This document shows, piece after piece, positions 1 to 64,000 of a DNA stretch of 64,000 bases. Under the pieces are notes generated by a model. That model saw only the letters and a list, made by a program, of their open reading frames with translations, was not told the origin of the DNA and made no database searches. Location: contig CM065809.1 in the NCBI GenBank assembly GCA_033398695.1, positions 84,425,644 through 84,489,643 on the forward strand. The letters are read 5' to 3'. Source of the stretch: Orobanche coerulescens (lineage: Eukaryota; Streptophyta; Magnoliopsida; Lamiales; Orobanchaceae). The first letter of the stretch is position 1; each line of letters opens with the position of its first letter. Position numbers and translations under genes: made by a program.

Positions 1-166
1 TGTCGAAGGTTGTGTCTATGCTTCTGACCTCCCTTGGTGGTGTTGTCTCAACTCCGTTCACGATATCCCATAAGTCCTGTCCGAGCAGGTAAAACTTCAT
101 ACGGGTACTCCATGACCCATAATTGTTGTTATTGAGCTTCTCAATAGCGGTAGTAAAATCAGCCAT
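1..166 (-). CDS. copia gag N-terminus (partial, runs off left edge)
   Basis: The reverse strand opens with an ATG at 164-166 and reads without a stop to the window edge, about 55 codons. The peptide begins MADFTTAIEKLNNNNYGSW and continues with the patch FYLLGQDLWDIVNG, which is the usual start of plant Ty1-copia Gag proteins (UBN2/retrotran_gag family). Gag forms the virus-like particle in which the element RNA is reverse-transcribed. A methionine-tRNA primer site and an LTR follow at the expected place upstream (525-535 and from 538). The rest of the element lies to the left of the window, so integrity cannot be judged. It is the outermost and oldest layer of the nested stack. Confidence 0.85.
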   Translation of the reverse strand, partial: MADFTTAIEKLNNNNYGSWSTRMKFYLLGQDLWDIVNGVETTPPREVRSIDTTFD

Positions 167-524
167 GATTTTAACAAAGCTTTTGGGGCCAAAAGTATAA
201 TTTTTCAAATTCTTGGGGTCAACATAAAAAATTTCAGAAATTTAGGGACTGAATTTAAAACTTTAGAAAGTTCAGAGACCAGTATGTAATTTCTGGAAAA
301 TTTATTTGCATAAACTACTGTCATCGTCTTCAACCTTGAGTTGAGATGATTTTTCCGACAGCCCATACGACTTCATTTGACGTCGGTTTTGTATTCCGAA
401 AATACCTCCGAACTCGTCTCGACGCGAGGAATCTGTTGATATCCTCAAAATTGAGTTTCGACCACATTTGTAAAACTCAAAAATTTCAGCCCTCTACCAC
501 TTCCGACTAGCACTCCAAACCTTT
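167..524 (-). other. untranslated leader of the minus-strand copia
   Basis: This is non-coding sequence between the primer-binding site and the gag start codon. It is A/T-rich, with no open frame or repeat that I can support. Its position is that of a normal retrotransposon leader. Confidence 0.6.
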
Positions 525-535
525 CTCCGATACCA
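525..535 (-). other. primer-binding site, initiator-Met tRNA type
   Basis: On the reverse strand TGGTATCGGAG follows the LTR end after the two bases AG. It differs at one position from the TGGTATCAGAG core complementary to plant initiator tRNA-Met. The two-base spacer is the same as in the SIRE-like copia at 3006-3007. Confidence 0.75.
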
Positions 536-537
536 CT

Positions 538-720
538 TGTTGGGATATCACAGGATCATTATAGTAAATTACCTATAATTTGAGAGAAAAATATTTATTC
601 TATTATCACTCAAGAATAGAATTACAAACTCACAAAATAAAAACTCTGAACATCACGCAATCCACTTCTTGGATTGATATTCCCTCTACTTGGAATTTTC
701 ACTCTTGGAGATGGGATAAT
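538..720 (-). repeat. copia LTR, PBS-proximal part, cut by hAT
   Basis: The LTR edge next to the primer site reads TGTTGGGATATC on the plus strand. It continues to 720, where an hAT transposon interrupts it. The 8-bp duplication GGGATAAT at 713-720 reappears at 33265-33272, where the LTR resumes. Because the primer site adjoins this end, this is the 5' LTR (R/U5 side) of a minus-strand element. Confidence 0.75.
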
Positions 721-1099
721 CATGGTTCTAAAAGACGCTAGGCACTAGGCGTTCAGATTGCTAACGCCTAGCGCCCAGGGGATTAATCGGGGAGTAATCG
801 GGCTAGGCGGATTTGAATTTTTTTAATTTTTTTGTATATAAAATAATAAATATATAATATTTAAAATAACTAAATTATGTAAAAATAACATGTATTTTTG
901 AAATATGTCATAATTTGACAATATATATGTATTAAAAAATGAACCGACGATAGTCATCATGTTATAAAGTTGGATCAATCTATCATTAATTCATATGTCA
1001 TGAATTTTCCAATCAAAAAGCAAAATGCACAGATGAAAATCCCCTGACACTGACCCAATAAGGACTTAAAAATTACAATCACATTATACCCCAAATTCT

Positions 1100-1189
1100 T
1101 CTTCAAACAAAATAACATTCAGTATCTCTTCAAACAAAATAACATTCAATAGTTCTTCAAACAAAATAACATTCAATAGTTCTTCAAAC
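1100..1189. repeat. 27-bp tandem repeat, about 3.3 copies
   Basis: The unit TCTTCAAACAAAATAACATT plus seven further bases starts at 1100, 1127, 1154 and 1181 (the last copy is partial). It lies in the 3' untranslated region of the hAT transposase gene, just before its right-hand exon. Confidence 0.85.
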
Positions 1190-1241
1190 TGGAGACAAAA
1201 ATCCACTAATTCAACAATTACTTGAAAATTACAATCACACA

Positions 1242-1628
1242 TTATATCTCAAATTCTTCTTCCCCATATTGCTCTAATACTTCATCGGTATCAGATTCAA
1301 ATTCATAATCCATCTCATCATCCTCTTCCTCATCCGATACAAAATCATCCTCATGTAGTTCTCTAATTTCTTGAATTCTATAACTTCTCTTATGCTCTAA
1401 GACACAATATTCTCCAGATTCACTAGTTAGATCCGAATAATCATCATCACCACATTCAACGATCCATCCTTGTGCCATGGTAGCTTCACTAGCAAGTAAA
1501 ACATCTACATTCTTCTCTTTCTCTCTTCTTTTCTTGTTCATAATCCTAGCATTAAATTGGATGTAAACTAAATTGTTCAACCTTGTTGTATCAAGTCTGT
1601 TCCTTTTCTTTGTATGGATCAACATCAA
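1242..1628 (-). pseudogene. hAT transposase, last exon (acidic C-terminus)
   Basis: The reverse strand encodes IHTKKRNRLDTTRLNNLVY, the motif that directly follows the dimerisation block in plant BED-type hAT transposases, and then a strongly acidic tail ending EQYGEEEFEI. Homologous continuity with the upstream exon (ending FEG at 1735) places the junction at about 1619. However, no AG acceptor precedes it there: the sequence reads GTTG before ATCCAT. Loss of the acceptor by point mutation is a plausible further lesion. The frame is open for the whole tail. Confidence 0.8.
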
Positions 1629-1734
1629 GGGAAAAATAAAATATTAATACGAGTACTCCTTCATGCTACAAGTTTGTATTGTATATTGAAATTCAAAATG
1701 AATTGAATGAATTGTATTAATTCTTAGTACTTAC

Positions 1735-1853
1735 CCCTTCAAAACTGTTCCAGTTTCTCTCACAACCCGACGAACTTGTAGTCAATGAAAGTATCCTTTT
1801 AGCCATTTTTTGCAAGTTTGGCACACCATTTCCATAAACATTCCACCATGCAA
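1735..1853 (-). pseudogene. hAT transposase exon, C-terminal dimerisation domain
   Basis: The reverse strand reads VAWWNVYGNGVPNLQKMAKR and then SLTTSSSGCERNWNSFEG, the conserved hAT C-terminal dimerisation region (SxSxxxERxxS-type core). A GTAAGT donor follows at 1734-1729 and a TAG acceptor precedes at 1854-1856. Joined to the exon ending at 24711, the codon GTT is restored across the junction (DL-V-AWW). This supports a real intron, and the SIRE-like copia inserted in it. Confidence 0.85.
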
Positions 1854-1872
1854 CTACATAAAATTTAAACAT

Positions 1873-3005
1873 TGTTGGGATAACAATCCCTGTATCGAAA
1901 GTTTTGACAGAATGTTTTGACAATGTGCCAATCCAGTATGCAGCAAACAGCTGTATCAAAAAGCTGATCAAAAGTATCAACCTGTATCGAAGAGTTCTCG
2001 TAGTCCCAGCATACAGTGAATCAATCATACAGCAAAGGAGTCTCATAAAGACTAAGTATGGAAGCTGTCTCGAAACGACAATACAACTATCATTCCATAC
2101 AGTATCCAAACAGGACAAGAAGGAATCTTTGTTATTCGCTAAAGTCAAAGTCCCGTTTAAAAAGATATATTTAAATACTAAAGGATAAAGTATTTAAATA
2201 TTAAGCCGTCAGAGATCTTCAATCAAGCGCAAAATCTGGATCGTGTTTTATTCAAACACATCATCCCGTTGGAACGGACTTCTGCTCAATGGATCTATCT
2301 CAATGGCAGAGTTTGAAGATCAAATACTGACGAACATACGCACGAAATCAAACAAAGTTATCATCATATACATCTGAGCAAACATATCTCCCAAAGTATA
2401 CTGCTATTCTGAAAGAAGAGATATACAAGTGCTCAAACCGTGAACAACACATTATCAGCTAAAAGCTCAGCAAGTCAAAGCTGTTGTTCAATCATTGTTC
2501 TATCCTTGAACAAAAGCCATCAGCCCTGTGTGGACTGAGAAACCTTGCTATTCCTGAACTGTGTGTGACGGACTTGCATTGAAGAGACGAAGCTTCAGAA
2601 CTGTGTGTGAAGAAGCCAGTCAAGTGAAACCTTAAACCAATCTGTGTGAACGGTTGAAGGCTAAGATCATTATATCAATCTGTGTGAACGATATATTGAT
2701 TAGGTTTGATTATAAATACGTAGTTGTGTACGTAGTATTTATAATAAACATTTTCACTCCTGTGTGGAGGACCAGTGGACGTAGAGGGGTTTACCTCAAA
2801 CCACTTTAATTACCGTGTCATTTACCTTCTGCATTTACTGTTTTAATATTTGTGATTATCTTTAAGTATACACTTCATAGCTAGTTGCTGTATTTACAGC
2901 AACTTACTTTAACAAGACTTCCGCTACGCACTCAGATTTGAAAACCGTACAACTTGTTGTTTAAAACACTTTAAAAGCTGTATCCTGTATACTTAGTGGC
3001 CAACA
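1873..3005 (+). repeat. 5' LTR of the SIRE-like copia
   Basis: The terminal bases TGTTGG...CCAACA form a 6-bp inverted repeat, and the primer site follows after AG. The LTR aligns almost throughout with 23376-24498 but has about 24 extra bases at its start. A TATAAATA box lies at 2711-2718. The motif CTGTGTG recurs at 2526, 2559, 2601, 2642, 2680 and 2760, at steps of roughly 40 bp. Confidence 0.9.
2711..2718 (+). promoter_or_regulatory. TATA box of the copia 5' LTR
   Basis: TATAAATA lies in the LTR about 295 bp before its end. The same box is present in the 3' LTR at 24204-24211. It is the likely U3 promoter. Confidence 0.6.
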
Positions 3006-3007
3006 AG

Positions 3008-3019
3008 TGGTATCAGAGC
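3008..3019 (+). other. primer-binding site, initiator-Met tRNA
   Basis: TGGTATCAGAGC is the canonical copia primer site complementary to the 3' end of initiator tRNA-Met. It is two bases past the LTR end. Confidence 0.93.
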
Positions 3020-3116
3020 GGTTGATTCTAAAAAGAATCAGTCGTATTTTTTATTGAATCAGATCCTTAAATCACTTATCTTTGAAAAACAGTCTTTTTC
3101 TTCCTTATATTCTCAT

Positions 3117-5071
3117 ATGGATTCATCATTGATCAATAAAGTACTCATGTTCTCTATTAACGAATTTGACGATTGGAGAATTAGGATGGAGGCTTATCTT
3201 GCAGCAATGCACGAAGAGATGATTTTTGTCATACAGGATGGGCCCATAAAGATCATGAAGGTAAATCCAGCCCTAAAAATTGAAGGCCAGGCTCATGCAG
3301 AGATGCTCAAGAAAGAGCGCGAACAATGGAGTTCTAACGAAAGAAAGCGCCCTAACCTCGACAATGTTGCGAAGAATGCATTGTCACTCTTGACAAAGGC
3401 ACGTTCTCTAAGGTAAAGAGCTGCAAATCAGCCAAGGATATCTGGGATAAACTCAAGTTAATTTGTGAGGAAACTGAGCTCCCAAAAGAAAACAAGATTT
3501 CAATATTAACTCAGCAATTTAAATCTTTTGAAATGAAACCAACTGAAACACTTGAGGAACTTGACCTCAGATTTACTGGCATTGTTGGTGAACTTGAAGC
3601 ATTAGACAAGATTTACAACCAAAGGGAGAAAAACCTAAAAAATTTCAGATCTCTCCCTGCCCGATGGGACATTAAGACCACAGCTATGCGTGTGTCGTGC
3701 AATCTTAGTGAAATATCTACTTTTGATCTCTTTTCTGACCTCAAAGCATTTGAGTATGATATAGACAGGAGAGAGAAAGCTGAAGAATCTCCCGCCAGGA
3801 CTATAGCCATAACTGTTGTATCCAAACGAAGACATAGCATGCCGAGCTCATCAAAGCCCACTCATAAAAATGCTGACAGCGACGACGACATCCTGTCGCA
3901 AGACGAAATGGCGCTCCTCATGCATAAGTTCAAGAAGTTTATCAAGCAGTCGGGAAAGACTCCATACAGGCCCAAGCCTGTACACAAGGTAAGTACTGAA
4001 ACTTCTTTTGGTGATGCTAACCTGTGTTATAATTGCAGAAAACTAGGGCATTATGCAAATAAATGTCCTCATCCCAAAGTTCAAAGGTTGCCGGAAGCCG
4101 AGCAACAAGAAAATGATGAAAGAAGACGTGCTTGGAAAAACAAGCTCAAGGCCGTGATTGGTGAATCAGAAGAATCCCCCGCACCATCAAAATCCAAAGA
4201 ATTTCTTCAAGTAGTCACTGACAGTGATTCATCTGATGATGATTTCGAAGATAAAGCCTATATGTGCTTTATAGACAAGGACAGTCCGAAAGATGAAGAT
4301 AGCGATGATGAGGTAAGCTCAACTTCAGCTATTCCCACCAATGCATCTCAGACTTTTGCAAACATGATGAATGAGTTTAAAAACATTCAAATGGCCCATG
4401 AGACGTTGAAAAATGAAAATATACAGCTCCAACTTTCTAATTTAGAGCTGAAAGAAGAAAACGACTTGCTGAAAGTAAATTACAAAAATATGTCTATTGA
4501 TTGTGAAAACATCAAAGTCGAGTATGAAAAACTCATGGAGAGCAATCATCAACTTGCTCATGAACTAAGTGAGACTAAATCTCATAGTGAAAGCAATACA
4601 AATGATTTTGTTCTGCTTCAAGCCAAAGTAAAAACTCTCAAAAAACGAGAAGGAGAACTTGAGACCATTCTGAAATCTTTCGAGAAATCATCTAAAAGAA
4701 TGGAAGAAATTCTAAGCACTGGGAAACATGCTCATGATAAAAGTGGCTTAGGATACAACTCATTTTCCAATAAAGGGAAAACTAGTACTGTGTTCGTGAG
4801 GGGTGTGGAATCCATTCCTGTATCGGAAGAAGTTCAAAGTCATCTGAAGGAACCCGTTGCACCACGAACAGCAAAAGATGCCATACCGCCACCATATTCA
4901 TATTCCAGACAGCGGAATCACCAGCCATTCAGACCTGTAAAGCGCACCCAACAGCATGCTCCCCGAGCATATCAACAGCGCCAACAGCCGTTCAGAAAGA
5001 AGGTTGTATCCAAATATCAAAGGCCCACACGGCAGTACTTTCAGTACAGCACGCCTAGGTATTGGATATAG
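3117..5071 (+). pseudogene. copia gag with CCHC zinc knuckle (SIRE-like copia)
   Basis: Translation from the ATG at 3117 gives a SIRE-like Gag start (FDDWRIRMEAYLAAMHEE). The frame shifts by one base near 3400. It then reads on in another frame through KDIWDKLKLICEETELPKEN to a CCHC nucleocapsid knuckle, CYNCRKLGHYANKC (about 4024-4065). After this come an acidic Ser/Asp-rich stretch and a long coiled-coil-like segment rich in Glu, Lys and Asn (about 4350-4750). A TAG at 5069-5071 stops the frame, although the same frame continues as a basic, Asn/Tyr-rich tail to a second stop near 5402. Gag would assemble the particle and bind genomic RNA. The long coiled-coil Gag fits the SIRE/Maximus lineage. 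Confidence 0.85.
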
Positions 5072-5425
5072 GAGCCGCATTATCCCTCGCGAAAGCTAGT
5101 ATCCTCACAGTATCAACAACAGCTTTGGGAATCCAACTGGAGACCCAGAAGGCAAGCTGTAAGGATGAAGAAAATAGCTCCACCTCCAAGACGGCATTTG
5201 TACTGGAATAATAATAATAACCCTGAATCTTACATGCATAATAATTATCATGATTATAGCAACTACGTACATGCCCCACATAGAAATCACAATTACGGAC
5301 CTAAACCATCCTACAGTAAACCTATTACTGTCAGGAAAATCTGGGTACCTAAAGGCACTAACATCCATGGACCCAACAATCAAAGGGGACCTAAATCTAC
5401 CTAATTTGTCTGCGTACAGGACATT

Positions 5426-8400
5426 TTGGAGAAAGACATCTGGTACTTCGACAGCGGATGTTCCCAGCACATGTCAGGAGATAAAAACAAGCTATCAGAT
5501 TACGTAGAAGGTTGCGGTCCAAAAGTGCACTTCAGTGATAAGTCTAAAGGAAGAACAAGAGGGAAGGGAACCCTACTTGTAGGAAAATTCAAAGTCACCG
5601 ATGTAGCTTATGTTGAAGGCTTACAGTACAATTTACTTAGTATTAGCCAGTTCTGTGACAAACAGTTCTCGGTGAATTTCTATATAGATCATTGTACAGT
5701 CAAGAAAATTCTGACCAAAGAAGTTGTGCTCACAGGAAGCAGATCAGGTAATATGTATATTGCTGACTGGATGCCTACGAGCTCCACAATTCCTTGTTTT
5801 GTTGCCAAAGGCACTACAGATCTAAGCTGGCTATGGCACAAGAGGATGTCAGACGTCAACTTCAATACTATCAACAAACTCTTTAGACAAGGAATGGTTA
5901 GAGGATTGCCAAATGTTTCATTCCAAAAAGATAGCGTATGTGGACCCTGTCAGAAAGGCAGGCAAATCAAGACCACCCTAAAAAGCAAATCCTACCTTTC
6001 CACCCACAGAGTTTTGGAAATGCTACATATGGATCTCTATGGTCCTGTAGAACCGGTAAGTTTGGGAGGTAAGAAATACTGTCTCGTTATTGTTGATGAT
6101 TATTCCAGGTATGCTTGGATAATTTTCCTAAGCAAGAAGAAGGAAACAACATCAAAGCTGCCCGAGCACCTGAGAAAGCTTCAAAATGAAAAAGGGTCGA
6201 GTATCGTGTCCATTCGTTCCGAAATGATGCAATTCACTAACCGCTTTATAGAGCAATACTGTTCGGAAAATGGGATACAACGCGAATACTCAGCTGCCCG
6301 TACACCTCAACAAAATGGTGTTGCCGAGCGAAAGAACAGGACGCTGAAGGAAGAAACAAGGACAATGATTGCCGCAAGCAAGTTGCCACAGCGTTTTTGG
6401 GGCGAAGCCACCAATACAACGTGTTATACACAAAACTGCTGTATCCTCAACAAGCATCACAACAAAACAGCATGCAAGGTATGGAACAACAAAACTCCGT
6501 AAGTTTTGTACTTTCACATTTTTGGATGCTTACGTTTTGAACAACGGTAAGGATCAACTTAGAACCTTCGATGAGAAATCGGATGAAGGGATATTTGTAG
6601 GATATTCCTCTGTTAGCAATGCTCAAAGGATCTTCAATAAAAGGAAGCTAACAATTAAGGAATCAGTTCATGTAGTGTTCGATGAACCTCACCATGATCC
6701 TACAGGAGTAGAAGACATTTCTGAGAACATCCGACAACTTTCCATCATCGATCCACAAACTCCATTAGAACCTGTCCTTGACCTAGAAATCAACCCCGCA
6801 GCTATAAGAATGGACGTAGATGAACCCGATGTTGTACCAGCTGAAGCTGAAACTACAGCAACTCAAGATACAGTACCGGACCCTGAATTAGAACCCGACA
6901 AAAGATGGTTGAGAGATCACCCGCAAGAGTTGATCATAGGAAACATTAATGCTGGTGTTTCTACCCGTAGGAGAATACAGAGTATACAAGGAAATATACT
7001 ATGTGCGCAAGAAGACCCCGAGTCAGAGATATCTCCATTTCCTGAATGGAAATATCAATCCGAGCTTAGAAGACTTAATATGTGCACTATTGCTGTATTC
7101 TTAGCCTAATCCGAACCTGTTTCTACCAAAGAAGCTCTCAACAACTCTCATTGGATCACATCTATGGAAGAAGAGCTTAACGGTTTCGAAAGAAACAACG
7201 TATGGTATCTTGTACCCAGACCTACGTATCAATCAGTAATTGGAACTAAATGGGTATTTAGAAACAAGAAGGATAGAAATGGACTCATTATCAGGAATAA
7301 ATCCCGACTAGTTGCTCAAGGCTATAGACAGGAAGAAGGCATAGACTACAATGAGACATTTGCCCCTCTAGCCAGACTAGAAGCCATTTGGATATTTTTA
7401 TCCTTTGCCGCCCATAAGAGCTTCATTGTATACCAAATGTACGTCAAAAGTGGATTCCTAAATGGAGACCTTGCTGAAAAAGTATATGTTGAACAACCAC
7501 CAGGGTTTGTCAATCCAGAAGGCGAAGACTTGGTATACAGGCTAAGGAAAGCGTTGTATGGACTTAAGAAAGCCCCTAGAGCATGGTATGAGACCCTGTC
7601 TCAGTATCTAACCGAAAATGGATTCGAGAAAGATGCTATAGACAAGACCTTATTCAAAATACAGGAAGGTGATGACCTTCTGATGGTTCAAATATATGTA
7701 GACGATATAATATTTGGTTCAACTAACCTTGCTTTGTGTCAAAGGTTCTCTCATCTCATGCAAAGTAAATTTGAAATGAGTATGATGGGAGAACTTAGTT
7801 ATTTTCTAGGTTTCAAGGTAAAAAAGTTGCCTACAGGGATTTTCATCAACCAGGAAAAATACAGCAAGGAGCTTCTCAACAAATCATCGTCAACCCACAT
7901 GAGCACTTCCGTACAAATTAGTGCTGATGAAGATGGAAAGCCGGTTGATCAATCACTCTACAGGAAGCTTATTGGCTCACTCCTGTACCTAATGGATAGC
8001 AGGCCCGATATCCAGTTTGCTGTAGGAGTGTGTGCGCGATATCAAGTAGCACCTAAAGAATCACACTTCGCAATAGCCAAACGAATCCTGAAAAACGTCA
8101 AAGGAACAGTCGATGTAGGACTGTGGTATCCTAAAGAAGGCGTATTCGATTTAGTTGGGTACAACGACTCGGATCTCGGAGGTCGAAAGCTAGATATGAA
8201 GAGTACAAGTGGAACTTGTCACTTTCTTGGACCTAGACTTGTGTCTTGGTTTAGCAAGAAACAATTGGCAAACTCACTTTCAACAGCTGAATCAGAATTA
8301 TATGCTGCTGGTAGTTGCTGTATGCAGATCCTTTGGATGCAACATCAGCTGTCAGATTATGGAATTGAAGCCAAAGAAACGCCGATAATGTGCGATAGCA

Positions 8401-8624
8401 CAAGTGCAATTGCTATCACGCACAACCCTGTATTGCACTCACGCACCAAGCATATTCACATGAAGCATCACTTCATTCGGAATCATGTTGAGAACAAGGA
8501 TGTTCGGCTGGAAAAAGTTCATACAGATATCCAGTTAGCCGAAATCTTTACCAAACCTCTCGACACAGCAAGATTCTGCATGCTTCGACATGAATTGGGA
8601 TTGCTACAGCCTGACTCCCTGTAA
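5426..8624 (+). pseudogene. copia pol: protease, integrase, reverse transcriptase, RNase H
   Basis: The order is that of Ty1-copia. The protease motif DSGCSQHM is at the start. The gag-pre-integrase block (LWHKRMSDVN) and an integrase core (HMDLYGPV, then NGVAERKNR) follow. Reverse transcriptase contains [11 protein letters not shown] and an intact YVDD at 7695-7706. RNase H ends with STAESELYA and the TKHIHMKHH motif. Breaks: a frameshift and stop near 6500, and an in-frame TAA at 7107-7109. Two catalytic acids are altered: the integrase second Asp position reads RSEMMQF (codon 6221-6223 is GAA), and the RT motif A reads [11 protein letters not shown] with Tyr (TAC, 7440-7442) where Asp is invariant. 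The enzyme set could not copy or integrate DNA as read. Confidence 0.9.
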
Positions 8625-9232
8625 TTTTTTACTGCTTTTACTCAGCAAATTGAGGGGGAATGCTGTAAGACCCAAGAATACAGTATCCATCGTTAGTTAT
8701 CTGTACACTCAGTCTATCAGAACAGCACTGTAGGAACAAAGAGACATGAATTATCCTACAACTGACGTGTGCAATAACTAAGGGGGAATACAGTACGATC
8801 CAATAATACAGTATTAATCCGAAAGCTGCTGTATCGAATTGAAACCCATATGTACCTTTTAAGGGGGAATGCTGTATTTTCGCAGATACAACACATACTA
8901 TGGGAAATCAATTATCATGTTATTTATTTTAAAACGATCTTTGTGTCCACGTGCCCTGTCATAATTAAAAGTTTTTGCATTAAATGCTTTACACGACATC
9001 TGGACATTGGTATCTTCAAAGCGATGCTTCAAATTTTTTTAATTATACACCGCCGTTTCGGGCAATAAGGGAAATTTTGATAAGTCAGAAGTGGGACCTG
9101 CTCTTATTTCAAAATTAGATGGATAAGTTGTAACGGTTACACTCAGTCCATCGTGGTCGTTCATTTTAAACAAGGGTTCCCATCCCTTAAAACTGACCGT
9201 TCATTCTCTGAAAACCCTTCTTCGCCGCCAAC
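8625..9232 (+). other. pol-ORF3 spacer with three PPT-like tracts
   Basis: This non-coding stretch holds three near-identical purine tracts: GAGGGGGAATGCTGTA (about 8652), AAGGGGGAATACAGTA (about 8781) and AAGGGGGAATGCTGTA (about 8861). They resemble polypurine tracts that prime plus-strand synthesis. Its last part, about 9160-9232, looks like a promoter and ends in a TATA box. Confidence 0.6.
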
Positions 9233-9240
9233 TATAAAAG
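9233..9240 (+). promoter_or_regulatory. candidate internal TATA box for ORF3
   Basis: TATAAAAG is followed by a pyrimidine-rich stretch and an ATG in good context (ATCAATGGC, ATG at 9372). The distance fits a transcript that starts near 9265 with a leader of about 100 bases. This would give ORF3 its own promoter inside the element. It is inferred from sequence only. Confidence 0.45.
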
Positions 9241-9371
9241 GACTGTAAATGCCATTTGAGTCTTTTTACGCTTTTTGCATATTAAACGAGTTCTTGAGCA
9301 TACAGCCTACAAACCTTTCTGTGTTTACTGCATTTCTCTTTGATTCTTCACTTTTCTTCGAGAAATTATCA

Positions 9372-12187
9372 ATGGCATCTTCTCAGACCTCTTCCATCTC
9401 TCCCAAGAAATCATCCAACATCATCGACGGACGAATCTTCTCTAGATCTGTTGTGCTTGAACGTGTTCATTCTGAAGTTGATGACGTCGAATCGATGGAA
9501 TTTGTCATCACGAGGATACATCAGCAAGGCCTTTATCGCCTTGGAAGTCACACCGCTGAACGTTTTGATGTTCACCTGGTTGAGGAATTCTACCTCAATG
9601 TTGCTGTTCGTTTCCTTTTGCTGGCTCAGGGAGGACATGTTGCGGACATCACTGCTGTCATTCGCGGAGTAGAGATCCGTGTTGACCAAGAGCTACATCA
9701 GAATATCTACAGGCTACCTGTTGAGGTCCTGACAATGGAAGACCTTGAGACCTTTGGGTCTCAAGAACTATTGACCGAATACTATGGGTTGTTCACCGGT
9801 TCAGCATCGGTTGAAACGGTTCACACCTCTTGCCACAAGAAAAAAATTTGTTTACCTTTTGTTTATTTACATGATTTCTGTTGCCGTGTTATTGAGAACA
9901 GAACAGGTGCATTCGAGATGTGCACCAATCTAAGGTTCAGGATGATGGTTGCAATTATAACCTGTGAGAAGGTCAACTGCTGTCAAATAATTCTCAAACG
10001 GTTGCAGGAAGAAGTTTCTAAGCCTGCCTCGCACAAGAAATCCTTTGGTTTGCTCTTGAATTACATTCTGACGAAATGCGGTGTTCATCAAGATGAAAGA
10101 GCAAAGAAGATCACTTCTCGGATTTATATGGGAAGCATCAGACCCACCGTTTTCAAGAAAGGACTCGTGATCGCAAACAGACCTTTCGTCCGAAAATTGC
10201 CCCTTTCTGCCAATCCAAGAGACGTATTTTCGAAGTCCCTGAGCGAGGAGACTTCAAGGAAGAGAAAAAGATCTCACAGCAAAACACCTGTTGCTGTGGA
10301 GAAGCTGACAAAGAAGCCAAGGAGGCTTTCAAAAGTTAAGGCTACAGAAACCTCCAGGGATGCCCCTTCAACGGTCCAACCTCTGAATCGACACCCCAAG
10401 GCGCAACCCCTGCAGAAGAGATGACTGCTACTGCCAAGACAGTAGATCCCGAGCCTTTGGCGGCTATGACGGATGCTCAGACATCTGCCAACTCTAAAGA
10501 CTCTGGCGAGTCGGCTGCCCACATGGAGCCAAAAGCTACTTCTCCTATTCGGGATTCCACACCCGATAAGGATCCATCTCCAATCAGGGTACCAACCCCT
10601 GTTCGGGATCTATCTCCGACATAGGAACCCATACCTGTCGTGGAACTCGTGCATACAACGGACCCAAGCGATGTATGCAGTCCCTCCCCAGACATAATTA
10701 TCAATAAGACTTTGCTCGCTGTGTAGATAGAGCAAGCTTATGATCGCTTTATACAATGGAAAGCCTACAGGATCACTCCATACAGCACCCTGCACAACTG
10801 GAGCGATTGGTGCGAAGAAGAACGATTTGTGTTGGAAGTGACAGACTCACTAGATGTTGAAGTCTTGATCCAATGGGACAACCTAATCTGCAAAGAGTTG
10901 ATCACGAGCCACCTGATGGACAAAGCAGATGCCCATCAGAAAGGAAAATCTAAATCCGGCGATCAAGCTCCCGAAAGTCCAAAATCAGATCCCGACTCAG
11001 ACGATGATGATGATGCCCTTCAGGCTGGTCTAAGAATGAGTCGCGAGGAATCTGAATCTCAGATGGGCGCAGGAACTTCTAGTCAAAACCAATCTCCTCC
11101 CCATCAACAAGACAATGTTCCTGACAACGAGGATTCAGTCCCTCATGTCATGGAGGAACACTCTGTTTCACAACAGGCACCTGAGCCTGTCGCAGAGGAA
11201 CAACCGGATACCCAACAGGCACCCGAGCCTGTCGTCACCCAAGCCGAAGAAGAACCCAACGCCATCCCGCGCGAGGAATCAGTCCCTCTGCAGGAGCAGG
11301 CGGAAGCTGAGAGACAGCAGGAGGAATCAGTCCCTTATATACCTTTGTCTTCAAAACCCACTGCCGAGCAAGAGAAATCATCAACCCTTGTTGCCGAGCC
11401 ACCCTCTGATGCTCCCGAAACCACAACTGTTCTGGAATCCGACGACGGTATAATACATGAGGATGTATAACTCAATTCACGTCCCAATGTGAACTTGAGA
11501 CGGTTGAATGGAGTTGAAGATTTCGCCCAACCAAATTCTCCAAGGACTGCCACAAGGAAAGAGCGATTACATGCTCTTGGCCTTCAAATAGTTTTCATCC
11601 AGGACGCCGTCAACGCCCTGTATTCTGTCGAAAAATCTCTTGATTGGATGCACCAATCATCCGTTGAAGAGATGACAGGTCTAAGGCACGAAGTTTCTCG
11701 AGTGGAAGAAGCCTTCAGAATATTGCCATCAGTCTTCAAGCAGGCCATAAGCCAATTGCAAGAACGACAGGAGCAGATTCTGAGATAAGAACAATCTATG
11801 CTACGCGTGTCCGAGGCCAAGACAGCATCCGCTATGATTGAATCCGGTTCCCAGCTTCGAGCCCACGACAAGAAAATTCAAGATATGTCGCAGGTGCTCA
11901 CCTCCCTCATTGAGAAAATGACAAGTTTTGAGACGAAACAGGATGCTACTATGCAAATCCTGGAACGCCTTGATGAGAAGGTGTCACACCTTGATGACGC
12001 CAAAAAGGGGGAAGAAGCAAGGGAAGCTGCAAGGAGATCTAGGCTTGAGCAAGAAAAAGAAATGCTAGCTCCTTTTGAAGACCGCATGACTGCTGATATA
12101 GCCCGTATTTCATCTCCAAACATTAGAATACAGGGAGATCACCTAGAATTCCAGGACCCTAAGTTTCCTTGGAAGAGACTCGTTTGA
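9372..12187 (+). pseudogene. third ORF (env-position protein) of the SIRE-like copia
   Basis: The N-terminal part (to 10424) has one open frame from the ATG at 9372. An earlier ATG at 9249 would add 41 mostly hydrophobic residues. It contains RGVEIRVDQELHQNIYRLP and further blocks that resemble the putative plant transposon protein domain (PF20167-like) found in plant LTR elements; this is recognition by eye only. At 10421-10424 the stop overlaps an ATG in another frame. That frame continues to 12187 with in-frame stops at 10622-10624, near 10723, at 11468-11470 and near 11786. The middle is acidic and Pro/Ser/Glu-rich. The end is a predicted coiled coil (about 11800-12060). SIRE elements carry an envelope-like ORF at this place with Pro-rich and coiled-coil parts, but I see no clear membrane anchor at the C-terminus. 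Confidence 0.65.
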
Positions 12188-12989
12188 AAGCCACAAGCTA
12201 TGAACCTCTCGGCCGACCGACAGCCTACTACATAAGAGATCAAGAACTGGAGGAGGAATGAACTGCTAAGATACTTTGTTGTTCTTATCAGGGAATCCTC
12301 ATTATTCAACAGATGCAGGACGATACAGGAAGCCGCAGAGGAGTTTAAGAAGAGGTTAGAGGATGGATCACTCCCGCTACATCAGCAGATGAAGTCTAAG
12401 CATAGACAAGGTGTTAGAGGATGGATCACTCTCACTACAGTAGCAGATGAAGTCTAAGCATAGATAATGTGACTTGGTTACCCATCCATAAGATTGGATC
12501 CTAGTCTTCAATAAGTCGTATGATGGACGAGCCTTATATCTGAATCGAGACAGGGACGCTCATCAGAACTGGTGGAAAAATACCAAGAATGACCCTAAAA
12601 GGCCGTTGAGACACTCAGATTATAGGAGTTAAATTCTTTGTATTATTTTTTTTGTAATTTTATTTTCAAAACAACAAAATATTGTACTCTTAGTTTCAAT
12701 ATCAATAAAATATTTGCATGTCTTGAAAGATTACAACTCGTAATCTACTTTGTTCTTGTATGTTTACAAACACTTAATTTATTCTTGTTGTATACAAGTA
12801 TGAAACTCATTTTAATACATAAGTTGTAAGAACTTGTATGCGTACAGTTCATAGTTTAAGTTGTATGTATCTAGAATACAATGTAAGACTGTGCCTGCGC
12901 GCCAATCATAAGTTTAAAGTTATAATACTGTTTTGATAAAAGCTGAACTTGCCTGCGAGCAATTCTTAGTATTAGACTAATTGCTGAAG
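12188..12989 (+). other. non-coding 3' part of the copia, with a 58-bp tandem duplication
   Basis: No supportable ORF is present. A 58-bp unit beginning GTTAGAGGATGGATCACT is duplicated in tandem at 12355-12412 and 12413-12470. From about 12600 the DNA is A/T-rich. The Athila element interrupts this region at 12995, and it resumes at 23228. Confidence 0.75.
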
Positions 12990-12994
12990 GCTAG

Positions 12995-13937
12995 TGTTAG
13001 GCTTATTTTTATGCGTTTATTTATCATTATTTTAGATCCATTTTAAGTCTAAATCTGCATAAATGAGCTTTTAATGCACTATTCTTATATGTTTTGCAGG
13101 AAATTAGAGTCCGGAAGCTCGAACGGCGAAAAACGGGCCAAAACGACAATTTTTAGCCTGGGGCCGCGGCACAATGAAAATGAGCCGCGGCACACGCACG
13201 ACACAGCAAGGCGCTGAAAATGATTTTTATGCTTTCTTTAATTCTTTTTGTATTTTTAATTTTAGCATGTCAGGCTAGAACCCTGTTCTAGGATTTTGAT
13301 GAAACCGAGATTTTGAGGAATTAACTTTCGATTTTGCATTATCAATATAATTCCATTTTCTATTGAGTTTTCCCCAATTGTTCTTAATGCTTTCAATTGT
13401 GTGGCCTATAATTGAATTGTTTTAATTACGCAACTCGAATCGGGAGAGGAGAGTTGGTAGGAAAAATTGGTGAGAACCGTTTTATCTTGTGAGATAGGAA
13501 TATACTCATAGGAATTACGTGGCCTGTCTGAAGATTCCGTGCTTTTTGCCTATTGTCGAATTAATTCACCTAGGAATAGAGTGTGTTATTCGCCTTAGAA
13601 AAATCTATTGACCTCGGGAGAGGCGGTAGAGTATTTTAGCAACCTTCGCCTTCAATAAATTGGGAAATCGTTAAATTCATATAATCGAGAGTAATTCGGA
13701 TAAACCGAGGTGGATTCACAATCCTAGATTAATTCCTTATTTGATTTTCTTTCTTCAAACAATCGATTTTACTATTTATTCTTTTTAATTGCACCTCTAA
13801 TTTCGATCGTTCAGATAAAATTAGAATACTCATAAATTGGTAGTTAGTAAGTCAGTCTTCATGGGAACGATATCTTACTTATCACTTTATTACTTGTTTA
13901 CGATAACGTGCACTTGCGTTCACAAAATTCGGCAACA
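12995..13937 (+). repeat. Athila copy 1, 5' LTR with internal deletion
   Basis: This LTR is 943 bp, against 1280 bp for the 3' LTR. The two align from TGTTAGG onward, but near 13200-13225 the 5' copy jumps from the block after CACACGCACGAC straight to TTTTTATGCTTTC. It lacks about 337 bp that span 22148-22505 in the 3' LTR. The missing part holds the TATA box (22381-22390) and two of the three palindrome pairs. The remaining palindrome pair has cores at 13164 and 13185. Confidence 0.93.
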
Positions 13938-13943
13938 AGTTTT

Positions 13944-13961
13944 TGGCGCCGTTGCCGGGGA
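13944..13961 (+). other. primer-binding site, tRNA-Asp(GUC)
   Basis: TGGCGCCGTTGCCGGGGA is the exact complement of the 3' end of plant tRNA-Asp including CCA. This primer is typical of Athila and related gypsy elements. It lies six bases after the LTR. Confidence 0.92.
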
Positions 13962-14073
13962 CTGATTATTTTACTAATATCGATTTCAGTATTTCTAGTC
14001 TTAATTTGAACATTATTTTATTTTTGTGTAATTTTATTTATTTGTTTTCCTTTCAGGAATTTCTGGTTAGTGC

Positions 14074-16601
14074 ATGAGAAAATTCGGTAATGAAGGCCTA
14101 CTGCCTTTGGATACTGAACTCGAGCGCACTCTTCGGAAAAACAAGAAGGAAAAGCGCAAGCTACCAGCAAAAGACACCATGGCCGATAACACGGAAAACC
14201 ACGGAGGAGACAACCCTATTCAGCAAGCTCAACTGGCATTAGCACTCCGTGATTATGCAATGCCACAAATCAATGTAAACTTTTCGGGGATTCGGCGTCC
14301 AACTATCCAAGCGAACAACTTCGAGATTAAGCCGACTATTATTCAGATGGTGCAAGCAAGCCAATTTTGTGGACTGGCAAACGATGATCCCAATGCACAC
14401 ATCGCTTCATTTCTCGAGATTTGTGACACCTTCAAGAATAATGGTGTCACCGATGATGCTATTCGTCTGCGGCTTTTCCCTTTCTCTCTAAGGGACAAAG
14501 CCAAATTTTAGTTGAATTCACTACCACCGGGCTCTATCACGACTTGGAAGGAATTAGCACAAGCCTTCCTGGCTAAGTTCTTTCCACCATCAAAGACAGC
14601 GAGACTTAGGAACGAGATAACCACCTTCGGGCAATTTGATATGGAGTCGCTTCACGAAGCTTGGGAGCGATACAAGGATTTATTACGGAGATGCCCACAC
14701 CATGGCTTACCGGATTGGCTACAAATCCAACCTTTTATAATGGATTGAGTGCTTCTACACGCACTCTTGTTGATGCAGCCGCTGGAGGAGCGTTAATGGT
14801 AAAGACTATGGCGGAAGCTCATTCTCTATTGGAGGCAACGGCTGCAAATGTTTATCAGTGGCCTTCCGAACAAGTAATCCCGAAGCGAGTTATGGGAGTT
14901 TCCGACAACGATCCGATCTCTACACTATCAGCACAAGTCGCAGCGCTGACTCGGCAATTGCAAGCTTTTTCATATGCTCCTACCTCCGTTACCACGGAAT
15001 CATGTAATTGGTGCAACGGTTCTCATCCTAGCGTGGAGTGCCAAGTCGGAAATCCTTTCGAGCAACCTCCAATGGAACAGGCTCAGTTTGTGGGGAACGG
15101 GAACCGGCAAAATAATTCGTATTCCAACACATACAATCAAGGGTGGCGAAATCACCCAAATTTTTCATGGAAGATCGGGCAAGCTTTAAAACCTCCACAA
15201 GCTCAATTTGCGCAGCCCCCACAGTAGCCCCCTCAACTACCAAAAGTATCCTTGGAAGATGCTCTTGCTCAAATGGTGGCTAATACGAGCCAATTCATGA
15301 CCCGCACTGAGACTACCTTACAAAATTATTCCGCCTCCATCCGAAACTTGGAAGTACAAATGGGGCAGATTGCAAGTCTATTGTCCTCTAGACCTCAAGG
15401 TGTATTACCCAGCGCCACCGAAATGAACCCCAGGGAAAACGTGCAAGCAATCGAGCTACGAAGTGGAAAGGAGCTGAAAGTGCAGCCTACCAACAACAAG
15501 GACAAAATCGACTATAGTGAGAAAGAAAAGGACGAGGCGCCCAAGCCAAAGGCAGTGTCGACTACTCATCCCACTCCACAAATTCCATTCCCACAACGTC
15601 TGCAAAAGCAAAAATTGGATAAGCAATTCTCTAAGTTTCTTGACGTCTTCAAGAAACTACATATCAACATTCCATTTGCCAACGCCTTGGAACAGATGCC
15701 GAGTTATGTGAAGTTCATGAAAGAAATCTTATCAAACAAAAGAAAGCTCGAGGAGTATGAGACAGTAGCATTGACGGAGGAGTGCAGTGCTATTCTACAG
15801 AAGAAGCTCCCACCTAAATTGAGGGATCCCGGAAGCTTTACTATTCCATGCACCATTGGGAATTCGTCCTTTGAAAGAGCTTTATGTGATCTCGGAGCCA
15901 GCATAAACCTTATGCCTCTTTCTATTTTTAAGAAGCTGGATATTGGGGAAGCCAAGCCGACGCCGGTCTCTTTGCAATTAGCAGATAGATCTATCAAATA
16001 TCCGAGGGGAGTAATAGAGGACGTCTTAGTTAAGGTCGATAAATTCATCTTTCCGGCCGATTTCATTGTGCTCGACATGGAGGAGGACGATGACATCCCA
16101 ATTATCTTGGGAAGACCATTTTTGGCAACCGGCCGAACTTTGATCGATGTGGAAAAAGGAAAGCTTACTCTACGAGTTCAAGAGGAGCAAGTAACGTTCA
16201 ATATCTTTCGATCCTTAAAATATCCTAGTGATGCTGAAAATTGTTTCCAAGTTGACGTCATTAACTCGTGTGTAAGTAGAGCCTTTCGAGAGAATTATCC
16301 ATTCGATCCACTGGAGTCCATTTTAATTGGGTCTGCTTCCGAATTAAATTCAGATCATGTAGCCTATGTACGACACATGAATGCTTCCCCACCATTTTTC
16401 ATTCATCGACCATGTGAGGAGCTCGGAAGCTCACCAACTCGACCCATCCCATCAATCGAGAAACCCCCAAAGCTGGAGCTCAAGCAGCTGCCGACTCATT
16501 TAAAATATGCATTTTTGGGACCCGGCGATTCCTTTCCAGTCATTCTTTCGGCCACTTTAGCGGGGGATCAAGAGGAGAAATTATTGAGGGTTCTGAGGTA
16601 G
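14074..16601 (+). pseudogene. Athila gag-protease region, copy 1
   Basis: The ATG at 14074 opens MRKFGNEGLLPLDTELERTL, the Athila Gag start. The capsid block (FEIKPTIIQMVQAS; LRLFPFSLRDKA) follows, then a CNWCNGSHPSVEC zinc-binding patch (about 15004-15042). The aspartic protease motif CDLGASINLMP is near 15885-15920, and ILGRPFLATGR follows. Lesions relative to copy 2: TAG at 14509-14511 (Trp there), a one-base frameshift near 14730, TAG at 15225-15227 (Gln there) and TAG at 16599-16601 (Glu there). Gag-PR would build and mature the particle. This copy cannot make it intact. Confidence 0.92.
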
Positions 16602-19372
16602 CACAAATCTGCCCTTGGATGGTCTATTGCGGATATTAAGGGAATCAGCCCGTCCATTTGCATGCACAAAATTTTGATGGAGGAAGACTACAAACCATCT
16701 GTGGAGCATCAATGCCGTTTAAATCCAAATATGAAAGAGGTGGTAAAAGTCGAGGTTTTAAAACTCCTCGACGCAGGTATGATCTTTCCTATTTCTGATA
16801 GTAAGTGGGTAAGTCCGGTCCAAGTTGTGTCCAAGAAGGGTGGGATAACGGTTATTTAAAATGATAATAATGAATTAATTCCCACTAGGATTGTCACGGG
16901 GTGGCGTATGTGCATAATTATAGGAAATTAAATAAAGCCACTAGAAAAGACCATTTCCCTTTACCTTTTATTGATCAAATGTTAGATAGATTAGCCGGAC
17001 ACGATTTCTATTGCTTTCTTGATGGTTATTCTGGGTATAATCAGATTTATATAGCCCCAGAAGACCAAGAAAAGACGATGTTTACATGTCCTTATGGCAT
17101 TTTCGCTTATAGGCGCATGCCGTTTGGTTTATGTAATGCGCCGGCCACTTTTCAACAGTGTATGATGGCTATTTTTTCTGACATGGTAGAGCATTGCATT
17201 GAGATTTTTATGGATGATTTTTCTGTTTTCGGTGATTCGTTTGATTTGTGTTTGCAGAATTTGCAGAAAGTCCTAAAAAGATGCGAAGTAACAAATTTGG
17301 TCTTGAACTGGGAGAAGTGCCATTTTATGGTCCAGGAGGGCATTGTACTTGTCCACTGAATATCCTCACATGGGGTTGAAGTCGACAGGGTAAAAATTGA
17401 AACAATTGAGAAGATGCCTCTGCCTACTTCGGTAAAAGGGATAAGGAGCTTTTTGAGACACGCCGGTTTTTACCGCCGGTTTATTAAGGATTTTTCAAAG
17501 ATCACGAAGCCGTTGTGCAATTTTCTCATGAAGGATGTTCCGTTTAATTTTGACGAGTCGTGTACAGAAAGTTTCGATCTATTGAAGAAAGCTCTAAGCA
17601 CCGCTCCGGTAATAGTCGCTCCAGACTGGGACCTTCCGTTCGAGTTGATGTGTGATGCTAGTGATTTTGCCATTGGGGCTGTTTTAGGACAGAGGCGAGG
17701 GAAAGTGTTCCACGTCGTGTATTATGCAAGACGAACTCTTGACGACGCCCAAAGAAATTATGCCACAACGGAAAAGGAATTGCTAGCGGTAATCTTTGCT
17801 TTTGATAAATTTCGGGCGTATTTGTTGGGGACGAAAGTAGTGGTGTGGACCGACCATTCGGCAATCAAATACCTTTTGGAGAAGAAGGATGCTAAACCAA
17901 TTTTGATTAGGTGGGTGCTTCTCCTTCAAGAATTCAACTTATAAATTCGCGACAAAAAGGGGACTGAGAATGTTATTGCCGATCACCTTTCACGGTTAGA
18001 GAGTCCCCTTGAGAAGGGAGAAAGTCATCCACAAATCATGGAAACCTTTCCCGATGAACAACTCTACAAGTTGGGTTCGCAACACGCGCCTTGGTATGCT
18101 GATCTAGTGAACTATTTGGCGAGCAAAACAATTCCGAATGACCTCTCACGCCATCAGAAGAAGAAGCTGATTTCAGACGCTAAGTATTACTTGTGGGACG
18201 ATCCTTTTCTGTTTAAAAGATGCCTTGATCAAATCATTCGCAGATGTGTTTTGGATGAGGAAATCCACAGTGTGCTGAATCATTGTCATGCATCACCCTA
18301 CGGTGGGCATTTTAGCGGAAATAGAACAGTGGCAAAGGTCTTACAATCGGGGTTCTATTGGCCGTCATTATTCAAAGATGCTCACTCCTTTGTGTCCACG
18401 TGTGATCGGTGTCAACGGACGGGAAACATCTCAAAACGACATGAAATGCCGTTGAACACCATACTTGAGGTTGAATTGTTCGACGTATAGGGGATCGACT
18501 TCATGGGTCCATTTCCTCCATCAAATAAGAATCTCTATATTCTGGTAGCAGTGGACTACGTCTCAAAGTGGGTCGAAGCGGTGGCACTACCAACGAATGG
18601 GTCCAATGTCGTAATCAAATTTATAAAAAAATATATTTTCACGCATTTTGGGACTCCACGTGCTATTGTCAGTTATGGTGGTTCACACTTCGATAACAAA
18701 TTCCTTGATGCGGTCTTGAGAAAATACGGAGTCACTCATCGTGTTGCTACAGCCTACCATCCCCAGACAAGCGGTCAAGTCGAGATATCAAATCGAGAGC
18801 TAAAGTGAATCTTAGAAAAAACAGTCAGCTCGTCTCGAAAAGACTGGTCCTTTAAACTCGATGATGTACTTTGGGCATACCGTACTGCGTATAAAACACC
18901 TATCGGGACGTCGCCTTACAGATTGGTTTATGGTAAAAGTTGTCATTTGCCCGTAGAGATGGAACATCGTTCTTACTGGTCGATGAAGAAATTAAATTTT
19001 GATCTTAAATCTACTGGTGAAAAGCGTTGTTTGCAGCTGAATGAGCTGGAGGAAATTGGCCACGATGCGTACGAAAATGCGAAGCTTTATAAGGAGCGGA
19101 CAAAGATTTGGCATGATAAGCACATCACACAGCGAGAGTTCGTCCCGGGTCAAGAGGTGTTGTTGTTTAATTCTCGCTTAAGGTTATTCCCTGGGGAATT
19201 GCGTTCACAATGGTCGGGACCATTTACAGTAGTTCAAGTATTTCCACACGGAGCAGTTGAAGTACAAAAAGATGACCGTAAATTTAAAGTTAATGGGAAG
19301 CGGTTGAAGGCCTACTTGGGTAATCCAATAGACGCGCAGAAGACGAGCGTCGTCTTATCCACCGCCGGATGA
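16602..19372 (+). pseudogene. Athila RT-RNase H-integrase region, copy 1
   Basis: Reverse transcriptase shows SDSKWVSPVQVV, then FLDGYSGYNQ, MPFGLCNAPATFQ and the FMDD catalytic motif (17207-17218). RNase H has [15 protein letters not shown] and [16 protein letters not shown]. Integrase has the HHCC finger ([13 protein letters not shown] to CDRCQ) and [10 protein letters not shown]. Lesions: TAA at 16857-16859, a one-base deletion near 16913, TGA at 17357-17359, TAA at 17942-17944, TAG at 18488-18490 and TGA at 18806-18808. The second integrase catalytic Asp is Tyr here (IVSYGGSHF), whereas copy 2 has ISDGGSHF. The pol domains are otherwise collinear with copy 2 to the shared C-terminus near 19372. 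Confidence 0.92.
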
Positions 19373-19580
19373 ATGCTAGAAAAGTCCGGCTGAAGACTAT
19401 AAACTTAGCGCTTCTCGGGAGGCAACCCGAGTATTAGTTGTAGATTTTTGTTTTTCAGTGTTTTCTTGCATTTTAGAATTTTTATTTTTTGTCATTTTTG
19501 CTTTGATATGCTTATCTCTCGCGTTCTAAGTGTTTTCCTTTGAAAATTCTGTGCAAAAATCACCCCAGGGGAAAATTCAG
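19373..19580 (+). other. post-pol leader with gene-junction box
   Basis: This non-coding sequence directly after pol contains CTCGGGAGGCAACCCGAG, an inverted-repeat-like box present in copy 2 as CTCGGGAGGCAACCCAAG. The box is also seen as a relic on the minus strand near 52231-52252. Confidence 0.6.
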
Positions 19581-19581
19581 C

Positions 19582-19920
19582 AATGGGCCGCAGCACAATG
19601 ATAGTGAGCCGCGGCACACACAAGTTGACACAAAAAGGCCAACCGAACTGTACTCTGTGCCGCGGCACGACCTTACTAAGTCGCGGCACACCTGGTCCCT
19701 GAACCGCGGCACATATGCACTGATCCGCGGCACGCCAATTGCCCCAGAAATGCCCAAGAAGCTGAACTCCGTTCCGCGGCACGGAACAAATGAGCCGCGG
19801 CACACTTACAAATGAGCCGCGGCACGCGTATATTGAGCCGCGGCACGCAGAAACATAAAAGAAACGCCCAGGCAGGCTGTACTCTGGGCCGCGGCTCACT
19901 TAAGCTGTGCCGCGACCCCT
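19582..19920 (+). repeat. palindrome ladder: 12 GTGCCGCGGCAC-like sites
   Basis: Core CCGCGG (or a one-base variant) starts at 19588, 19609, 19660, 19681, 19704, 19725, 19774, 19795, 19817, 19838, 19889 and 19910. The steps are 21, 51, 21, 23, 21, 49, 21, 22, 21, 51 and 21 bp, so the sites fall into groups of 2-4-4-2. The full consensus GAGCCGCGGCACAC includes the perfect 12-bp palindrome GTGCCGCGGCAC at 19657-19668. The spacers are non-repetitive. The same ladder with almost the same steps is found in copy 2 at 63676-64000. Confidence 0.95.
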
Positions 19921-19929
19921 GTTGCGAAT

Positions 19930-20500
19930 TTGGAACGCCCAGCATTCTTTCATATACTTGATCGGCCGACACCAGGTAAGTTTTCTTCCCTTTCTTCGCA
20001 CAGCGCTCGGCCATATCCTATTCACACTTCTTCTTCTTACCTTCTTCCATACAAAGCAAGGTAATTCTCAACTCTTAATCTTAATTGCTACATGGTTTGA
20101 AAAGTAAGGTATTGTCCTTCATTCAATATTGGATATGTTTAGTTCTACCAAGGTTGAGTTGGGATATGAAATTATTGATTGATTATTGATGGTATTTGTT
20201 GATTATGAATGAATTGTTGATGTTATTTGTCGTTTATCATGACTATCGATTTATGTTGTTATTTTTGGGGATTGAGTTAAACCATTGTCAGTTTTATTCT
20301 TCATTTAAACCCATGCATGCTAAGTGTTTGTTAAAATGCGCCAATGAAATTTTTTGAGCCAAACGTTTTTAAAACTATATGCAACGAATTATTTTATCGG
20401 ATTACATTGTACCCCAACCCTTACATCATGTTTAAACTTGAGAGCTCATCCTTAATTTCCTCTTTGATGATGCAAGCTCATTCATTCACGTTCCGCATGG
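19930..20500 (+). other. Athila post-pol non-coding stretch
   Basis: This stretch is A/T-rich with short pyrimidine-rich runs. I see no coding signal or repeat beyond the ladder upstream. Confidence 0.6.
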
Positions 20501-20508
20501 TGTAGTCG

Positions 20509-20694
20509 ATGAGAGAGCAGGCACGCCGGGCCAATCGACTTGAGGAGAGGCACTTGGCGGCGAGGGATGCGTACCATCAGGAATACCTTTCTGCGTGGAC
20601 AAGCCATATTCTGCACCCGGACGGGCCATTCATTCCACCAGTTAGGCCATCCACACCACCCTTCTCGCCGGACGAGGCCGGCACCAGTTCATGA
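20509..20694 (+). CDS. small ORF in the Athila 3' region, unrecognised
   Basis: A 61-codon frame starts with ATG at 20509. It encodes a basic, Arg/Glu-rich helix-like N-terminus and a Pro-rich end (PFIPPVRPSTPPFSPDEAG). Athila elements often carry a degenerate third ORF between pol and the 3' LTR, and this could be a scrap of one. It could also be chance. No domain is recognisable. Confidence 0.25.
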   Translation: MREQARRANRLEERHLAARDAYHQEYLSAWTSHILHPDGPFIPPVRPSTPPFSPDEAGTSS

Positions 20695-20771
20695 GCGGAC
20701 ATTAGGGGAGTACTTAACCTTTTCTTTTATTGCATATTATTATCTGTGTCCATTGAGGTCAATGTACGTCC

Positions 20772-20785
20772 TAAGTTTGGGGGGG
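20772..20785 (+). other. internal polypurine-like tract
   Basis: TAAGTTTGGGGGGG resembles the true 3' polypurine tract of the element (AAGTTTGGGGG at 21933-21943). It lies about 1.17 kb upstream of the 3' LTR and may prime an additional plus-strand start. Confidence 0.5.
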
Positions 20786-20789
20786 TTTA

Positions 20790-21182
20790 CTTTAAGTTGC
20801 TTTTACTTATTCGTTGACATTTTTCGTTATTTTTGACGCTAGCCTTGCTTGTCTTGTTTTTATTTGCATTTATGAATTTTGCGTGCTTCCTTGTGTAAAA
20901 TTGGTGATATGATACTAATTTCTTTTTGAAGAAACGGTTGAGTATTTGGTCGAGTTGCAGTCAGCGATATCTGTTTCCGTTGAGTATTCATCTAGGTCTG
21001 AAATTTTTCGTTATTGTAAAAATTTTAGCGTATAAGAAAGGAGACATATGTATTTTCAAATCGCCGTCTATACGTTTGGTTATACTTTTTGCGTAGCTAG
21101 TCGTCCAGTAACATGAGTCTTGTTGGCACTCAAATTGAGTTTAGAGTCGGACAGTCTTTGCCAAAAAGTCGAGATATTATTT
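20790..21182 (+). other. Athila post-pol non-coding stretch
   Basis: No open frame or repeat that I can support. It is T-rich sequence between the internal purine tract and the tandem block. Confidence 0.55.
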
Positions 21183-21480
21183 GTTCTATGATGGGAAGTC
21201 TAGTAACCGGGGGTATTCACGTGACCCGTTGTTTACTTTCGCGTAAAACGACAACCCTTAATAGACTAATGGTTTAGAGATATTGCCTTTGCCGATGACG
21301 GGAAGCCTAGTAACCGGGGGTATTCACGTGACCCGTTGTTTACTCTCGCGTAAAACAGCAACCTTGAATCAGACGTGCGGGAATAGCTATTCGAGTTTTT
21401 TCACCACTGCAGAGGGGAACTTAGTAACTAGAAGCATCCATGTGCCCCATGAGTGTCTTTTACGTCAAACGGTTCCCAAA
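21183..21480 (+). repeat. degenerate tandem repeat of about 105-115 bp
   Basis: Two clear copies share AGTAACCGGGGGTATTCACG and the following ACCCGTTGTTTACT block (starting near 21199 and 21307). A third, weaker copy begins near 21421 (TAGTAACTAGAAGCATCCAT). It is part of the Athila 3' non-coding region. Confidence 0.75.
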
Positions 21481-21932
21481 TACATGAGAATGGAAATCCA
21501 CCCTAGGATTATCCCGATGAAACATCCGGAGAGCCGGAACCTAGTGGTTAACTCGAATCATTTTATTGATCATATATAAGGGAATGCTGTCCGAGGATTA
21601 TTTTTGACGATGAAACTCTTGAAATTTTTGCCACTAAACTGTGGGACTGGGCGAGTTGGCTTGTATTATCTAACCCTTCATATTGGCGGTCGGTTAAATT
21701 CACGCTTGTTAATCTTTGAGCTTGATTTTCTTCATGAACGATTGATTAGCACTAAAAATGGTTACTTTGTGGAATCAGTATCCTAGATGTGACTCACTAT
21801 TACGATACTTGTATTATTCTTTGAGATTTGCAGGGTAGTATTGATTAAGTTGAGCACTATGGATTTGCACGATTATTCACGATACTTCTTATTTGAAATT
21901 GATTTTTTTTGCTTGAGGACAAGCAAAGGCTC
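21481..21932 (+). other. Athila 3' non-coding stretch before the PPT
   Basis: No coding signal is visible. It ends with GCTTGAGGACAAGCAAAGG, a conserved lead-in to the polypurine tract in this lineage. Confidence 0.55.
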
Positions 21933-21943
21933 AAGTTTGGGGG
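21933..21943 (+). other. 3' polypurine tract of Athila copy 1
   Basis: AAGTTTGGGGG followed by TATT directly precedes the 3' LTR start at 21948. This is the expected plus-strand primer position. Confidence 0.8.
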
Positions 21944-21947
21944 TATT

Positions 21948-23227
21948 TGTTAGGCGTATTTTTATGCGTTTATTTATCATTATTTTATATCCATTTTAAG
22001 TCTAAATCTGCATAAATGAGCTTTTAATGCACTATTCTTATATGATTTGCAGGAAATTGGAGTCCGGAAGCTCAAATGGCGAAAAACGGGCCAAAACGAC
22101 ATTTTTGGCACAGGGCGCGGCCTGATGAAGGCGAGCCGCGGCACACGCACGACTGACAAGGTCTTGAACCAAGCTATCAGAAAGTGCGCACGTTGGCCGA
22201 GCCGCGGCCCATGAATAAAAATGCGCCCAGGTATAAGGCGCTGATCATTAAGGGCCGCGGCACATACTTACTGAGCCGCGGCCCATGGGGCGGTTTTGAT
22301 GTATTTGCCGCGTTTCTGGGCCATTTTTGGAGCCTGTTCTCGACCTAATCCACAGATGCGTTTTGGAGACGACTGATGGTTATAAATAGGGAGTGAAGGT
22401 CTGAAAAGAAGGGAATCGAATCATCGAGGAATCAAAGAGAAGAAGAAAAACATCGAGAAGCAGAGCGCGGAAGCTAGAGAACGGAGGAATCCGAGTTCTT
22501 CGACTGCGTTTGATTTTTATGCTTTCTTTAATTCTTTTTATATTTTTAATTTCTAGCATGTTAGGCTAGAACCCTGTTCTAGGATTTTGATGAAACTGAG
22601 GTTTTGATGAATTAACTTTCGATTTTACATTATCAATATAATTCCCTTTTCTATTGAGTTTTCCCCAATTGTTCTTAATTCTTTCAATTGTGTGGCCTAT
22701 AATTGAATTGTTTTAATTACGCAACTCGAATCGGGAGAGGAGAGTTGGTAGGAAAAATTGGTGAGAACCGTTTTATCTTGTGAGATAGGAATATACTCAT
22801 AGGAATTATGTGGCCTGTCTGAAGATTCCGTGCTTTTTGCCTATTGTCGAATTAATTCATCTAGGAATAGAGTGTGTTATTCGCCTTAGAAAAATCTATT
22901 GACCTCTGGAGAGGCGGTAGAGTATTTTAGCAACCTTCGCTTTCAATAAATTGGGAAATCATTAAATCATATAATCGAGAGTAATTCGGATAAACCGAGG
23001 TGGATTCACAATCCTAGATTAATTCCTTATTTGATTTTCTTTCTTCAAACAATCGATTTTACTATTTATTCTTTTTAATTACACCTACAATTTCGATCGT
23101 TCAGATAAAATTAGAATACTCATAAATTGGTAGTTAGTAAGTCAATCTTCCTGGGAACGATATCTTACTTATCACTTTATTACTTATTTACGATAACGTG
23201 CACTTGCTTTCACAAAATTCGGCAACA
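21948..23227 (+). repeat. Athila copy 1, 3' LTR (full length)
   Basis: This 1280-bp LTR runs from TGTTAGG to GGCAACA. It has palindrome cores near 22115, 22136, 22202, 22255 and 22276, a TATAAATAGG box at 22381-22390, and a transcribed region that aligns with the 5' LTR. Position 22202 probably had a partner about 21 bp upstream, now decayed (GTGCGCACG near 22184). Confidence 0.95.
22381..22390 (+). promoter_or_regulatory. TATA box of the Athila LTR
   Basis: TATAAATAGG lies about 100 bp downstream of the LTR palindrome pairs. The same box occurs in copy 2 at 57139-57148. The 5' LTR of copy 1 has lost it. Confidence 0.75.
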
Positions 23228-23375
23228 GCTAGAACATTCGATCAAAAGACCAAGAAGTCTGCCCTCCTTCAAGATGCTAAGTGTCAAAGTTTTGGCATCA
23301 TCAAGGATGTTTGTATAACATCAAAAGGTTTTAAAAAGAAGACTTGGAAAGACTTGACAAATTATCAAAAAGGGG
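23228..23375 (+). other. resumed SIRE-like copia tail with polypurine tract
   Basis: This is the remaining 3' end of the copia internal region after the Athila duplication GCTAG. It ends in CAAAAAGGGGG at 23366-23376, the likely polypurine tract. Confidence 0.75.
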
Positions 23376-24498
23376 GAAAGTTTTGACAGAATGTTTTGAT
23401 AATATGCCAATCCAGCATACAGCAGACAACTGTATCGAAAAGCTGATCAAAAGTATCAACCTGTATCGAAGACTTCTCGTAGTCCCAGCATACAGTGAAT
23501 CAATCATACAGCAAAGGAGTCTCATAAAGACTAAGTATGGAAGCTGTCTCGAAACGACAATACAGCTATCATTCCATACAGTATCCAAACAGGACAAGAA
23601 GGAATATTTGTTATTCGCTAAAGTCAAAGTCCCGTTTAAGAAGATATATTTAAATACTAAAGGATAAAGTATTTAAATATTAAGCCGTCACAGATCTTCA
23701 ATCAAGCGCAAAATCCGGATCGTGTTTTATTCAAACGCATCATCCCGTTGGAATGAACTTTTGCTCAACGGATATATTCAAGAAGGCTATATATATCTAC
23801 AGAGTTTGAAGATCAAATACTGACGAACATACGCACGAAATCAAACAAAGTTATCATCATATACATCTGAGCAAACATATCTCCCAAACTATACTGCTAT
23901 TCTGAAAGAAGAGATATACAATTGCTCAAACCGTGAACAACACATTATCAGCTAAAAGCTCAGCAAGTCAACGCTGTTGTTCAATCATTGTTCTATCCTT
24001 GAACAAAAGCCATAAGCCCTGTGTGGACTGAGAAACCTTGCTATTCCTAAACTGTGTGTGACAGACTTGCATTGAAAAGATGAAGCTTCGGAACTGTGTG
24101 TGAAGAAGCCAGTCAAGTGAAACCTTAAACCAATCTGTGTGAACGGTTGGAGGATAAGATCATTATATCAATCTGTGTGAACGATATATTGATTAGCTTT
24201 GATTATAAATATGTAGTTGTGTACGTAGTATTTATAATAAATATTTTCACTCCTGTGTGGAGGACCAGTGGACGTAGAGGGGTTTACCTCGAACTATTTT
24301 AATTACCGTGTCATTTACCTTCTGCATTTACTGTTTTAATATTTGTGATTATCTTTAAGTATACAATTCATATCTAGTTGTTGTATTTACAGTAACTTAC
24401 TTTAACAAGACTTCCGCTATGCACTCAGATTTGAAAACTGTACAGCTTGTTGTTTAAAACACTTTCCAAGATGTATCCTGTATACTTAGTGGCCAACA
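23376..24498 (+). repeat. 3' LTR of the SIRE-like copia
   Basis: It aligns with 1897-3005 from GAAAGTTTTGACAG to CCAACA, with scattered substitutions and one replaced block near 23770-23805. It lacks the first 24 or so bases (TGTTGGGATAACA onward) of the 5' LTR. The purine tract abuts the homologous part directly. The TATA box is at 24204-24211. Confidence 0.9.
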
Positions 24499-24503
24499 AA
24501 CAT

Positions 24504-24710
24504 TAAATAAAAAAGCCCATGTACAAATGTTGAACTATACATAAATTAGATTTATTTTCCACTATATAGAAATCTGAAATGATGAACGGAACTATACAAA
24601 TACAGATGCTCCAATGTACATAAAACAGAAACCACAACATATATCAGAAGTTCTGCTCCATTTGCCAGAAATCAGAAATTCAAAAACTCAGAATAGATCA
24701 TTGTACTTAC
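24504..24710 (-). other. hAT transposase intron, donor side
   Basis: The GTAAGT donor lies at 24710-24705 on the reverse strand. The intron continues to the copia junction and resumes at 1872. No coding signal is present. Confidence 0.7.
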
Positions 24711-25880
24711 CTAGATCATAAGACTCATTATCCTGCTTGCATTCTTCTCGCGCTATAACTTTTCCAAACATGCCTTCTCTCTTGTAAAACTTATGCAATT
24801 CAACATTAATTACCAAACTTTGAGTTGGAATGTCATCCGAAAATATCTTCTCCACGCAAGTTACAAACCCATCCATGACCACTTCATCATTTACGATGGT
24901 TGGGTTGTCAAATGAAAAGTAAGGTTTTAAGTGGTAGGCAGCTAGATACAACGGGCTACCAAGTCGATTACGAGCTTTCCCTTCAATAATGTCAAGGATT
25001 GGACGATAATTAACATCTTGATTGTTGTACACCTTTTTAATCTCCTCTTTGGATCTAAGTAATCCTCCATACACGAAGCCCATTGTCGGCTTCCTATATC
25101 CATCAACAATGCGAAGCACCTTCACTAACGGGGCAAATACCTTCAAACAAAGACTTATGCCTCTCCAAAATGAGGCACTATGTGCAATAGCCACTGCCCC
25201 CTTCCCTTTTAGACTATTTGCATGTTTGGTTTCGTTCCACTCATCAATAGTAATCATAGTTAGCAAATCTTTCTTCTTCTCCATCAAACTTTGCAAAATG
25301 AGAAAAGCACTTGAAAATCTTGTAACTCCTGGTCTCACTATATCTCTTTTCTTTGTGAACTTTCTTAACAAAGCCAATGTCTTGTGATGTGCATAAATGT
25401 AGATGGTAAAGCTCTTTGCCTTCTCAATCACTCCTTTAAACTTAGGTAGGTTTCCAATTCCTTGAAGCATAAGATTTAAAGTGTGAATTGCACATGATGT
25501 CCAAAATATATTTGGTCTCTTCACCTTTAACAAGTCTCCCGCCGCCATATTATTTGAAGCATTATCTGTCACGACTTGAACTACATTTTCTTGCCCAATT
25601 TCTTCAATGTATTTGTCCACATATTCAAAAATATATGCCCCAGTATGTGAATCATTCGATGCTTCTTTTGAGGAAAGAAATGTTGTACCTTCCTTGCAAT
25701 TGACACATAAGTTCATGAAACTTCCTCTCTTTCGGTCACTCCAGGCATCGGTCATAATAGAGCAACCATTCAAAGTCCACTCTTCTTCTTGCTTCTTCAA
25801 CAAACTTTTAGTCCTCTCAACCTCTTCCTTCAACAATGGCTCCCTCAATTAATATTGGCTTGGAGGCCGGTAACCCGGGC
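24711..25880 (-). pseudogene. hAT transposase, catalytic core exon
   Basis: The reverse strand reads GPGYRPPSQY, then a TAA stop at 25849-25851, then LREPLLKEEVERTKSLLKK. It continues open for about 385 codons through NGCSIMTDAWSDRKRGSFMN (DUF659 region), VVQVVTDNASNNMAAGDLL and RPNIFWTSCAIHTLNLMLQG, which are conserved catalytic-core blocks of plant BED-type hAT transposases. It ends in a GTAAGT donor. The transposase would bind the terminal repeats and cut the element out. The single stop and lesions in other exons abolish the protein. The exon's upstream half is separated by the CACTA insertion. Confidence 0.93.
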
Positions 25881-25883
25881 CAA

Positions 25884-26100
25884 CACTAGTAGAATAAACA
25901 TCAAAGACTTCGGTACGTCTCACTTCGGTAATCTATATTAGCAGAGTAAAAACAAACAACGACTTCGCTTTTCAATTTACTGAAGTAAAAAACCCACATA
26001 GACTTCAGTAAATGTTACCAAACATAAAAGTAGGAGCTAGCTATAAATTTTAAATTACAAAGACTTCGCTTATTTGATAATTACTGAAGTAAATAGTGTG
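25884..26100 (+). repeat. CACTA left terminal and subterminal repeats
   Basis: The terminal inverted repeat is at 25884-25913. ACTTCGGTA-like motifs follow in direct and inverted orientation (for example near 25907, 25922, 25969, 25976, 26008, 26061 and 26085). Confidence 0.8.
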
Positions 26101-29100
26101 AAATTTGATAATTCTGGATTCAGGTTAAATTGAAGGATCCGAAATTGAATCTTTAATTGAGTTGGACCCAAAAATCAGGGTAAACGCCTAAGTCGGCCGA
26201 TATCTCATTTCTCCCCTCTATCCTCTCTCTCTCTCTCTCTCTCTTCATCCCTCTCGGCCATAAGTCAAAATTTGCAGAACACACACATAAATTAAATCTA
26301 CACAGAAACACAAAAGAGAGGCACACTGCCAGGATCCACGCACACCGATTGTGAAAACAGCGGTGGTAGCGGCGGCGGTTTCCTATCAAACTTCATGGTC
26401 GAGTCGGGTCGGTTGAGGTGACCTTGAGTTCGATTCGGCTCGATTTGGGTTGTTCATATGCGAGGTTCGAGTTGGGTTCGAAATTCAGTCCGAATCTCCG
26501 GCACATCGGCGGCTCGCGAATAGAGGTCAGTGCAGTATCGATCTAGGGCTTTTTGAAGTTTCATCTTTGGTCCGATTTGGGCTCGATATGGATTTGTTCG
26601 GCGGTGGGTTGAGGCCAGGAATAACGGTGGTTCATAATGTTTGTTCCATTATCTTATTTCGATTCCGTGCTTCACTATGGTCACGCACCGCACATAATGT
26701 TATGTAATTCCTTTAACCTTTTCTACTATGTTGATTTTTATCGATTAAGAATTGGAATTTTTGCTCGAATTTTGTTCTCATTATTAAGCTTAAATCGGAT
26801 GTCTTCTCATTCTGCGTTCTTTGTGCGAGTGCAACCCGTGTAGTTGTATTTTGGGATGGTATGAGATGAGTGTTTAATGTTTTTGTATTTATTTGTGTTA
26901 TGTTGTCATGTTGATGATATAACTAAGTGTATGGATTTGAGATGATTTGGGGCTAGTAAACATCGACTTCCGGTGATGTTCGAATGTCATCGAAGCATGA
27001 CATTTTTAGAAGCATCTTCAATCTATAAAAGAAAGACGCAATCGTTATAGTTCCTATTGGGGTCTGCAGTTTGGTGTTTGCAAGCATAGAGCATTGCTCA
27101 TGAAGGTACCTCTTTTGTTACACATGTTTTTTTGATTTAAATGAATAGGTCAGTTTATGAATTGAAATATTTCCTTTTGTTTGGCTTCTAGTATCGTGTG
27201 AACGGATGGAGCCTCGTGTTCCTTGTGAGCTTGTCGGGGTTACTTGGATTTCTCTCCTCATGCTTGGAATGTAATTGTTATGGAAAAGGGTGTTCATTGT
27301 CCCGTATGATAGTTGATGCATGCCATCCACATGACATCGAGAGAAGAAAGTGACCCGAATATTTTTGCGAGTAGCAATTTAAATTTTTCGTTTCCATAAT
27401 AAGATAGTTTTTATATTAATGGCAATGTTTTATATGCATGTTTATCCTTCGGGGATAGCTCTATCCAGTTGATGGTTGCAAGAAGATGTATTTCGGTATT
27501 TAGCTATTGTACTTTCACCTTTAGTGATTTTTGGAATATTCTTACATGAACGAGGTCCATGAGTAAGTTGTAGACCTTGTGGTCCAGATTCATCCAATCA
27601 TAAATTGAAAAATTAAAAATACATGTCAATTAACACATGAAGTTTGGACAATGTTAGAATTTTACGATTTTTATTCTATTGGATTGTAATTTGTGAATAC
27701 TAAAATGGAATCTTGGTTTATGCTTCTGCTTTAGCTTTGAATTGTGAAAGCTTATCTTTTTTATGCTTCATAAAAGCAACATATATGTGAAGCTCACTTT
27801 TAGCACTTTCTAAGTTGGCCCTTTAAGTTTTGAACGAGCGATCAAATCCTATAATGCCTCGGTGATCCGGTTTAAATTTTACATTTGTGGTATTAGGTAT
27901 ATGTGAATTATCATACTTCTATACATGTTTCTAATGTATGTCACTTGTTGTAGGTATATTCCCTTGAGCCGGGTCGGTGAACTGTTGTCACGGTTCTTGA
28001 TGCAAGTTCTAATTGTTCATTTCCCTCTGTGTTGTATGTGATGAAATTGGGAAATTGACAATCACGTCTTTAGTCTTGTTGCAATATTGGACAACCTGTA
28101 TGCGAGAGGTTTTCTTGTATCAATTTAAGCGGATGGCCAATTTACGTGAATTAGGCATAATTTTCGTGTGGAGTAACTAAAGAAATTATTTGGATTGTGT
28201 TTTATTTGTGGCTCAAATTGATTATTTGTCTTAGATCGGGTTTGTTTGTGCTATACAATGTCTTATATCACATATTTCGGGGAAAATATATGAGTAACAC
28301 GAAGAAAATGAATTATTGTTATGTTGTAATCTTCACATTTAACTTGACGACAATAGATAATTCTTTTTTCCAAGCAGGAAAAGAAGTAGGTGTGTATTTC
28401 AAACTAAAGGTGATATTGACTTAGAGAAGATCAAGCACTCGGAGTATTTCCGGTCACTTTTTCGAGTCATGTGAAAGAACGCATATGGATTAGTATGTTC
28501 CATTTGGATCATTGAGCGTTGAACTTGTTTTACTCGATAGACGTCTAACACATGTTTGCTTTTTGTATGATGTTAGGAATGGCCTTCATTATTCAAATGT
28601 TTGTTTCGAAACATTTTCCTAATTTTTTCGGAGAAAAGAACCCGATAAGCGGGATTGTGTTGTCATCGAAATAAATATTCAAGTCGAACTATAGGTATAA
28701 CCATTCTACGTCCGCCATCACTAAAGCGAGAGGAGGAGGAAGGAGCTTATTGGGCTAGTTTTAAGACCAAAAGCTTACATCAATCGATAGTAGTCCTGCA
28801 TTGAAAATGTAAAATCTCCATCATGCAATTGAAGAAGTGATCTTCATGCTCTGGTAAAGGATTTGTTAATGCTAGAGCAAAGTGGTATGCACTTTATTCT
28901 TGAGCTATCTTGTTCTTCGGTGGAACTTTTGTTATAGGGACATCTTATCATTACGCTTCAAGTTTTGTCATGGTTTTAGGTACAACGGGGTTTTAAGAGA
29001 TATTCGATGTTAGACGAACTTGGAAGGATCTATAATCTTACGGATACGTAATTTTTGTAATAGGTCCGCGATCTTTGTCAGTTATTGTAGAATGTGGTCG

Positions 29101-31600
29101 GGGTGAATCGACCGCATCATCTTGATTGGCATTTATTTTTCATATTGCAAGTAGCTAGTAGCAAGCGATTCTTCTACAAATTATTTCAATAATTGAAGCT
29201 TTACTTTTATAAAATCGACTCTGCACTAGGTTACGCCTTGAGCATTATGGAAGATGGTAGTGTTTTCAGTCACAATTTCATGGAATCCCAGTTTAGGTAC
29301 ATCAACTCTGCTTTGTTGAATTTTTGTGAAAAACATTAGATGATTTCTAGTGCACGAGTTGCATTTTCGCTTTTTTCCCAAGTTAATTTTAACTAATTTA
29401 TGTGACGGAATATTTTGCGAGGCATTGCTCCGGTTTATTTACTCGTGAGCTTCCCGGTTTTCATGAAATAAATTGCTCAACATCAACCCCATTTGCAATC
29501 ATGATGCAACATCTACCTTCTTGTCGACCGATTTGGTTTAAATAGGTTGAAAGCTTGTTATGTGAAGCAAACTTATGTGAAGAAGTGAGTGCGATACGGT
29601 GGCAACGACTCTTTCCCTTGCAGAGCGGCATCACCGCACACGGCTCAAGGCTATTTGTTTAAAATTTGCCGCAACAAACTTGGGAGGTGCGTGTAGTCCG
29701 TAGATCCGAGCGGTGCAATATTTCAGTTATGTTAGTTTTCGATTTGATATCGGCGAGCATATTCTTCATGCAATTAGATACATGTGCACTGCAAAGGGGA
29801 TGTTAGGCCATCTCTAGACGAAGTTTGAGACCCAAGTCTCAAATTTGGATCTCAAAGCCGAGTTCGAGACCTATGCATGTAGTCCGGAATGTGTTATGGT
29901 AACTCTTTAACGTTGTCAATAAAAGACACCATGCATATCTCCTCTTTGTTTGTCGAGTGTTGGAAGAAATGAATCGATCACTCACTCACGCGTAATTTGC
30001 TTGGTGCAATCGAAGCTTGGCATGTTCTTCTTCTTCCTCACAATCGATATAAATGTTCAAATTTTTGGTATGGGTTTTAGATTGGACCAATTTAATGCAT
30101 GCGATTGTAGTCGGGGTTAAAGGCTATATCCAAGTAAGATACATAGCTTGATTCTGTGGGGAAAATGAGTTGTTAATTTGGACGATCTCAATTTTATTCT
30201 CTTTGGATGCGGGGCTCCTTCAATGATGGTTAAACAATACATAACATTAATTGAAGGTGAAATTTGAATGTATCTCTATATGATTGTACTCATAATAGCC
30301 TCTCTTTGTATTTTTCTTCTAGAAAATAAAACAAAGCATTTTCATGAGGAGTTTTAGGATGATGAATTTAAGTATTGATAAAACAGGCATTCAACTTAGA
30401 TTGGACATACATATTCATTCGAGTCTGCTAGTTTCTATCACAAATATATAGCCGAGTGCAATTAGCTTCCAAACATAATACCACAAGAAGACCGATTCTG
30501 AGAGATTTGATGTGATAAATTTATGCTTACGCCGATGAGTATCAATTTTTGTTCTAAGCTATGTATTATTTTCATCGAGAGAAGCACGTATAACTTTGTT
30601 TTTTCTTTTATCGATTTTTAGTGTAAAGACCACATTGCAAGCACTCTGCACCTACACATGGCGGAATAGAGAACCACATCGTGAGTGTAGGGTATCTATA
30701 TGCATTTTGTGATTTGAGTTTTTCCAAATGTTGAAAAAAACTTGGTTATTATTTCTGAAGTCAAAAACTTTAGCTTTGACAATATAATATCAACTAGGAG
30801 ATTTGATTGTTAAGTAAGTTGGTTTTATCCGATTCTTTCTCTGCTTTGTGAACCTCTTGATTGTTTAGATGCGAGCTTATATACATTATTTTTCGGTCAA
30901 TTGCAGGATATCATAGTTCTTCTATGATAAACACCTTGAATAAATATAGGCAAAGTTAGATGTAAAACATGAAAATGTTTGATGATTATCTTTGTTTATT
31001 GACAATCGAAGCAATCCTAAAGCAAACCAAGTATGATATCTGGATGATGCCATTGCTTGTTTCCAATTTACATGGTTAATTCCTATATCAAAATATACGG
31101 AGGCAATGTATAGATTTTATATGCTTGATTAAAATGATGATTGCGAGATAGGCGAGGGTGAAAAACTTGTAAGAGCATTTTTGGTGTTGCTAGGCTACGG
31201 GTGATTATGTGGATTTGTTTGCTTCATGTGCTGATGTTGAAGATTTGAAGAAGAAAGTTGATGAGAATATGATTTCATGATGAACAAGAACTATGATCGT
31301 CGATGAAAAGCAATGATGTCTTTGGAGAGAGATTTTGTCGTTTGAGTATATGATCTTTTTAATCCTTTTTGTCCTATTTGTGGTGTTCATGATGAAATAG
31401 ATAGAATCTTATTAGACATTCTTTGTCTTTGTTATGATATGTATCAGGTTTTGAATTGCTTGGAACGCAGGTTATTTTTTTTAAGATGAGAAGATATGAA
31501 ATTGTTGGTTCTTATATTATTGAGCTCTTGTGGTTGATGGTTAGTTATAGTTGAATGTAAATTTTGGCAATGAATTTTAAATTGAAATGTGAAATATTAA
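26101..31600. other. CACTA interior, no recognised content
   Basis: Long stretch of A/T-rich DNA with short frames only. A (TC)n run lies at 26222-26244, followed by a GC-richer patch to about 26600. It could be degraded transposase genes, captured gene introns, or untranslated filler. I recognise no protein or RNA in it. Confidence 0.5.
26222..26244. repeat. (TC)n microsatellite
   Basis: An uninterrupted TC repeat of about 11 units inside the CACTA interior. Confidence 0.9.
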
Positions 31601-31898
31601 TAGATATTACTGCAGAAAATACTAATATATTATACAATAACTGAAGTAAAATGTTTTTTATTTACTGCGTCAATTATAAAATAACCGAAGTTAAAGGCAT
31701 TCTTTTACTTCACTTACCCCTATATTTGGATCACAATTAGAAAAAAAACCGAGATAGACTTCGGTTATTACGATATTAGACTTCGCCTAATAAGCGAAGT
31801 CTAAAGTATACCTTTAACTACACGAACATAGACTTCGGTAATTATAATATTTTTACTTCAGATATTATCCGAAGTCTTTGACGTTTATTCTTATAGTG
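31600..31898 (-). repeat. CACTA right subterminal and terminal repeats
   Basis: ACTTCGG and CCGAAGT motifs recur at about 31665-31875, including a short hairpin AGACTTCGCCTAATAAGCGA at 31782-31801. The 30-bp terminal repeat ends at 31898. Confidence 0.8.
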
Positions 31899-31901
31899 CA
31901 A

Positions 31902-32497
31902 ATAATCCAATCGCTTCTACAAATCTTTTGAAGCTATCATTATCAATAGCATGAAAAGGAATACCGTCTTCATACACCCATCTTGTCAAATATTGATGCA
32001 CATGATGAGTTCTTTCTTTAAAAAGTGCATCATTAATATTTTGTTGTCTCATCTTTTTCCTTCCGTTCAATGTAGACTACTGATCAATAGCGGACACAAA
32101 AGGATCTATGGGCCCGAGTAGGTGCGGCTTTTCCCTTGTCCCTTGACTCATTTCATTTTGTTCATCATCATCAACACTGACTTCTTCCCTCACTTCATTT
32201 TCATGTCTAGACTTTTGCTTTTTCCTCTCTCTTGCCTCTTCAATAACCCTTTTGCATTTGACTTTATCTTCTTCGCTAGATTTTCTACATGCTGTGACAT
32301 TACCCTTGATTCCGGCAATATGCTGCTTCATTCGATTAATTCCCCTGCTAATGATCTTGGCACACAACTTGCACCTCAATTTATCTTTGAGGGAGGCATG
32401 TGTCAACCCCGTAGTCCCATCCTATATCATTCGAATCTCGCTTCAAACTAGATGCCTCATGGGATATTGAATTTGATGCGGCAGAATAACGAGCCAT
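31902..32497 (-). pseudogene. hAT transposase, N-terminal exon with BED zinc finger
   Basis: The likely start is the reverse-strand ATG at 32495-32497, giving MARYSAASNSISHEASSLKR and NDIGWDYG. A one-base frameshift (about 32410-32435) leads into the BED finger CKLCAKIISRGINRMKQHIA with its closing Cys (GNVTAC), which binds the transposon ends. An in-frame TAG at 32077-32079 precedes STLNGRKKMRQQNINDALF and TRWVYEDGIPFHAIDNDSFK. The exon then breaks at the CACTA insertion after VEAIGLF and would continue as GPGYRPPS at 25880. Three lesions plus two insertions make this a pseudogene. Confidence 0.9.
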
Positions 32498-33264
32498 CAA
32501 GTGATCGAATCCCAAACTTGAAAAAATAAGCATAACTTTCTGACCATATATTTCAAGGATGATATAGATATTATCGTATTATTATTATCAGTTATATATG
32601 CTGGAGCCTGGAAGGGAATATCTATATCAATTATCAAATAATCAAAGTGTTTAAAGAAAACAACAGTTCTGCAACTCAGCAACATATAAAGAAAGAAGAC
32701 AACAACAATGAGCAACATATTGAAGGAAATAACTAACAAATACCTCTTCCAAGGTCCGCATAGGTCACGGCGAGGCTGTGAAAGAAGACCGGTACCGGCG
32801 AGGCGATGACAGATGACTGGAGACGTCGGCAGAAACCAAATAGATTTGAGGCACAGAGGTAGATGGTCCTATCAGCAACGACGAGATTCAAGAGGACGAA
32901 AGACTAATGGAACCGGAGAGGCAACGGAACGAAACAAGATGGTGACGGAATTCAAAAAAATTTGAGGTAAAGGTAGATGACGGTTGTATTTGTTGTTTTA
33001 GGGTTTCTACAAATTGGGGGAGTTAAGACTGGAGATCACAGGGACAAAGTTTTTAATGTAAATTTGTTTAGATTAAAAAAAAAACTTAAAACGTTTTTAT
33101 TCCGCCCAACGCTTAATGAACGCCCAACACCTAATGTCCGCCCAACCCGCCTAGGCGGCCGATTAGTTGCTGGGCCGTCCAATACAACCGATTATGGTGT
33201 AATCGGGACGGTGGGGCACCGCCTAGCAACTAGGCAGTCGCCTAGCCCAATTTTTAGAACATTG
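32498..33264 (-). promoter_or_regulatory. hAT 5' region and subterminal repeats
   Basis: This is non-coding sequence upstream of the transposase start. From about 33100 to the end it is full of CGCCTAGGCG/CTAGGCG-type motifs and ends with the terminal repeat TTTTAGAACATTG. The promoter is expected here, but I cannot place a TATA box with confidence. Confidence 0.6.
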
Positions 33265-33272
33265 GGGATAAT

Positions 33273-34617
33273 TACAAATGCTACAAACATGTCTTATTTA
33301 TAGATAGTAAATATGGTGTGAAACCATAGCGTGAAAGGATGGTGTGAAGGGATGAAGCTTCCAACTTCAAAGTTAATGGCTTCAACAATTGTTGGTGGAG
33401 GAATCTTCAAAGATGGTGGCTTCTAGATGATTTGACATTTGAGAAGGTGGGTTGGTGATGATTTTTAACACTAACCTGCTTGAGAGAGAGTGGGGATTGC
33501 TTGTTGAGGAGGTGAAGAACGGATTCAACTATGTGATTATCACCTTTCTGGGCTTCCTCTCTCAATCCCATTTCCAGAGGATAAATTCAAGAAGAGGACA
33601 GAGAAAGATGCTTACTGTGTGTAGTGTGTGTTAAATGAAAGAAATAAATGTCTCGACAAACCACACCACACTTCTTCCACCAAATTCATTTTCCAAAAAA
33701 TAAACTCTCTTTCGTCACCTAGCTTAGTAAGAGAGAGACGGAGTGGGTTTGTGTTGAAAAGGAGGCTGTTTTTATAGGAGTGGATAAACTAGAGCTCAGG
33801 AATTAAGATGTTCAACAAAACCGTTAAACCGTCTCAATCACTCCATTATATTAATACCACTACTATTTAGTACCCTACTTCATTTTTCAAAAACATTTAG
33901 AACTAAGCTTATATATATTTACATTCACTATGTTGCCTTCGATTAGAAGAAAAGATAACATAAATAATTCAGAAAACAACCAAAATTAAAAGTTGATAGT
34001 GGGTGATATATATGTAGAACTAAGCTTATATATATTTACATTCACTTATATGTTTCTTTTCTGCATCAACTATTTTGGATTTTATCTCTCTTAAGGGAGA
34101 TAAAAGCTATTTTCTACTTATAGATTTTTACCAAACAAATTTTACATGCATAAACAATAATATTTCAAAACTTGATGTGATTTGAGCTAGATATGGAGCT
34201 AAGCAATTTATCAGTTATAAGAATTAAGCAAATAAATTAGAGCGTACATAAACAATAATGCATGATTTGATGTGATTTGAGCTAGATATGGAGCTAAGCT
34301 ACATTTTGTGTATAAAAATTTAGAATACAAATTTTACATAAATAAACATTCATGCATTATTTGACGTGATTGAGCTAGATATGGAACTACTTTTCTATAT
34401 GAAAGGCGATTCATATCTTCTATTACATTTCGGTGTTGTATTTCTTGTTGCACCATTAGATGATTGTTGCGATGTTAAAATACTTCTAATTACGTGCAAC
34501 AAGAGATGCAACACGATGATGCAATAGAAGATAAGAATCGAAAGAAATGACTACTTATAAGTATTTAGCAAAAAAAATTAATTTTTTACGTACATAAGTA
34601 AGAAGGAAAATCCAACA
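33273..34617 (-). repeat. copia LTR resumed (U3 side), outer edge tentative
   Basis: The outer copia LTR continues after the second GGGATAAT. A reverse-strand TATAAAA at 33776-33770 fits its promoter. The outer edge may be CCAACA at 34617, which pairs with TGTTGG at 538, or CAACA at 33817, which would leave only about 41 bp upstream of the TATA box. I prefer 34617 because of the longer match and because tandem repeats like those below are common in U3 regions. The flanking duplication lies outside the window and cannot be tested. Confidence 0.45.
34141..34390. repeat. degenerate tandem repeat, three copies of about 85-105 bp
   Basis: Each copy carries a CATAAACAATA-like start and the block GTGATTTGAGCTAGATATGG (near 34176, 34272 and, shortened, 34365). 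It lies in the presumed U3 of the outer copia and may be an enhancer-like duplication. Confidence 0.75.
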
Positions 34618-35100
34618 CGATAGGGAAGAAGTAGGGTATTATAATCGACTGAGTCCAATGATTCAAAATCAAATAAAATCATTGTTTATGGATCTTGAAT
34701 GCCACGTGGGATCTACTTATAAAACCCACTAATTAATGCACAATATTATTAATGTTTTTCAATTTATGAAAAGGCACTATACTTTAATTTAGACGAATAA
34801 ATGTCATTTCACTATAACCTTAGATTATCTAAGTGGGAAAAAGGTTGTTATTTGTTAGGTACACTTCACTTTGAAATTGGATAAATGATTTTCTAAATTC
34901 AAATACTCAGATAAAATCCATTAACTCATGGCAAAGAATGATAGAGTTGGATTGACTATTTATTACCTAATCTTAAACTAGAATACAAGATTATTTCAAA
35001 TTTTGAATATCAACAAACCCCACAGAGCACATGACCACTAACTAATTTTCTCATTGCATTATTTTTAAATATCAAAAGAATAAGTGATGGAAAACCTCCG
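34618..35100. other. A/T-rich intergenic stretch
   Basis: I see no open frame, repeat or element end in this stretch. Confidence 0.5.
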
Positions 35101-35599
35101 GACTCTCCAAGACAGGGAGAGTGTCCGAGTCCAGTTCGTTTTGGACTCGGACTCGCCTCCGTCGCAGCGCGGATGCATGTCCAACACGGTCGGACCGCGT
35201 CCTGTTGATGTGGTGTTGTGGACGCACGAGGGACGCGCCTTCGACGCGGTTTAGTTTTTTTTGGTTAAAACCGGGACAGAAGAGACGCGACATACCTAGC
35301 TCCAAAAAGGAAAGAATAAACTCCAAGCGACGGAAGAGGCGGAAGCAGAACCCTAGGTCGCGCACCTCCAACCGCGACGGATCGCGACGCACAGCAGCAA
35401 GTAAGTTTCTCCTCTGGAGGTCAGGTCACATACCCACCCCTATTCTCTTCTCGATCCCCTTCCCTACTCTCTTTTATTTTGCTAGAGGCCCGGTTATGTG
35501 TGTTTCTCCTTCTCTATTCTTTTTTGCAAATAAATGATAAAAGAAGAATTCTTTGACTGTTAGAACAAAACTTTTCTTGCTTCTCATGTTATTGTGCAG
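35101..35599 (+). other. GC-rich leader and possible intron before the RNase H fragment
   Basis: 35101-35400 is GC-rich and open in more than one frame. A GTAAGT donor lies at 35401 and a pyrimidine tract plus TTGTGCAG acceptor ends at 35599, so a spliced 5' leader or first exon is possible. The frame does not join cleanly to the RNase H frame, so I do not call a protein. A perfect hairpin lies at 35125-35150 (CCGAGTCCA and TGGACTCGG around an 8-base loop). Confidence 0.35.
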
Positions 35600-35976
35600 G
35601 TGGAGCGCCATGTTTCATTACTAGCTACTGTGGGGCTTATTTCTTCAGAGTTCTGGGCGGGGTGCTCACCTCCTGACCGTTTTCAGCGAGCTCGCCCCTC
35701 TCCCGCTCAGAAACATCGCCCCGTTCCAGTGGTTTGGCTTCGACCTGAGATCCCTTGGATCAAGCTGAATACGGATGGCTCCTTCGATAGAAATACTCAG
35801 ATTGCTGGTGGTGAGGGTCTGACTAGAGATCATCACGGAGAGCTCCTCCTTGCTTTCTACTTCTCTTTTCAGGCCTCTTCGAGGTTTGATGCAGAGATCC
35901 AGGCGCTTGCTGTAGGACTGATTTTGGCTTCCTAGAGATCGAAACATGTTTGGAGTGAGCTTGATGCTGCTGCTGT
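35594..35976 (+). pseudogene. RNase H-like domain fragment, 5' part
   Basis: The frame reads IPWIKLNTDGSFD, then RDHHGELLLAF, FDAEIQALAVGL, an in-frame TAG at 35933-35935, and SKHVWSELDAAAV. These are the successive acidic motifs (Asp, Glu, Asp) of the RVT_3-type RNase H domain, which degrades RNA in RNA-DNA hybrids. In plants it occurs as the tail of L1-type LINE polyproteins and in stand-alone genes. No reverse transcriptase is visible upstream. The domain is cut after DAAAV by a gypsy element, and its second half is at 46059. Confidence 0.75.
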
Positions 35977-36191
35977 TGTAATACCCGATTGTAATTCAGT
36001 AATTATCATTCGGTATTTATCATTCAGTAATTTCACTCGTTCGTGATCAATTGTCACTCAAATTCAATCATGGTATTCATCGTACAGAGTAATTGTATCG
36101 TGTATCAATCGTCGTTCATCACTAATCTAATTGGAGTTTCGTGCCGTGTTTATCATCATTGTCATTTTCATTGTGGGCTGTGCGTGAGGGA

Positions 36192-36750
36192 TAGCGCACG
36201 CTACGTACTCTTTCTAGCGCGCGCTAATTGAGTACAGGTAGCGCACGCTACCACTCAGCATTAGCGCACGCTAATGTAACCACATTGCGATCCGAGAAGA
36301 TGCGGGCTGCGGTGAGTTATAAGTAGCGCACGCTACGAGTGGTATGTAGCGCGTGCTAATGGGTTGTAGTAGCGCACGCTAATTTCGGTGTAGCGCGCAT
36401 TAAGGACGGATCAGGTTGAGTCCAGTGGCTACTGGACTGCACTGGATTAATTCATAGTGCACGCTACGAGTGATTTTTAGCATACGCAAATGGTGTAGTA
36501 GCGCACGCTACTTGTTGGTTGTAGCGCACGCTACCGAGATCAGATCAGAGGACAGAAGGTTCTGGACTTCAGTACTGGACAACAGATATTTAGCTAGCGC
36601 ACGCTAACAATTGGAGTTAGCGCACGCTATGGGGATAGAGTTAGCGCATGCTACCAGGTAGTAGCGTACGCTAACGAGTCATCCGGAGTTCACTGGAATG
36701 TTCTTACAACTCGTTAGCGCACGCTAAGGAGCAGGTCATAGCGTGCGCTA
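36192..36750 (+). repeat. palindrome ladder: 18 TAGCGCACGCTA-like sites
   Basis: Sites start at 36192, 36215, 36239, 36262 / 36324, 36347, 36370, 36391 / 36455, 36478, 36499, 36522 / 36595, 36618, 36642, 36662 / 36715, 36739. Steps within groups are 20-24 bp, and gaps between groups are 62, 64, 73 and 53 bp. Variants include the perfect palindrome TAGCGCGCGCTA. The ladder ends 12 bp before the TATA box, so it sits where an enhancer would. Confidence 0.95.
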
Positions 36751-36761
36751 ATATGGAGCAG

Positions 36762-36769
36762 TATAAATT
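36762..36769 (+). promoter_or_regulatory. TATA box of the Tekay-type LTR
   Basis: TATAAATT directly follows the palindrome ladder. It is identical in the 3' LTR at 44414-44421. Confidence 0.7.
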
Positions 36770-38415
36770 GGACAGTTAGCCTGAGTTTCGTCATTTTCTC
36801 ACTTCTCTTCGTTTTTGAGCGACTTCGAGCGATTTGGAGTGTTCTCTTCGAGCTGCTATCATCTATCATCATCTTCAAGCCTTTGAGTTGGATTAATCAT
36901 CACTTCATCACTCCTTAACATCAAATCTAAGGTATTAATCTCTTGGATCTAGAATTTCGGATTTTTGGGTTTTTCCTTCCGATTTCTTCATGTAAGCTTG
37001 GATTACTATTGGAATATGTTAGATATGGATTATCTACCTTGGATAAATATATTCCTACGGATTTTATGGCTATTTTCGGAATTATTTCAAGAACCCTTGG
37101 GGTTGACTTCGGTTAATTTGGGGATTTTTCGATTGTTGTTGTTGTAAACTTGAATTGTGGATTCCTATGGGATTATTGATATCATTGAGGTGTTTTGATG
37201 GTCCGAAATACTCCTTTTGGGTGTTGGTTTCGGTATATTCGGGATTGAATATTTTCGAAGTTATGTGGTTAGTTACATATTCGTTAGAATGCCCCTATGA
37301 GTTTGATTATCGTTGTATCGACTTTTGGGTTGGTCGTGTTTTGTTGCTTGACACGTGTATTGATCGGTTGTTGGTAATTATTGTTATTCAAGGTTGTTCG
37401 AGCGACCGGTATCTCGATTAGGACGTTGTTCGTGGAAGGACATTGTCATCGGTATTGTGTAAGTTAACTCTTACTCGGTTAAAAGGATACTCATTCCTTT
37501 TGTTGTTGATTGCTCATAATCATAACTCATTCATCATGGTATTAATCATATTGAGACTTGTAATTGTCGAATAGTCATTTCATTCACGAGGAACGAAGGT
37601 TCCAAATCATTTCATTGGGTTATCAATCAAGTCACTATTATTTTCATCTCGGTGAGTCATCTTGGCCTTGTCGAATTATTATTCATTGATGTTCATTGTG
37701 GTCATTCTCGTTCATATGACCTTATGGGTTCATATTGCGTGGCCGGGTGTGGCTGTGTGGAATTTTTAGTCGGGCACACGATGGTCATGTATTGGGTTCA
37801 CCGATACATTGGACCGTGCACACGGTAACGCTTACCTCCGTGAGACTAATTAGGTACAAGGACGGGTGTGTCCGGTCATTCGTCTTGTACACTTGCACAG
37901 AACATTACGGGCGTACTATGATACCCCTCTTCAGCATAATTCATAACTAAGGATATTTCATAACTTCAGTTAATTCATGATTGTGTATTTTCAACCCTTG
38001 AGGATTGTTGTTACGTATGGCGGCCCGTTGGGAAATTTTGTTTTCGAGTCACGGCAAGGCAAAGGCACGGGAAGAGCATGTTGGCGAGAGTCGATGATAC
38101 TAGTAGGGGCCCCGGTCATTCCGTTTGTTTGATCCTTTCAGTCATTTGATTATTGTCATTTGTATTTTCCGCTGCAAATTCCGTTTGAGATGTTTAACTG
38201 TTCAGGGTGGTGTATTTTATCTCCATATGAAATATACTAGTATTCGGTTTTGTCCTGGTGTGTTGTACTTAAGCTCCTCATCGGAGTACTTGGTAATATA
38301 ATGTGGTTCGGTACTATAATTATATTATTTAATTCACCATTTTCATTTGCCTGGTGGGTCCCAGTCGGGGATTCACGGCACTGTAATATCCGCCTAGTTT
38401 GGGGTGTTACAGAGT

Positions 38416-38426
38416 TGGTATCGGAG
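38416..38426 (+). other. primer-binding site, Met-tRNA type
   Basis: TGGTATCGGAG lies four bases after the LTR end. It matches the initiator-Met tRNA complement with one change. Confidence 0.8.
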
Positions 38427-38879
38427 AGTGGTTTTGAATACTACCCTCCAAGTCATGTCTCATTTGAAATCATCGTCATCGGACTAGTATCATTGGACTT
38501 TCGCGTCACGTGTGACCTGTGCAAATGTCGAGCCTATCAGACCAAGAACTATAAGATTTCTAACGCCATGGTATAATTTCTGGCAAGAATCATTCATTCA
38601 TAATTCATCAGTTAACAATCCTCAACCATCATTTTCATTTGACCAGGACGGTCATGTTAACTCGTTAATCACTCAATTCATTTCATTATTCATTTGTTGA
38701 TCAGGAAGATCAAATCGTTAATCATGTTAACATATTCAAGATAATCATGTCACCTCAGTTAATCATTCATGTAATCACTGTGTTAGAGCGCGTATGCTCA
38801 TTTTCATCATCTCATGTCATAATCATAACGTGATATTCATGCGGGAAATATAATCATCATGTGACTTTCCTACTTCAGT
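38427..38879 (+). other. Tekay-type untranslated leader
   Basis: Non-coding leader rich in TCATT-like short repeats, between the primer site and the gag start. No convincing ORF. Confidence 0.7.
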
Positions 38880-40136
38880 ATGGAGAGAGCAAGAAGAGGA
38901 CGTGGAGGACGAGGCCGTGGAGTGGGCCGAATCCCAAGAGCTCGTGTGAATACACGTGCAAACGTGAGAAATAATGCTAATTCATCGAGCAGCGATGCTG
39001 CCACTCACTCTCCTGGACGCGATCATTCACTATCGGGGAGTTGTACCCGGGACACGGCTCAGTCAGAGGGTGTCCGGGTTGACCCACTCGCTTTTATGCA
39101 GGGCATGATGGCCCAAATGACCCAGATGGCACAGCTGATGGAGACGATGCATAACTCCATCAATCAAAATCAACAGGCTCCTCCGCCGCCACCTCAGAGG
39201 CAAGAGAGGAATGTGAGCAATATCATCGGCGACATCTCTCGCCAGAGGCCACCTACTTTTGAGGGCTCGTCTGAGCCGGAAGATATTATTCATTGGCTCG
39301 AGCATTTCGAGAAGTTGTTTGCTATGGTAGAGTGTTCCGAACGACACAAAGTTTCAGTTGCGGCATACTATCTGGGTAAGAGCGCTCATTCTTGGTGGTT
39401 GTCGTTGAAGCCCACCGAAGGATCATGTACTTGGGATCAGTTCAAGACTCTCATGATGGAGAGGTATTATCCGGCCCCACTCAGAGAGGCCAAGCTGTCA
39501 TAATTACTCACACCCGACCCCTCAGCAGACGAGGATGTTCTCGCCATTGCCGAGAAATTTCAGGAACTTCTCCCTTTCGCCTCATCCATCATTCATTCAG
39601 AGGCGGATAAAATCAAGTATTTCATCAAGAGGCTGAAACCCCATATGAGACTTCAGTTGCTTAATCATAATTGCACCACGTTGGCCGAATTCATTGAGAA
39701 AGCTCTCACTTATGAGCTTACTGCCAAGGAAATTGCTAAGCAGCAACCTTCGTCTGCTAGCAAGAAATCGAAGAATCGTAATCGATCGAAGGCGATCGGA
39801 CAACCTTCAAGAAACCCCGTGCGGGCTCTGCTTTTACGAGCGACCTCTGTGATGTCTAAACCCACGAGAATCTCGGTCTCGGCGGCGATTCGGCCATCAC
39901 CTGTTTTAACTGTGGGGATCTTGGTCATCTCAGTACCAAGTGTCCGAGACAGACTATCACGTGTCATAATTGTGGGATTGCTGGGCATAAGGCCCGTTTT
40001 TGCCGTAGGGACTCCAAACCTACTCAGACGTCATATCAAGCCCCTAAGCAGTCAGCCGTTCAGAATCAGGCCACTCAATCAGCGTCGTTTAAAACGACAG
40101 GAGCGACTAAAGGTGGATCCTATAGCCAGTGACAGG
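38880..40136 (+). pseudogene. Tekay-type gag with two CCHC knuckles
   Basis: Gag starts at the ATG at 38880 with an Arg/Gly-rich N-terminus (RARRGRGGRGRGVGR). The retrotransposon Gag core follows (RPPTFEGSSEPEDIIHWLE; SAHSWWLSLKPTEGSCTW). A TAA at 39501-39503 interrupts the same frame, which continues TPDPSADEDVLAIAEKFQEL. After a frameshift near 39800 two zinc knuckles appear, CFNCGDLGHLSTKC and CHNCGIAGHKARFC (about 39902-39999). A stop near 40131 and another frame change precede protease. Gag packages the element RNA, and the knuckles bind it. Confidence 0.9.
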
Positions 40137-43100
40137 AGCATCGGTCTGCAGGACTAGCAAGCCCCGGATTTATGAGTTGAAGAAGACCGATGAACCAGAG
40201 GCCCGAATGATCTCAGGTACACTCGATATTCTATCTCAACCTGTGTGTACCCTTTTTGATACTGGTGCATCGCAATCATTCATTTCCGAGTCATGTTTGA
40301 GTAGACTACGTTTGGGTAGTGCTACTAGTTGTGAGCCTTATATCATTGGCCTACCTGATGGTAGACGAATTATCGGTAATCGTGAGATTTAGAATTATCC
40401 GATTCAGTTTCATGGTCGTGTATGGCCAGCGGACCTAATCGTAGTAGATTTGCCGAGGGACGACATCATCTTGGGTATTGATTGGATGGGTTGTCATGAT
40501 GCCATCATTAGTGTCCGTAAGCGTATGATCACTATCATTTCAGACGATGGGGTTGAATGTGTGTTTCAGGGAGGTAATCCCGGCTGTTCTGGTAAGGTCA
40601 TTAATTTGATGAAAGCAGTGAGATTACTCAATCAGGGGTGTGTTGGTTATTGGTGCTTTATGACCAAAACCGAGCAATCATCAGTAATGCTGACGGATAT
40701 TCCGGTAGTGAAGGAATATGCTGATGTTTTTCCAGATGAGTTACCTGGTTTGCCTCCACAGAGAGATGTGGAATTCACAATTGAGTTGGAGCCCGGTACG
40801 TCCCCGATATCGAAGGCACCGTACCGGATGGCCCCGACCGAAATGAGGGAATTGAAGAATCAATTTGAGGAGTTATTCGAGAAAGATTATATTCGACCGA
40901 GTGCGTCCCCGTGGGGAGCACCAGTGTTGTTTTTCAAGAAGAAGGATGGTTCATTTCGCTTATGTATTGATTATCGGGAGTTGAACAGGGTGACGATCAA
41001 GAATAAGTATCCTTTACCCCGTATCGATGATCTTTTAGATCAACTTTAGGGAGCTTCAGTATTTTCCAAGATCGATTTAAGATCTGGATATCATCAGTTG
41101 CGGATTCGAGAGTCGGATATTGCGAGAACGACGTTTGAACACGCTATGGTCATTATGAGTTTGTGGTTATGCCGTTTGGATTAACTAATGCACCTGCGGT
41201 ATTCATGGAGTTAATGAATCGGGTTTTCATCGACTTTTTGGATCAGTTTGTTGTTGTCTTCATCGATGACATTTTGATTTATTCTCGTGACCGAGAGGAA
41301 CACGAGTTTCACCTTCATCAAGTGCTCGACGTGTTGAGACGAGAACAACTTTATGGGAAGTTTTACAAATGTGAGTTCTGGATGTCCGAAGTGACGTTTC
41401 TCGGACACGTAATTTCATCAGACGGAGTTCGTATCGATCCACAGAAGACGGAGGCTATTCGAGATTGGCTACCTCCAAAGAATGTTAAGGAAATCCGAAG
41501 TTTTCTCGGATTAGCGGGTTATTATCGGCGATTTGTGGAGGGATTTTCTAGAATCGCTCAGCCCTTGACGAACCTTTTGCGAAAGGATAAGAAATACACG
41601 TGGTCCGCCGCGTGTCAGCGGAGTTTTGAGGAACTCAAGAGCCGGTTAATGTCAGCACCTGTACTTTCCTTGCCGCAGGGGACAGAAGGATTTGTGGTTT
41701 ATAGTGATGCGTCCGGACAGGGTATCGGATGTATGCTCATGCAGAATGGAAAGGTTATTGCCTATGCTTCCCGGCAATTGAGACCTTACGAGGTTAATTA
41801 TCCGACACACGACCTGGAGCTAGCAGCCGTAGTGTTCGCTTTGAAGATTTGGCGTCATTATCTTTATGGCGTTACCTGTCAGATTTTCACCGATCACAAG
41901 AGTTTGAAGTATATATTTACTCAGAAGGAGTTAAATATGCGGCAGAGACGGTGGTTGGAATTAATCAAAGATTATGATATCGAGATCCTTTACCACCCGG
42001 GCAAGGCGAACGTTGTCGCCGACGCCTTGAGTCGTAAGTCCGTTCAGGAGCAGATGCTTGCTCGTTTAACGATTCGAGAAGGAGCTTCAGGAATTCCTCG
42101 GACCCGGATCGAGGTGCAGCCGAGTTCAGGGACAGCTTTGTATGTTAGAGATTTCATCGTCACTTGAGGAGGAAATCAGGGTGAATCAAGGTTCAGACCC
42201 AGCATTGTTGCGCATCCGTGAGGATGTGGCTCAGGGGAAAGCCCCTGGATTCGTGGTCTACGAGGATGGACTTTTGAGATTTAAGAATCGGCTGTGCGTA
42301 CCGGCGAATGACGAGTTGAAAAACTCGATTTTGAAAGAAGCTCATGCTACCCCTTATTCTGTTCATCCGGGGTCTAGCAAGATGTACAAGGACTTGAAAC
42401 AAAATTACTGGTGGAGTAATATGAAGCGAGAAGTCGCAGAATTTGTTTCGAGATGCTTAACCTGTCAACAAGTTAAGATTGAACATCGGCCGGCCGTGGG
42501 TATCCGAGACCTCTTCCTATTCCCAAATGGAAATGGGAAGACATTTCTATGGATTTCATCACGAGTTTGCCGACGAGTCGTCGTGGCATGAATACGATCT
42601 GGGTGATTGTGGACCGTTTAACTAAATCAGTTCATTTTCTTGAGATCAAGGATACTTGGGGTCCCGAGAGACTTGCCCAGCTGTTCATCAAAGAGATAGT
42701 GAGACTACACGGTACTCCTAAAAGTATCGTTTCCGATCGTGACGGACGGTTTGTGTCTCATTTTTGGAAATCAGTTCATCGTGCTATGGGAAGTCAGCTT
42801 AATCTCAGTACCGCCTTTCATCCTCAGTCCGACGGGCAATCAGAGAGGACTATTCAGACGTTAGAGGACATGTTGAGGGCATGCGTCCTCGATTGGAAAG
42901 ACGATTGGGAAGCCCAACTACCATTGATCGAGTTCACGTATAATAATAGTTGGCATGCTTCGATTCAGATGGCACCTTACGAGGCCTTGTATGGTCGTCG
43001 TTGTCGATCTCCGTTGTGTTGGGACGACCTATCAGAATCAATCGGCACCGAGCCCGATATGCTTATAGCCACCCGTGAGAAGGTAGTTTTGATCAGGAGT

Positions 43101-43592
43101 CGTTTGTTGACAGCTCAGAGTCGACAGAAATCTTATGCAGATAATCGTCGTCGACCACTAGAGTTCGAGACGGGTGACCACATTTTGGTCAAGGTATCCC
43201 CGAGTCGAGGTATCTTCCATTTTGGGAAGAGGGGGAAGTTGAGTCCGAGATTCATTGGACCGTTTGAGATTTTGGATCGAGTAGGCGAGTTAGCTTATCG
43301 ACTGGCTTTACCTCCGGCGTTGAGCCGAGTTCATAATGTGTTTCATGGCTCTCAGTTGCGGAAGTATGTTGCCGACCCGAGTCACATACTTCAATTCGAC
43401 GAAATCGAGATCGCGGATGATCATTCGTACGAGGAGCGTCTCGTACGAGTTTTAGAACGGCGAATCAAACAGTTGAGGAATAAGACGATTCCTTTGGTTA
43501 AGATTCAGTGGTCTAGGCACGGAGTCGAAGAGGCTACTTGGGAAACCGAGGATAGTATGCGGAGGAATTACCCGGAATTGTTTGACCCTTAG
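40129..43592 (+). pseudogene. Tekay-type pol with C-terminal chromodomain
   Basis: Protease is marked by LFDTGASQSFIS (about 40252-40290), with a TAG at 40390-40392 just after. RT carries [20 protein letters not shown], a TAG at 41047-41049, a frameshift near 41130, then [12 protein letters not shown] and FIDDILIYS. RNase H has [13 protein letters not shown] and ADALSR. Integrase has the zinc finger HATPYSVHP...CLTCQ (in another frame), then, after a shift near 42520, MDFITSLP, VSDRDGRF and SDGQSERTIQT. The end reads LRNKTIPLVKIQWSRHG and EEATWETEDSMRRNYPELF, a chromodomain that in this family recognises heterochromatin marks. Catalytic residues of integrase are intact. The frames are not. 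Confidence 0.93.
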
Positions 43593-43613
43593 TTTCGGGG
43601 ACGAAACTCTTTT

Positions 43614-43622
43614 AAGGGGGGG
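43614..43622 (+). other. polypurine tract of the Tekay-type element
   Basis: AAGGGGGGG preceded by TTCGGGGACGAAACTCTTTT, the conserved lead-in for this lineage. The 3' LTR follows after TGTA. Confidence 0.85.
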
Positions 43623-43626
43623 TGTA

Positions 43627-46058
43627 TGTAATACTCGGTTGTAATTCAGTAATTATCATTCGGTATTTATCATTCAGTAATTTCACTCGTTCATGATCAA
43701 TTGTCACTCATATTCAATCATGGTATTCATCGTACAGAGTAATTGTATCGTGTATCAATCGTCGTTCATCACTAATCTAATTGGAGTTTCGTGCCGTGTT
43801 TATCATCATTGTCATTTTCATTGTGGGCTGTGCGTGAGGGATAGCGCACGCTACGTACTCTTTCTAGCGCGCGCTAATTGAGTACAGGTAGCGCACGCTA
43901 CCACTTAGCATTAGCGCATGCTAATGTAACCCTGGCTGCAGTCCAGAAGGTACTGGACTGCAGGTGAGTTATAAGTAGCGCACGCTACGAGTGGTATGTA
44001 GCGCGCGCTAATGGGTTGTAGTAGCGCACGCTAATTTCGGTGTAGCGCGCGCTAAGGACGGATCAGGTTGGGTCCAGTGGCTACTGGACTGCACTGGATT
44101 AATTCATAGCGCACGCTACGAGTGATTTTTAGCGTACGCAAATGGTGTAGTAGCGCACGCTACTTGTTGGTTGTAGTGCACGCTACCGAGATCAGATCAG
44201 AGGACAGAAGGTTCTGGACTTCAGTACTGGACAACAGATATTTAGCTAGCGCACGCTAACAATTGGAGTTAGCGCACGCTATGGGGATAGAGTTAGCGCA
44301 CGCTACCAGGTAGTAGCGTACGCTAACGAGTCATCCGGAGTTCACTGGAATGTTCTTACAACTCGTTAGCGCACGCTAAGGAGCAAGTCATAGCGTGCGC
44401 TAATATGGAGCAGTATAAATTGGACAGTTAGCCTGAGTTTCGTCATTTTCTCACTTCTCTTCGTTTTTGAGCGACTTCGGGCGACTTCGGGCGATTTGGA
44501 GTGTTCTCTTGTTTGCTATCATCTATCATCATCTTCAAGCCTTTGAGTTGGATTAATCATCACTTCATCACTCCTTAACATCAAATCTAAGGTATTAATC
44601 TCTTGGATCTAGAATTTCGGATTTTTGGGTTTTTCCTTCCGATTTCTTCGTGTAAGCTTGGATTACTATTGGAATATGTTAGATATGGATTATCTACCTT
44701 GGATAAATATATTCCTACGGATTTTATGGCTATTTTTGGAATTATTTCAAGAACCCTTGGGGTTGACTTCGGTTAATTTGGGGATTTTCCGATTGTTGTT
44801 GTTGTAAACTTGAATTGTGGATTCCTACGGGATTATTGATATCATTGAGGTGTTTTGATGGTCCGAAATACTCCTTTTAGGTGTTGGTTTCGGTATATTC
44901 GGGATTGAATATTTTCGAAGTTGTGTGGTTAGTTACGTATTTGTTAGAATGCCCCTATGAGTTTGATTATCGTTGTATCGACTTTTGGGTTGGTCGTGTT
45001 TTGTTGCTTGACACGTGTATTGATCGGTTGTTGGTAATTATTGTTATTCAAGGTTGTTCGAGCGACCGGTATCTCGATTAGGACGTTGTTCGTGGAAGGA
45101 CATTGTCATCGGTATTGTGTAAGTTAACTCTTATTCGGTTAAAAGGATACTCATTCCTTTTGTTGTTGATTGCTCATAACTCATTCATCATGGTATTAAT
45201 CATATTGAGACTTGTAATTGTCGAATAATCATTTCATTCACGAGGAACGAAGGTTCCAAATCATTTCATTGGGTTATCAATCAAGTCACTATTATTTTCA
45301 TCTCGGTGAGTCATCTTGGCCTTGTCGAATTATTATTCATTGATGTTCATTGTGGTCATTCTCGTTCATATGACCTTCTGGGTTCATATTGCGTGGCCGG
45401 GTGTGGCTGTGTGGAATTTTTAGTCGGGCACACGATGGTCATGTATTGGGTTCACCGATACATTAGACCGTGCACACGGTAACGCTTACCTCCGTGAGAC
45501 TAATTAGGTACAAGGACGGGTGTGTCCGGTCATTCGTCTTGTACACTTACACAGAACATTACGGGCGTACTATGATACCCCTCTTCAGCGTAATTCATAA
45601 CTAAGGATATTTCATAACTTCAGTTAATTCATGATTGTGTATTTTCAACCCTTGAGGATTGTTGTTAGTGTAAGCGGCCGTTGGGAATTTTGTTTTCGTG
45701 TCACGGCAAGGCAAAGGCACGGGAAGAGCATGTTGACGGCGAGAGTCAGTGATACTAGTAGGGGCCCGATTATTCCGTTTGTTTGATCATTTGATTATTA
45801 CATCATTTGTATTTTCCGCTGCAAATTCCGTTTGAGATGTTTAACTGTTCAGGGTGGTGTATTTTATCTCCATATGAAATATACTAGTATTCGGTTTTGT
45901 CCTGGTGTGTTGTACTTAAGGTCCTCATCGGAGTACTTGGTAATATAATGTGGTTCGGTACTACAATTATATTATTTAATTCACCATTTTCATTTGCCTG
46001 GTGGGTCCCAGTCGGGGATTCACGGCACTGTAATATCCGCCTAGTTTGGGGTGTTACA
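43627..46058 (+). repeat. Tekay-type 3' LTR
   Basis: 2432 bp collinear with the 5' LTR, ending GTGTTACA before the duplication GCTGT. It carries the same ladder at 43842-44402 and the TATA box at 44414. It retains an 11-bp inverted repeat (CTGCAGTCCAG / CTGGACTGCAG, 43936-43963) that is missing from the 5' LTR. Confidence 0.95.
43842..44402 (+). repeat. palindrome ladder in the 3' LTR
   Basis: The same 18 sites as in the 5' LTR, shifted by 7650-7652 bp. Several sites decayed in one LTR are intact in the other (for example TAGCGCGCGCTA here for TAGCGCGTGCTA and TAGCGCGCATTA there). The master copy therefore had nearly uniform sites. Confidence 0.95.
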
Positions 46059-46318
46059 GCTGTGGTGACCCTGCTCTCATCTGGCCATCGGGGCTCTCGG
46101 CAGGTTCGTCACACCATTATGCACGACACATTCTCCGAGATATTCAGTACAAAGTCACTCACATTTTTCGGGAGGGCAACATGCCCGCTGATTATCTCTC
46201 TGAGATAGGCTTGTTATCCCTCGGTATTCAGACTTATACATATGATACTGCTCCTCCGTTTATTCTCTCTCTTATACGGATGGACCAGCTTGGCTACTCT
46301 TCTTTTAGATTTAGGTAG
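46059..46318 (+). pseudogene. RNase H-like domain fragment, 3' part
   Basis: Removing the gypsy element and one GCTGT restores a continuous frame DAAAVVTLLSSGHRGSRQVR. A one-base shift near 46140 then leads to IQYKVTHIFREGNMPADYLS, the C-terminal motif of RVT_3-type RNase H with its last Asp. The frame ends with a TAG at 46316-46318. The target was already an imperfect coding copy (stop at 35933, shift at 46140). Confidence 0.75.
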
Positions 46319-46348
46319 TATTTTATCATTTGATTTATTGCTATGGGC

Positions 46349-46592
46349 CGCACATTAGCCCACGTTCTTAGTGGTGCACTTTGTATTTCTCTAGCGGGCT
46401 GCTGGCATTTTAGTTGCTAGGATCCGGATTATGGCCCATTTTTGGTCATAACTCGGAAGTGATTTTTTACCTATCGGTACGCACATTAGCCCACGCCTTT
46501 AGTGGTGCACTTTGTATTTCTTTAGCGGGCCGTCGGTATTTCGCTTTTTAGATTTAGGATTCGGATTATGGTCAATTTTGGTCATAATTCGG
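46349..46592. repeat. 131-bp tandem duplication
   Basis: Two copies start at about 46349 and 46480 with CGCACATTAGCCCACG, followed by TTAGTGGTGCACTTTGTATT, and end near GGTCATAACTCGG / GGTCATAATTCGG. They lie downstream of the RNase H fragment, probably in its 3' untranslated region. Confidence 0.85.
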
Positions 46593-47757
46593 GACAGATT
46601 GCTTGTATTCTCGATTTTTTCTTTATCTCACAGGTTGGTGGGTCCCGCCTCAACCCCGTTCACAGTGGACCTTTTTTCTTGGAAAAAAACCCTAAAGGAT
46701 ATGGCAAATACAGTTTTTTTATCGATAGTCTTTTACTGTTACTTCTTAGAACAAAACTTTTTTGATTCCTTCTCTATTTGAGGCCTAAAAAAATTATGAC
46801 TTCTTACTGCTTCATCTAATTAATAATTAGTAATGATTTTTTTTCATTACCTTTTTTGAACTTATGGCTGTGTTTTGCAGTTTGATGAATGTATTTTTGT
46901 TGTGATGAACTTGCTCATATTTATGGAAGTATTTTGATGATTTTCTATTGATTCTACTATATATATATATATAAATATTATATTTTATATTATTTAATTT
47001 GTCGAGTCCTATGCCGTGTTCGAGTCCTACTTTTTGGAATTTTTTCGTGTCCCTATATCCGTGTTCGTGTCCGCATTCGGGTCCGTATCCGTGAAAAACT
47101 ATTTGTTTAAGGTTCACTTAGTGAATCCAATAAAAAAATAAATAGGCCCAAGTCCTAACATATTCCTATAATAAGCCCAAAAAAAATAAAAAGATAGCCC
47201 TGAAGCAATTCTCTTCATGGCCCACTATCACAAGCAATTCAATAGCGTAATATTCCTATATAATTATATTATTTTCTTTTCTTTGTTTTGTGATTTCATT
47301 TTACTCTTAAATTATCCAATTCCCCTCCTTTTAGTTATTCAGAGAGAGCTTGATGACTTTAGCTAGTCTTTTTTTTTTTTTAATGTACAGATCGGAAATG
47401 CATGTATCACACAATGAAAAATTAAATTAAAGAAAAACTTATATATATATATATTGCTTTTAAAAACAAAAACCCAAATACAAAAATTATACATGTGGCA
47501 ATGAGAACATGTCCTCGCCACCACTCCACGTTTTTCATGACCATCGTATTCCGAATTAAAATATTCATCTACTACGTAACTTTTAATTAAGATTATGAAG
47601 TTAAAATTTTTTGACCAATGAATATTACATCTGACCAGAAGTTAGTATGAGAAATTAAATTAACTTATTAGGTAAAGACGTGGCCAAGAACAACAAAAAC
47701 AGATCCCAAAGCTTGTGAAATACTCCTAACTTTCAATTGAAATGTTTTTTTTAATTA
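46593..47757. other. A/T-rich non-coding stretch
   Basis: Contains (TA)n runs near 46957-46975 and 47439-47455 and a stretch of GTGTCC/GTCCGTATCC-like words at 47000-47095. No gene or element end is supported. Confidence 0.5.
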
Positions 47758-47925
47758 GAGGAATCTACTGGCATGAATGACTTACAAAAATACCTACAAA
47801 TGACGTGTCGGTGGGTGATTGGTGTAATCGAGATAGAGAAGAGAGAGGCTACAAAATACACCGTCACCATTGGCGTCATTTGTAGGTGTTTTTGTGGAAG
47901 TTTGTTTGTGGGTGTAGCATTCCTC
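47758..47925. mobile_element. fold-back MITE of about 168 bp
   Basis: The ends read GAGGAAT...AAAATACCTACAAATGACG and, on the reverse strand, GAGGAAT...AAAACACCTACAAATGACG. They form an imperfect inverted repeat of about 48 bp around a short centre. Flanks are T/A-rich (TTTAAT-like), so the target duplication and superfamily stay open. Confidence 0.7.
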
Positions 47926-48233
47926 TTTTAATAAATAAGAGATAAGGAAACCAAATCACTTTGTTTTTTTAGACAATTACTAAAAAACATTGGTAAATAA
48001 GCATAGTCCAGAACTAGATTTTAGCTTGAGGAAGAAGGGAGGACAAATGACTACAAAAGGAGTGTGTGTGTCAATGCTTGAAAAGAAGCTTCTACTAAAA
48101 GAGAAGAGGTTGAAAGAGACATTCTACCTTTCAGAATTAGAAAGAGAGAATGATTGGATTGCAAGGAATGTGAAAAAGGGATTTCTAAAGAGAATGGGAA
48201 GTCTAGAACTTCTTCTCCCTTTGTCTAAGCAAA

Positions 48234-48766
48234 ATGGCCATTGTTTCTCTCTCTACAAACCTTTGTTTTATATCTGTTGCCCTCTCCCACTCTCTCACCT
48301 ACCATGACCAACACGGTCCTCTCCGAATGGGTTGGCTGAAATCCCCCTTTCTCTTCCCTGCGCAAGCCGTGGCGCCTACACTCGACTCAGAAGACGAGTA
48401 TGTGCTCATGCACTTGCTTTAATCTACTACCATTCATCTATCGTTTCGTCGGTTTTTTCTGTTTCATGCAATGCTATCTTCATTAGAGTCGAGATAAGCC
48501 TCATTCATGATTCACCTACTCTCTCTCTCTCACTCTCTCACTCTCTCTCTCTCTCACACACACACATGTCCAAGCATGCATTATGCAGTTACACAAACAG
48601 GGGCTGAACTGATCTAACTAAACATTGTATTCTTGTTATTGAATTCTCAGGAAGAGGGATATATATCCTGTACGAGGATGTCCAGTCCTGCCCCTACGAA
48701 GATGTTCATGTACTCTGGTCCATGCTAGTGGGCTCTCGTCCACCGCCTTTGGCATCACCAAAATGA
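48234..48766 (+). CDS. possible small two-exon gene, unrecognised
   Basis: An ATG at 48234 opens MAIVSLSTNLCFISVALSHS, a hydrophobic stretch like a signal peptide, and runs to a GTATGT donor at about 48397. A pyrimidine tract with a CAG acceptor ends at 48650. The next exon has an open frame YILYEDVQSCPYEDVHVLWS that ends in TGA near 48764. The phases I can derive do not join these two frames cleanly, so either another donor is used or these are unrelated. No family is recognised. A host gene remnant is the best guess. Confidence 0.25.
48520..48567. repeat. (CT)n/(CA)n microsatellite
   Basis: CT repeats with two CACT interruptions that pass into a short CA run. Confidence 0.9.
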
Positions 48767-48769
48767 GAT

Positions 48770-49674
48770 CTCTTCAAAAGCAAATATACGACAAGGCAAC
48801 AGGAAAGGCAGAAGTTACACTCATCCACACTGTATATACGCTGGCAATTTTTTGCCTGTTCGGGTTAAGTTTTTTACTTCACATGTTGGTTTTGTGATCT
48901 ATTTCCTCCGTCATATGTACATACCCCCACAAACATAAATTAATGATGTTAATGAGTTATCTTGAGCTTGTAGGGTTTTCCACTTTCTATGAATTGAATA
49001 TAATCGTTTCAAATCTACCCAACTTTGTCTAGGAGGATGAATTATAGGTCTCACATCTATATACTTACCATGTGAAGTTCCAGCTGATGACAGAGTCATG
49101 CAAGGTTCGATAAAATATTTGTGAGTTAGAAAGTCAACCGATAATAACTATTTAGCTACGAATAGACTACAAACTAGGTCATTTTCAATAAACTTGTCTT
49201 GGGCAAGATGATTTAATCACAACGTAACTTATATACTCGTTAGGTCATGGAATTGGGCTTAATAGTATATGCATGTGTTCCCGAGTTGCTAGGTTCTGTT
49301 TCTCAATTCATGTTGGGCTTGGTCGGGTATGTGGCCAGTATCAAATCGAGTTGAGCATGATTACCAATAATACATGGGCAAAAAATGTAGAGAGATCTCA
49401 CGCCATATAGTATGAACTAGCACAAGCGTATGTGGTCGTAGGTTCATTAACCTGATATTGGTTATTCCGGGTTCGCCATAAATTGCATTGCTGCTTAGGC
49501 AGTGGCATGTCAACTAGCCTTGCAGGTTAAAGTCTAAGTTAGAGAGTTCATTATTTGTTCTCTATGATGTAAGGGTGAATTGGGAATACTTGTCGGGGAA
49601 CGTGACACGTGACAGTGAGGGGTCTTGACTTGTGTGACCTATAACTGTATGATGCATGTTGTATACCAATATAT
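48770..49674. other. non-coding stretch
   Basis: No ORF, repeat or element boundary is visible apart from the Stowaway MITE that follows. Confidence 0.5.
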
Positions 49675-49676
49675 TA

Positions 49677-49949
49677 ATCCCTCCGTCCACGATCTATGTT
49701 CCCCAATTTTTTGGATTCCGGTTTTAAAAAATATTAGGTTAATGTGATGTGAGTGGAGTTTGGGTCCAACATTAAAAGTAATTAAATGTTAATATGTGGA
49801 TCGGCCTGATAAAATGTGTGAATATATAAAAATTATAAAAATATTTTAGTAAATTGTATTGTGGGGTAGTGTTTAAAAATAGAAAGGGAACATTTTTTGT
49901 GGACATACCAAAATGGCAAAAAAGAAACATTGATTGTGGACGGAGGGAG
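49677..49949. mobile_element. Stowaway MITE (Tc1/mariner), 273 bp
   Basis: The right end is GTGGACGGAGGGAG and the left is ATCCCTCCGTCCAC, the standard Stowaway inverted repeat with one change. The TA duplication flanks it (49675-49676 and 49950-49951). The interior is A/T-rich and non-coding, so it depends on a mariner-type transposase elsewhere. Confidence 0.9.
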
Positions 49950-50153
49950 TAAGACCAATGATCGAGTTAAGTTATTTGTGATTGAAAAGTCTGCCCAGGA
50001 TATGATTCCTTTTAATTATTGTTTTACAGCATGCCTTTACTATGCTCCTTTATTCCTTTGCTATTTATATGTTCTGTTTGGGCAGAGCCCACCCCTTAAA
50101 CGTGACAATTTGGTTCTTGGATCGACCCTGTGCTTACCACTGCTATATTAGTT

Positions 50154-52044
50154 ATAGGATGAAAATGGGTAGAGCTAAGGCTGTAGGTCCGGATCAGATC
50201 CCTATTGAGGTGTGGCTTTGTTTGGGGGAAGTCGGAGTTCAGTGGCTAGCAGAGCTGTTCAACATCCTCCTCAGAGGCTCTAAGATGCCGACAGAGTGGA
50301 GGCATAGTATTGTCGTGCCTTTTTTCAAGAACAAAGGCGATGCTCAGAGTTGTAATAACTACAGGGGTATTAAACTACTCAGTCATACTATGAAACTTTG
50401 GGAAAGAGTGGTGGAATGCAGGGTTAGAAGAGAAGTTGAGATCTCAGAGAACCAATTTGGCTTCATGCCGGGGAGGTCCACGACTGAGGCCATTCATCTC
50501 GTCAGACGCCTTATGGAGAAGTTTAGAGAGCGGCGTAAGGACCTCCATATGGTGTTCATAGATCTAGAGAAGGCTTATGATAGCATTCCGCGCGCTGTTA
50601 TTTGGAGGAGCCTAGTAGAGAGGAGGGTGTCGTTGCCGTTCGTTAGGGCGATCCAAGACATGTACTCCCAATCTAGGACATGCGTTAGGACCCCAGTTGG
50701 TGACACCCAGTATTTTCCGGTTGAGATAGGGCTACACCAGGGGTCGGCGCTAAGCCCTCTTCTCTTCGCTCTAATCCTTGACGTCATTTCGCGAGGGATT
50801 CAAGATGGCATCCCGTGGTGCATGCTTTTTGCTGACGACATTGTGTTAGTGGCGGAGTCGAGGAGGGAGGTGAACTCGAAGTTGGAGCTTTGGAGGGCTA
50901 AGTTAGAATCCCAGGGCTTGTGTGTGAGCCGGTCTAAGACCGAGTATCTATGGTGTAAATTTAGTGGTGAGGCCAACGAGGAAGATGTTGAGGTTATGAT
51001 TGCGGATCAAATCGTACCCCGTACGGATAAGTTCAAGTATTTGGATTAGATCATTCAGAAGGAAGATGAGTGTGAAGATGATGTCACGCATCGCATCAAG
51101 GCAGGCTGGCTAAGGTGGAGAGCAGCGACAGGGGTAATGTGCGACAAGAAAGTCCCTCTAAAGTTGAAGGGTAAATTCTATACAGCGGTAATCCGACCTG
51201 CAATGTTGTATGGCTCCGAATGTTGGGCGATGAAGAAGTCGCTTGAGAGCAAGTTGGAAGTGGCTGAAATGAGAATGTTACGTTGGTCGTGTGGTCGCAC
51301 AATGTTAGATAGAATGGCAAACGGGGTGTTCAGGAACGCGCTGGAAGTGGCGCCAATTTCAGCGAAAGTTAGGGAAGGGAGATTGAGATGGTTTGGCCAC
51401 GTCCGCAGGAGGCAGGCATCTGCTCCGGTGAGGAGGGTCAAGAGTTTAATGGTTGTCGGGGAGAGGAGGAGAGGCAGACCGAGGAGGACGTGGGAGGAGC
51501 AACTAAGATTAGATTTGAAGGCCTTAAACCTTTCCGAAACCATGACTGTTGATATGTGCGCTTGGAGGCGCCATATCAGAGTTGTGGATTCTTTTGTAGG
51601 GAGCGGTGCTGTAGTTGAGAGCCTCAGGATTGGGTTGTCTTGGTTAGCTTTAACCTAGAGCATTGTATTTTTACTTTTATTGTATATTTTATCCTATTGT
51701 CTTTGCGTGTTTTTTTTTTTTTGACAGGGAGCTGTGCGCAGAGCCAACCTATCTTTTGTTAGAGCAGCGTTCATCGGGAGTGAAGTAGCCTAATTCCGCT
51801 TAGGTAAGTCCCATATGGATCAAGCCATGGGCTCAGGTATGGTCTCGAATGTTTTCGAATCATATGTTTTCCTCTGTATTGATCACACAAGATTCTGCTG
51901 TGCACTAAGCTGGGGGTCTTCACGGAAACAGCCTCCCTACCGTAATAAGTAGGGGCATGGTCTGCGTACATCTTACCCTCCCCAGACCCTGCTCTGAGCG
52001 GGATATACTGGATATGTTTGGTTTGGTTTGGTTTGGTTTAGTCT
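50154..52044 (+). mobile_element. RTE-clade LINE, 5'-truncated
   Basis: The insertion begins within the reverse transcriptase and ends with the typical plant RTE tail. CGTACATCTTACCCTCCCCA and GAGCGGGATATACTGGATAT are followed by a short GTTTG repeat (52017-52044). Simple-repeat tails of this kind are normal for RTE elements. The endonuclease half is missing. I cannot identify a clear target duplication. Confidence 0.88.
50160..51658 (+). pseudogene. RTE LINE reverse transcriptase, truncated
   Basis: One frame runs for about 500 codons with a single TAG at 51047-51049. It starts at the conserved AVGPDQIPIEVWLCLGEVG block and includes NNYRGIKLLSHTMKLWERVV, NQFGFMPGRSTTEAI, MVFIDLEKAYDSIPR, LHQGSALSPLLFAL and the catalytic CMLFADDIVLV. 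After the stop the C-terminal RTE block follows (VIRPAMLYGSECWA; MLRW; LRWFGHVRRR). The enzyme would prime reverse transcription at nicked target DNA. Truncation and the stop make it inactive, but the low number of lesions suggests a fairly recent insertion. Confidence 0.9.
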
Positions 52045-52219
52045 GGGGATATGCTTATAAATTTATTAATTGTGGCTAAACGACAGTCGCGTCAGCCCTC
52101 GATAGAGTTTCCTTCCACAATCTTGCATATCAATTCTGCACAACTAAAGAACATCCTTTCTCTCGAGGAAGTCATAGCACTTATTCGACACTTATTAAAG
52201 AGAAAATTACTGAATTAAA
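52045..52219. other. short non-coding gap
   Basis: Nothing recognised between the LINE tail and the gypsy relic. Confidence 0.4.
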
Positions 52220-52801
52220 GGAAAGCAAATTAAATGATACCAGGTTGCCTCCCGGCCAGCGCCCTAGTTAGTATCACGGGCAAGACCTTCTTATGCTAAG
52301 GTTTGCCTGGGCCTTCATCAAGGCCTACCTCTGATGTTTCTCCTCTTTTCTGGTGCTCATCTGCGATGGGCACCACATCTTCTTTTCCAATGATCCAGGC
52401 AAAATGGGCATATCTCGGATCCAATGCTTTATTCCTATACTTCAGTTTTACGTTGCACCCATGGAAGAGTGCCTCCAAATGTACCAACTGCACCTCCTTT
52501 GCCCTCATCCCTTCTTTAAGTGCAGCAGGGTTTGTATAGAAAGTGATCTCCGTACCCAACAAGCTACAATGAAACTTCTTGAATGCAAAGGCCATGGCCA
52601 AGCACTCCTTTTCTGCTTCCATGAAATCGCGCTGGTATGATCCCGTGCCTGCGAAGCATGACAGATGATGAAACTTCCTGTGTCTTTTCTCTGCTTCAAG
52701 GTTGCGCTCACCAAATCTCTGTTGGCTTCGCAATAAACTTCAAACGGCACCTCCCAGTCAGTGCTGGAGGTGCTGCATGAACGCATTCCTATTCCCCACA
52801 C
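52220..52801 (-). pseudogene. Ty3-gypsy RNase H relic (Athila/Tat-like)
   Basis: On the reverse strand two frames join near 52690: DWEVPFEVYCEANRDLVSAT, and then EAEKECLAMAFAFKKFHCSL followed by FYTNPAALKEGM. These are the RNase H motifs of plant gypsy elements (pol order DWxxPFE..., then TEKE.LA..FA..KF, then YTDHAALK). Downstream, the box GGGAGGCAACC near 52231-52252 resembles the post-pol box of Athila. There are frameshifts and no RT or integrase, so it is an old fragment. Confidence 0.7.
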
Positions 52802-53024
52802 GGATATGAATCGGATATGATAATCTATGTAGCTACATCATACATGAGTTCGAATATTACCTTTGAATGCCGAAGGAGCAAATCTACAGTTTTAGATTGC
52901 TAGGATGTGTCCCCGAACTCAGATCTACCGACTTTGTGGGCGCCTGACGTAGATTTGGAACTCGAATCAACCTTTCTGCACTGTAGCCGCCACCCCTCTC
53001 TCTTTCTTCAGTGTGAAAGACTTA
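52802..53024. other. short non-coding gap
   Basis: No feature supported. GGATATGAATCGGATATGA near 52802 is a local duplication. Confidence 0.4.
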
Positions 53025-53838
53025 GGGTGTGCTTGGTTCAAACTCGGGAAAAGGAAAGAGAAAGGTAATGATAATAGTGGAGAAAGAGAAATGAGAAAAA
53101 AGCATTCCCCCAATTTATTGGGTAATGGTCCATTACCCACTATTGGGTAATGAGCCATTCCATTATAGAGCACCAAACATTATTTTTCATTACCTTTACC
53201 ATTACCGACCCTCAAAAACATCCTACCAAGTAGGGCTGAGCACAAATGGTACGGACCCGATTTTTACCCGGACCCGGACCAGACCTGTTAATTAGATCCG
53301 GGTCCCGGGTCTCCATTTTCTCCAAAACTGGGTTCCGGGCCGGACCGGGTCAAAACCTGGAAAATTCGGGTCTAGCCCGGAACGACCCGGTAAAAATAAA
53401 AATACAAAAAAAATATTTTTTATTGTAATTTACCCTCGGTGGTGATGAAATAATGATGATTAATGGCTCGATTATGATTGCACATTATTCTAATTAAGTT
53501 TATTTATACTAAAATATTGTTGAACTTGGGAGTTTGATGACTAAATGAAGATATTGAGATTGATAATTGTATTTTATGGGAGTATGTAAAGAAGAAAGCA
53601 TTTTATATGTAATAAAATGACACTTAATATGCAATTTTTTTTTTTTACAAAATTGGGCTAGAACCGGGCTAGCCCGGACCGACCCGGTTTTACCGGGTCC
53701 GGACTGGGTTGGTCCGGTTCTGAACAGGTCTGGGCTTCGGGTCGATAAAGTTCGACCATTTATAATCCGGGCCATTCCGGACCGGGTCGGTCCAGGCCGG
53801 GTCAGACCCGGTGCTCAGCCATACTGCCAAGCACCCCC
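53025..53838. mobile_element. Tourist-like MITE (PIF/Harbinger), split by a second MITE
   Basis: The ends read GGGTGTGCTTGG and, in reverse, GGGGGTGCTTGG, matching the PIF/Harbinger end type. TTA duplicates flank it (53022-53024 and 53839-53841). Without the inner insertion it is about 213 bp. The interior contains inverted GGTAATGG/CCATTACC words. Confidence 0.8.
53231..53823. mobile_element. hAT-type MITE nested in the Tourist-like MITE
   Basis: The ends read TAGGGCTGAGCAC and, in reverse, TATGGCTGAGCAC. They are flanked by CTACCAAG (53223-53230) and CTGCCAAG (53824-53831), an 8-bp duplication with one change. Both arms are rich in CCGG/CCGGGTC words and the centre is A/T-rich. It is non-coding, 593 bp long. 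Confidence 0.82.
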
Positions 53839-53841
53839 TTA

Positions 53842-54182
53842 GGTTAGAAAGACTCTTTCCCTCTATTTATTGGAGGAAGTGGCGCCTCTCACTTTCTTTT
53901 TTACCAAGTCACGGACTTAATTAATTAATGAAGTTTGTTCCGTGAATTAACTGAATTACCAGAACAAATTCTATTTTAATAGATTTAATCCTAATTCAAT
54001 TTGAAAAGAATTAATATATGATAATTAAATATAATTAAATATCTAATTTACAATAAATATTTAAAATAATTAAATCTTAATAAACAAGATTTAGTTATAT
54101 CCAATAAATATTATTCACATCATATATTGGGCCTGAGTGCGGACTTGAGCCCATAACAGTATATTAGGCTAAACAATAAATT
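53842..54182. other. A/T-rich stretch upstream of copia relic
   Basis: Rich in TTAAATAT words. It may hold the decayed leader or LTR of the copia that follows, but no LTR edge or primer site is recognisable. Confidence 0.4.
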
Positions 54183-55043
54183 ATGATCCATTCCGAGTTA
54201 TTAGTTCTCAGTATGGAATCGCTGAGATACGTCTTGAAGGCGGATATCCCACTGGCTCCTACTCGGACCAGGGCTAATCAAGAAGAGGTTGAAACCCATG
54301 AGAAGTGGGTCAAAGATGATGTGAGAGTCCGTGGCTTCATGATGGGCTCTATGACTAATGAGCTGCAGAGAGCACACGAGACAATAGACTTCTTCTAGGC
54401 GGATACTGGTTCATCTGGCCGAACTCTATGGGGAGCATAGCCGAACAGCTAGATATGAGATATCAAAGCAGCTGTTTAGAGCTCGGATGAAGGAAGGAGA
54501 AAAAATTGGTGACCATGTCCTCAAGATGATCTCTATGATAAATAGATTGGAAGCTCTCGATTTTACGATGCGTGTTTAGCTCCAAACCGATCTCATCATT
54601 CAATCTACCTGACTCCTTCTCACAGTTCGTCATGAATTTCAACTGCGATGAGATTGCTTGCAATCTAGCAGGATTGATGAACAAATTGTCAACCGCTTAG
54701 TCTCAGATGAAGACACCAAGGGTGAAGGAGGCTGCACTTGTTATCTCTTCTGGGCCTCGGAAGTCCAATAACAAGAAGAAAAACAAAAAGCAGCTCAGGC
54801 CTAAAGCTGTGGTCGGAAAGGGAAAGGGTAAGGCCCCAATGGTTCTAAAGGCAAGTAAGGCTAAGCCAACGGACAGGTGCCTTAACTGAGGTGTGCTAGG
54901 GCACTGAAGAAAGGACTGTCCTCAGCTTGATGGTGTTTCAGGGACAAAAAAAATTGTTCTGCTACTGTTTATTCTACTTCATGGATTCTGGATTTAGATG
55001 CTAGTTCTCACATTTGCACTGTGAATCAGGTTTCTGGAATGAA
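54183..55043 (+). pseudogene. copia gag and protease remnant
   Basis: MESLRYVLKADIPLAPTRTR and EKWVKDDVRVRGFMMGSMTN mark a copia Gag. Beyond the TAG at about 54396 several frames with many stops alternate. A basic Lys-rich stretch (54707-54890) and a broken knuckle follow. The protease site reads ILDLDASSHICTV near 54977, with DLD where DTG is catalytic, so activity is lost. Confidence 0.75.
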
Positions 55044-55389
55044 GTAGGCGGCTTGGAGCCGCGGAAGTGATGATAACAGTCGCAAGCGGACATAGTTTCT
55101 AGGCTACCAATATGTGATCACTTCTTTTGGATTTGGAATTCGGTTTTGTATTAACATTAGATGATGTATTGGTTTTGCCCAATAGGCACAAAAATATCGT
55201 ATCCATTCCAGCCATGGAATGAAAAGGTTTTCACTTTTTCATTGGCGATGGCAGTTGCAAAATTTATTTTAGAAATAAATTTATTGGTTCTGCTACATTG
55301 TTGAATAGAATATATCATCTAAATCTATAAGACAAAATAGTTGTGAATACTATGACTAGAAAGCGTGGTAGAGATGAAAATAACAAGCA

Positions 55390-56418
55390 CTAAAATGGTA
55401 TCTTAGACTTGGTCACGTTGGCCAGACTAAAATTCATAAGCTGGAAAAAGATGGACTCATGGGTCCATTGGGATCTGATCCCTATCCTACTTGTGAATCT
55501 TGGCTTAAGGGCAAAATGACTAAGTCCCCCGTCACAAGAACTTTTGAAAGAGCTACTGAAAAACTTGGATTGATTCATACCAACGTATGTGGTGCTTTAG
55601 AAGCAGCACGAGATGGATATCAGTACTTCATCACATTCACCGATGATCATACCAGGTATGGTTTTGTTTACTTAATGAAGCATAAATCCAAAGCCTTCGA
55701 GAAATTCAAGGAATTTAAGGCTCTAGTCGAAAATCAAAATGGTCATTATATTAAGGCACTTCGGTCAGACCGAGGCAGCGAATACATGAGTACCGAGTTT
55801 GATGAGTTCTTGAAAGAACATGGAATATTATCATAATTCACACCTCCAGCAACTTCTCAATTAAATGGTGTTTCATAAAGAAGGAACCGAACCTTGTTGG
55901 ACATGGTTCGATCCATGCTTAACTATACTGATTTACCAATTTATCTATGGGGACATGCACTACTTACTGCCGCGCATATCTTGAACAGATGTCATTCCAA
56001 GTCCGTTCCCACAACACCACATGAGATGTGGAGAGGTAGGAAACCAAGTCTTAATCACATTAAGATTTCTGGATGTCCCACATATGTCAAAAAGACTAAA
56101 GTGGAGAAATTGGAAGCTAGGTCTGTCAAAGGACGTTTCATAGGATATCCATCTGAATCAATGGGTTATTTGTTCTACATGCCCGATGATCATAGGATAA
56201 TAGTTGATTTTCAAGCACACTTACTGGAGGACGAGTTCATTCAGGAAGGTGGAGCAGGTAGAAATGTTTCTTTGGAAGAACATATTGAAACTCCCAAGGA
56301 GACACCTGTGCAAGAAGAAAGAACCGAACCTTCTGAAATACAACCACTACCACCGCATAGGTCGAATAGGATATCTCAACTACCTGAGAGTATGACTATA
56401 TGCATGTGGAGAAACTAG
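55390..56418 (+). pseudogene. copia integrase
   Basis: RLGHVGQTKIHKLEKDGL is the gag-pre-integrase region. The core has HTNVCGALEAARDGYQYFIT, then ALRSDRGSEYMSTEFDEFL and SQLNGVS. In-frame TAA codons follow GILS (55834-55836) and interrupt the third catalytic block near 55877, where Glu is expected. The rest is open to 56418 (ILNRCHSKSVPTTPHEMW; GRFIGYPSES). Confidence 0.85.
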
Positions 56419-56704
56419 GTCTCCACCAAACATATGGTAGCCAAGAGGATGATTCTATGTCGTACGATCAAGCAATGGTAGATGTGGACTCCGCGAAGTG
56501 GCGAGAGGCCATGGAAGCAAAGATAGACTCGATGCATGCCAATCAGGTCTGTACTTTGGTAGATCGACCAGAGGTCATGGTGCCTATTGGGAATAAATGG
56601 ATCTTCAAAACTAAGACTGATGGGGACGGAAACGTTGAAGCCAACAAAGCTAGGCTTGTGACTAAGTGTTATACCCAAAGAGAAGGAATAGATTACCAGG
56701 AAAC
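56400..56704 (+). pseudogene. copia reverse transcriptase, N-terminal piece
   Basis: After a frame change, KWREAMEAKIDSMHANQVCT, PIGNKWIFKTKTDGDGNVE and KARLVTKCYTQREGIDYQET match the start of copia RT. The reading then runs into the Athila LTR at 56705. The catalytic YVDD part is not in the window. Confidence 0.85.
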
Positions 56705-58029
56705 TGTTAGGCGTATTTTTATACGCTTATTCATCATTATTTTGTAGTGTTTTGGTGAGTGAAATCATCTAAATGAGCTTTTAATGCCTTAATTTTGTAT
56801 GATTGACAGGAAATTGAAGTCCGGGAGCTAAAACGAGGCAAAACGGGCGAAGACGGCAAAACTGGACTCTCAGCCGCGGCACAAGGAATCTGAGCCGCGG
56901 CACCGGAAGACACCATCCGAAGGGCAGAGTAAGATGTACTCTGTGCCGCGGCACAGCCCAGGTGAGCCGCGGCACAGAAGAATGTATTTACGCCCAGGCA
57001 TTCAGCTTTTCGCGATGTGTCGCGGCACAGGTTTAGTGAGCACACTTAGCGGGTTTGGTAGGTCTGCGCGATTTTTGGGCCGTTTCGAAGCCAGTTTTCG
57101 ACCAATTAATACGGACGCGAATTATGGAGGTGCTGATCTATAAATAGGGCTTGAGACCCTAATTAAATCATCTTGGAATCATTGAATCTAATACCTTGGA
57201 GAGCATTAGCTTGGAGACGGCAGAAGAGGAGGAAAGCAGAAGAATTCAAGGGCAGAAGGCGGAAGCTGAAGAACGGAGGAATCCACGCTTCATCTGCGTT
57301 TGAATTTTATGCTTTCGTTTATTTATTCTGTATTTTCAGTTTTTAGTATGTCAGGCTAAAGCCCTAATCTAGGGTTTTGATGAAACCTTTGTTTTGACGA
57401 ATTGATTGAGATTATCCAATTTATTACCTTTTTATTGAGTTTTCCCAATTATGTTTAATGCTTGCAATTATCTGGCCAATAGTTGTATTGATTTAATCAT
57501 TCACTTCGAATCGGGAGAGGAGATTTGGTGAGGAACTATTGGTGAGGACCGTTTTATTCTGTGAGATAGGAATATACTCATAGAAACTACGTGGCCTTTA
57601 GGAGATTTCATGCTTTTTGCCTATCGACAAGATAATTCACCTAGGGATAGAGTGCGTTAGTCGCCGTTAGATAAATCTATGGACCTCGGGAGAGGCGGTA
57701 GAATATATTAGCAATCTCCGCCTTCAATAAATTGGGAAAATTATTTATTACGGATAATCGAAAGTAAATTCGGATAAACTAAGGTGGATTCATAACCCTA
57801 GACTTATTCATCATTTGATTCCTTTTATTCAAGCTATCGTTTTCTGCTTAGTCTTTTATTAGTTTTTTTTAGTTATTAATCACAAAACCCATATTCGATT
57901 GTTCAGATAAAATTGGAATACGAAAACGTCGGTAGTTAGAGATTCAATCCTCGTGGGAACGATACTCTACTTATCACTTTATTACTTGTAAACGATGACG
58001 TGCACTTGCGTGTAGGATATATCGCAACA
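56705..58029 (+). repeat. Athila copy 2, 5' LTR
   Basis: 1325 bp from TGTTAGG to CGCAACA. Palindrome cores start at 56874, 56895, 56946, 56967 and 57020. The sixth site, expected at 57041, reads TGAGCACAC, as if the six-base CCGCGG core had been removed exactly. TATAAATAGG is at 57139-57148. Confidence 0.95.
57139..57148 (+). promoter_or_regulatory. TATA box of Athila copy 2
   Basis: TATAAATAGG, the same box as in copy 1's 3' LTR, about 100 bp downstream of the palindrome pairs. Confidence 0.75.
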
Positions 58030-58035
58030 AGTTTT

Positions 58036-58053
58036 TGGCACCGTTGCCGGGGA
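58036..58053 (+). other. primer-binding site, tRNA-Asp (one mismatch)
   Basis: TGGCACCGTTGCCGGGGA matches the tRNA-Asp 3' end at 17 of 18 positions. The G-to-A change at the fifth base fits CpG decay. Confidence 0.9.
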
Positions 58054-58177
58054 TTGAAATTTTTCTAATATCGATTTAAGTATTTCCAGTCTTAATTTGA
58101 ACGTTTTATTTTTTATTTTTATTTTTGTATTTAATTTCGTTTACTTGTTTTTCCTTTCAGGACCTTTCGTGTAGTGC

Positions 58178-60438
58178 ATGAGAAGACTCGGTAACGAAGG
58201 CCTACTACCTTTGGACACCGAGCTCGAGCGCACTCTAAGAAGGAACAAAAAGGAGAAAAGAGAGTTGCAGACGACGGTCAACATGGCCGAGAATATTGAA
58301 ATCCAAGGAGGAGACAACCAAGTGCGGCAAGTTCAACCGGAACTAGCTCTTCGGGATTATGCCATGCCGAAGGTCAGCGCTAATTTTTCGGGAATTCGGC
58401 GTCCCACTATCCAAGCTAATAACTTTGAGATCAAGCCCGCCATTATTCAGATGGTGCAGGCGAGCCCATTCTGTGGACTGCCGAAGGACGACCCGAATGC
58501 CCATATCGCTTCTTACCTTGAGATATGCGACACGTTCAAGACTAATGGCGTCACCGACGATGCCATCCGATTGAGGCTTTTCCCTTTCTCTTTGAGGGAT
58601 AAAGCAAAGTTTTGGTTAAATTCCTTACCGCCGGGGTCGATTACAACATGGGAGAGGTTAGTGCAAGCCTTCCTTGCAAAATTTTTCCCACCAGCTAAGA
58701 CGGCGCGGTTGCGAAACGAAATAACCACTTTTGCCCAGTACGATATGGAATCGCTCTACGAGGCGTGGGAGCGATATAAAGAATTGCTACGAAGATGCCC
58801 TCATCACGGCATTCCTGATTGGCTTCAGCTTCATACGTTTTATGGTGGTTTGAGTGCTTCTACACGCACTTTAGTGGATGCGGCCTCTGGTGGGACATTC
58901 ATGGGAAAATCTATGGCCGAGGCTCACGTGCTTTTGGAAGATATGACCGAAAACGCATACCAATGGCCATCGGAAAGATTGACACCGAAGAGAGTTATGG
59001 AAGTTTCAAGCAATAACCCGATTTCCACCTTGTCAGCTCAAGTCGCCGCTTTGACACAACAGCTCCAGGCATTTTCGCACGCACCAGCCCCCGTTACCAT
59101 TGAGACATGCAATTGGTGTAACGGATCACACTCGAGCGCGGAATGTCAAGTTGGAAATCCGTTCGAGCAACATCAGATGGAGCAAGCTCAATTCGTGGCC
59201 AATGGAAATCGACAAAGCAATTTTTACCCCAGCACTTTTAATCAAGGGTGGAGGAATCAACAAAATTTTCCATGGAGAAATGGGCAAGCTATGAAGCCTC
59301 CACAACCTCACTTCGTGCAACCCCCACAGCAGCCCCCTCAATCACCAAAGGTATCCTTGGAAGATGCTCTTGCTCAATTGGCGGCGAACACAAGCCAATT
59401 CATGACCCGCACCGAGACGACCCTCCAAAATCATTCGACCTCCATCCGAAATCTAGAAACACAAATGGGGCAGATTGCTAATTTATTGTCCTCTCGGTCT
59501 CAAGGTGCAGCCCCCAACGCAGCCGAAGTGAAACCCAAGGAAAATGTGCAAGCGATCGAATTACGAAGCGGAAAGGAGTTGAAAGGGCAGCCTATTAATG
59601 ACAAAGAGCAGCCGATCGAGCAGAACGAGAAGGAAAAGGATGAGACGCCTAAGCCAAAGGAAGTATCGACTACTCAGCCCACTCCTCAAATTCCATTCCC
59701 ACAGCGTTTTCAAAAGCAAAAACTGGACAAGCAGTTTTCAAAATTCCTCGACGTCTTCAAGAAATTGCACATAAACATTCCGTTCGCCGACGCATTGGAA
59801 CAGATGCCGAGTTACGTCAAGTTCATGAAAGAGATCTTATCCAATAAACGAAAGCTCGAGGAATATGAGACGGTCGCTTTAACGGAAGAGTGCAGCGCTA
59901 TTTTACAAAAGAAACTCCCACCTAAATTGAGAGATCCGGGAAGTTTCACCATCCCTTGCATCATTGGAAATTCATCTTTTGAAAGAGCCCTATGCGATCT
60001 CGGGGCCAGTATAAATCTTATGCCCCTTTCGATTTTTAAAAGTCGGAGATTGGGAAGCCAAGCGGCAGATCTCTCTGATTGGCCGATAGATCCATCAAAT
60101 ATCCGAGGGGTGTGATAGAGGACGTTTTAGTCAAAGTGGATAAGTTCATCTTTTCGGCCGATTTCATCGTACTTGACATGGAAGAAGACCAAGATATTCC
60201 AATTATTTTGGGAAGACCATTTTTGGCAACAGGCCGAACGTTGATTGATGTGGAAAAGGGAAAGCTGACTTTGCGTGTTCAAGAGGAACAAGTAACATTC
60301 AATATTTTTCGATCCGTAAAATATCCAAGTGACGCTGAAAATTGCTTCCAAGTTGACGTCATTGATTCGTGCGTGAGTAGAACTTTTCGAGAAAATTATC
60401 CACCCGATCCATTGGAGTCCGTTTTGATTGACATTTAG
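58178..60438 (+). pseudogene. Athila gag-protease region, copy 2
   Basis: Open from the ATG at 58178 for about 620 codons: GNEGLLPLDTELERTL, FEIKPAIIQMVQASPFCGLP, LNSLPPGSITTWE, CNWCNGSHSSAEC and the protease motif CDLGASINLMPLSIF (about 60000-60040). Small deletions at 60040-60085 then shift the frame to a stop at 60113-60115. The protease-distal part resumes as MADRSIKYPRGVIEDVLVKV with ILGRPFLATGR to a TAG at 60436-60438. Apart from these lesions Gag is complete, and it gives the reference against which copy 1's mutations can be read. Confidence 0.93.
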
Positions 60439-60473
60439 AACCAAATGGAGAGCATGCCGCCTACGTACGACAC

Positions 60474-63465
60474 ATGGATGCTTCCCCGCCAATTTTTATT
60501 CGTAAACCATTCGAGGAGCTAGGAAGTTCACTAACTCGACCAACCCCATCGATTGAAAAACCGCCAAAATTGGAACTCAAAAAGCTGCCACCTCATTTGA
60601 AATATGCATTCCTGGGGCCCGACAACTCCCTTCCACTTATTCTCTCGGCCACTTTAGCAGGAGATCAAGAGGCAAAATTATTAAGAGTTTTGAGGGAGTA
60701 CAAATCTGCTCTTGGATGGTCTATTGCGGATATCAAGGGGATCAGCCCATCGATTTGCATGCACAAGATTTTCATGGAGGAAGACTACAAACCATCCGTG
60801 GAGCATCAACGTCGGCTGAATCCTAACATGAAGGAGGTGGTAAAAGTCGAGGTTTTAAAACTCCTCGGCAGTATGATCTTTCCAATTTCTGATAGTAAGT
60901 GGGTAAGTCCGGTTCAAGTTGTGTCGAAAAAGGGTGGGATAACAGTTGTTCAAAACGATAATAATGAATTAATTCCCACCAGGATTGTTACGGGGTGGCG
61001 TATGTGCATAGATTATAGGAAATTAAATAAGGCCACTAGAAAAGATCATTTTCCCTTGCCTTTTATTGATCAGATGTTAGATAGATTAGCCGGACACGAT
61101 TTCTATTGCTTTCTCGATGGTTATTCGGGGTATAATCAGATTTACATAGCCCCCGAAGACCAAGAGAAAACGACGTTTACATGTCCTTACAGCATTTTCG
61201 CTTATAGGCGCATGCCTTTTGGATTATGTAATGCGCCGGCTACTTTTCAACGGTGTATGATGGCTATTTTTTCTGACATGGTAGAGCAATGTATTGAGAT
61301 TTTTATGGATGATTTTTCTGTTTTTGGAGATTCATTTGACATTTGTTTGGAAAATTTGCAGAAAGTCTTGCGAAGATGCGAAGAGACCAATTTAGTCTTG
61401 AATTGGGAGAAGTGTCATTTTATGGTGCAGGAGGGCATTGTGCTTGGCCATCGAATATCCTCACATGAAATTGAAGTCGACCGAGCGAAAATTGAGACAA
61501 TTGAGAGGATGCCTCCGCCCACGTCGGTCAAGGGGATTAGGAGTTTTTTGGGACATGCCGGTTTCTATCGCCGATTTATTAAGGATTTTTCAAAGATCAC
61601 GAAGCCGCTGTGCAATTTACTCATGAAAGATGTCCCATTTACTTTCGACGAGTCTTGTAAAGAAAGTTTCGAGTTGCTGAAGAAAGCTCTAAGCACGGCA
61701 CCGGTGATAGTCGCTCCGGATTGGGACCTTCCGTTCGAACTAATGTGCGATGCTAGCGACTTTGCCATTGGGGCATTTTGGGCGAGGACGAGGGAAGGTG
61801 TTTCATGTCATATACTATGCGAGCCGAACGCTCGATGACGCCCAAATAAATTATGCCACAACGGAGAAGGAATTGTTGGCGGTGATCTTTGCATTTGATA
61901 AATTTCGGGCGTATCTACTAGGAACGAAAGTGATAGTGTGGACCGATCATTCGGCGATAAAATACCTTTTGGAGAAGAAGGATGCCAAACCAAGGTTGAT
62001 TCGGTGGGTGCTACTCCTTCAAGAATTCAACTTGGAGATTCGGGACAAGAAAGGGACAGAAAATGTTATAGCCGATCACCTTTCACGATTAGAGAGTTCC
62101 CTCGAGAAGGAAGAAAGTCAGCCAAAAATTATAGAAACCTTCCCCGACGAGCAGCTCTACAAGTTGGATTCAACACATGCGCCTTGGTATGCTGATCTAG
62201 TGAACTACTTAGCAAGTAAAACAATTCCGAACGACCTCTCACGTCATCAAAAGAAGAAGCTAATCTCGGACGCTAAGTATTATTTGTGGGACGATCCTTT
62301 TCTTTTCAAGCGATGCCCCGATCAAATTATCCGTAGATGCATTCCGGATGAGGAAATCCACAGTGTGCTGAACCATTGCCATGCATCGCCCTACGGTGGA
62401 CACTTTAGTGGGAATAGAACAGCAGCGAAGGTCTTACATTCGGGATTTTATTGGCCGTCCTTATTCAAAGATGCTCACTCCTTTGTGTCTACATGTGATC
62501 GGTGTCAACGGACAGGAAACATCTCAAGACGACACGAAATGCCGCTGAACACCATACTTGAAGTCGAATTATTTGATGTATGGGGGATCGACTTCATGGG
62601 TCCATTTCCCCCATCAAACAAGAATCTCTACATTTTGGTGGCCGTGGATTATGTCTCAAAATGGGTTGAAGCGGTGGCACTACCTACGAATGGGTCCAAT
62701 GTCGTAATCAAGTTTATTAAACAACATATCTTCTCACGCTTTGGGACTCCACGTGCTATTATAAGTGATGGTGGGTCACACTTCGACAACAAATTTCTTG
62801 ATGCGGTTTTGAGAAAATACGGAGTCACTCATCGTGTTGCCACAGCATACCATCCGCAAATGAGTGGTCAAGTCGAGATATCAAATCGAGAGCTGAAGTG
62901 GATTCTAGAAAAGACAGTCAGCTCGTCTCGAAAAGATTGGGCATTTAAACTCGATGATGCACTTTGGGCGTACCGGACTGCATATAAAACACCTATCGGA
63001 ATGTCGCCTTACAGATTGGTCTATGGAAAAGGTTGCCATCTACCCGTAGAGATGGAACACCGTGCTTACTGGGCGATAAAGAAACTAAACTTTGATCTAA
63101 AATCCGCTGGGGAAAAGCGTTGTTTGCAGCTGAACGAGTTGGAAGAAATTCGCCACAACTCATACGAAAATGCAAAACTGTATAAGGAGCGGACAAAAAT
63201 TTGGCATGATAAGCACATCACGCAGAGAGAATTTGTCCCGGGTCAAGAGGTGTTGCTATTCAACTCACGCTTAAAGTTATTTCCTGGGAAATTGCGTTCA
63301 CGATGGTCGGGACCGTTCACCGTAGTTCAAGTGTTTCCACATGGTGCAGTAGAAGTTCAAAGAGATGGCCGAAAATTCAAAGTTAATGGACAACGGTTGA
63401 AGGCATACTTGGGAAATCCGATAGACACGCAGAAAACGAGCGTCACCTTATCCACCGCCGGATGA
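60474..63465 (+). pseudogene. Athila RT-RNase H-integrase region, copy 2
   Basis: RT (GWRMCIDYRKLNKATRKDHF, MPFGLCNAPATFQRC, FMDD) runs open from 60474 to a frameshift near 61775. There [11 protein letters not shown] is followed by FWARTREG instead of VLGQRRGK. RNase H and integrase then run open for about 560 codons ([61 protein letters not shown]) to a TGA at 63463-63465. All three integrase acids are present. A 3-base loss gives LLGSMIF where copy 1 has LLDAGMIF. One frameshift in RNase H is the main pol lesion. Confidence 0.93.
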
Positions 63466-63666
63466 ATGCGAGAAAAGTCCGGCTGAAGACTATAAACTTA
63501 GCGCTCCTCGGGAGGCAACCCAAGTATTAGTTGTAGATTCTTTGTTGTTTGCTTGCATTTTTAGAGTCTCTTTTTGTTTTCTCTCTTCTTTGATCCATCC
63601 TTCCCTCTCGTCTTAATGTTTTCGGGTAAAAATTTCTGTCCAGGAATCAGCAAAGGGGAGAAATTC
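63466..63666 (+). other. post-pol leader, copy 2
   Basis: Contains the conserved CTCGGGAGGCAACCCAAG box. It is non-coding and collinear with 19373-19580 of copy 1. Confidence 0.65.
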
Positions 63667-63669
63667 AAT

Positions 63670-64000
63670 GATGGGCCGCGGCACAGTCCAGGTGAGCCGC
63701 GGCACACACCAGCTGAGGAAAAATGGCCGATCAAACTGTACCCTGTGCCGCGGCATGATCTTATTGAGCCGCGGCACACCAGGTCGCTGAGCCGCGGCAC
63801 CCTATAACTGAGCCGCGGCACACTAAATGATCAAGAAACGCCAGGCGCACATGCTTTGTCTTTGCGGCATACTAAGGCTGAGCCGCGGCACACTAACACA
63901 CTGAGCCGCGGCATACGAAATCTGAGCCGCGGAACCCGACGACATAACAAAACGTCCCAGTCCGACTGTACTTTGGGCCGCGGCTCACTTATATTGTGCC
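63670..64000 (+). repeat. palindrome ladder, copy 2: 12 sites visible
   Basis: Cores start at 63676, 63697, 63748, 63769, 63792, 63813, 63862, 63883, 63906, 63927, 63978 and 63999 (the last is cut by the window edge). Steps are 21, 51, 21, 23, 21, 49, 21, 23, 21, 51 and 21, differing from copy 1 at one step by one base. Confidence 0.95.

Follow-up and report, generated by a model that had tools for sequence, protein, structure and literature searches.

Paired palindromic sites behind pol and upstream of the TATA box in an Athila-like retrotransposon family of Orobanche coerulescens: two putative binding arrays for a host protein

The window (the whole analysed stretch of 64,000 nucleotides of Orobanche coerulescens DNA) carries two LTR retrotransposons, elements A and B, each with a ladder of short palindromic sites behind pol:

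12995..23227, forward strand: element A, an Athila-like Ty3/gypsy element with GCTAG target duplications and LTRs at 12995-13937 and 21948-23227
19585..19918, forward strand: post-pol ladder of element A, twelve sites that make up six 21-bp pairs and fall into three diverged units, each about 115 bp long
19648..19653 and 19877..19882, forward strand: CTGTAC, a conserved accessory piece found 9 bp ahead of site 3 of the ladder and again ahead of site 11
21933..21947, forward strand: polypurine-rich tract of element A, preceding the 3' LTR
56705..64000, forward strand: element B, of the family of element A, with target duplication GAAAC (3' copy in L107, the DNA past the window end); it runs past the window end
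63673..64000, forward strand: post-pol ladder of element B, interrupted by the window end, with the remainder in L107

The two elements are 82% identical over 6.7 kb and thus belong to one family, and the Pfam order in element B (gag, RT, RNase H, integrase) is that of Ty3/gypsy. The primer-site type is TTGGCGCCGTTGCC, which we take to be the Athila type; the name Athila-like rests on this type and on an earlier sequence-only reading of the DNA, not on an RT/integrase tree. The LTR pairs show few differences (20 of 716 positions for element A in the part from 13221 on, and 18 of 196 in its U3 part; 14 of 1326 for element B), suggesting that both insertions are fairly recent. The 3.65-Gb genome assembly holds 1,347 pol ends and 9,415 tract-plus-LTR starts of the family. 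Among the best 120 of 7,946 pol relatives, those with a name were plants, and the closest full-length one was 75% identical.

Several observations concern the surroundings of the family. Element A is nested between repeats that are 94.4% identical (1897-3006 and 23376-24499), flank a copia-like coding stretch (3533-8624) and are likely the LTRs of a surrounding copia-like element; the LTRs and linkers of the latter were checked for CG palindromes and none was repeated. Element A has a second polypurine-like tract (AAGTTTGGGGGGG, window 20770-20800) between the ladder and the 3' LTR, and an additional linker tract has been reported for Athila4 and Calypso in the accessible part of PMC2829016. 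The ladder patterns found no ladder in viral contigs, and none of the 11 pattern matches there was a pol relative. Two contigs from bacterial assemblies (Solirubrobacter and Geminicoccus) are 99.6% identical to each other over 9.0 kb and encode a 62% pol relative; these contigs are probably plant contamination, and no CCGCGG was found in them.

The twelve-site ladder claimed in the sequence-only reading was re-found in element A with all its steps. The 12-mers begin at 19585, 19606, 19657, 19678, 19701, 19722, 19771, 19792, 19814, 19835, 19886 and 19907, giving the steps 21-51-21-23-21-49-21-22-21-51-21. Matches to GTGCCGCGGCAC with at most 3 mismatches number 40 in the window against 7.42 expected, a count that none of 100 shuffles reached. 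A second ladder had also been reported and is present in element B, although it starts at 63673 rather than 63676; its seventh site is decayed and L107 completes it. The eighth step is most commonly 23 in the family and 22 in element A, so that the copy of element A is the deviant one. The 2-4-4-2 layout described for the ladder is there, and can alternatively be read, from the alignment, as a tandem array of three diverged units, each about 115 bp long and holding two pairs. Tandem Repeats Finder listed only 21-bp stretches of at most 3.5 copies in the region, since the 115-bp units are too diverged.

The usual form of the site is G[A/T/G]GCCGCGGCAC, and the strict palindrome therefore covers only the inner 8 bp and the outer G..C. 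The conserved footprint, approximately T-G-n-GCCGCGGC-n-C-(A), has near dyad symmetry and a length of about 13 bp, the dyad site being 12-14 bp (about TGnGCCGCGGCnCA). The accessory CTGTAC precedes the second pair in each 115-bp unit, and 9 bp ahead of sites 3, 7 and 11 it was detected in 45, 49 and 51 of 70 copies, respectively. It also precedes sites in more divergent arrays (L103, L148, L151, L152, L153 and L154) and in 16 of 40 U3 regions. CTGTAC contains GTAC, the core bound by SBP/SPL factors, and may be a second, co-operating binding site.

Two other descriptions of the ladder were set aside. It does not stand out as a CpG island, as G+C is raised (0.596 in the ladder of element A) but CpG observed/expected is not unusual (1.09 vs 0.91-1.24 in the rest). 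Nor does it look like coding sequence: the open frames resemble chance, the site register shifts at the steps of 23, 49 and 22, and comparison of one 91-aa frame with a protein database produced 1 candidate and no match at E <= 10.

We analysed core and spacer conservation in a sample selected by the pol end and not by the motif, comprising 70 of 100 listed pol ends (1,347 in the genome). At least 8 site matches (at most 2 core mismatches) were detected in 69 of the 70 loci, the exception (L078) having two. For the alignment, L078 and the truncated copy of element B were removed and the copy of element A was added, resulting in 70 sequences. The diversity of the 8-bp cores was 0.066 against 0.302 in the spacers, so cores vary 4-5 times less; the stretches before and after the ladder gave 0.151 and 0.223, and the pol end 0.039. 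Transversion diversity followed the same order in the ladder and its flanks (core 0.022, spacer 0.152, before 0.075, after 0.112). Gaps cannot mislead in the 15 of 72 copies that have the identical step vector, where the core value was 0.068, the spacers gave 0.336 (9-bp), 0.266 (11-bp) and 0.223 (long), and the stretches upstream and downstream 0.126 and 0.281. A minor allele in at least 4 copies was seen in 17 of 96 core columns, 138 of 191 spacer columns, 59 of 165 columns upstream of the ladder and 169 of 320 downstream of it. The family alignment thus bears out the earlier claim that cores are kept while spacers differ, which holds for the two window copies as well (84 of 91 core bases identical vs 113 of 190 spacer bases). 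CpGs had been expected to decay fastest, and those of the cores are retained between A and B in 20 of 21 cases, compared to 146 of 232 in gag-pol.

Most core changes in the family (136 of 192) are C>T or G>A, the excess expected from CpG decay after insertion. Ungapped perfect sites number 600 of 761, with another 79 gapped, and the outer four bases keep site-specific letters at their own positions (diversity 0.052-0.081). Parsimony on a tree built from the flanks gave 2.20 changes per site in the cores, 2.29 in the pre-ladder flank, 3.04 in the stretch behind and 5.8-7.3 in the spacers. The cores thus change like the pre-ladder flank, and part of the contrast is due to fast spacers: it reflects moderate constraint on CpG-rich cores together with unusually fast spacers. 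Identical 9-bp spacers occur at different array positions in 9 cases (null mean 0.8, maximum 5), including cases between ladder and U3 and with another family, so the fast spacers come at least partly from exchange.

The same sites recur in the LTRs, which the sequence-only reading had not mentioned; the window sites lie at 13161-13193, 22112-22284 and 56871-57045:

13161..13193, forward strand: U3 remnant in the internally deleted 5' LTR of element A, two sites left
22112..22284, forward strand: U3 array in the 3' LTR of element A, four sites with at most 3 mismatches plus degenerate remnants
22381..22388, forward strand: TATAAATA in the 3' LTR of element A, 96 bp after the last U3 site
56871..57045, forward strand: U3 array in the 5' LTR of element B, five sites and a sixth with a 6-bp internal deletion
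57139..57146, forward strand: TATAAATA, the TATA box, in the 5' LTR of element B

The 3' LTR of element B, in L107, has all six U3 sites with steps 21-51-21-53-21. In its 5' LTR (56703-57045), the internal deletion took exactly 6 bp of the core from one palindrome.

For the U3 we used 40 of the first 44 listed LTR starts of contig C1 (9,415 in the genome), selected without use of the motif, by the tract and LTR start. At least one site is present in every one of the 40 LTRs and 21 have exactly six, the usual steps 21-51-21-53-21 making three pairs. TATAAATA is present in 36 LTRs, 30 of which have the end of the last site 95-97 bp upstream of it. In two LTRs (L119 and L142) whole pair units have been lost from the array, yet the gap to the TATA box is still 95-96 bp. 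Diversity in 42 sequences (the 40 plus two LTRs of the window elements) was 0.087 in the cores, 0.409 in the spacers, 0.329 between array and TATA box and 0.098 in the TATA box itself, i.e., the U3 cores and the TATA box are conserved to about the same degree. Another set of nine LTRs, for six of which the motif had been the way of finding them, agrees with this sample when the recruiting pairs are masked (core 0.083, spacer 0.387).

The fixed 21-bp step had been taken as a sign of selection, and as evidence by itself this argument is dropped. With both blocks intact, the within-pair step was kept in 313 of 331 cases (0.946) compared to 2638 of 2924 (0.902) in matched control stretches, which is barely better; 23-bp steps were kept at 0.944 (control 0.887) and long steps at 0.705 (control 0.714), and looser spacing tests agree. 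Retention within the family is thus near the control, and the fixed step is no independent proof of selection. In divergent arrays (L103-L106, and L148-L154, the latter chosen because one or more 21-bp pairs occur in them) most within-pair steps are 21, exceptions being 17, 18, 20 and 22, and the between-pair steps (21-24, 43-44 and 47-53) are more variable. Genome-wide, the strand-wise pairs number 82,209 at step 21 and 1,877 at step 22 (44 to 1), fully palindromic pairs being counted on both strands; the reversed-pattern control gave 0 for both.

We detected further ladders in distant elements. One of them (L103, G000:C1:326600-336500) has twelve sites with steps 21-50-21-24-20-51-21-23-21-53-21, and when its 3-kb precursor locus (L004) was compared with pieces of elements A and B by blastn (E <= 1e-8), the ladder was the only matching part. 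Against the ladder of element A, its cores are identical at 89 of 96 positions, and its spacers at 104 of 168 (62%) vs 64% in shuffled spacers. Among the four distant-ladder copies L103-L106, diversity was 0.124 in the cores (a value inflated by deleted sites), 0.216 in the spacers and 0.07-0.10 in the flanks. L104 has a gag piece 32% identical to that of element B and, ahead of its ladder, a primer site like those of A and B. L103 and L105 have LTR pairs of 1.85-1.93 kb, and the primer site of L103 is of a different type. A common stretch of 1.4 kb around the ladder is 88% identical between L103 and L104; it lies in elements with other LTRs, and the module therefore seems to have moved between elements. 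No relative of the gag or pol pieces of the window was found in L103, L105 and L106, where the array looks like it was captured by a different, apparently non-autonomous element.

We suggest, with a probability of about 0.6 on the sequence evidence, that the Athila-like retrotransposon has two homotypic cis-regulatory arrays, the ladder being one of them, that bind a host protein. Each dyad site would be bound as duplex DNA, likely by a dimer, and the building block would be two sites 21 bp, or two helical turns, apart, a spacing that places the bound proteins on the same side of the DNA, where they could cooperate. The three U3 pairs, located about 100-270 bp upstream of the TATA box, may represent the enhancer of the element, and the six post-pol pairs another one, which would act over a distance or on a so far unseen start. 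Pair units were probably swapped among the positions of an array, between the ladder and the U3, and across families, via recombination or template switching, and such exchange would let the spacers turn over while the cores are kept. Protein binding to duplex DNA is favoured by the dyad form of the site, the two-turn pairs, the repeats upstream of the LTR TATA box and cores as conserved as that box.

This protein-binding reading has to be weighed against RNA structure, which the sequence-only reading had offered as another option. The paired palindromes of both arrays, situated in the 3' part of the genomic RNA, would then form GC-rich hairpins for dimerisation, packaging or export, or serve as a small-RNA source. 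The ladder of element A does fold better than its shuffles (-140.2 kcal/mol, z -4.59; 0 of 100 as stable), and in maize Sireviruses small RNAs concentrate at palindrome clusters according to the accessible parts of PMC10760457 and PMC5311732. However, a compensating change in the pair partner accompanies only 4 of 182 core changes, the other 178 creating a mismatch, in a comparison of low power where most changes look like post-insertion decay; site position 2 varies and position 11 is mostly A, leaving the outer pair mostly unpaired, and the U3 array stays at a fixed distance from the TATA box. We consider the RNA element unlikely. A neutral origin appears about equally unlikely: the ladder would be a post-pol minisatellite with units of about 115 bp, homogenised by slippage and exchange, in which core conservation is functionless concerted evolution. 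The 115-bp unit structure, the entire pair units missing from the U3 arrays of L119 and L142 and the spacers common to different array positions are all consistent with it, and post-pol tandem arrays are common in Retand elements in the available part of PMC11963269. Against it, frequent conversion between sites would erase the position-specific outer letters, the U3 cores match the TATA box in conservation, and the cores outlast the spacers between distant ladders.

The ladder could also be the upstream activating array of an internal promoter, serving an env-like or accessory gene between pol and the 3' LTR. Its location equals that of the Sirevirus linker motifs upstream of env (PMC2829016, accessible part), and a splice-donor-like AGGTAAG occurs about 55 bp after the ladder of element A. 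Within 150 bp behind the ladder, however, AGGTA[AT]G was found in 19 of 70 copies and TATAWAW in 3 of 70 vs 2.9 expected; a TATA promoter at this place was rejected for lack of enrichment. Between ladder and 3' LTR of element A the longest listed frame lying fully inside has 98 aa, and a 61-aa frame (20509-20694) gave no Pfam match, so we regard the internal promoter as quite improbable. Concerning the protein itself, ERF and LBD are other factors with GC-rich sites and equally possible binders as CAMTA/SR1, whose binding via CGCG boxes would be a special case of the array reading giving a calcium/stress response. The suggestion that CAMTA factors bind here stands in so far as CCGCGG satisfies the VCGCGB consensus of the CAMTA/SR1 CGCG box (PMC4890006, seen in part), but the conserved near-dyad footprint of about 13 bp is about twice as long as the 6-bp box requires and the sites form paired arrays, and this identity of the binder seems to us rather improbable.

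The claim that no such array had been described stands in part: no Athila palindrome array was found among the listed hits in the searched, mostly open-access literature, so that an earlier mention is possible, but a closely similar arrangement has been published for Sireviruses (PMC2829016, accessible part). Like Retand (PMC11963269, available part), the present family appears to have tandem repeats in a long post-pol stretch of a Ty3/gypsy element; unlike in Retand, conservation here lies in a short palindrome, which is found again in the U3. Maize Sirevirus LTR palindrome clusters are described, in the accessible parts of PMC10760457 and PMC5311732, as small-RNA hot spots with high sequence variability and predicted secondary structure. 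They resemble the present arrays in having conserved palindromes within a highly variable stretch, this variability paralleling the fast spacers here, and differ in superfamily and motif.

The conserved 13-bp paired dyad, with its U3 set at a fixed TATA distance, provides a specific probe for the host factor. The roughly 82,000 strand-wise pairs per genome could, speculatively, titrate or redistribute a host regulator. A broader hypothesis, which we hold as possible yet doubtful, is that the 21-bp dyad pair is a mobile cis-regulatory cassette common to many LTR-retrotransposon families of the genome, in U3 and post-pol, including families whose flanking DNA cannot be aligned to element A and an element that has other LTRs together with a ladder region. 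It would offer tens of thousands of platforms for one cooperative host protein, and Sireviruses and the present family, from two distant superfamilies, would both have ended up with CCG/CGG palindrome arrays at these two locations.

Among known systems, the RM boxes of Sireviruses (Bousios et al. 2010, PMC2829016) come closest; in the part of the paper accessible to us, they are palindromes located upstream of the LTR TATA box and again between pol and env, form predicted CpG islands in their clusters, and are called Sirevirus-specific against a Ty1/copia comparison set. The present arrays share with them (same source, same part) the many CGG/CCG-triplet palindromes, the clustering upstream of the LTR TATA box and in the post-pol linker, and the diverged flanks. 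At least eight palindrome copies define an RM array, and the present elements have twelve behind pol plus up to six per LTR. The differences, as far as the accessible description goes (PMC2829016), are the superfamily (Ty3/gypsy here, Ty1/copia there), the core signature (everted CCG-CGG here vs CGG-CCG), the fixed 21-bp pairing, absent from that part of the description, and possibly the linker copies, which accompany an env gene in Sireviruses and in element A lie in a linker where no env-sized frame was seen. Taken together, the same two-place architecture in Ty3/gypsy suggests that the control of plant retrotransposons is convergent or shared, and by analogy the arrays would work like Sirevirus RM boxes without being members of them, with a Ty3/gypsy host element, an everted core and an added 21-bp pairing.
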